Assembly (NCBI GenBank): GCA_018608435.1 | Contig: JABAZV010000023.1 | Location: forward strand, 1 to 32,275 | Reading direction: 5' to 3' | Length of the DNA: 32,275 bases | DNA from: Patescibacteria group bacterium | GTDB taxonomy: Bacteria; Patescibacteriota; Minisyncoccia; Phycocordibacterales; UBA918 | Shown: in pieces, positions 1 through 32,275 of the stretch | Layout: the number at the start of each line of letters is the position of its first letter | Position numbering within the stretch: the first letter of the stretch is position 1 | Translations under genes and position numbers: made by a program | Notes under the pieces: model-generated | What the model was told of the DNA's origin: nothing | Database searches by the model: none | The model's input: the letters and a program-made list of their open reading frames with translations, nothing else

Positions 1-13
1 CACCCTTCGGGTG
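1..13. terminator. Short hairpin at window edge, possible terminator
   Basis: CACCC-TTC-GGGTG forms a 5-bp stem with a three-base loop. It lies downstream of the minus-strand membrane protein gene and could end its transcript, but any T-run on that strand would fall outside the window. On the plus strand a weak T stretch follows a few bases later. Confidence 0.3.
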
Positions 14-59
14 TGCATCTTTTAATTTCATTCTATCTAAACAAACACCTTCACCAACC

Positions 60-1028
60 CTATTCCACGGCCACTTGTTTTCTGTGTGGCGTGCCGTGTT
101 TCCACATTACGCTTTCCAAATAAAAGTGTGACATGCAAAACAAAATAACAATCGCTTGACCAATAACAATCCCGTTAGACAAACTTCGCACCAAGTAGGC
201 AAACAAAAAACCCAGCACTGGTGTCAAAATAAAAACGGGCAAGGGAACGAAACTGAAAAATTTATAAAACCAATTTTTGTATTCGCCTCTGTTACGGTTA
301 TGGTCGTGAGTTATGTAAAAAGCAAAAGCACTGGCATCGTGCACAAATCTAAAAACCAAAAAAGCAAAGAAAGCGTAGTTAGCCAAAACAAAAAAATAAC
401 TTACGATAAACAATCCCGACACCCCAACTACGTACCAGCGCAGCATTCCTGAATACCGTCGAAACAAAAGAACAGTCACACAAAATAATGCAACGGATGA
501 CCCGAGTAAGATTTCGTTTATCTGATCAAAAATAAGTACAGGGATTACTTCCGGCAAAACCAAGAAAACATATACCAAGCTCGCGCTCACAAAAGGGAAG
601 ACTGTCCAAAGAGTATTTAGTAAACCTGGTTTTGCCCCCAAGATAAGACCGATGCCGACCTTTTGTCTAACTCCGTGCCAGACGTCATTTAAAAAAAAGA
701 ACAACAGACCGTAGCGCACATCAAAATAAAGAAGTATCCCAGTAGCCAAAAGAAGCAAGGGTAAATAAATCAACATGTGTTTACGATAGTGAGAAATGTA
801 CTCAGTATCAAAAAAACTAAACCAACTAGCAGCAATGTGTGGCAGCAAAAAGAAAAATAAAAATACTGGGTGAAAAAGTGTCTCGACCCCGAAGTAAGGT
901 TGGAACGAATTATCTAGCAAAAAAATATCGACCAACACAAACAAAAGTATCGCCGGAACAATCAGGTAAACAGCCAAAAGATATTTTGTAGATATGGTAC
1001 GAAAAGATTCTGTTAGAGAAGGAGTCAT
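60..1028 (-). CDS. Polytopic membrane protein with conserved-looking histidine motifs, function unknown
   Basis: The product is about 322 residues, almost entirely hydrophobic, with roughly eight or nine predicted membrane segments. I chose the ATG at 1028 (MTPSL) over the upstream TTG at 1040 because the latter adds only four residues and has no start signal. Polar residues cluster at membrane edges: LLPHIAASW, NDVWHGVRQK, FVHDASAFAFYITHDHNRN and a C-terminal HFYLESVMWKHGTPHRK. Buried His/Asp motifs of this kind are typical of membrane metalloenzymes (for example Brp/Blh-type oxygenases or desaturase-like proteins), but I cannot place the family, so this is only a structural analogy. It stands alone on the minus strand behind the Xer gene, and its stop is TAG. 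A possible -10 (TGG-TAAAAT) lies about 27 bases upstream of the ATG on the minus strand, without a convincing -35. Confidence 0.75.
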   Translation of the reverse strand: MTPSLTESFRTISTKYLLAVYLIVPAILLFVLVDIFLLDNSFQPYFGVETLFHPVFLFFFLLPHIAASWFSFFDTEYISHYRKHMLIYLPLLLLATGILLYFDVRYGLLFFFLNDVWHGVRQKVGIGLILGAKPGLLNTLWTVFPFVSASLVYVFLVLPEVIPVLIFDQINEILLGSSVALFCVTVLLFRRYSGMLRWYVVGVSGLFIVSYFFVLANYAFFAFLVFRFVHDASAFAFYITHDHNRNRGEYKNWFYKFFSFVPLPVFILTPVLGFLFAYLVRSLSNGIVIGQAIVILFCMSHFYLESVMWKHGTPHRKQVAVE

Positions 1029-1159
1029 GATGACAAGCAAAAGTCTATTTCCGACATTTTACCACAACGCTATAATATGTGTCTTGATCAAGCCAAAGAG
1101 CTGCAAGTTGATTTGTAAAAAAACTAGCACAAACAAGACACATGATTTTAATTACTTTT

Positions 1160-2035
1160 TTATTTTTTATTTTTTAAGTAAGCTTGTGTGGTGTTGATGT
1201 CTAAATGTCCAAGCTGCGCTTGCAACGTACGCAGATCAGCACCACTTTGTATGACATTGGCAGCGAAGCTGTGTCTAATTATTTGCGGTGTAACTTTACA
1301 AGTAATGCCTACTGCAGTTGCGTATTTGTTTATCAGTCGCTGCACAGCCCTTGGTGAAATCCGCGAATCACCGCCATCATTTTGCTTTCGTCCATAACGC
1401 ACAAACAAAACTTCTTCTGCATCTTTACGACTGTCTAAATAATCAATCAGTGCAATCCGCAAAGCGTCGGAGACAAACAGGATTCTTTCATCACCATTTA
1501 TTCCGCGCAAAGAAAACTCTTCGGCACCGACATCAATATCATGGACCGATAAAGAGCACAGTTCCGAAATACGCAAACCGGTTGAAAGAAATAATTCTAA
1601 AATTGCTTTGTCACGCTTTCCTTCAAGAGTCTTTGTATCAGGAGCAGCGATGAGCCGCTTCATGTCTTCAGGAGAAATCACATCGAATGATTCTTCAGAT
1701 ATTTTTTCCAACAAAATTCGTCTAGGCAACAGAGAAGGAATGTCATTCTGATTTAAGTATTTCAAAAATGCCCGAATTGCAATCAGGTAATGATTTAGCG
1801 TGCGCTTTTTCATGACAGCTTTTTTGCCGTTTGCTTTGGAGCCAGGTTGTTGACTGAGATGTGTTTTGAATTTAGCAACCGCGCCTTCCGTAATGTCACT
1901 CGCTTTTTTGATTTTACCAAAATAAAAAAAGCGAGTTAAGCAACGGTCGTAATTTTCGACAGTCTTTGGGCTACGATCACGCTCAACTTCGAGGTATTCG
2001 ATAAACTGCCGCTTTTGTTTTTTTACACTTCCCAT
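1160..2035 (-). CDS. Tyrosine recombinase, Xer-like, with altered active site
   Basis: The product is 291 residues and has the two-domain Xer layout. The N-terminal SAM-like core-binding domain (FIEYLEVERDRSPKTVENYDRCL) occupies about residues 8-100 and the catalytic domain follows. Box I arginine is present in STGLRISELCSL, box II arginine in IIRHSF, the late histidine in LGHLD and the nucleophile tyrosine in TQAYLKNKK. Two catalytic positions differ from E. coli XerD by my alignment: the beta-hairpin lysine (GKGNKER in XerD) is isoleucine here (GINGDER, codon ATA), and the first His of HxxR is glutamine (PQIIR, codon CAA). The protein ends six residues counted from Tyr, so the C-terminal donor helix used in XerCD cyclic contacts is missing. 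The ATG at 2035 is preferred over 2068 because an extended -10 box sits six bases before it. It could be a weakened dimer-resolution recombinase or a regulatory or decayed homologue. Confidence 0.85.
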   Translation of the reverse strand: MGSVKKQKRQFIEYLEVERDRSPKTVENYDRCLTRFFYFGKIKKASDITEGAVAKFKTHLSQQPGSKANGKKAVMKKRTLNHYLIAIRAFLKYLNQNDIPSLLPRRILLEKISEESFDVISPEDMKRLIAAPDTKTLEGKRDKAILELFLSTGLRISELCSLSVHDIDVGAEEFSLRGINGDERILFVSDALRIALIDYLDSRKDAEEVLFVRYGRKQNDGGDSRISPRAVQRLINKYATAVGITCKVTPQIIRHSFAANVIQSGADLRTLQAQLGHLDINTTQAYLKNKK

Positions 2036-2041
2036 ATGTAC

Positions 2042-2050
2042 ATGATAACA
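2042..2050 (-). promoter_or_regulatory. Extended -10 promoter of the xer-like gene (leaderless)
   Basis: On the minus strand TGT-TATCAT ends six bases before the ATG at 2035. This predicts transcription starting at or next to the A of the start codon. No clear -35 is visible. It also supports 2035 as the true start. Confidence 0.55.
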
Positions 2051-2096
2051 AATGAAAGTTGCGATCAACCATGAGCCTTAGTTTAACTGCTATGAC

Positions 2097-2125
2097 TTGA
2101 TTTTTGTGTATAAATATGTTATCCT
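2097..2125 (+). promoter_or_regulatory. Promoter of rpsO
   Basis: TTGATT and TATCCT are separated by 17 bases, with a TGn extension (TGT-TATCCT). Predicted transcription starts near 2132, giving a leader of about 100 bases before rpsO. That is unusually long for this window, where most starts are leaderless or short. Confidence 0.6.
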
Positions 2126-2131
2126 TTGAAG

Positions 2132-2193
2132 AACCTTCGCAGGTTATTATTCCGTACTAAGTGGTGCCGCTTCAGACAAATGAATGCAAGCGG
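2132..2193 (+). promoter_or_regulatory. Structured rpsO leader, candidate S15 autoregulatory element
   Basis: Two stem-loops are visible in the long untranslated leader: AACCT-TCGC-AGGTT (2132-2145) and CCGCTT-15 nt-AAGCGG (2167-2193). Ribosomal protein S15 is known to repress its own mRNA through leader structures that differ between phyla, so a leader with paired elements ahead of rpsO is a reasonable candidate. No match to a specific known S15 leader class was established. A plain structured 5' UTR is the alternative. Confidence 0.4.
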
Positions 2194-2232
2194 GTATCTA
2201 CACGACTAGTATCGTAAACAAATACAACTAAT

Positions 2233-2499
2233 ATGTTAAGCAAAAGAGTAAAGGAGAACGAGCTTAAAAAAGCTCAACGTCACGACAGTGACACTGGTTC
2301 ACCAGAAGCACAAGTAACACTTTTGACTCGCAAGATCGAAGAGCTTTCAAAGCACTTGCGAAAAAACAAAAAAGATTTTCATTCACGACGCGGACTGCTA
2401 CAGATGGTGGCAGATCGACGCAAGCACTTGGGTTATATGCAACGTAAGAATTACGATTCATACCTTGACATCATCAAGAAGCTTGGCTTGAAACGTTAA
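2233..2499 (+). CDS. rpsO: 30S ribosomal protein S15
   Basis: The product is 88 residues, the normal length for S15, a primary 16S rRNA binding protein that organises the central domain of the small subunit. The family signatures HDSDTGSPEAQVTLLTRKI (residues 17-35) and KDFHSRRGLLQMVADRRKHLGYM (residues 47-69) are intact and the basic C-terminus KKLGLKR is typical. The ATG follows ACAACTAAT, without a Shine-Dalgarno sequence. The gene has its own promoter and structured leader, and a hairpin terminator follows, so it is probably transcribed alone. In many bacteria rpsO lies directly before pnp. Here a NYN-domain gene is inserted between them, on the same strand. Identification is secure. Confidence 0.97.
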   Translation: MLSKRVKENELKKAQRHDSDTGSPEAQVTLLTRKIEELSKHLRKNKKDFHSRRGLLQMVADRRKHLGYMQRKNYDSYLDIIKKLGLKR

Positions 2500-2543
2500 T
2501 CTTATTTTGAGACTGAATTCAGTCAAAGTAAAATTACCTCACC

Positions 2544-2579
2544 GAACACTCACTCTGCTATGGAGCGAGTGTTCGTTTC
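2544..2579 (+). terminator. Terminator after rpsO
   Basis: GAACACTC-A-CTC pairs with GAG-C-GAGTGTTC around the loop TGCTATG, with one internal A.C mismatch. A short T-rich stretch (GTTTC) follows. The weak T-run makes it less certain than the other terminators in the window. Confidence 0.6.
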
Positions 2580-2650
2580 AATGTATAGTATTTAGTGCTG
2601 ACAGAGCATTTATTTTGCAAAGTTCTTTTATACCTTTGTCAGCTGCGAAG

Positions 2651-2680
2651 TTGTTTTCATAAGAAACAAATGCATATTAT
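2651..2680 (+). promoter_or_regulatory. Putative promoter of the NYN-domain gene
   Basis: TTGTTT and TATTAT are separated by 18 bases. The predicted start falls around 2687, at the 5' edge of the hairpin at 2686-2721. Confidence 0.45.
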
Positions 2681-2685
2681 TTACA

Positions 2686-2721
2686 ACACATGGTTAGCAA
2701 AATTAATCTGACTAACTGTGT
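2686..2721 (+). promoter_or_regulatory. 5' UTR stem-loop before the NYN-domain gene
   Basis: ACACA-TG-GTTAG pairs with CTAAC-TGTGT around a 14-base loop, with a two-base bulge. It starts where the predicted transcript begins, so it could protect the 5' end, hide it from a nuclease, or serve as a binding site for autoregulation. The role is inferred only from position. Confidence 0.4.
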
Positions 2722-2740
2722 TAAAAATTTAAAATAAATT

Positions 2741-3331
2741 ATGGGAGTTATTAAACACCCCGAACAGAGAATCGCGATTTTGATTGATACACAGAACCTG
2801 TATCACAGCGCGAAAAATCTTTACAAATCAAAAGTAAATTTCGGTGCTGTGATTGAAGCAGCAGCTGGAGACAGGAAACTTATCCGTGCTTTGTCTTACG
2901 TAGTAAATACAGAGAGCGGGGAAGAAGCACCTTTTTTTGAAGCACTTGAAAAAGTTGGTATTGAAATCAAAACTAAAGATCTACAGATATTTTACGGCGG
3001 AGCAAAGAAAGCTGACTGGGATGTAGGAATTGCAGTAGATGCGATCAAGCTGGCACAGAAAGTAGATGCAGTAATTTTAGCTTCAGGTGACGGAGACTTT
3101 ATTCCAGCTGTTGAATACATTCAAAGTCTTGGCTGTCAGGTTGAAGTGATCACTTTCGGCCGCTCAGCTTCAGCCGGATTACGTGCAGCAGTCGACGACT
3201 TTATCGACATGGACGATGATCCAAAGAAGTTCTTGATTGGCTACAGACCAGGCAAGCGAAGTGGGCACAAAAACAGCAAACCAGCCGCAAAGAAAGAAAC
3301 AAAAAAAATGCGTAGCGTGGGAGCAGACTAG
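2741..3331 (+). CDS. NYN domain (LabA/DUF88-like) putative ribonuclease
   Basis: The product is 196 residues with a PIN-like NYN fold covering roughly residues 8-155. Acidic residues expected of the metal site are visible: RIAILIDTQNLY near the N-terminus, KADWDVGIAVDAI in the middle, and the signature ILASGDGDFIPAVEYIQSLG. The family is predicted to cleave RNA; some members (LabA, Limkain-type) have regulatory roles. After the domain comes a short Lys/Arg-rich tail (PGKRSGHKNSKPAAKKETKKMR) suited to nucleic-acid binding. It sits between rpsO and pnp with its own promoter and a strong terminator, so it is a separate unit, yet its neighbours suggest RNA processing or decay. The ATG at 2741 has no Shine-Dalgarno and is followed directly by the domain. 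Substrate unknown. Confidence 0.85.
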   Translation: MGVIKHPEQRIAILIDTQNLYHSAKNLYKSKVNFGAVIEAAAGDRKLIRALSYVVNTESGEEAPFFEALEKVGIEIKTKDLQIFYGGAKKADWDVGIAVDAIKLAQKVDAVILASGDGDFIPAVEYIQSLGCQVEVITFGRSASAGLRAAVDDFIDMDDDPKKFLIGYRPGKRSGHKNSKPAAKKETKKMRSVGAD

Positions 3332-3337
3332 AGATAA

Positions 3338-3381
3338 AGATAACAAAACAGCGAACCGAAAGGGCCGCTGTTTTGTTATCT
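3338..3381 (+). terminator. Long perfect hairpin after the NYN-domain gene
   Basis: AGATAACAAAACAGCG pairs perfectly over 16 bp with CGCTGTTTTGTTATCT around a 12-base loop. The T-run lies inside the distal arm rather than after it. It probably ends the upstream transcript. Confidence 0.75.
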
Positions 3382-3426
3382 ATTCGCTTAGACCTAAAAC
3401 ACAGACGATAAATATTGCACATGATT

Positions 3427-3456
3427 TTGTCTAATTATCTGGTTAAAAAATAATGT
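3427..3456 (+). promoter_or_regulatory. Possible pnp promoter
   Basis: TTGTCT and TAATGT are separated by 18 bases, about 90 bases before the pnp ATG. A second weaker pair (TTGTTA at 3477, CTAAAT at 3501, 18-base spacing) lies closer. I cannot choose between them. Confidence 0.35.
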
Positions 3457-3547
3457 TTAGACAGTCCTTTGGAATTTTGTTATTGTTCATTGTCACTGTT
3501 CTAAATCACTACCTTAACAACAAAATCAGCCAGCAATTATCTTATAT

Positions 3548-5662
3548 ATGAAATCTAAATCTTTCTCTCTCAATCTTGCCGGCAAAAACTTAACCGCTGA
3601 ATTTACAGACCTTGCCGGACAAACTAACGGCTCAGTATTATTGCGTTATGACGAAACGGCTATTTTGGTTACAGCTGTAATGAATAGCGAACCAAATACT
3701 CAGGCTGACTACTTTCCTTTATCAGTTGAGTTTGAAGAAAAATTTTATGCAGCCGGCGCAATTCTAGGCAGTCGCTTTATGCGCAGAGAAGGAAGACCAA
3801 GTGACGAAGCGATCCTTTCGGCTCGGATTGTGGATCGCACAATCAGACCGCTGTTTGATAGCGCAACACGCAACGATGTACAAATTGTCATTACCGTACT
3901 CGCAATCGGCGAAGAGGATCCTGACGTACTAGGCATCATCGGCACCTCGCTCGCTCTCGCTGTGTCTGATATTCCTTGGCGCGGTCCTGTTGGCGCTGTG
4001 AGGATTGGACGCAACCGAAAGAGCGGTGAAATAATCCTCAATCCAACATATACCGAACGTGCAAAAAATCTGCTCGATTTTGAAATCCTGGCTTGCGGAA
4101 AAAACGGTACAGTGAACATGATCGAAACAGCCGCCGACGAAGTAAGCGAGCAAGACATAATGTCAGTACTAGAAGCAGCTGTCGAAATTCACAAGCAACT
4201 AGAAGAATGGCAAAAAAATATCATCGCTGAAGTCGGTAAACAGAAAAATGATAAAGACGAAGAAAAAGCACCACTTAGTATCACCGAACTTTTTAACTCA
4301 AATTTTGCAACCAAGCTACATGAAACAATTTTTTCAAACCAAGCAGGAAAAACACACATACAAAAAGTTAAGAAAGGATTTTTGTCCGCTGCAATCAAGG
4401 GTGAGCTAGACACGACTGTTGCCAGCAGTTACTTTGAAAAACAAATAAATAAGATGCTTCATCATGGCGCAATCGAAGAAAACTTACGAGCCGACGGCAG
4501 AGACTTTAATCAAGTCCGACCGCTGTTTGCAAAAGCTGGTGGAGTCTCGCCTGTGTTGCACGGCTCAGGAATTTTCTACCGTGGCGAAACTCATATTTTT
4601 TCAGCGCTCACTCTTGGCGGTAGAGGTGCCGCCCAGCTCTTAGACACAATAGAATCTCATAATACAAAAAAGAGTTTTATGCACCACTACAACTTCCCGC
4701 CATTTTCAGTGGGGGAAACAGGGCGCATCGGTGGCTTCAATCGACGCATGATTGGACATGGGGCGTTAGCCGAGAAAGCACTAGCGCCAGTGATTCCTGC
4801 GCAAGAATCATTTCCCTACACAATTAGATTAGTTTCAGAAACAATGTCTTGCAACGGATCAAGTTCAATGGGATCAGTCTGCGCTTCTACACTAGCACTA
4901 CTAGATGGTGGCGTACCGATAAAAAAACCGGTCGCAGGCATCGCAATCGGAGCTATGATACAAGGCGATAAATACAAACTCCTAACTGACATTCAAGGAC
5001 CTGAAGATGAATTCGGCGACATGGATTTTAAGATAGCCGGAACGAGTGAGGGAGTTACAGCAATGCAAATGGATATCAAGACAGACGGAATATCTTTACA
5101 GATATTACGCGAAGCTTTTGAACAAGCCAGAGAAGCGCGCGCGCAAATACTAGAAACCATTCAAGCAGAAATACCATCACCAAGAGCGACGATTTCAGAC
5201 CGTGCGCCACAAATTGTCTCGCTTAAAATTAACCCCAATCAAATCGGCTTGGTTGTAGGCAGCAAAGGAAAGACGGTCAAGAAAATAAAAGAAGAAACTC
5301 ACATTGAAGAAATAGACTTTGAAGACGATGGCACAATCTACCTTTCTGGTTTACGCACTAATGTGGAAGCTGCTGCTCACATAATCGAATCACTAACAAA
5401 AGAATACGAAGCGGGAGAATCAGCAGTTGCCAGCATCACCAAAATTACAAACTTTGGTGCGTTTGCAAAAATCAATGAACACGTTGAAGGGCTTATTCAT
5501 ATTTCTGAGATAGCTCCATTTAGAGTTGAAAACATTCGACAGCTCTTGCAAGTAGGGGACGAAGTTAAGGTTGTAGTCACCAAAGTTGAAGATGGTAAAA
5601 TTGGACTTTCGATAAAGGAAGCTGATCCTGACAGATTCTCTACATTTGCACCAGAGCAGTAG
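3548..5662 (+). CDS. pnp: Polyribonucleotide nucleotidyltransferase (PNPase)
   Basis: The product is 704 residues, the usual PNPase length. It degrades RNA 3' to 5' by phosphorolysis and can add tails. The order is first RNase PH domain (residues about 10-235, with RPSDEAILSARIVDRTIRPLF), a helical linker, second catalytic RNase PH domain (about 310-545, with LRADGRDFNQVRPL, FPPFSVGETGRIGGFNRRMIGHG and the metal-site block FGDMDFKIAGTSEGVTAMQMDIK), KH domain (INPNQIGLVVGSKGKTVKKI, about 560-620) and C-terminal S1 domain (SITKITNFGAFAKINEHVEGLIHISEI, about 625-695). All parts are intact. The ATG at 3548 follows TTATAT with no Shine-Dalgarno. A strong terminator follows. It lies two genes after rpsO, close to the common rpsO-pnp arrangement. 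Identification is secure. Confidence 0.98.
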   Translation: MKSKSFSLNLAGKNLTAEFTDLAGQTNGSVLLRYDETAILVTAVMNSEPNTQADYFPLSVEFEEKFYAAGAILGSRFMRREGRPSDEAILSARIVDRTIRPLFDSATRNDVQIVITVLAIGEEDPDVLGIIGTSLALAVSDIPWRGPVGAVRIGRNRKSGEIILNPTYTERAKNLLDFEILACGKNGTVNMIETAADEVSEQDIMSVLEAAVEIHKQLEEWQKNIIAEVGKQKNDKDEEKAPLSITELFNSNFATKLHETIFSNQAGKTHIQKVKKGFLSAAIKGELDTTVASSYFEKQINKMLHHGAIEENLRADGRDFNQVRPLFAKAGGVSPVLHGSGIFYRGETHIFSALTLGGRGAAQLLDTIESHNTKKSFMHHYNFPPFSVGETGRIGGFNRRMIGHGALAEKALAPVIPAQESFPYTIRLVSETMSCNGSSSMGSVCASTLALLDGGVPIKKPVAGIAIGAMIQGDKYKLLTDIQGPEDEFGDMDFKIAGTSEGVTAMQMDIKTDGISLQILREAFEQAREARAQILETIQAEIPSPRATISDRAPQIVSLKINPNQIGLVVGSKGKTVKKIKEETHIEEIDFEDDGTIYLSGLRTNVEAAAHIIESLTKEYEAGESAVASITKITNFGAFAKINEHVEGLIHISEIAPFRVENIRQLLQVGDEVKVVVTKVEDGKIGLSIKEADPDRFSTFAPEQ

Positions 5663-5679
5663 TTTTAATGCCTACGCGC

Positions 5680-5719
5680 AAAATGGCCAACCTCCTAAGG
5701 AAGCTGGCCATTTTATATT
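5680..5719 (+). terminator. Intrinsic terminator after pnp
   Basis: AAAATGGCCA pairs with TGGCCATTTT over 10 bp. The 15-base loop contains a small inner TCCT/AGGA pairing, and TATATTT follows the stem. Confidence 0.8.
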
Positions 5720-5783
5720 TGAGAAAGTTAAAACAACACTCAGACAAATAAGTGAAAAACTACCTTTCTGCAGGGTGAAAGCA

Positions 5784-5792
5784 TGCGATACT
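5784..5792 (+). promoter_or_regulatory. Extended -10-like element before the GTG start at 5800
   Basis: TGC-GATACT ends seven bases before the GTG, the same geometry as at the other apparently leaderless genes here. No -35 is seen. The element supports the otherwise uncertain GTG start. Confidence 0.4.
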
Positions 5793-5799
5793 AAGGGCA

Positions 5800-7668
5800 G
5801 TGTCGCAACACCATAAACAGCACCCAAGCAAAATACGCACATTTGCTTCTGATTTGAATGAAGCTCGCTCAGGCGAGTCTGTTGATATTACTCCTTCTGA
5901 ACACGAAGAAAAGATCGAGGTCATCAAAGAAGAAAAAAATAAAACGACTTTACCAAAAGCTTTAGCTCCGAAGCAGACGAAGGCCATCAAGAGAGAAGTC
6001 GTACCAAAAGAAGCCCTTAAACCAAAAAAAGAAAAGAAGGTAGTTGTACCAAAGAAAAAGGTTGAGGAAAAGAAAGTTATCGAGAAAGACGCAAATCTAC
6101 CAAAGCGTCCTATTCCTGCTTTTCATGAACTAAACAAGAAAACAGACGAACAAACAGTAATTTCAAACGAAGCGAAAAAAATAACTGACAGTGACGGAAA
6201 GACACAAAATTTTAGTCATGGAGCTACCATTATTACAGACAATAAGCGTAAGAGATTTAAGTTTTTTCCTGCTGTTGGTGAATCTATTAGTGAGTGGTTA
6301 AAGCGTTTAACAAAGCGCAGAAGAAATAAAGCTCCACAGTATGTTGTACCAGAAACCAGCCGGCGTGAAGGCGTAATTCAAAAAGCCACATCTAAGACCG
6401 GCACCATCTTTACAGCTAACAACAACGAACTGAAGGAGCAGATTCTTCGAAGGCGGGCACAAGCGTCTGTAAAAACAACTAAAAATGATGAGCCAGAAAC
6501 AATCTGGTCACCATTTACAGAAAGCGGTTACGACTTACTCGAAGCTCCAGATGATTCAGCTATTGATCACACTCCGACAAAAGTTAAGGTTGAATTTAAA
6601 AAACACAGCCAGCCAGCAGAAAAAATAAATCTACCAACACCCGTTGTTCCAGCGCCAGAAATTGTCGTACCGGAAATAAAAAAACCGGCAGAAGTAGAAA
6701 TACCAGACAAAGCAGAAGAAGAAATTGAAGTTGAAACAAAGCTTGAGCCAGTAATAATTGTACCTGAACCAATTCAAGAAGAGGAAATAGCAGAAACACC
6801 AGCTGCAGCAGTCGTATCAGCAGAGGAGATGGAGATAACTGATGAAAGTCCTCGGTGGGGAGAAGTAATATTAGATGAAAATCCTGTAACAGAAATCGAG
6901 GTAGAAGTAGAACCAGTGACAGAAGTTGTTGACATACAATATCCACAAAAAGCTGAAAAAACTGAAGCCTCAAACTTACGTGAATTTTTACAAAACTTCA
7001 CCACCAACACCATTACGCTTACTCTGCTGACAGCAATCATTATCTGTGGAGCTTCAATACTACTCATTAAACCAACCGTATCTTTTATTACAGAATTAAT
7101 GACAGTCGACGACATTGAAATCACTATCAACTCAGAGCCGATTCTGAACCAGTCGAACTTCTCAACCATAACCGTGGCGGTAAATCAGCTGGGATTTTTC
7201 TCTGGTCTTATCTTTGAAGCAATCAACAGTGGTCCAGCTGGTCTTGCAGAATATTCACTCATAGCGCCAAATGGTAATGAAGTCACCGCTTCATACATTT
7301 TCCAACTGCTTGAATTTGATACATTACCAGCACTTAGACAAGCGCTGACAACAGTCCATGTTGCAGCAGTCAATCAGTCTAAGCCGATGCTGGTAATGCA
7401 ATTTGTCAGCAAGGACACTCTTCGCGGCGGGATGCTCAGCTGGGAAGACAATATTGCAAACGACTTTGCTGACCTCTACAAAATTCCAGCAGATGTACAG
7501 AGCATTCCTCTTATCGACGACATAATCGATGGCATAGATGTTCGCGTGTTAAAAGACGAGAACGAGACTTACCTAATCTACGGTTTTATTTCTGACAACA
7601 CCCTAATAATTGCAAATCAAACTACTGAATTTGAGCAAGTTCTGACAGATCAGGAAGGAAGTAATTAG
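5800..7668 (+). CDS. Large single-pass membrane protein with disordered cytoplasmic half, function unknown
   Basis: The product is 622 residues starting at GTG, the only usable start after the in-frame TGA at 5776. Residues 1 to about 400 are low-complexity and charged: Lys-rich stretches (LKPKKEKKVVVPKKKVEEKKV), a basic patch (WLKRLTKRRRNKAPQ), then acidic Pro/Glu/Val repeats (PEIVVPEIKKPAEVEIPDKAEEE). One membrane segment follows at about 403-428 (ITLTLLTAIIICGASILLI), then a folded, presumably external domain of about 190 residues ending near VRVLKDENETYLIYGFISDNTLIIANQ. The last part resembles C-terminal domains I recall from other CPR hypothetical proteins, but I cannot name the family. 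A Lys-rich inside and a folded outside suit an anchor between cytoplasm and envelope. It is flanked by strong terminators and is transcribed alone. Confidence 0.75.
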   Translation: MSQHHKQHPSKIRTFASDLNEARSGESVDITPSEHEEKIEVIKEEKNKTTLPKALAPKQTKAIKREVVPKEALKPKKEKKVVVPKKKVEEKKVIEKDANLPKRPIPAFHELNKKTDEQTVISNEAKKITDSDGKTQNFSHGATIITDNKRKRFKFFPAVGESISEWLKRLTKRRRNKAPQYVVPETSRREGVIQKATSKTGTIFTANNNELKEQILRRRAQASVKTTKNDEPETIWSPFTESGYDLLEAPDDSAIDHTPTKVKVEFKKHSQPAEKINLPTPVVPAPEIVVPEIKKPAEVEIPDKAEEEIEVETKLEPVIIVPEPIQEEEIAETPAAAVVSAEEMEITDESPRWGEVILDENPVTEIEVEVEPVTEVVDIQYPQKAEKTEASNLREFLQNFTTNTITLTLLTAIIICGASILLIKPTVSFITELMTVDDIEITINSEPILNQSNFSTITVAVNQLGFFSGLIFEAINSGPAGLAEYSLIAPNGNEVTASYIFQLLEFDTLPALRQALTTVHVAAVNQSKPMLVMQFVSKDTLRGGMLSWEDNIANDFADLYKIPADVQSIPLIDDIIDGIDVRVLKDENETYLIYGFISDNTLIIANQTTEFEQVLTDQEGSN

Positions 7669-7689
7669 AAAACATCGCACTGAGTAATT

Positions 7690-7731
7690 TTATAACGCAC
7701 GGTCAGTTTTAAATCTGACCGTGCGTTATAA
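7690..7731 (+). terminator. Long perfect terminator hairpin
   Basis: TTATAACGCACGGTCAG pairs perfectly over 17 bp with CTGACCGTGCGTTATAA around TTTTAAAT, followed by TTTG. The distal arm contains a TATAAT (7727-7732) about 29 bases before the next ATG, so the palindrome might double as the -10 region of the DksA-like gene. Confidence 0.85.
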
Positions 7732-7761
7732 TTTGTTAAAGTTTAAATCATAAAACAAAAC

Positions 7762-8136
7762 ATGTCAGACGAAACAAACTACCAAACAAAACTAGAAGCT
7801 GACCTAAGGCAAATGGAGTCAGAACTTGCGACTATTGCAATCAAAGACCCAACAACTGGTGACTGGGTAGCTGTTCCAGCAGAAGGCTCACAGGAGGCCG
7901 CAGATCCAGATCTGGACGCTGACGGGGTAGAAGAGTGGAATGAAAGACGAGCTGTTTTATCACAACTAGAAACACGTTACCGAAACATAAAACGTGCCCT
8001 AGAAAAAATAGATAAGGGTTTATACGGAATATGTGAAATTAGTGGCGAGCCAATTGAGCCTGAAAGGCTTGAAGCAAATCCAGCCGCTCGCACCAACATC
8101 ATCAATCGAGATCGGGAAAAGGAATTGTCTATTTAG
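7762..8136 (+). CDS. DksA/TraR-family protein lacking the zinc-finger cysteines
   Basis: The product is 124 residues. The N-terminal part is a predicted coiled coil (KLEADLRQMESELATIA and RRAVLSQLETRYRNIKRALEKIDKG) around an acidic turn (DPDLDADGVEEWNERR), and the C-terminal part matches the DksA/TraR zinc-finger block GLYGICEISGEPIEPERLEANPAARTNI. The canonical C-x2-C...C-x2-C is reduced to a single Cys: CEISG replaces CxxCG and ARTNIIN replaces the second CxxC. The domain shape therefore seems kept but zinc binding lost. DksA relatives bind the RNA polymerase secondary channel and adjust initiation; whether this one does is inference. It ends 23 bases before comM on the same strand and probably shares its transcript. 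No Shine-Dalgarno is visible. Confidence 0.85.
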   Translation: MSDETNYQTKLEADLRQMESELATIAIKDPTTGDWVAVPAEGSQEAADPDLDADGVEEWNERRAVLSQLETRYRNIKRALEKIDKGLYGICEISGEPIEPERLEANPAARTNIINRDREKELSI

Positions 8137-8159
8137 CCTTATTTAAGAACCTATACTTC

Positions 8160-9716
8160 ATGCTCATTGCACACGTTCACACAGTCCAGCCTGCTGTTAC
8201 CACTGGAACAGTCGTAACTATAGAAACGGATATTTCGCGTGGTCTACATTCCTTTTCTTTGGTCGGATTAGCCGGTAAAGCAGTAGACGAAGCTAAAGAT
8301 CGTGTCTGTAGCGCCATTAAACATACTGGTTTTTCTTCACCTAAAAGCAAGAATCAAAAAGTAGTTGTTTCGCTTGCTCCGGCTGACCTAAAGAAAGACG
8401 GTCCATTGTTTGATCTGCCAATAGCACTTTCGTACTTAATTGCTGCCGAAGAAATTAAACCAGACAAAATCAAGCGGGCTTATGTTGGAGAACTAAGCCT
8501 AGATGGAACTTTAAAACCTGTTAAAGGAGTACTGAATTGCACCCGCACAGCGGCTGAAGCTGGCTTTGAAGAAATTATTGTTCCAAAAGAAAATGCTATG
8601 GAAGCAGCTTTGATTGACGACATAATCGTACGTCCAGCTCGCACCTTGCGTGAAGTGATAGACCATATCAACACTGCTGACAAAGAAGAAGTGAGTCAGA
8701 CAACAGACGAAAGTGACGGTGCTGAAAAAACTTTCTCTTTACCTGTTCAGCCAATTACAAGCATTGATGAAACTTGGCACGAATCCGACACCAAGCTTGA
8801 AGACATCAAAGGACAAGAGAGTGCAAAACGCGGGCTCATCATCGCTGCAGCCGGCAGACACAACGTGATATTAGTAGGGCCGCCAGGCACTGGCAAAACC
8901 ATGTTAGCTAGAGCACTGCGCACTTTGTTGCCGCCACTTTCAAGAGAAGAGGCTTTGGAGGTAACAGCTATTCACTCACTCACAAGCAGTAAATTTTCAA
9001 TCAACGCCAAGCCTCCTTTTAGAGCACCTCACCACACAGCTAGTCACACTAGCCTTGTAGGGGGAGGAGCAAACCCAAAGCCAGGGGAAGTAACTCTATC
9101 TCACAACGGTGTACTTTTTATGGATGAGTTTCCTGAGTTTGAACGGCGCAGCATTGACGCTTTGCGTCAGCCGCTTGAAGACAAGGTGGTTACTATTTCT
9201 CGCGTACAAAACAGCGCCGAGTTTCCGGCTGATTTTGTGCTGGTAGCAGCCCTCAACCCTTACCGTGGAACGGAAGACGGAACTAAAGATTTAGCTCGCG
9301 CTATGCAGGACACATACAAAAACAAAGTCTCTGGACCTATTCTAGACCGCATAGATCTATGGCTTGAAGTACCTCATATAGATTATGAAACATTAACCAA
9401 ACTAAACAAAAGTGTTGGCGAGACAGAATCGGCTCGAGCACAAATAATGGACGCACGCAGTCGTCAAAAAACAAGACTTACGGAAACAAAAACAAACACC
9501 AACGCAGGAATGTCTGCTCGCGACATTGAAGCACTCATACCTCTAGGTGATGAAGTAAAAGACTTACTAAAAAAATCTAGCCAAAAACTCAACCTTTCAC
9601 CACGCGGCTATCATCGACTGCTCAAAGTTTCACGCACAATCGCTGACCTTGACGGGGCAGAGGAGATTGCAGTGTCACATGTGCTAGAAGCATTGCAGTA
9701 TAGAGTTTCACTATAA
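8160..9716 (+). CDS. comM: YifB/ComM family Mg-chelatase-like AAA+ ATPase
   Basis: The product is 518 residues, full length for the family. It has an N-terminal ChlI/Lon-S5-like domain (residues 1-170, with GLHSFSLVGLAGKAVDEAKDRV and KVVVSLAPADLKKDGPLFDLPIAL), an AAA+ module with Walker A GPPGTGKT (about 240) and Walker B VLFMDEFPEF (about 316), and a C-terminal Mg_chelatase_C domain (LSPRGYHRLLKVSRTIADLDG). In other bacteria ComM is a hexameric branch-migration helicase that extends recombination during natural transformation. A DNA-uptake role here would fit the nearby T4SS-like cluster, but that link is inference. It is the second gene after the DksA-like gene and ends at a strong bidirectional terminator shared with the convergent LysM-M23 gene. 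Confidence 0.95.
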   Translation: MLIAHVHTVQPAVTTGTVVTIETDISRGLHSFSLVGLAGKAVDEAKDRVCSAIKHTGFSSPKSKNQKVVVSLAPADLKKDGPLFDLPIALSYLIAAEEIKPDKIKRAYVGELSLDGTLKPVKGVLNCTRTAAEAGFEEIIVPKENAMEAALIDDIIVRPARTLREVIDHINTADKEEVSQTTDESDGAEKTFSLPVQPITSIDETWHESDTKLEDIKGQESAKRGLIIAAAGRHNVILVGPPGTGKTMLARALRTLLPPLSREEALEVTAIHSLTSSKFSINAKPPFRAPHHTASHTSLVGGGANPKPGEVTLSHNGVLFMDEFPEFERRSIDALRQPLEDKVVTISRVQNSAEFPADFVLVAALNPYRGTEDGTKDLARAMQDTYKNKVSGPILDRIDLWLEVPHIDYETLTKLNKSVGETESARAQIMDARSRQKTRLTETKTNTNAGMSARDIEALIPLGDEVKDLLKKSSQKLNLSPRGYHRLLKVSRTIADLDGAEEIAVSHVLEALQYRVSL

Positions 9717-9784
9717 ACAAATTAGTTTTACTTATCATTAATAATATGTACACTTTATAGCCAACAAGAGGAGGGGGATGAGAG

Positions 9785-9828
9785 AAAAAATAATAAGGTG
9801 AGCCTGACAGCTCACCTTATTATTTTTT
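9785..9828. terminator. Bidirectional terminator between comM and the LysM-M23 gene
   Basis: AAAAAATAATAAGGTGAGC pairs perfectly over 19 bp with GCTCACCTTATTATTTTTT around CTGACA. A T-run is available on both strands, so it can end both convergent transcripts. Confidence 0.9.
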
Positions 9829-9838
9829 GGACTAATTT

Positions 9839-10840
9839 TTAGAACGGGTTACGAGCACCTCGTACTTCAAAGTGAAGGTGAGTACCAGTTGAACGACCGG
9901 TGCTTCCCATGCCGCCAATTACTTGTCCTTGTGCAACATAAGCTCCTACCCCAACATCATTGCGCATGAGGTGAGCGTAAAGCGTTTGTGATCCGTTAGC
10001 GTGCTTAATAACCATGTAGCGACCGTAGCCACCATTCCAACCTGAGCTTTTAGAAACAATTACTGTTCCTGCTGCCGCAGCTCTAATTGGTGATCCTTGA
10101 TAAGAAGCCAAGTCTACAGCATTGTAGCCATGCACTCCCTGTGTACGAACCGATCCTGGTGCAGGGTGTGAGAAACCAGCTGACGAAGCTGTGGGGGCAG
10201 CAGCTGTAGAACTTTTTGCTACTGACTTTACTGCCGAGTGCATAGCACCACCTGGAATAATAAGCGTTTCACCTACCATCAGATCGTCTGCTGAAGCGAG
10301 CTGATTATATGAAAGTATTTCTTCCGCGTCGCTGTCATATTTTTTAGCGATAACTCCGATTGTGTCACCTCTTTTAACAACATGACGGACACCAGTAATT
10401 GGCAAAATTACCAAAGTATCTCCAGACCGAATATCAGTGGCTCGTTTCAAGTCGTTTGCCCACAGGATAGTGTTTGTTTTAATAGAGAACATATCGGCAA
10501 TCTCTGACAAAGAGTCACCTTCGCGTACAGTATAAAGGCGAATTTCTCCCATCCCGTCTTTTTGTTCAGCAATTACATCCGCTCCAACCGGACCAGTTGA
10601 AACCAGAGTGTTTTCATTAACCACGATGTCAGCTCCACCGCGAGAAGCTTTTGGATTTGGGTTGGTAAGCGCTGTAAGCAAAGGCATGTCGACCACTGTT
10701 GGGGAAGTAATAACCGCAGCAGCAGCCATATCAGCACTACTAGAGAAAAAACGTTCAAACCAGCCAGCGTGTGCCAGTAAAGGAAAACTGATGATAGCTG
10801 CTAATAGTAAGAGTTCCGCAGCAAGTCGCAGGCGGTTCAT
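9839..10840 (-). CDS. Secreted LysM-M23 family cell-wall hydrolase
   Basis: With the ATG at 10840 the product is 333 residues and begins with a textbook signal peptide (MNRLRLAAELLLLAAIISFPLLAHA, cleavage before GWF). Longer starts at 10873 (ATG) and 11116 (TTG, ORF track) add non-signal-like sequence. Two LysM peptidoglycan-binding repeats follow (YTVREGDSLSEIADMFSIKTNTILWAN and HVVKRGDTIGVIAKKYDSDAEEILSYN), then a C-terminal M23 metallopeptidase domain ending just after HLHFEVRGARNPF. The first zinc-ligand motif reads VHGYNAVDLA, so the His lies six residues before the Asp instead of the canonical four (HxxxD). The HLH motif is intact. The likely role is cleavage or remodelling of peptidoglycan peptides. 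It is transcribed alone. Confidence 0.88.
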   Translation of the reverse strand: MNRLRLAAELLLLAAIISFPLLAHAGWFERFFSSSADMAAAAVITSPTVVDMPLLTALTNPNPKASRGGADIVVNENTLVSTGPVGADVIAEQKDGMGEIRLYTVREGDSLSEIADMFSIKTNTILWANDLKRATDIRSGDTLVILPITGVRHVVKRGDTIGVIAKKYDSDAEEILSYNQLASADDLMVGETLIIPGGAMHSAVKSVAKSSTAAAPTASSAGFSHPAPGSVRTQGVHGYNAVDLASYQGSPIRAAAAGTVIVSKSSGWNGGYGRYMVIKHANGSQTLYAHLMRNDVGVGAYVAQGQVIGGMGSTGRSTGTHLHFEVRGARNPF

Positions 10841-11060
10841 TACTTCAAATGTATGTGTGTCCTGACGCGCCATGCATATAGCAGGCTCGTCATTGTCTGT
10901 ATTTTGGTATTTAATATGCTGTTTGTTTGGTCTCGCCGCCGTTATAGTCTCAAACTTCCGTGCCAGAATGGTATGTATTATTTTAAATGCTAAAGTGAAA
11001 TAAAATAAATACTGAAAAATAAAAAGAGCACTCTTGCTCAAGAAACTTTTTGTTTGTTCA

Positions 11061-11085
11061 TTGCGTACCACCACTTGGTACGCAA
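11061..11085. repeat. Perfect palindromic hairpin
   Basis: TTGCGTACCA-CCACT-TGGTACGCAA is a perfect 10-bp inverted repeat with a five-base loop. No T-run follows on either strand, so an operator or leader stem is as likely as a terminator. Confidence 0.6.
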
Positions 11086-11189
11086 AGTATTCTACTAGAG
11101 CCTGCTCAGCACACAATTGACGAAATACACTTATTTAGTGCTTTAAAAAAATAGTGATTATAAGCTTATTTTAAGGGTTAATAATGCTA

Positions 11190-11218
11190 TTGACATGTAT
11201 ACTAATGTATCTTTTTAT
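11190..11218 (+). promoter_or_regulatory. Upstream promoter candidate for uvrD
   Basis: A perfect -35 TTGACA is followed after 17 bases by TTTTAT, a weak -10. It would give a leader of about 105 bases containing the inverted repeat at 11245-11275. Confidence 0.4.
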
Positions 11219-11244
11219 TTATTAAGCGCACCTTATTCCCGTTG

Positions 11245-11275
11245 CAAATATTTTGCCTGTTCGAAGTAATATTTG
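11245..11275. repeat. Inverted repeat upstream of uvrD
   Basis: CAAATATT and AATATTTG are perfect 8-bp inverted copies 15 bases apart, between the two candidate uvrD promoters. It may be a repressor site or an RNA stem. It does not match the LexA boxes I know. Confidence 0.5.
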
Positions 11276-11313
11276 GTGATCAATAAATAAGTCACGCTCA
11301 CAAAACCGCTCCG

Positions 11314-11322
11314 TGCTATGAT
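11314..11322 (+). promoter_or_regulatory. Extended -10 promoter of uvrD/pcrA (near-leaderless)
   Basis: TGC-TATGAT ends nine bases before the ATG at 11332, predicting an mRNA with zero to three untranslated bases. Confidence 0.55.
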
Positions 11323-11331
11323 AGCTCCCAC

Positions 11332-13302
11332 ATGGACGAACAAAAATCACAACCTGCCTATTTAGAAGGGCTAAACAAACCACAAAAAGAAGCCGTACTG
11401 CACATAGACGGACCTCTCATAGTTTTGGCTGGAGCAGGCTCTGGCAAAACTCGCGTCATCACACATCGTATTGTGCACATTATTCATCAAGGCATAGCAC
11501 CGCACAATATTTTGGCCGTAACCTTCACCAACAAAGCAGCCAAAGAAATGCGTGAGCGCGTTATCAGTCTCACCAAGCAACACTTCTCCTCCGACCGAGC
11601 CGTTATCGACAGCTATCCGCTTGTCACCACGTTTCACTCACTCGGCGTGCGCATTTTGCGCGAATTCCACGACACTCTTAATTTGCGCCGTCATTTTACT
11701 ATCTATGATCGCAGCGACAGTCAAAAGGCGGTTAAACAAGCGATTGAAAAGTGTGACTACAATCCCAAAGAATTTGAACCGAGAAAAATGCTCAGCCTAA
11801 TCTCTCGTGCCAAAGGTGATGCTAAAACTGTTCTTGAGTTTAAAGACGCTGCCAACAGTTATCCCGAGCAAGTAGCTGGGGAAGTGTGGGAGAAATACGA
11901 AGAAATACTTAGAGCTGAGCACGCGCTCGACTTTGATGACCTGCTTGCAAAAACACTGTTCCTCTTAAAAGAGCACAAAAGTATACGCGAAACACTACAA
12001 CAACGTTATAAATATATTCACATTGACGAGTTTCAAGACACCAACCAAGTACAGTTTTCAATCGTTAAAATGCTCTGCAGCGAATTGCAAAACATCTGTG
12101 TAGTAGGAGACATCGACCAAAACATCTACAGCTGGCGCGGAGCTGATATCAAAAATGTTTTGGAGTTTGAGCGCTCTTTCCCGCGTGTGCATACTGTTTT
12201 ACTGGAAGAAAACTACCGCTCCACTGGCACAATTATCGCCGCTTCAAACGAAGTGATTAAGAAGAACAAAAACCGCGTCGAGAAGAATGTTTTTACCAGC
12301 AATCAAGACGGTGAAAAAATCGTGCTTTACGCCGGCATGAATGGACACGCCGAAGCCGACTACATAGCCATGACCGCCAAGAAACTAATTTCCGAAGGCG
12401 CTGAACCGGCTGCGATTGCTGTACTGTACCGCACGAACTTTCAGTCTCGCGCACTCGAAGAAGCTTTTCTTACCAGCGACGTTCCGTACCAACTCATCGG
12501 TACAAAGTTCTTTGAGCGAAAGGAAGTGAAGGATGTTCTGTCTTATCTGCGCTTGGCTTTAAACCCTGGCAGCAACGCCGACCTAACACGAGTCATCAAC
12601 GAGCCAACACGTGGAATCGGCAAGGTTACAATGCTAAAAGTAATTGAAGGTAAAGAAAATGAGCTCAATGCCGGCACAGCCAAAAAGGTACAAGGATTCA
12701 ACGAGATAATGTCAGACATCAAAAATGCGGCCGAAACTAAGCCTCTTTCAGACACAATCAGATTCATTATGTCTCGTAGCGGTCTTGAATCGAAGTTTAA
12801 AGAAGAAAGGACAGAAGAGTCGATGGAAAGACTTGAGAACTTGCGTGAGCTAGTAACGCTCGCCAGTCGCTTCAATGACATGGACCCGAGCGACGCAGTC
12901 GAAGCCCTGCTCGAGAACGCGGCGCTGCAAAGCGACCAAGATGAAATCAAAGAAAAAGAAGAAGAAAACGCTGTTCGCTTAATGACAATTCACGCCGCCA
13001 AAGGACTGGAGTTTCCTTATGTATTTATCTCTGGCTTGGAACAAGGACTGTTTCCACACGAAAGGCTCGACGACGGCAAGATCGACAACGAGGAGGAAAG
13101 GAGATTATTTTACGTCGCACTAACACGCGCTGAGAAAAAAGTCTTTTTGACCTACGCCCACATGCGCACAATCTTTGGCAATCAGAGAGTAAACGTGCCG
13201 TCAGAATTTTTGAATGACATTCCAGTTGAATACGTCGAGCAGGCAGAACCAGAGGGAATAGGTGGAGGATCAGGCTACGAGACGACGGTTTATTTGGATT
13301 AG
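11332..13302 (+). CDS. pcrA: UvrD/PcrA-type superfamily 1 DNA helicase
   Basis: The product is 656 residues, a 3'-5' DNA helicase of the UvrD/PcrA/Rep group used in repair and in clearing protein from DNA. Visible motifs in order are Walker A LAGAGSGKTRVITHRI (about 30-45), TFTNKAAKEMRERV (motif Ia), DEFQDTNQVQ (motif II, about 231), GDIDQNIYSWRGAD (motif III), EENYRST (motif IV region), TIHAAKGLEFPYVFISGLEQGLFPH (motif V) and RRLFYVALTRAEKKV (motif VI). All are intact. It is somewhat shorter than E. coli UvrD because the C-terminal extension is reduced, a common feature of small genomes. UvrD and PcrA cannot be told apart from sequence alone. The start at 11332 is supported by the -10 box nine bases upstream. 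A strong terminator follows. Confidence 0.95.
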   Translation: MDEQKSQPAYLEGLNKPQKEAVLHIDGPLIVLAGAGSGKTRVITHRIVHIIHQGIAPHNILAVTFTNKAAKEMRERVISLTKQHFSSDRAVIDSYPLVTTFHSLGVRILREFHDTLNLRRHFTIYDRSDSQKAVKQAIEKCDYNPKEFEPRKMLSLISRAKGDAKTVLEFKDAANSYPEQVAGEVWEKYEEILRAEHALDFDDLLAKTLFLLKEHKSIRETLQQRYKYIHIDEFQDTNQVQFSIVKMLCSELQNICVVGDIDQNIYSWRGADIKNVLEFERSFPRVHTVLLEENYRSTGTIIAASNEVIKKNKNRVEKNVFTSNQDGEKIVLYAGMNGHAEADYIAMTAKKLISEGAEPAAIAVLYRTNFQSRALEEAFLTSDVPYQLIGTKFFERKEVKDVLSYLRLALNPGSNADLTRVINEPTRGIGKVTMLKVIEGKENELNAGTAKKVQGFNEIMSDIKNAAETKPLSDTIRFIMSRSGLESKFKEERTEESMERLENLRELVTLASRFNDMDPSDAVEALLENAALQSDQDEIKEKEEENAVRLMTIHAAKGLEFPYVFISGLEQGLFPHERLDDGKIDNEEERRLFYVALTRAEKKVFLTYAHMRTIFGNQRVNVPSEFLNDIPVEYVEQAEPEGIGGGSGYETTVYLD

Positions 13303-13315
13303 CTTCAAAAAGACA

Positions 13316-13355
13316 AAAGAAGAGAGCGACGCCTGCGAGCGTCGCTCTGTTCTTT
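13316..13355 (+). terminator. Intrinsic terminator after uvrD/pcrA
   Basis: AAAGAA-G-AGAGCGACGC pairs with GCGTCGCTCT-G-TTCTTT around CTGCGA, a 16-bp stem with one G.G mismatch. Its A and T arms act as the U-tract. Confidence 0.85.
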
Positions 13356-13417
13356 ATTATTCCAACACAAATCCAAAACTTTAAAAGATCAGGTCTACTT
13401 TTTACATTGTTATTTTT

Positions 13418-13441
13418 AGAAGTACTGACGACTTCTCAGTA
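13418..13441 (+). promoter_or_regulatory. Two mutually exclusive hairpins upstream of rsmA
   Basis: AGAAGT (13418-13423) can pair with ACTTCT (13431-13436), and TACTGA (13423-13428) can pair with TCAGTA (13436-13441). Each gives a 6-bp stem with a 7-base loop, and they overlap, so only one can form. It lies about 140 bases before rsmA. The function is unknown and I found no clear promoter for rsmA. Confidence 0.35.
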
Positions 13442-13578
13442 GGAGAAAAGTTTACGCAAGACAATAAGCAACAATCGTAATTAAACAAAATTTGCCTTTG
13501 TTTTAATTCCCATACGCAAACCAACATGCTAGGCTTTTAGACGTAAACAATTCTAGTGACTTAAACCAAAGCAAAATC

Positions 13579-14436
13579 ATGAAATTTATTCACAAAAAAT
13601 CTCTCGGTCAGCATTTTTTAAACAGCGACTTTGTACCCAAAAAGATGTGTGACGCCGCCGGGCTTTTTGATTTGGCGGAAGGGGAGGGAGGGAGCGAAGC
13701 ACTCTCTCTCAACGTCTCCCCAACCACAGTCTTAGAAATAGGCCCAGGCACTGGCGCTCTAACTCGAGAAATACTCGCTCGGGGTGCAAATGTAGTAGCA
13801 ATCGAAGCTGACGAACGGGCAATCTCATCACTAAACGAAACCTTCGCTGAAGAAATAACCCAAGGTCGTCTAACCATCTTTCACCACGACGCCCGCACTC
13901 TTAACCCTAGCGAATTTAACCTTGAAAAACATAGTTATATCTGCGTTTCTAATATTCCATATTATCTCTCTGGGAGACTCTTTCGCAGCTTACTAGACAC
14001 AAAATGCCAGCCGTCTATACTGGTTTTCTTGATCCAAAAAGAAGTAGCAGAACGCATTGCGAGAGACAAAAAAGAATCGCTATTGTCGCTTTCAGTTAAA
14101 GTTTTTGGTGACCCTTCTTATGTAAGCACGGTAAAACGTGGTCATTTCTCTCCACCACCAAAAGTAGATTCCGCTATCATCTCAGTTTCAAACATCAACC
14201 AAGCTAATTTTAAAGACATTGCTGCAGCAGACTTTTTCAACCTAATACACCTCGGTTTTGGCCAGAAAAGAAAACAGCTTATACATAACTTAGTCGAAAG
14301 CAAACTGTGGAGCAGGGAAGAAGTGGAGGTAGCGTTGAATACCTCCACTTTGCCACTAACCATTCGAGCTGAAGATATTCCTCTAAACAAATGGCTACGA
14401 CTAACAGCCAAGCTAACCCACAAAAAGCATCCATAA
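13579..14436 (+). CDS. rsmA: 16S rRNA (adenine1518/1519-N6)-dimethyltransferase RsmA (KsgA)
   Basis: The product is 285 residues. It uses S-adenosylmethionine to dimethylate the two adjacent adenines in helix 45 of 16S rRNA, late in small-subunit assembly. Visible are the N-terminal KKSLGQHFL, the SAM-binding motif I VLEIGPGTGALTREI with the acidic motif II AIEADERAI, and the catalytic motif IV NIPYYLSG. The C-terminal helical domain includes LGFGQKRKQLIHNL and the family-typical RAEDIPLNKWLRL. A short Gly/Glu/Ser-rich insertion (AEGEGGSEALSLNVSPTT) separates the N-terminal segment from motif I and is not usual. The ATG at 13579 follows AGCAAAATC with no Shine-Dalgarno. The next gene begins 52 bases later with its own -10 box. 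Confidence 0.95.
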   Translation: MKFIHKKSLGQHFLNSDFVPKKMCDAAGLFDLAEGEGGSEALSLNVSPTTVLEIGPGTGALTREILARGANVVAIEADERAISSLNETFAEEITQGRLTIFHHDARTLNPSEFNLEKHSYICVSNIPYYLSGRLFRSLLDTKCQPSILVFLIQKEVAERIARDKKESLLSLSVKVFGDPSYVSTVKRGHFSPPPKVDSAIISVSNINQANFKDIAAADFFNLIHLGFGQKRKQLIHNLVESKLWSREEVEVALNTSTLPLTIRAEDIPLNKWLRLTAKLTHKKHP

Positions 14437-14470
14437 GTGTGTGCATAAAAGTTTCATTCTAACAACGGGC

Positions 14471-14479
14471 TGTTATACT
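14471..14479 (+). promoter_or_regulatory. Extended -10 promoter at the head of the T4SS-like cluster
   Basis: TGT-TATACT ends nine bases before the ATG at 14489. GTTTCA lies 17 bases upstream as a weak -35 (3 of 6). It predicts a near-leaderless mRNA for the first gene of the cluster. Confidence 0.6.
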
Positions 14480-14488
14480 GTTAGTTAT

Positions 14489-15388
14489 ATGTCGGAACAA
14501 ATTAGTCCAAAAGTTGTTGGAGCGACCTTAGTAGGTTTCGCACTTGTAACCGGAGCTTACGTAATAAGCAACTTTGGTGAAACAGCCAAACCGACTTCTT
14601 TTCAGCAAGCAGCTGCTATAAACAAGACTACTGTACGTTCAGCTATTACAATAGCCGACAACGACAGTAATGGAATAGAGGACTGGCGAGACGAGTTTGT
14701 GACCGCAAAACCAATTGTCATCGATAAAGACAATACAGTACCTTACGAAGCACCAGACACTTTAACGGGCAGGCTTGGTGTTAATTTCTTCGAAAGCCTG
14801 TTACGAGCTCGCACGCAAGGACCGTTTGGTGGAACAAACGAAGAAATCATCGATAATACTGTCGCCATCCTCGATAAGGAAACCGCTATTTCACTGTACG
14901 GTGTATCTAGCATAAATATCATGCAGGAATGGGACGATCAAGATATCGTCAACTACGCCAATACCATATCCTTAATCCTAAATAAAAATAATAATCCTGG
15001 CATGGAAGGCGAGATGTATATCTTGCACGACATACTCAACCGCGGAGCCGAGGAACGTATGGATGAAATTGAAACTTTAGCTGAACTGTATCAAGGTTTC
15101 CGAGATGACACGCTAGCACTGCCTGTTCCAGCCTTTTTAGCCAAAGAGCACCTCGATCTCATCAACACATATAACGCTATTCATGAAGACATTGCATCAA
15201 TGACTGAGATGAATTCTGATCCAGCAAAAACCTTCCTGCGTCTTAAGCGCTATGAAGAGGACGCTACTGGACTTTACTACGCACTGGTAAACATGACCGA
15301 TAGCCTCATTCCATATGCAAATCTATTTACCGTTGAGGATCCGGCGGTTCAGCTCATTGTTTTCAATCCTGATTTACAAAACCCTTAA
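14489..15388 (+). CDS. Membrane-anchored protein with a calcium-binding-like loop, T4SS cluster
   Basis: The ORF track begins at a GTG (14441), but the ATG at 14489 is preferred: it follows an extended -10 box and starts with a normal N-terminal anchor (PKVVGATLVGFALVTGAYVIS, residues 7-27). The 299-residue product then has IADNDSNGIEDWRDEF at residues 55-70, matching the D-x-D-x-[DN]-G-x-x-D pattern of EF-hand-like or thrombospondin type 3 calcium loops. The rest is mostly helical with no recognised enzyme motif (TLAELYQGFRDDTLALPVPAFLAKEHLDLINTYNAIHEDI). The orientation suggests an external body anchored by one N-terminal helix. It lies 12 bases before the next gene, which carries a similar Asp-rich loop. 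The family is not recognised. Its place at the head of the cluster suggests an accessory component of the apparatus. Confidence 0.75.
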   Translation: MSEQISPKVVGATLVGFALVTGAYVISNFGETAKPTSFQQAAAINKTTVRSAITIADNDSNGIEDWRDEFVTAKPIVIDKDNTVPYEAPDTLTGRLGVNFFESLLRARTQGPFGGTNEEIIDNTVAILDKETAISLYGVSSINIMQEWDDQDIVNYANTISLILNKNNNPGMEGEMYILHDILNRGAEERMDEIETLAELYQGFRDDTLALPVPAFLAKEHLDLINTYNAIHEDIASMTEMNSDPAKTFLRLKRYEEDATGLYYALVNMTDSLIPYANLFTVEDPAVQLIVFNPDLQNP

Positions 15389-15400
15389 TTAGCTTTATAT

Positions 15401-16852
15401 ATGGATACTTTCATTGACAATTTCTTTCTTTTCTTAAAACGGGGCCTGATCGCACTAATGTTAATCATGTTTGGCACTGTAATGGTATACGTTCCGCACA
15501 ACTGGAATGAAGTACCCCAAGCAGAAGCTGGTGCAGCCGGTGGAGGGTCGACGTTACCTGGTCAGTTAGTGGCGTTGGTGCAGCAGACATATAACGCTGT
15601 AAAAAACACCATAACTGCGATAGCCAATAAAGCCCAGGCTGTCTTTGCACAAGACCTATGGCTTAAAGAAACTATTCTTGATGGTGTTTTTTGGTCCTTA
15701 GCTAAAAAATTCGTTTCTTCCATGGCTCAAAGCACGATAGACTGGATAAACGGCGGGTTTGAAGGCAAACCAGCTTTCGTTAGCGATCTTAAACAATTTT
15801 TACTTGATGAAACAGACGAATTTATAGGTGAATTCATAAGCAATTTAGGCGCAATTGGATCTTTTATATGTGACCCTTTTAAGCTTAACGTTCAGATTGC
15901 TGTTCAGCTCCAGCATCAAGAAACACGCACCAACCAAGCTTCTGCTTGTACGTTGACTGGAGCACTTGCAAACTTGGACGATTTCATCAAAGGAACGCAA
16001 GGAAGCTTTTCTGAACAAGGCGGCTGGGAAGCGTGGTTTGATATAACTTCAGAACCAAAAAAGTACACACCCTTCGGCGCCATTGTTTCAACTCAGGCAG
16101 TTGCAGAAGTAAGACTGTCAAACCTGAAAGAGGAGGAAACAGCCAAAATTGGCTGGGCTAAAGGTTTTTTCTCTATCAGAGACGACTGTCCTACAGTTAC
16201 ATCTGCTTCTGGTATTCAAGAAACACGGTGCTCAATCATAACTCCTGGATCTGCCATCGCTTCAGCTTTAGACAACAACCTTGACTCTGGTCGTCAGGCT
16301 TTGCTTGAAGCTGACGAAACTAACGAAGTTCTCGGCGCTCTGATAGGCGGGCTAGCCCAACAAGCTTTTACGGGTGCCGCTGGACTACTCGGACTTTCAG
16401 ATCGTGGCGCAGATACTGATGGTGACGGAATTGGTGACACTTACGACTCTTACCTAGACAAACTCGGTATTGAAGATGGTGTTCTAAGCGCCACAAGCAG
16501 CTTAGCCCAAATGGAAGAAGCTCTTGCAATACAGATAGCAATGAGTTCATCATCTTCCGCTTACGAACCATTACTGTTAGCTTTGTCTACTAACTATATT
16601 ACATCTGAAGAAGTGAGGACAGATTCCGAAAAAGCATCAATAGATGCTCAAGAAATAATAATCGAGGCGACAGGATACCAAACAAGTATTCAAGCTCTTA
16701 TTACTGAGTATGAAACAGAGCTTGCAAAGGATAAACCAGACAATAACAAGATTACGGACATTCTTATTCGCTATAACCAGTTGGATAAATTCTCTGAATT
16801 TGATATTGAAATCAAAGAAAGTGAGTGGGATAGCATCTTGGCACGCGAGTAA
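15401..16852 (+). CDS. Membrane-anchored protein with Asp-rich calcium-like loop, T4SS cluster
   Basis: The product is 483 residues. It begins with an uncleaved anchor or signal segment (LKRGLIALMLIMFGTVMVYVP, residues 13-33) followed by a Gly/Ala stretch. The body contains amphipathic segments and paired cysteines (IGSFICDPF and ASACTLTG; DDCPTV and ETRCSI) that could form disulfides outside the membrane. Near residue 335 is ADTDGDGIGDTYDSYLDKLG, a clear DxDxDGxxD calcium-type loop. The C-terminal 130 residues are helical and acidic. It directly precedes the VirB6/TrbL-like channel gene (20-base gap), a position that suggests it works with the channel. The family is not recognised. The second Asp-loop protein in a row is notable. 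GGAG lies 12 bases before the following ATG, one of the few Shine-Dalgarno-like strings here, though badly spaced. Confidence 0.75.
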   Translation: MDTFIDNFFLFLKRGLIALMLIMFGTVMVYVPHNWNEVPQAEAGAAGGGSTLPGQLVALVQQTYNAVKNTITAIANKAQAVFAQDLWLKETILDGVFWSLAKKFVSSMAQSTIDWINGGFEGKPAFVSDLKQFLLDETDEFIGEFISNLGAIGSFICDPFKLNVQIAVQLQHQETRTNQASACTLTGALANLDDFIKGTQGSFSEQGGWEAWFDITSEPKKYTPFGAIVSTQAVAEVRLSNLKEEETAKIGWAKGFFSIRDDCPTVTSASGIQETRCSIITPGSAIASALDNNLDSGRQALLEADETNEVLGALIGGLAQQAFTGAAGLLGLSDRGADTDGDGIGDTYDSYLDKLGIEDGVLSATSSLAQMEEALAIQIAMSSSSSAYEPLLLALSTNYITSEEVRTDSEKASIDAQEIIIEATGYQTSIQALITEYETELAKDKPDNNKITDILIRYNQLDKFSEFDIEIKESEWDSILARE

Positions 16853-16872
16853 AATTGGAGAGCGAGTAAAAT

Positions 16873-19086
16873 ATGACCACAGCTAAAAAACAATCCATAC
16901 TTACAACAACCTTCTTTATAGCAGTGTTGTTGTTGCTTCCTGAATTTGCTTACGCAGACCCTGTTGAAAATAAGGTTGCTGGATTGATGTGGAGTATGGT
17001 AGTAACTGTGTTTGGTACCTTCATGGCCATGGGTGGTAATTTGCTCGACTGGTCAATAGAATTGTTTGTTATTGGTTTTGGTGACAACTTTACCGACACA
17101 GGCGTAGGTGGGGCGGTTGAAAACCTCTGGGTTATTGTCCGAGACCTCTTCAACCTGACTTTTATATTTGGTTTAGTTTATCTTGGCTTCAAGATGATTC
17201 TAGGCAGCGACGATAATCGCACCAAAGTTTGGCTGGCTCACCTTATAATCGCAGCTTTGCTAGTCAATTTCAGTCTCTACATAACCAAGTTAATTGTTGA
17301 CATCAGTAATATCCTAGCTACACAAATTGTTCTAAATGGACTATCTGCACCCACAGGAGAAGTAGCTATTTCTACCATTTTTGCCGACAGTCTTGGTGTG
17401 CAAGGGGTATTCAGTAAAGAAGAACTTCCTCCACAATTGGCAGAAACTGGTGCCTTTGGCTTCGTTATTGGCTCAATGATTTTGTTTTCTGTGGCCGGGT
17501 TTGTTTTTGGAGCTGGTGGAATGCTTATCACTATTCGCTTCGCTGCTCTTTGTCTTTATATGGCACTTTCTCCCCTCATGTTCCTTGGATGGGTATTCCC
17601 ACAACTAGAAGGCACTGTCAGGAAGTACTGGAGTGGTTTTCTGAAGCGCGCTTTCTTTGCTCCAATCTACATGCTATTACTCTATTTTGCTGGCACGGTT
17701 CTCCAAGCTTATAGCGTTTCAGTAGATGCAAGTGGTAATAAAAGTTTTACCGCTCTTTTTGCCGGAACAGGTAAAGAAAAGATGGACAGCTTTGCGGACA
17801 CCTTACCGCCTTTTATTCTTTCTTGTATTTTCTTGTTTGCTGCGATCACTGTATCCAACAACCTTTCCGCTGACGGTTCAAACAAGGTCATGGCTTTAGG
17901 AAAAAACTTAGCTGGTCGTGCCCGAAGAATGACCGCAAACACCGCTATGTATGTACCGCGGAGGGCAGGTAGGGCTGCTGCAGCAGCCGGAGGGGCTGCA
18001 GCTGGTACCGTTGGAAGAAGACTCAGCTACAATCTCGGCAACAGCTTAGAACAGTCTTTGAATCGTCGTCAAGAATCTACAGGTATTGCCGGCAGAATAG
18101 CGAGGTCAACCTTTGTTGAAGACAGAGTACGTGGCGGGGCGCGCAATATGCAGAACGCAAAGTTTGGCAGACAATACACCATCGACGAACAGCAAGCTCG
18201 TGCGAACACCCTTGCTCAAGAACAAACTAATAGAGACAACCGGAGGAATGGACCAGAGGGAATGAACAGTAGTGATCCTGAAACAGCAGCTAGAGCAGCA
18301 GCTGACACAGCTCGAGCAGTTGCACAAATGCCTAATGAGGAATTGGTCCGACAATCAGTCAAGACTCTTACAACTGGTGGTATTGCCAAGAATTTGTCAG
18401 ATGCTCAAATCAAGACACTGGGTGAATCTGGACGATTCACTGCTGAAGATATTAAGAAAATTAAAACAGGTCGAGACACTGATGCTTTAAAAGATCTGAT
18501 CGACGCAACCAATAAGACCGGCGCGACCGAAGCTGAGCTTGCGAAAGCATCAGAAGAACTGAGCAAAGCTGTTAGATCATTCTCTGACGAAAGAATTAAG
18601 GGGCTTGATAAAGAATATCGTAATAAGCCAGAAATTGCTGCTGCTATGCGTCAGGCTTCTGCCGATAAGCTCCTAGAGTCAGATGATGTATCGCAAGCGG
18701 ACAAAGAAGCTTTGAGTACAGCACGAAAGGCAGGGTTTGTAAGCATAGCAGGTAGTAAAAGCCCTGCAAGAATTAGAGATATGCTTAAGAACACTCCAGC
18801 TCAAAAAATACCGGCTGGAGTGATGGCCAATGCTGAAGTGCTGAAATTAATGACAACCAACACGATGATGCAACACCTAAAAGAAGTTAATGACGTCAAT
18901 CACATTAAAGAGATTGAGACAGGCATGAACGACTACCTTGCAAATCATGCTACTCCCGAAGAAAGGGAAATGTGGAAAAAGGCACAACAAAAATCAGATA
19001 CTATGTCTACCTCTATGCAATTAAACTTTGATGGAAACGCAACCGGGTCTGTCATATTAGACCAAAACGGAAACCCTTTTACTTAA
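16873..19086 (+). CDS. VirB6/TrbL-like T4SS channel protein with long hydrophilic tail
   Basis: The product is 737 residues. A signal peptide (TTFFIAVLLLLPEFAYA) is followed by about six or seven membrane segments up to residue about 335, including LWVIVRDLFNLTFIFGLVYLGFKMIL, WLAHLIIAALLVNFSLYITKLIVDI and LYMALSPLMFLGWVF. The pattern of conserved aromatic and polar residues is that of the TrbL/VirB6 family, the polytopic inner-membrane subunit of T4SSs. Residues about 345-737 are hydrophilic and rich in Ala, Arg, Lys, Asp and Glu (RRAGRAAAAAGGAAAGTVGRRL, then repeated charged helices), much longer than in classical VirB6. The basic start of the tail suggests it is cytoplasmic. It may contact VirB4 or cargo, as inference. 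It lies 10 bases before the next gene in the same unit. Confidence 0.82.
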   Translation: MTTAKKQSILTTTFFIAVLLLLPEFAYADPVENKVAGLMWSMVVTVFGTFMAMGGNLLDWSIELFVIGFGDNFTDTGVGGAVENLWVIVRDLFNLTFIFGLVYLGFKMILGSDDNRTKVWLAHLIIAALLVNFSLYITKLIVDISNILATQIVLNGLSAPTGEVAISTIFADSLGVQGVFSKEELPPQLAETGAFGFVIGSMILFSVAGFVFGAGGMLITIRFAALCLYMALSPLMFLGWVFPQLEGTVRKYWSGFLKRAFFAPIYMLLLYFAGTVLQAYSVSVDASGNKSFTALFAGTGKEKMDSFADTLPPFILSCIFLFAAITVSNNLSADGSNKVMALGKNLAGRARRMTANTAMYVPRRAGRAAAAAGGAAAGTVGRRLSYNLGNSLEQSLNRRQESTGIAGRIARSTFVEDRVRGGARNMQNAKFGRQYTIDEQQARANTLAQEQTNRDNRRNGPEGMNSSDPETAARAAADTARAVAQMPNEELVRQSVKTLTTGGIAKNLSDAQIKTLGESGRFTAEDIKKIKTGRDTDALKDLIDATNKTGATEAELAKASEELSKAVRSFSDERIKGLDKEYRNKPEIAAAMRQASADKLLESDDVSQADKEALSTARKAGFVSIAGSKSPARIRDMLKNTPAQKIPAGVMANAEVLKLMTTNTMMQHLKEVNDVNHIKEIETGMNDYLANHATPEEREMWKKAQQKSDTMSTSMQLNFDGNATGSVILDQNGNPFT

Positions 19087-19096
19087 ACTTATAAAT

Positions 19097-19687
19097 ATGT
19101 CTACCATCAATGCTTTAGAACTATTTCAAACAGCCTACCAAAGCGCTGCACCTGAAAAAAAGTTTGCCGTCGACAATAACCTAGTGTCACAATGTGTGGA
19201 AACATTAGTCGCAAACCACGCGCTCGATGATTCTCAGCATGTGCCACTGATACGAACCGGTGTTCTACTTACTCTTAACGCTATTGATATAGACACTGCC
19301 CAACGAGAGCTTATGCAACTTGGTGTACCGAACGCAGCCCAAGTAATTGGCGAACTCTGGGGCTGTGTTAACAACAGCATAAACGCCGCCGCCCAGCAAC
19401 CACAAGCAGTAGCACCGGTAATCGCTCCACCTCAACCACAAATAGCAGTAGCACCGGTTGAGTCAATCTACTCCAGCACACAATCTGCTATTTTGCATGA
19501 AGCAGAGAGGATGATCCCGGCGCAACCCGCACCAGTTCAACGACCAGTCAATCCAGCTGCAGTACACCAACCCACTGCAGTCGCTCCAGCCGCACCGAAC
19601 CCGGCAGTAATGCCAATACCAACACAAACCCCGCCTCCAACTTTAGCTGAAAAAGATCACATCGCTAGGTGGGGTAAAGCAGAGTAG
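19097..19687 (+). CDS. Small protein with helical N-domain and Pro/Ala/Gln linker, T4SS cluster
   Basis: The product is 196 residues with no membrane segment or signal. Residues 1-100 are predicted helical (ALELFQTAYQSAAPEKKFAVDNNLVSQCVETLVANHALDD). Residues 100-190 are rich in Pro, Ala, Gln and Val and contain a partial internal repeat (PQAVAPV and PQIAVAPV; the DNA GCAGTAGCACCGGT occurs twice, 39 bases apart). The C-terminus has ESIYSSTQSAILHEAERMIP and LAEKDHIARWGK, which look like short binding motifs. It follows the VirB6-like gene by 10 bases and is followed by a terminator, so it ends the first transcription unit of the cluster. A cytoplasmic adaptor is plausible, but no family is recognised. 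Confidence 0.7.
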   Translation: MSTINALELFQTAYQSAAPEKKFAVDNNLVSQCVETLVANHALDDSQHVPLIRTGVLLTLNAIDIDTAQRELMQLGVPNAAQVIGELWGCVNNSINAAAQQPQAVAPVIAPPQPQIAVAPVESIYSSTQSAILHEAERMIPAQPAPVQRPVNPAAVHQPTAVAPAAPNPAVMPIPTQTPPPTLAEKDHIARWGKAE

Positions 19688-19717
19688 GGTAGAAAAAATA
19701 TGTATATAAAAATGAGG

Positions 19718-19741
19718 GCGCACTTTTGTGATGCTTTTTTT
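19718..19741 (+). terminator. Terminator inside the T4SS-like cluster
   Basis: GCGCAC-TTTT-GTGATGC (short stem with one bulged A and a G.T pair) is followed by seven T residues. It splits the cluster into an upstream unit (14.5-19.7 kb) and a downstream unit starting at the PrgI gene. Confidence 0.7.
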
Positions 19742-19832
19742 AAAATTTACTTTAAGAACCCTTTGTTGTTTTGAAGTGAATATATCTGGGGATAGTTAGG
19801 CCCTTACAATGAATATAAAAACTCCAAACGTG

Positions 19833-19838
19833 TATAAT
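19833..19838 (+). promoter_or_regulatory. Consensus -10 box before the PrgI-family gene (near-leaderless)
   Basis: A perfect TATAAT, preceded directly by TG, ends eight bases before the ATG at 19847. No good -35 is visible. It restarts transcription of the cluster after the terminator at 19718. Confidence 0.6.
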
Positions 19839-19846
19839 GATGATGT

Positions 19847-20272
19847 ATGAGATTTGAAGTTCCACAATTTATTGATATTGAAGACAAAATCTTCGGCCCT
19901 CTTTCGTGGCGGCAATTCCTGTATGTAGGCGGGGGAGTTGGTATGGCGGCCGTGATGTTTTTTACACTACCTTTTATAGTTGCGGTAATTTTTGGCCTAC
20001 CTCTTGCTCTTCTGGCTGGTGCCTTGGCTTTCTTTCCGGTAAACAACAGACCTTTTTCCTTTTTCCTCGAATCGATTTTAAACTATTTTACCCGCCAAAG
20101 AATGTATCTTTGGAGGCAAAAGAATGAGGTAGTCTACACAAACGACACTACTGTAATCAAGAAAAACTCTTACATTGATGGAGCCGTCGCACCGACAGTA
20201 AAAAAGCAACACAAGGATCTCACAGCGCTCGCTCGCGACCTAGAATTACAAGCCCTTCAAAAGAACGAATAA
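19847..20272 (+). CDS. PrgI family T4SS inner-membrane protein
   Basis: The product is 141 residues. It starts MRFEVPQFIDIEDKIFGPLSWRQFLYVGGG, the characteristic opening of PrgI-family proteins of Gram-positive-type T4SSs. Two close membrane segments follow (residues about 27-65, FLYVGGGVGMAAVMFFTLPFIVAVIFGLPLALLAGALAFFP) and then FFLESILNYFTRQRMYLWRQK, a soluble tail. PrgI occupies the role of VirB3, holding the VirB4 motor at the membrane. The ATG is supported by the TATAAT eight bases upstream. It is separated by one base from the TraC-like gene, so the two are translated together. Confidence 0.9.
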   Translation: MRFEVPQFIDIEDKIFGPLSWRQFLYVGGGVGMAAVMFFTLPFIVAVIFGLPLALLAGALAFFPVNNRPFSFFLESILNYFTRQRMYLWRQKNEVVYTNDTTVIKKNSYIDGAVAPTVKKQHKDLTALARDLELQALQKNE

Positions 20273-20273
20273 T

Positions 20274-20915
20274 ATGCCTTCTACTAAAGCAGCGACACAA
20301 GACTTCGTTCCCATCAAAGACGTTAAAGATAACGTGGTTATTCATAAGAATGGCCAAATGAGTATGGTTGTTTTAGCTTCTTCGGTAAACTTCGCGCTTA
20401 AATCACTAGATGAACAGAAAGCGATATTGATCCAGTTTCAGCAGTTCCTAAACACGTTAGACTTCACTCTGCAGATCTACGTTCAATCTCGTCGCTTAAA
20501 CATTGAGCCTTACCTAAAATTTCTTGGTGAACTAGAAGGGAATCAAAATAACGATCTTATGCGTATTCAGTTACGTGAATACATAGAATTTATTCGCACC
20601 TTCACCGATGATGTTGATGTGATGAGTAAAAACTTTTTCGTTGTTGTTCCATATTCACCGTCAAAAGTTAACTTTACTAAAGGCATCACTAACATGCTTT
20701 CACCAAAGCAAAAACCTACAGCCGGTCAAGACGCCAGTAAAATCAACTTTGAAGAACATCGACTTCAGCTCGAGCAAAGACTTGGGGTAGTGTCAGAAGG
20801 ACTAGCCAGAGTTGGCGTGCGCACAATAACACTGCAAAAAGACGATTTGGTTGAACTTTTTTATCACCTTTACAATCCAGGAGACTCGACAGGCTCAGCA
20901 CCAATCGTCGAATAA
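20274..20915 (+). CDS. TraC-like protein, separate N-terminal partner of VirB4
   Basis: The product is 213 residues without membrane segments. The sequence FVPIKDVKDNVVIHKNGQMSMVVLASSVNFALKSLDEQKAILIQFQQFLNTLDFTLQIYVQSRRLNIEPYL matches the N-terminal region of VirB4/TraC-type ATPases, which in CPR and some Gram-positive systems is encoded as a separate small gene. It has no Walker motifs. The ATG at 20274 lies one base after the PrgI stop (TAATATG), and the gene ends 10 bases before the VirB4 ATG. The order PrgI, TraC-like, VirB4 is the family's usual one. It likely docks the ATPase onto PrgI at the inner membrane; this is inferred from family and context. Confidence 0.82.
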   Translation: MPSTKAATQDFVPIKDVKDNVVIHKNGQMSMVVLASSVNFALKSLDEQKAILIQFQQFLNTLDFTLQIYVQSRRLNIEPYLKFLGELEGNQNNDLMRIQLREYIEFIRTFTDDVDVMSKNFFVVVPYSPSKVNFTKGITNMLSPKQKPTAGQDASKINFEEHRLQLEQRLGVVSEGLARVGVRTITLQKDDLVELFYHLYNPGDSTGSAPIVE

Positions 20916-20925
20916 CAAATTTAAT

Positions 20926-22731
20926 ATGGGACTTACAGACTTCTTAAAACCACCGCAAAACAATAATAATGGTGCAGAAAAAATGAGTGATAAGCTACTT
21001 ACTTTGAGTGACGTTATTGCACCCTCTGCAATCAGTATCACACCGCGTAGCATAAATTTGAGTGGCGTTGATGTACGTGTCCTATACGCAGTGTCTTATC
21101 CTCGCTACCTAAATGACGGTTGGATAGAGCCCATTTTAAACATAGCGAAAGAAATGGATGTTTCTATTTTTATCCACCCAATCGACACAGCTGATACTCT
21201 AAAGAAATTTCAAAAAAAGGTCGCTGAGGTGCAGAGTCAGATAAACATGAAAGCTGAGAAGGGAGAGGTTAGAGACCCGCAACTGGAAGCTGCTTACAAC
21301 AACCTAGAAGACTTGCGCGACAAACTACAACAAGCAGAGGAGAAGCTTTTTGACGTTGGTTTTTACCTAGCTATTTATGGTGAATCTGAAGATGATTTAA
21401 ATAAATCTGAAAATGAAATAAGGGGTATTCTAGACTCTAGACTAATATCACTTAAGCCGGCACTGTTTCAACAAGAACAAGGAATAAAAAGTATTATGCC
21501 GCTCGCAGGCGACGAGTTACTTGTGCACAGCAAGTTTAATTCTGAACCTCTGGCTAGCTTTTTTCCTTTCACATCTTTTGACCTAACCTCTGACACAGGA
21601 ATTCTTTACGGCATCAACCGACACAACTCCAGCCTGGTTTTGTTCGATCGCTACAGCCTTACTAACTACAACTCTGTAACCTTTGCCACTTCTGGAGCAG
21701 GGAAGTCTTACGCTTTGAAGCTTGAAATTTTACGCTCACTCATGTTTGGAACCGAGGTGATTGTACTTGACCCTGAAAAAGAGTATGAGTACTTAGCCGA
21801 CGCAACCGGAGGACGCTTCTTTGATATTTCCCTATCTTCAAGCCACCACATCAACCCTTTTGACCTACCACCTCCGCGTGACGACGAAGATCCACGCGAC
21901 GTTTTGCGAACACACGTTATTGAATTAGTAGGACTATTTCGTCTTATGCTCGGCGGACTTACAGCTGAGGAAGAAACTCTTATAGACTTAGCAATCCAAG
22001 AAACCTATGCCCTTAAAGACATTACTGGCGACACCAACTTTGGCGAACAGGAACCACCACTTTTGTCTGACTTTGAAATGGTGCTGGCAGGAATGGACGG
22101 TAGTGCCTCTTTAATCACACGTTTACAAAAATACACATCTGGAACCTGGTCTGGATTCATGAACAAACCAACCAACGTAGACATTTCCCAAAAATTCGTT
22201 GTATTTTCTCTGCGTGACATGGAAGATGAGCTGAAGACTATCGCCATGTACATTATTACAAACTATATCTGGAACTCAGTTAGACGTCGACTAGCAAAAC
22301 GCCTGATGGTTATTGACGAGGCTTGGTGGATGATGAAAAGTGAAGACACAGCTTCTTTCTTATTTTCACTAGCAAAGCGTGGTCGTAAGTACTATCTAGG
22401 AATTGCCACTATTACACAGGACGTGGACGACTTCCTCCGTTCTCCTTATGGCGTACCAATGATCACCAACTCGTCAATTCAGTTTCTAATGAAACAGTCA
22501 CCAACTGCCATCGACAACATCCAAAAAACTTTCAACCTCACAGATGAAGAAAAGTTTTTGCTGCTGGAGTCTAATGTGGGGGAGGGAGTATTCTTTGTCG
22601 GACTGAAACATGTCGCCATCAAAATAATTGCATCTTACACCGAAGATCAAATCATCACCTCAGACCCGTCTCAGCTAATACAGATTCAAAACTCTAGAGA
22701 TGAACTGAACGCATCCAAGGGTAAGCGATAA
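20926..22731 (+). CDS. virB4: VirB4-family T4SS ATPase
   Basis: The ORF track starts at 20851 inside the previous gene. The ATG at 20926 (MGLTDFLKPP) is preferred because it follows the upstream stop with the usual short spacing. The 601-residue product has a VirB4 N-domain with a coiled-coil segment (KKVAEVQSQINMKAEKGEVRDPQLEAAYNNLEDLRDKLQQAEEKLF). The ATPase domain has Walker A TSGAGKSYALK (about residue 255), LDPEKEYEYLADATGGRFFDIS, Walker B RLMVIDEAWWMM (about 459) and the downstream LAKRGRKYYLGIATITQDVDDFL typical of VirB4/TraC. All catalytic elements are intact. VirB4 powers pilus assembly and substrate movement. No VirD4 coupling ATPase or VirB11 is visible in the window. Confidence 0.95.
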   Translation: MGLTDFLKPPQNNNNGAEKMSDKLLTLSDVIAPSAISITPRSINLSGVDVRVLYAVSYPRYLNDGWIEPILNIAKEMDVSIFIHPIDTADTLKKFQKKVAEVQSQINMKAEKGEVRDPQLEAAYNNLEDLRDKLQQAEEKLFDVGFYLAIYGESEDDLNKSENEIRGILDSRLISLKPALFQQEQGIKSIMPLAGDELLVHSKFNSEPLASFFPFTSFDLTSDTGILYGINRHNSSLVLFDRYSLTNYNSVTFATSGAGKSYALKLEILRSLMFGTEVIVLDPEKEYEYLADATGGRFFDISLSSSHHINPFDLPPPRDDEDPRDVLRTHVIELVGLFRLMLGGLTAEEETLIDLAIQETYALKDITGDTNFGEQEPPLLSDFEMVLAGMDGSASLITRLQKYTSGTWSGFMNKPTNVDISQKFVVFSLRDMEDELKTIAMYIITNYIWNSVRRRLAKRLMVIDEAWWMMKSEDTASFLFSLAKRGRKYYLGIATITQDVDDFLRSPYGVPMITNSSIQFLMKQSPTAIDNIQKTFNLTDEEKFLLLESNVGEGVFFVGLKHVAIKIIASYTEDQIITSDPSQLIQIQNSRDELNASKGKR

Positions 22732-22739
22732 TTGTTATT

Positions 22740-22766
22740 TTATCTCCGTTTTATAAGCGGAGATAA
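22740..22766 (+). terminator. Hairpin after virB4
   Basis: TTATCTCCG pairs with CGGAGATAA over 9 bp around TTTTATAAG. There is no T-run after it on the plus strand, so it may end or only slow transcription, or stabilise the 3' end. Confidence 0.5.
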
Positions 22767-22815
22767 TTAGTAAATTACTCAGACTGGTCACACGAACACA
22801 TTATTGCATGTGTAG

Positions 22816-22821
22816 TATACT
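22816..22821 (+). promoter_or_regulatory. -10 box before the gene at 22831 (near-leaderless)
   Basis: TATACT ends nine bases before the ATG at 22831. No clear -35 and no TGn extension are present. Confidence 0.5.
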
Positions 22822-22830
22822 AATTTGAAT

Positions 22831-23688
22831 ATGGACCCAAATTCTGGCAAAGGCGAAAATAAGCAGGATTCAACTGTCAATCCGCGCACTTTCCCGCGCA
22901 TGATTTCTGCTGATCGCTCTAGTTACAGCGAACCAATATCAAGCATTCGTAATGTGAATACAGACAGAATAAAAACAACTGGTTCTGGTTTTTACAAAAC
23001 TTCCACCAAGCAGAACTACGGCAAGAAAAAAGAAAAGTTTGTTAACCCTCACCCAACTACAGACCAGAAATTTAGTGGTGGATATAAAGACCAGGGAATA
23101 CAATCATACTCACCGCTTGACGACGAACCTGCAAAAAACAATTACGACTCAACCTACAATGTACAAACATCAAGTCCTGCACAATCAGCAGCAAACCAAC
23201 CAACATTTAGACAAATAGCAAAGAGGAGGGCTGCTGCTAAAAAAATAAAGATAAAGACCACTTCATCAAAAGCAAGAATTAAGAAAGATCGATTGAAATG
23301 TCGAGCATATACCTGGGCTTTTATCCGCTCTTGGGTTCTTTTTATGTATCCATTTCAAATAACTCTTGGCTTTTATGCTCTAATCGCGTTTGGTGTAGGC
23401 GGTACCGTAGCAAAAATAGTTTCTTTTGTTGGTATCGATATAACCACTAGCGCTCTTAGTGTTGGTTTTGCTTTTAATTTTTTACTTTTCTTTTTGTACG
23501 GCATATGTCAAAACTTGGTCGTATACTTTATGTACAGAATTGCAGGCTATGCGCCTCTTTCTGGCCGGAAAGATGGAGTAAAGATGGTGACCTTAGCATT
23601 GTGCCTAACCGGCACAATGACACCACTTCTAAACCTTTTTCCTTGGACTTTATTGTGGACAATGGTGATAGTTAGGTATCCCAAATAA
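22831..23688 (+). CDS. Membrane protein with disordered N-terminal half, T4SS cluster
   Basis: The ATG at 22831 (MDPNSGKG) is preferred over the TTG at 22825. The 285-residue product has a disordered, polar N-terminal part (residues 1-125, rich in Ser, Asn, Lys and Gln), then a basic stretch (RQIAKRRAAAKKIKIKTTSSKARIKKDR) consistent with a cytoplasmic side. Three membrane segments occupy about 165-190, 208-238 and 252-283 (IRSWVLFMYPFQITLGFYALIAFGVG; GFAFNFLLFFLYGICQNLVVYFMY; LLNLFPWTLLWTMVIVRY). No enzyme motif is seen and the family is not recognised. Its position directly after virB4, with its own -10 box, suggests an inner-membrane accessory of the apparatus. A GUX-type or anchor function cannot be distinguished. 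Confidence 0.72.
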   Translation: MDPNSGKGENKQDSTVNPRTFPRMISADRSSYSEPISSIRNVNTDRIKTTGSGFYKTSTKQNYGKKKEKFVNPHPTTDQKFSGGYKDQGIQSYSPLDDEPAKNNYDSTYNVQTSSPAQSAANQPTFRQIAKRRAAAKKIKIKTTSSKARIKKDRLKCRAYTWAFIRSWVLFMYPFQITLGFYALIAFGVGGTVAKIVSFVGIDITTSALSVGFAFNFLLFFLYGICQNLVVYFMYRIAGYAPLSGRKDGVKMVTLALCLTGTMTPLLNLFPWTLLWTMVIVRYPK

Positions 23689-23737
23689 TCCTGTCCACCA
23701 TCAAATTGAGTCGACAGCCCTAACAAAGCTAATCGTC

Positions 23738-23746
23738 TGGTATGAT
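23738..23746 (+). promoter_or_regulatory. Extended -10 promoter before the gene at 23757 (near-leaderless)
   Basis: TGG-TATGAT ends ten bases before the ATG at 23757. The overlapping GATACT would end seven bases before it. No -35 is seen. Confidence 0.5.
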
Positions 23747-23756
23747 ACTTGTATAT

Positions 23757-24701
23757 ATGCATAAACTAATACAAATCGGCACCTTTATATTTTGCTTGTT
23801 TATTCTTGCCAATCCAGCCCAAGCCCAGCTTAAAAATAACGCCAGCATTGAACTGTCACCCGAATACCCGCAACCTGGTGAAGAAGTCACCGCTAGTCTT
23901 AATGATTTTCGTTCAAGCACCAACAACTCAAACTTAACCTGGACACTAAATGGAGAAACGGTTCCGTCTGCAGTCAACAGTCGTAGTGTGTTATTTACAG
24001 CAGGCGCTGATGGAGTAACAGACGTCTTATCAATCATAATAGATTCACCGCTTGGCAGAAGTGAAACCATAAACCGCAACGTAAATCCAGTATACGTAGA
24101 CGTTATCATCGAACCGCAGACCCATGTACCTAATTTTTATCAAGGCCGATCTTTGCCCAGTATTGGAAGCATTGTGAACGCAACAGCTGTTGTGAGTGGA
24201 CATAACCCGAGTGATCTTGTCTACAAATGGCAAGTTGGTAGCGAAGTATTGGCTGGCGGGGCAGTACGTGGTATAAACCAAGTCTCATTCACTACTCCGA
24301 TGGGATTTAATTATGTTTTAAATTTACAAGTATCTTCTGCAACGGGCGGTATCATATCGAAAAGATCAGTATTTCTACCATCAGTATACCCGCGTCTATT
24401 TTTCTACGAAAAACACACCCTGTCCGGCATTAGACCTATAGCTATAGACAGGGAATTTACTCTTATTGAAAACAGTACTTCCATAATAGCCTCTCCTTAT
24501 TATCTTGATTCAAGGACTTTTAATGATCCTGATATTTCAGAATGGGAAATAGACAACAATTTGGTAAACAGCGGAAACAACCCTTATGAAGCAACCATTC
24601 GAAGAAACAGTGAGCGAGGAAGGTCTTCCTTAAAATTCCACGTTCGTGACACAACCCAAGTGCTGCAGGGGGTAAGTGAATCTATATCTATAAACTTCTA
24701 A
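23757..24701 (+). CDS. Secreted beta-rich (Ig-like) protein, T4SS cluster
   Basis: The ATG at 23757 is chosen because it gives a clean signal peptide (MHKLIQIGTFIFCLFILANPAQA, cleavage before Q) and follows an extended -10 box; the ORF-track start at 23742 adds five residues. The mature protein is about 290 residues, rich in Ser, Thr, Asn and Val with alternating beta pattern. Segments such as IELSPEYPQPGEEVTASLNDFRSSTNNSNLTWTLNGE and SLPSIGSIVNATAVVSGHNPSDLVYKWQVG look like successive Ig/PKD-type domains. There is no C-terminal sorting signal or second membrane segment, so it is exported and held by a partner or released. It is five bases from the next gene, so the two are co-transcribed. 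The family is not recognised. An external part of the pilus or a surface adhesin is plausible. Confidence 0.72.
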   Translation: MHKLIQIGTFIFCLFILANPAQAQLKNNASIELSPEYPQPGEEVTASLNDFRSSTNNSNLTWTLNGETVPSAVNSRSVLFTAGADGVTDVLSIIIDSPLGRSETINRNVNPVYVDVIIEPQTHVPNFYQGRSLPSIGSIVNATAVVSGHNPSDLVYKWQVGSEVLAGGAVRGINQVSFTTPMGFNYVLNLQVSSATGGIISKRSVFLPSVYPRLFFYEKHTLSGIRPIAIDREFTLIENSTSIIASPYYLDSRTFNDPDISEWEIDNNLVNSGNNPYEATIRRNSERGRSSLKFHVRDTTQVLQGVSESISINF

Positions 24702-24705
24702 TTTT

Positions 24706-25989
24706 ATGAAACGTCCACTTTTCATCATTCTGAGTGTTGTCACCGTTATTCTTCTTTTGGCTGTTTGGATCTATATTCTTTTCTTCAACACCAACTCACC
24801 AAGTAGCAATGATGGTAATAATGATTTTGCCGGAGTAAACCTTGGAGACACTACCGACATGAACACCAATCAGTTTTCCGAGCAAAACAGCAATAATGAA
24901 GACAACTCAGACAACATAAGAGTAGACATGACAGATGACTCTTCTCGACTGCAGCAGCTTACAACCAAACCAACTATCGGTTTTTCTGAAGTGCAAAGAA
25001 CACCAAGCTCCACACCAAGTTTCTATTATATCGAAGCAGGAACTGGAAATATTTTCTCAATTAATACTGTTACAGGTAATGAAGAAAGGGTTTCTGCCAC
25101 AACTATTTCACTTAGTCATAAAGGGGGAATAACACCTAATGGAGAATTTGTAATGATCGAATCTGGACAAGGAAATAGGAGCGAGTTTACTGTCGCTTCA
25201 ATAGACCATACTAACAACAGACTTAATGCTGCTACGCTAGACGAATCTATCATTGATTTTAAAGCAACTACTGACAACACATTCCTCTACGCAGCTATTG
25301 AGGACAGGGGAGTAGCTGTTAATCACTACTATCCAATAAGTGACACTAGTGAGACACTGTTCACCATTCCATTCCAAGAGGTCACAATCGAGTGGGGGAG
25401 TAACTCTCTAGACACCCACTATTTCTATCCAAAAGCCAACAGTCAACTAGAAGGTTTTCTTTATGCTGGTAAAGACAATAGCGTGACAAGATTACCTTTG
25501 TCCGGATACGGTTTTGCTGCCGCTGGTAGTGAAGATATAATTATCTATGCAAAACAAGAAAAAGGTGATTACATTGGCTATGTTTACAACACCAACGACC
25601 AATCATCAACAGAGTTAGGTTTTTCCTTTTTACCTAAAAAGTGCATCGCTGTTTTGGGTAACGTTGTATGCGCGCTTAGTATTTCTGACTATAATCAAGA
25701 ATTTCCAGATAAATGGTATATGGGTTCCTATATAGCTAAAGATAGTCTTTGGCACATTGAAGCAGGTACTAACCGAGGAACTTCTCTAGCTGATCCTGAA
25801 GACGAGACTGGTCGTACGTTAGACATTATAAATATGCAACACAGTATTTCTACCAACAGTTTGTATTTTATAAACAAAACAGACCAAACGGCCTGGATGT
25901 TACGTGAAGCTATTCCTGAAAGAGAAAATATTGTGATCACAGATGAACCTGACACCGATCAAACAGAGATTAATGTCGACGAAAACTAA
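24706..25989 (+). CDS. Membrane-anchored beta-propeller-like protein, T4SS cluster
   Basis: The product is 427 residues. It begins with one N-terminal anchor (RPLFIILSVVTVILLLAVWIYILFF, residues 3-27), then a Ser/Asn/Asp-rich spacer (residues 30-75), then a domain made of repeated short beta strands: PSFYYIEAGTGNIFSINTVTGNEERVS, GEFVMIESGQGN, EDIIIYAKQEKGDYIGYVYNTNDQSS, NSLYFINKTDQTAWMLRE. This pattern of aromatic strands followed by turns resembles a WD40-like or TolB-type propeller, a structure-level guess. The C-terminus is acidic. It lies seven bases before the pilin gene and five after the Ig-like gene, so all three form one unit. The spacer places the propeller away from the membrane, where it could scaffold or cap the pilus. 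Confidence 0.7.
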   Translation: MKRPLFIILSVVTVILLLAVWIYILFFNTNSPSSNDGNNDFAGVNLGDTTDMNTNQFSEQNSNNEDNSDNIRVDMTDDSSRLQQLTTKPTIGFSEVQRTPSSTPSFYYIEAGTGNIFSINTVTGNEERVSATTISLSHKGGITPNGEFVMIESGQGNRSEFTVASIDHTNNRLNAATLDESIIDFKATTDNTFLYAAIEDRGVAVNHYYPISDTSETLFTIPFQEVTIEWGSNSLDTHYFYPKANSQLEGFLYAGKDNSVTRLPLSGYGFAAAGSEDIIIYAKQEKGDYIGYVYNTNDQSSTELGFSFLPKKCIAVLGNVVCALSISDYNQEFPDKWYMGSYIAKDSLWHIEAGTNRGTSLADPEDETGRTLDIINMQHSISTNSLYFINKTDQTAWMLREAIPERENIVITDEPDTDQTEINVDEN

Positions 25990-25996
25990 TCTTTAT

Positions 25997-26602
25997 ATGA
26001 AAAAAACAATCATCATAACCAGTTTAATATTTGTAGCTCTTTTTCTTTTAACAGTTCCATTCTCTTCTAGCGTGCTGGCTTTTGAAACAGTCGATCGATA
26101 TTCACCACTCGTAGGACTGCCTGGAGTAGATCCAAACACTAGTGATTTTAGTGCATTCGTCAACGCTCTCTACGCTCTTTCTATCAGCATCGCCGCTCTA
26201 CTGGCAGTAATAAAGATAGTTATCGCTGGAGTAAAATGGATGCTTACTGATATTGTTCCCGCCAAGTCCGAAGCCAAGAAAGATATTCAAGGTGCTCTTA
26301 CTGGCTTGATTATTGTTCTGAGTGCGGTTTTAATTTTAACTGTCATCAACTCAAATCTTGTCGACGTAAAGATGTCTATCGATAAGCTAGACGGTACAGA
26401 AAAAGGGGTAGAGAACAGAGATGAAGTTGCAGACCGCGCTAGTTTAACAGGAACCCCTCCAGATCCATGGGACGCAGGCACTCCATCAGCAGAAGTAGAA
26501 CCAAATATTAAATGGCTGGCTTTATGCAAAAAAGCTGGCGGAAAACCATCATCACAAGCAGTTGGAGGTCCAAGTGGTACCATAGTATACACCTGCTCAT
26601 AA
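25997..26602 (+). CDS. VirB2/TrbC-like pilin
   Basis: The ORF track starts at 25943 inside the previous gene. The ATG at 25997 (MKKTIIITSLIFVALFLLTVPFSSSVLA) gives a proper signal peptide and a normal seven-base gap. The 201-residue product has two membrane segments in the mature part (FVNALYALSISIAALLAVIKIVIAGVKWML and IQGALTGLIIVLSAVLILTVI) separated by a short basic loop (PAKSEAKKD), the VirB2/TrbC pilin pattern. A longer polar C-terminal tail with two Cys (LALCKKAGGKPSS and VYTCS) follows, which classical VirB2 lacks and which could form a disulfide on the pilus surface. It closes the cluster and is followed by the best intrinsic terminator in the window. Confidence 0.82.
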   Translation: MKKTIIITSLIFVALFLLTVPFSSSVLAFETVDRYSPLVGLPGVDPNTSDFSAFVNALYALSISIAALLAVIKIVIAGVKWMLTDIVPAKSEAKKDIQGALTGLIIVLSAVLILTVINSNLVDVKMSIDKLDGTEKGVENRDEVADRASLTGTPPDPWDAGTPSAEVEPNIKWLALCKKAGGKPSSQAVGGPSGTIVYTCS

Positions 26603-26611
26603 ACACTTAAT

Positions 26612-26641
26612 AAAAAACCCTGTCGCAAGACAGGGTTTTTT
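26612..26641. terminator. Bidirectional terminator between the pilin gene and yidC
   Basis: AAAAAACCCTGTC-GCAA-GACAGGGTTTTTT is a perfect 13-bp stem with a GNRA-type GCAA loop, and T-runs on both strands. It ends both the T4SS cluster and the convergent yidC transcript. Confidence 0.95.
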
Positions 26642-26645
26642 ATTT

Positions 26646-27371
26646 TTACCGATGCTTCCTAACAAAGTATTCCTGAGCAATAGTAACTAAGTTACTAACC
26701 AAGAAATACAAAGCGATAGTGGTGGAAATGGAGTAGGCCACAAAAGTTATAATTATCGGCATAACATACTTCATTTGAGTTTGCATGTTACGCATAAAAT
26801 CTGCTTTCATGTCTGGCTCAGCTCCTTCTTCTTTAGGTGGTAATTCTGGCATTGTGAGCTTCACATGGAAATACTGAGTGATTCCAGCCCCAAGCGCCAA
26901 CCACAAACTCCTCCCTGTCATATCAATCTGACCCAAAAACTGCATTGAAACCTCTGCCGGGGCAGTTATAAATGAATAAAGTAATTCAGTGTTTATATCA
27001 GGCAAAGGTACTCCGCCACCACTATAAACAGAGAAGTACAAAGCAATAATAACTGGAATCTGTATAAAAATAAGCATTAGACTGGCCAATGGATTCATAC
27101 CAGCTTTTTTATATATTTCCATCATTGCTTGAGCTTGTGCTTGCTTGTCGTCTTTGTGCTTAGTTTTTATCTCCTTGAGCTTAGGCTCAATTTCTCTCAT
27201 TATTTTTTGCGTTTTCACAGCCTTGATTGAAAGAGGGAGAAGAATTGTTTTTACCAGCAAAACAGTTAGGATCATCGCCACTCCTAAATCACCAGAAGGA
27301 ACCAGATTGATAAAAAATACCAGCGAGTTATATACTGGATCAAAGAAAAATGTGTGCCAAATAGTGCCCAT
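26646..27371 (-). CDS. yidC: YidC/Oxa1-type membrane protein insertase
   Basis: The product is 241 residues, the short Gram-positive-like form without the large periplasmic domain of E. coli YidC. It inserts and folds inner-membrane proteins alone or with SecYEG. The core is recognisable: DLGVAMILTVLLVKTILLPLSIKAVKTQKIMREIEPKLKEIKTKHKDDKQAQAQAMMEIYKKAGMNPLASLMLIFIQIPVIIALYF, then later segments including MKYVMPIIITFVAYSISTTIALYFLVSNLVTIAQEYFVRKHR. By my alignment with Bacillus SpoIIIJ, the key groove arginine is Lys here (SIKAVKTQ against MIKQIRSS). No lipobox is seen. It lies in the conserved rpmH-rnpA-yidC order, but its own promoter candidate (27384-27411) suggests separate transcription. 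Confidence 0.95.
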   Translation of the reverse strand: MGTIWHTFFFDPVYNSLVFFINLVPSGDLGVAMILTVLLVKTILLPLSIKAVKTQKIMREIEPKLKEIKTKHKDDKQAQAQAMMEIYKKAGMNPLASLMLIFIQIPVIIALYFSVYSGGGVPLPDINTELLYSFITAPAEVSMQFLGQIDMTGRSLWLALGAGITQYFHVKLTMPELPPKEEGAEPDMKADFMRNMQTQMKYVMPIIITFVAYSISTTIALYFLVSNLVTIAQEYFVRKHR

Positions 27372-27383
27372 AATTAGTGTAGC

Positions 27384-27411
27384 TATATAAATTAATATGC
27401 AAGTAAAACAA
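27384..27411 (-). promoter_or_regulatory. Promoter candidate for yidC
   Basis: On the minus strand TTGTTT and TATATA are separated by 16 bases. The -10 ends 12 bases before the ATG at 27371, so the leader would be about five bases. Confidence 0.45.
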
Positions 27412-27440
27412 ACTTGTGTTATAGGTGCAATCTTATCATC

Positions 27441-27776
27441 CTAAGTACTTTTCTGTAACTGTACAACTACTCTTCGCACTGCTGCTACTGCTTCTTTTTT
27501 TGTCAGTTTAAGAAAAGCAGGTTTCATAATGAGCAACAACGCTCCTTTATAATCCTTCTCGCCAAACTCCTGTCTTAATTGCGCGTACACAAAACGCCGC
27601 AAGCGATTGCGTCCGACAGCTGTTTTAGAAACTTTTTTACCCACCACAACAGCTATCTTCCTGCCAGCTGGAAGAGGGGAGGTGATCATTGTAAATTCTG
27701 GCGAATGCTGACGTTTTCCGCTTTTAAAATAAGCAGAAAATTCTTTACTTGAAAGTCTTTCGGTCTTTTTAAACAT
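27441..27776 (-). CDS. rnpA: Ribonuclease P protein component
   Basis: The product is 111 residues, the usual size. It binds the RNase P RNA and helps in 5' maturation of tRNAs. The family signatures are present: the N-terminal FKKTERLSSKEFSAYFKSGKR, the central IAVVVGKKVSKTAVGRNRLRRFVYAQLRQ (the RNR motif, residues about 40-68), and basic helices to the end. It lies between rpmH and yidC on the minus strand as in most bacteria. A hairpin terminator overlaps the end of rpmH and a separate promoter candidate precedes rnpA, so the two may be uncoupled. No Shine-Dalgarno precedes the ATG at 27776. Identification is secure. Confidence 0.95.
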   Translation of the reverse strand: MFKKTERLSSKEFSAYFKSGKRQHSPEFTMITSPLPAGRKIAVVVGKKVSKTAVGRNRLRRFVYAQLRQEFGEKDYKGALLLIMKPAFLKLTKKEAVAAVRRVVVQLQKST

Positions 27777-27809
27777 AATGCTTTACGCTTACTCAGGCGT
27801 ACTTGCTTC

Positions 27810-27838
27810 AATATACAATAAAATTAAGCAGTAACAAA
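27810..27838 (-). promoter_or_regulatory. Promoter candidate for rnpA
   Basis: On the minus strand TTTGTT and TATATT are separated by 17 bases, with TG directly before the -10. It leaves a leader of about 27 bases. The -35 overlaps the T-run of the rpmH terminator. Confidence 0.4.
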
Positions 27839-27861
27839 AAAAGCTCTAGCGAGCTTTTTTT
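27836..27861 (-). terminator. Terminator overlapping the end of rpmH
   Basis: AAAAAAAGCTC-TAGC-GAGCTTTTTTT is a perfect 11-bp palindrome. On the minus strand it spans the last codons (Lys-Lys-Ala-Arg) and the TAG stop of rpmH and ends in seven T residues. It should attenuate read-through into rnpA. Confidence 0.7.
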
Positions 27862-27995
27862 ACTGTTAGCTGCTTTCGTCCTTTGCGACGACGAGCTTGA
27901 ATGATTTTACGTCCAGAAGGAGTAGCGGTGCGTACAAGAAAACCGTGAGTTCTTGCTCGCTTTCGCTTACTTGGCTGATAGGTTCTTTTTGGCAT
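27846..27995 (-). CDS. rpmH: 50S ribosomal protein L34
   Basis: This gene is too short for the ORF track. Reading the minus strand from the ATG at 27995 gives 49 residues beginning [20 protein letters not shown] and continuing with [20 protein letters not shown], then KQLTVKKAR and a TAG stop. That is the L34 family from end to end; most L34 proteins are 44-50 residues. L34 is a small basic protein of the large subunit. It lies directly upstream of rnpA, and divergently from dnaA, as at many bacterial origins. A good promoter (28027-28054) precedes it. The last codons also form one arm of a terminator hairpin. Identification is secure. Confidence 0.96.
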
Positions 27996-28026
27996 AGATT
28001 AATTTGTTTCTGTCTTAGTGCTTGGA

Positions 28027-28054
28027 ACTATACAGGAAAGTATGAATATTTCAA
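28027..28054 (-). promoter_or_regulatory. Promoter of rpmH
   Basis: On the minus strand TTGAAA and TATAGT are separated by 16 bases; both boxes match consensus closely. The leader to the rpmH ATG is about 25 bases. Confidence 0.6.
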
Positions 28055-28144
28055 CCCTTAAGTTAGGTATTTAAAACAACGCTTTATTAGACACAAAAGA
28101 ACTGAACGAAAGTAATATCAGTATTCAAAACGGAACTTTTAAAG

Positions 28145-28174
28145 TTATCAAAACTTATCCACATATTATCCCCA
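28145..28174 (+). promoter_or_regulatory. DnaA box cluster upstream of dnaA
   Basis: Three 9-mers are in direct order: TTATCAAAA (28145), the perfect consensus TTATCCACA (28155) and TTATCCCCA (28166), spaced 10 to 11 bases, about one helical turn. They lie in the 299-base rpmH-dnaA gap, about 60 bases before the dnaA promoter. Roles in dnaA autoregulation or as part of a bipartite origin are likely. The rest of the gap holds the divergent rpmH and dnaA promoters and no gene. Confidence 0.75.
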
Positions 28175-28231
28175 GTTGCTTTTTTATTTCGTGACAATAG
28201 TTCGAGAATCTAAAGTTAGATTATCGGTAAT

Positions 28232-28260
28232 TTTACAGTCTGTCTACAGGTCTGTATAAT
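28232..28260 (+). promoter_or_regulatory. Promoter of dnaA
   Basis: TTTACA and a perfect TATAAT are separated by 17 bases. The predicted start near 28267 leaves a leader of about 28 bases. It lies about 60 bases downstream of the DnaA box cluster, suggesting autoregulation. Confidence 0.75.
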
Positions 28261-28294
28261 GCGGAGTAATTAAGTTTGTTGGTACTAAATTACT

Positions 28295-29680
28295 ATGAAT
28301 ACTACATCTCACATGAGCTCAACTGACAGTATCGTAAAGACAGAACAAGTTGATGTTAGGCAACTTTGGGACGACGCTTTGGTAAAAGTAGAACTTTCTA
28401 TTACAGCAGCCAATTTTAAAACCTGGTTTCGAGAGACGCACATCGTATCGCTTGAAGACGGTACTGCAACTATTGGTGTACCTAGTGTTTTTGTTAAAGA
28501 CTGGTTGCAAGATAAGTTTCATACCATGATTCTAAAAACCCTACGCGACCTAACTCCACACGTAAGAAGTGTTGAATATACAGTGGCTCAGCGTAATGAA
28601 AGAAAGCAAGAGAATAACAAAAACCAAACTGTAAACGCTGCGCTGCCGCTTGAGGAATATTACATAAACAAAAGTGACAACCTAAACCCTAAGTATTCTT
28701 TCGACACATTTGTAGTCGGTCCTTACAACGCGCTTGCTCATGCTGCTGCAAAAACAGTTAGTGAAAAGCCTGGTATTACTTACAATCCGTTATTTATTTA
28801 CGGTAAGACTGGTCACGGTAAGACTCACCTCATTCAAGCAGTAGGGAACCATACTAAAAAAACAAACAAAAAAGTATTTTACGTAACCTCTGAACGTTTT
28901 GCTGTAGATTACTTCAACTCTCTCCAAAGCGGAACAGCAAACAGCTTTAAAGATCGCTATCGTCAGTACGATGTTTTGATTATGGACGATGTTCAATTTT
29001 TGGCCACTAAAGAAAAAACTCAAGAAGAATTATTTCACCTCTTCAACGCATTGCATGACAGCAATAAACAAATTGTTTTTTCTAGCGACCAACACCCAGC
29101 CTTACTAAACGGCATGGAAGAAAGGTTACAGTCTCGCTTTTCACAAGGAATGATTGTTGATCTGCCGGCACCAGACCGTGAGTCTAGAGCTGCTATCTTA
29201 CGCGCGAAAGCTGCACAAAACAGTATTACTCTTAATGATGATGTGGTTGAACACTTAGCCGAAAGCATCAAAGGAAACGTGCGTGAACTAGAAGGAGCCC
29301 TAAATACAATCATGTGTCAGTCGCAGCTTCTTGGACGAGCGTTATCAATCGACGAAGTGCGTACAATAATAAAGAACAGCTCTCGCCCAAGAAAAACACT
29401 TGCTATAGCAGATGTTGTTGAGAAAGTAGCTCGTTACTATGACATTGACCAAGCTAGTATTTACGAAAAAACTAGACGAAAGGAGGTGGTGAAACCACGT
29501 CAGATCATAATGTATATCCTGAGAGAAGATTTTCAAGCCTCATATCCTTCAATCGGTAAAAAGCTAGGAGGAAGAGATCATACGACAGTCATTCACTCTT
29601 GCGAGAAAATAAAACAGGAGTTAAAAAACAATGAAGAACTAGAAGAAGAGATCACACAAGTACGACTCTTACTTAAATAA
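28295..29680 (+). CDS. dnaA: Chromosomal replication initiator protein DnaA
   Basis: The product is 461 residues, normal length. Domain I (residues about 20-100) includes LWDDALVKVELSITAANFKTWF. A short linker follows, then the AAA+ domain III with NPLFIYGKTGHGKTHLIQAVGN (Walker A, about 169), YDVLIMDDVQFLATKEKTQEELFHLFN (Walker B) and LQSRFSQGMIVDLPAPDRESRAAIL (sensor region). Domain IV has the DNA-binding signature LGGRDHTTVIHSCEKI (about 424). All motifs are intact, so it should bind the DnaA boxes on both sides of the gene and open the origin. The start at 28295 is accepted; an ATG six codons later is also possible. There is no Shine-Dalgarno. An exceptionally long terminator follows. Confidence 0.98.
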   Translation: MNTTSHMSSTDSIVKTEQVDVRQLWDDALVKVELSITAANFKTWFRETHIVSLEDGTATIGVPSVFVKDWLQDKFHTMILKTLRDLTPHVRSVEYTVAQRNERKQENNKNQTVNAALPLEEYYINKSDNLNPKYSFDTFVVGPYNALAHAAAKTVSEKPGITYNPLFIYGKTGHGKTHLIQAVGNHTKKTNKKVFYVTSERFAVDYFNSLQSGTANSFKDRYRQYDVLIMDDVQFLATKEKTQEELFHLFNALHDSNKQIVFSSDQHPALLNGMEERLQSRFSQGMIVDLPAPDRESRAAILRAKAAQNSITLNDDVVEHLAESIKGNVRELEGALNTIMCQSQLLGRALSIDEVRTIIKNSSRPRKTLAIADVVEKVARYYDIDQASIYEKTRRKEVVKPRQIIMYILREDFQASYPSIGKKLGGRDHTTVIHSCEKIKQELKNNEELEEEITQVRLLLK

Positions 29681-29703
29681 AAAGATGGAAGGGGAGTAAG
29701 TTT

Positions 29704-29758
29704 AAAAATAAACAAAGGTGATGATCGACTCCGTCGCTCATCACCTTTGTTTATTTTT
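29704..29758 (+). terminator. Very long perfect terminator after dnaA
   Basis: AAAAATAAACAAAGGTGATGA pairs perfectly over 21 bp with TCATCACCTTTGTTTATTTTT. Inside the loop CGAC/GTCG adds four more pairs across one mismatch. It isolates dnaA from dnaN, which are often co-transcribed in other bacteria, and its T-run abuts the first DnaA box of the putative origin. Confidence 0.9.
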
Positions 29759-30026
29759 CCACACAGTTATCTACTGCTACTGAACAAAAAGCGTAACTAC
29801 CTGTGGGTTACTGCAAATAAACACTAGGAAAACTACCAACAAAACCATAAACAACTAAGGATAATGTCGTTTTTTATCCCCAATTATGTAGACAAATAAA
29901 ATCTCATTCAACCTTTCCCCAGTACTATCCGCAGCAACATACAGCTTACCCACAACAACAAAATAACAACTCGCCTCAAAACACACCTACAGTAGGCCAC
30001 GAAATACACTTTTGCACACATCCACA
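29755..30026. other. Putative replication origin (oriC) in the dnaA-dnaN gap
   Basis: The 385-base gap between dnaA and dnaN has no gene. It contains many DnaA-box-like 9-mers: TTTTCCACA (29755), TTATCTACT (29767), TAACCCACA on the minus strand (29802-29810), TTATCCCCA (29874), CTTTCCCCA (29913), CTATCCGCA (29925), TTACCCACA (29946) and ACATCCACA (30018). Most differ from TTATCCACA at one or two positions. The top strand is markedly A/C-rich (5 G against 22 C in 29941-30000). Established knowledge: oriC often lies beside dnaA with such clusters. The exact unwinding site is not identified. Confidence 0.7.
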
Positions 30027-30053
30027 CCCCTAATAATAAAGAGTAAAATAGAT

Positions 30054-30059
30054 TACAAT
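30054..30059 (+). promoter_or_regulatory. -10 box before dnaN (leaderless)
   Basis: TACAAT ends six bases before the ATG at 30066, so transcription would begin at the start codon. No -35 is evident. Confidence 0.45.
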
Positions 30060-30065
30060 AAAGAT

Positions 30066-31160
30066 ATGGAGATACTTATCCCCCACAACACACTGATAAC
30101 TGCACTTGAGATGGTTGGTCGTATTAGCACCAAGCATGTGACCTTACCTGTTCTTCAGTGTGTTCGACTTTCAGCTAAGGAAGGGAACATCACTCTGCAG
30201 GCAACTAACTTGGAGATCAGTATTGAAATACCGCTAAAAGGAGAAGTGATAGAAGATGGTGTGGTGGCAGTACCCACCCAAACCTTTCTACAGAGTATCC
30301 AGTTTATTTCTCAGAAAGAAATTACACTGAGAACTGAAGATCAAGTTTTGCAATTAGAGACAGCAAACACAAATACTTCAATCAAGACTTTTTCTGATGA
30401 TGAGTTTCCAATAGTGAAACAGATTCAGGGTGAAGAACTTAGTTTGCAGGGTGCTCAGTTTGCTTACGGTATTAAGAGCACGGCTTTTGCTGCGTCGATG
30501 ACTTCAATAAAACCAGAACTTGGTAGTGTGTTTATTCAACAAAAGAAAGAACATTCTCTTACTTTTGTGGCGACTGACTCTTTTCGCTTAATGGAAAAAA
30601 CAGTTACCCAAAAGGGTTTGGTATTCGATCAGTCTATGATGATTCCACAAAAAAATGCACTAGAATTAGCTAGAGTTTGTGAAACTTTAGGAGAAGATCC
30701 TGTTTTAGTGACAAATGAAAACCAGTGTTCTCTTCGTTTTCCAAGTGGTGTGTATATGTCCTCTAGATTAGTGACTGGGAGCTTTCCTGATTATGTGAAT
30801 ATTATCCCAAAAGAATTTGTGACTCATGTGACTGTTTTGAAGGATGATATCTTGAGATCTTTCAAGAAGACTAATATCTTTCTAAACAAGTTCAGGCAGG
30901 TGTCTCTGACCCTCTCAGAAGCTAGTCTGACAGTGTCTTCACAGAATAATGAAGTTGGACACACAACTGACACAATAAGAGCTCAGGTGGACGGAGAAGA
31001 GCTTGCTCTTAATTTTAATCAGCAGTACGTAACAGATCCTTTGTCTCATGTTAACGACGATTCGATCAAGATGAGTTTTGCTGGTATTGGTAGAGCAATG
31101 GTTATGACAGGAGTGTCTGATCAGAGTTTTCGTTATTTAATAATGCCGATGAATAAATAG
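30066..31160 (+). CDS. dnaN: DNA polymerase III subunit beta (sliding clamp)
   Basis: The ORF track starts at a TTG (30012), but the ATG at 30066 (MEILIPHNTLITALEMVGRISTKHVTLPVLQCVRLSA) matches the normal N-terminus of the clamp and follows a -10 box by six bases. The 364-residue product has the three-fold repeated clamp architecture; ITLQATNLEISIEIPLKGEVIEDGVVAVPTQTFLQ in domain 1, TFVATDSFRLMEKTV in domain 2, and the C-terminal YLIMPMNK near the hydrophobic partner-binding groove are recognisable. It tethers the replicative polymerase to DNA. The coding strand looks richer in G and T than the genes to its left, consistent with a strand-bias change at the origin. Identification is secure. 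Confidence 0.97.
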   Translation: MEILIPHNTLITALEMVGRISTKHVTLPVLQCVRLSAKEGNITLQATNLEISIEIPLKGEVIEDGVVAVPTQTFLQSIQFISQKEITLRTEDQVLQLETANTNTSIKTFSDDEFPIVKQIQGEELSLQGAQFAYGIKSTAFAASMTSIKPELGSVFIQQKKEHSLTFVATDSFRLMEKTVTQKGLVFDQSMMIPQKNALELARVCETLGEDPVLVTNENQCSLRFPSGVYMSSRLVTGSFPDYVNIIPKEFVTHVTVLKDDILRSFKKTNIFLNKFRQVSLTLSEASLTVSSQNNEVGHTTDTIRAQVDGEELALNFNQQYVTDPLSHVNDDSIKMSFAGIGRAMVMTGVSDQSFRYLIMPMNK

Positions 31161-31236
31161 TAGTAAAAGGTTTGATTGACAAGCCTTCTGACCAGTGACT
31201 TTCTGTAAAGTAATTGGCCAAATATTTTTCAAGAGC

Positions 31237-31245
31237 TGATATTAT
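31237..31245 (+). promoter_or_regulatory. Extended -10 promoter of the gene at 31252 (leaderless)
   Basis: TGA-TATTAT ends six bases before the ATG at 31252. TTGGCC lies 20 bases upstream of the -10, too far for a standard -35. Confidence 0.5.
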
Positions 31246-31251
31246 GTTGTT

Positions 31252-31560
31252 ATGAATCCTGAACAAGAACAATATAGAACACCGAGAAAAATGAAGGCAC
31301 TTAGTTCTCTGTTTTTGCGCTATGAAGGAAGATTAAAGCCACCGCAAGCATCTGTTGAGAAGGTTTGTATTGAAGTGATTGCAGAAGTGACGAGTATGAA
31401 GCTGACTAAAGATCAGGTTAAGTACACGGTAAGTACGAGAACGATTGCTGTACTGGCGCCAAGTTTGATTAAGAGTGAGATAAGGTTTCATCACACTAAA
31501 ATACTGAAGCAACTGCAAAATCAGTTGGGTGAAAAACATTCACCAAAAGTCATGTTGTAA
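31252..31560 (+). CDS. Small basic protein, possibly DUF721/DciA-like
   Basis: The product is 102 residues and basic. The middle (EKVCIEVIAEVTSMKLTKDQVKYTVSTRTIAVLAPSLIKSEIRFHHTKILKQLQNQLGEK) has the order expected of the DUF721/DciA fold: a helix, a beta hairpin with a V-T-V/V-L pattern, then a helix beginning with SEIRF and ILKQLQ. DciA loads the replicative helicase in bacteria that lack DnaC/DnaI and is often encoded near dnaN-recF-gyrB, which fits this location. The protein is shorter than most family members and similarity is faint, so the name is a hypothesis. It has its own leaderless-type promoter and a strong terminator that overlaps its stop codon. Confidence 0.6.
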   Translation: MNPEQEQYRTPRKMKALSSLFLRYEGRLKPPQASVEKVCIEVIAEVTSMKLTKDQVKYTVSTRTIAVLAPSLIKSEIRFHHTKILKQLQNQLGEKHSPKVML

Positions 31561-31595
31561 AATACCCTACTACAATTTTTGCAGTAGGGTATTTT
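31559..31595. terminator. Bidirectional terminator overlapping the stop of the 31252 gene
   Basis: AAAATACCCTACT pairs perfectly over 13 bp with AGTAGGGTATTTT around an 11-base loop. It begins inside the TAA stop codon and can also end the convergent PBP transcript. Confidence 0.88.
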
Positions 31596-31647
31596 AATTT
31601 TGCTGAGAGTTTGTAATTGTGGTGACTTTGTTTCGTGAAGCTGCTTC

Positions 31648-32275
31648 CTATCCTTCTTCTGTTACAGCTTCCTCCCTTGTATTTTCTATCGTCTGGTTTG
31701 TTGAGTTTGCTTCGTCATACCCAGCTCCTTCGTTTGCAGTAGCTGCTGCATCTTGGCTTTCTATTAATGATCCGAATATTTCCTCGTTCCATTGTTGTAC
31801 GCCGTACTCCCAGTTTTTATATTGCGAATCACCAGCTGGGTAATTAGGGTAGCTGCCAAGAGGGTCGTTTTTGTTTACGTAATGCAAGATGGAATGAACG
31901 TTTCCGTAAACAGTTGAAAGGTCTATCTTTGGAGCTGAGCTACCTTGTAGTGCTTGCAAGATTAGTGATGTGTCTACGTATTGTCCGCGGATAATTGGCT
32001 TTACTCCAGATGTTACTATTTCCGGTTCAGGGAATTCTTCTTCAGGTAGTTTTTCTAGTGCTATGTCCATAAACTCACGCCACATAGGAGTAGTAATAAG
32101 TCCAGATAAACCACCACCCATCTTAGAGTTGTCGTTGTTACCAGACCAAGACCCAACTGCTATGTTTGGAGCATAGCCCATTATCCAGGCGTCACGTAGG
32201 TTATTAGTGCTTCCAGATTTTGCTGCTACATCCCGATCGCTGAATTGTACTAGAGAGTTATATCCCCAAAGTGGA
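31648..32275 (-). CDS. Class A penicillin-binding protein, C-terminal part (5' end outside window)
   Basis: The ORF track begins at an internal Met (32181), but the same frame stays open to the window edge, reading PLWGYNSLVQFSDRDVAAKSGSTNNLRDAWIMGYAP, so this is the 3' part of a longer gene. KSGS is the third transpeptidase motif (K[T/S]G), followed by WIMGYAPNIAVGSWSGNNDN, typical just after it in PBP1A-type enzymes. These cross-link peptidoglycan outside the inner membrane and usually also carry a glycosyltransferase domain, which would lie beyond the window with the SxxK and SxN motifs. After the catalytic fold comes an unusual acidic, Ser/Asn/Glu-rich tail of about 60 residues (SLIESQDAAATANEGAGYDEANSTNQ). 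Class A assignment is inferred from the downstream motif context. Confidence 0.85.
   Translation of the reverse strand, partial: PLWGYNSLVQFSDRDVAAKSGSTNNLRDAWIMGYAPNIAVGSWSGNNDNSKMGGGLSGLITTPMWREFMDIALEKLPEEEFPEPEIVTSGVKPIIRGQYVDTSLILQALQGSSAPKIDLSTVYGNVHSILHYVNKNDPLGSYPNYPAGDSQYKNWEYGVQQWNEEIFGSLIESQDAAATANEGAGYDEANSTNQTIENTREEAVTEEG

Follow-up and report, generated by a model that had tools for sequence, protein, structure and literature searches.

A truncated, probably displaced Xer-type recombinase gene beside rpsO in a Patescibacteria genome

The rpsO-linked xer locus

The window, i.e., the whole 32,275-nt stretch of DNA analysed here, is one contig (C5) of a MAG (G000) that comprises 949 kb in 23 contigs, with a completeness of 97.9% and a contamination of 0.11%; genomes across the host order are small (roughly 0.4–1.3 Mb). 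It carries a xer gene flanked by a membrane-protein ORF and a divergent rpsO-pnp pair (Table 1). We use W as the label for the rpsO-linked Xer family and G000 W for the window copy. The membrane-protein ORF has no Pfam match and occurs in only 3 of the 38 genus genomes, with two adjacent copies in G033. Elsewhere in the window, a type IV secretion-like cluster (15401–26602) lies among large membrane and secreted ORFs and includes a PrgI family protein (19847–20272) and a TraG/VirB4-like P-loop ATPase (20851–22731).

Table 1. Positions of the W-type xer gene, its altered sites and its neighbours in the window
Feature	Position	Strand	Remarks
Membrane-protein ORF	60..1040	(-)	Downstream of W xer; gene order same in the near relative G033
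Perfect (TAAAAAA)x3 tandem repeat (TTTTTTA on plus strand)	1156..1176	(-)	Spans the last codons and the stop; truncation site
W-type Xer gene	1160..2035	(-)	ORF with ATG start, 291 aa; predicted from sequence to be inactive as a recombinase; without αN helix
Codon 286 TAC, nucleophile Tyr (Y286)	1178..1180	(-)	Retained, by alignment
Codon 251 CAA, Gln251	1283..1285	(-)	Replaces catalytic His H-II; His in 36/36 intact orthologues
Codon 179 ATA, Ile179	1499..1501	(-)	Aligns with the catalytic hairpin Lys; Lys in 36/36 intact orthologues
rpsO (S15)	2233..2499	(+)	Divergent neighbour of W xer; marks the ancestral W-xer locus
pnp (PNPase)	3548..5662	(+)	Species marker and rate control

G000 W has the two-domain architecture of Xer proteins (PF02899/PF13495 plus PF00589), with an N-terminal SAM-like domain (PF02899, 44 bits) and a Phage_integrase domain (PF00589, 119 bits), both above the Pfam cut-off, and is 50–60% identical to its orthologues in the genus. 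A scan of contigs with the W protein as query returned only distant, unrelated integrases. The NCBIfam scores of G000 W fall below the equivalog cut-offs for XerA (205.5 vs 220), XerD (179.5 vs 329.6) and XerC (170.8 vs 335); the complete C-type copy described below is likewise under all three cut-offs, so this failure says little about W.

Catalytic residues, C-terminal tail and a second Xer

Residues were compared by alignment, first with 20 orthologues from the genus and 9 from the order and then with a total of 36 intact W proteins, 21 of them from the same genus. The six catalytic columns read R, K, H, R, H and Y in all 36. G000 W retains R-I (R155, within TGLRISEL), R-II (R254), H-III (H277) and the nucleophile Tyr, and its R-K-H-R-(H/W)-Y active site lacks K and H-II. 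The first-pass annotation had read the same states from the window (Lys to Ile, H-II to Gln, and R, R, H and Y kept). The H-II motif is PQIIRH, vs PHVIRH in relatives, and the β2-β3 hairpin is RGINGDER, vs RGKGDKIR in the alignment. An alternative hairpin alignment, equally good locally, has an inserted Ile, one deleted codon and Lys replaced by Asn (AAT). Under either alignment no Lys lies anywhere between residues 144 and 203. The annotation had asked whether Ile and Gln are conserved in the lineage; close relatives have Lys and His, as do all 36 intact orthologues.

The protein ends YLKNKK, with the stop five residues past Tyr, and is without the C-terminal αN helix (synapsis); intact W relatives have 18–29 residues after Tyr (n = 36; e.g., YTHVTDKHLREVHKKFHSK and THVTDKHLREVHKKFHSK). 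The annotation had the chain stopping six residues counted from Tyr with no alternative frame to extend it, and both statements hold, as nothing resembling the lost tail was found in any frame downstream of the stop. For the same reason we rejected a tail encoded in another frame and phase variation via the 7-bp repeat. XerA without αN still cleaves suicide substrates, but recombination is impossible and higher-order assembly is reduced (PMC3646895); tail loss by itself should thus end recombination by W, and the result disfavours the "catalytically slow partner" that the annotation had offered as one option.

A search of the G000 genome for PF00589 revealed, besides W, one further member (G000:C1:117736-118698), a C-type Xer of 321 aa with complete active site and tail. 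It is 36% identical to W and breaks 11 of 191 group-invariant residues (orthologue range, 0–20). The conjecture that W might be the only Xer in the genome is therefore false, and the unusual dimer resolution that a sole W would require is not needed, given a complete, normally constrained C-type. FtsK is also present, and dimer resolution in G000 is probably done by the C-type Xer. Contamination as the source of this gene was rejected: it lies on a 144-kb contig with housekeeping genes that shares its GC and tetranucleotide make-up with the window (tetranucleotide correlation, 0.973), and contamination of the bin is low. We also rejected a mobile integrase, since the gene follows zwf-gnd-pgl and no phage-like genes were seen nearby. 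Matches to the E. coli-type dif pattern across the 38 genomes stayed near the level of the reversed control. Our literature searches turned up no publication that deals with Xer or dif in this group.

Xer types in the genus and damaged W copies elsewhere

Our survey of 38 genus genomes distinguished three Xer types, W, C and a third type, T. Nearly all of these genomes have one Xer (W, C or T), and a single W or C type suffices in most. Genomes with the C-type are scattered over the PNPase tree of the genus. The C-type is 69–73% identical between families and 67–85% inside the genus; identity between families as high as that within the genus suggests horizontal spread of the C-type. W and C co-occur inside the genus in G000 and G012, the W of G012 being intact, and in G005, which has a C-type, a contig ends after the first 20 W residues. 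Contigs G005:C13 and G026:C45 both break inside the W xer gene. At rpsO, no recognisable W was found in the C-type genomes G206, G094, G152, G177, G010 and G025, and in another C-type genome, G111, W is reduced to fragments with a stop.

Tandem pairs of differing Xer-type genes, each a C-type or C-like gene plus a second one, were seen in G234 (C28:8481-9350 and 10039-10860; L186), G165 (C7:36569-38979) and G084 (C27:20578-22898) and are possibly two-recombinase units. As for the marker gene, the PNPase match in G002 (C1:105587-107985; L082) falls in two stretches ~300 bases apart, and six genus genomes (G017, G018, G020, G001, G059 and G006) have no full PNPase match, only short S1-domain matches; in the better-assembled of these six, pnp may really have been lost.

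We searched for W in 18 genomes carrying a C-type or C-like Xer and then in family f51, to which G156 belongs. Three further damaged copies were found in this family, and all four damaged loci, that of G000 included, adjoin rpsO. The W of G156, which shares 35% identity with the intact G033 protein, has R-I changed to Lys, H-II to Gln and H-III to Tyr, keeps the nucleophile Tyr and ends 12 residues past it. In G234, Lys is changed to Thr and H-II to Gln, and the protein ends five residues past Tyr, while the W of G235 keeps its catalytic residues and ends four residues past Tyr, which fits tail loss coming first. Their siblings G236, G237 and G238 have an intact W. Of the four damaged proteins, three have lost H-II and essentially all have lost the tail; R-II, Tyr, R164-D165 and R248/R252/R256 of the Arg-rich helix are kept in every one, and none of the four ORFs has an internal stop. 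In the PNPase tree, G234 and G235 stand together, and G156 lies farther from them than the intact G236/G238 do, which points to at least two and probably three independent events of W damage, G000 included.

Every genome in which we found a damaged W also carries a further Xer, which is a C-type in G156 and G234 and only a T-like protein in G235 (a 77%-complete bin). This association, along with the kept R-II, Tyr and Arg-rich helix, is what would be expected if W were a catalytically silent arm-binding partner of the C-type, the two forming a mixed tetramer in which W fills half of each recombination site. Such a W would accept the αN of the C-type and give none, and the C-type would perform one strand exchange, the junction being resolved otherwise. 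We regard this arrangement as very improbable: most C-type genomes have no W, so that their C-type acts unaided; in most genus genomes one type by itself is enough; and the two proteins in G000 share little identity (see above).

Selection on W and the proposed displacement

Among 139 positions invariant in 21 orthologues, G000 W breaks 41, whereas the other orthologues break 0–4 each. The damage is equal over the two domains (13/44 and 28/95). PNPase of G000 breaks 22 of 308 invariants, and its ω is 0.067 on the G000 branch vs 0.027 elsewhere; fast evolution of the whole genome was rejected as the cause, as the PNPase and C-type controls show a modest effect only. A dN/dS analysis, proposed in the annotation, gave for W, under a two-ω codon ML model, an ω of 0.19 on the G000 branch vs 0.039 elsewhere, values that are rough and average the times before and after the loss, since synonymous sites on this long branch are nearly saturated. 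Both equality with the background (2ΔlnL = 14.3) and ω = 1 (2ΔlnL = 28.9) were rejected. Neutral simulation to the same damage yielded 5.4 stops on average, vs 0 observed (P(0) = 0.0025), and the observed replacements are more conservative than neutral ones (BLOSUM 0.27 vs −0.57, sd 0.25). G000 W thus departs from a pseudogene, for which an ω near 1, stops and frameshifts would be expected.

That the sequence itself is wrong, or that W still works as an Xer through an unusual active site, is barely credible. G000 W does rest on a single MAG; however, the differences are not confined to two residues but affect ~40 conserved sites along the entire protein, which makes sequencing error unlikely, and the frame is intact, the hairpin has no Lys at all, the tail is missing in every frame and the same class of damage occurs in independent genomes. 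The annotation had listed beforehand that Lys and His in relatives would signal error or recent decay. Relatives do have them, but ω below 1, the lack of stops, the recurrence and the number of altered sites oppose that conclusion.

The G234/G235 pair offers the best evidence that a truncated W may still be under selection, assuming that truncation preceded their split, an assumption that is not settled, as their stops lie at slightly different positions. Identity between the two is 92% for PNPase (dS about 1) and 58% for W, a protein change 8-fold that of PNPase. At codon positions one to three the W genes differ by 0.32, 0.23 and 0.57, and ω is 0.15 (about 0.33 with the PNPase dS), with ω = 1 rejected (2ΔlnL = 113.5).

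Taken with the Xer survey, these results lead us to a reading that we consider fairly probable: G000 W is a displaced Xer, inactive as a recombinase and still coding under weak selection. It would be the ancestral rpsO-linked Xer of its lineage, displaced by the patchily distributed C-type. Acquisition of the C-type, by taking over dimer resolution, would have released W, which would then have lost its αN helix as well as the hairpin Lys and H-II His, leaving it unable to complete recombination. W would nevertheless not be a plain pseudogene: its frame is open, and purifying selection, although weakened, would still act on it. The selected remainder would be DNA binding, with W serving as an accessory or regulator that no longer recombines; W may still hold DNA in this way, although we put a DNA-binding role for the retained protein at a little less than an even chance. 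The explanation starts from what was observed: the losses in W, the second Xer, an evolution of W that is relaxed without being neutral, and two or probably three independent occurrences. Against it, G012 carries a C-type beside an intact W, so the presence of a C-type is not sufficient, and the Xer seen beside W in G235 is of a type other than C, albeit in an incomplete bin.

The main competitor, which we judge unlikely but a real contender, is a plain relic: the displaced Xer would be functionless and drifting to loss, its open frame reflecting survivorship and a short time since release. Simple loss predicts the C-type genomes with remnants (G111) or no W at rpsO (the six listed above). The even damage in G000, which indicates no specifically protected DNA-binding part, and the position of the truncation on a slippage-prone 7-bp repeat point the same way. 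A relic is harder to reconcile with four damaged ORFs free of internal stops, with an ω well below 1, both in G000 and, with strong support, for G234 vs G235, and with replacements more conservative than neutral. The "decayed gene" of the annotation accordingly survives in part: Lys, H-II His and the tail are lost and many invariants broken, but ω, the absence of stops, the conservative replacements and the same state reached independently in another family speak against decay.

If W was indeed displaced, Xer has been exchanged within one genus, contrary to the usual view of it as a fixed housekeeping function. The W copies form graded stages, from intact beside a C-type (G012), through tail lost with active-site residues kept (G235) and tail and catalytic residues lost (G000, G156 and G234), to a fragment (G111) and complete absence. 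This series makes the order of loss, and a second job of an ex-recombinase, directly testable. It also carries a warning for annotation, in that a Phage_integrase match at a xer locus does not guarantee that the Xer works. An order-wide extension is rather doubtful, namely that Xer is swappable and incoming Xers repeatedly displace the resident, which each time loses αN and catalytic residues and so becomes a conserved non-recombining DNA-binding protein; the converted resident may then regulate or assist the new Xer or the rpsO-pnp neighbourhood.

Compared with known systems, most genomes of this genus resemble the single-recombinase XerA, XerS and XerH systems in that one Xer suffices. XerA is also the best NCBIfam match of G000 W (205.5 bits, below the cut-off of 220), and its closest solved sequence is 4a8e, which is XerC-like. 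Unlike XerA, XerS and XerH, G000 W is without the hairpin Lys, H-II His and αN, and a second complete Xer is present. G000 shares with E. coli XerC/XerD two Xer genes in one genome and the same two-domain architecture; in XerCD, however, both partners are catalytic and both donate their C-termini, whereas one of the two Xers in G000 is predicted to be non-catalytic and most relatives have a single Xer. Streptococci keep a "XerD-like" protein (HAMAP MF_01817) without the full catalytic residues beside a single working XerS, and G000 W, likened to it by its general description, is similarly an incomplete Xer beside a working one. What sets the genomes studied here apart is that αN is lost directly behind Tyr and that this happens at a conserved rpsO locus. 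What appears to be new is a putatively displaced Xer, judged inactive from its sequence, that sits at the conserved rpsO locus and recurs in the order.
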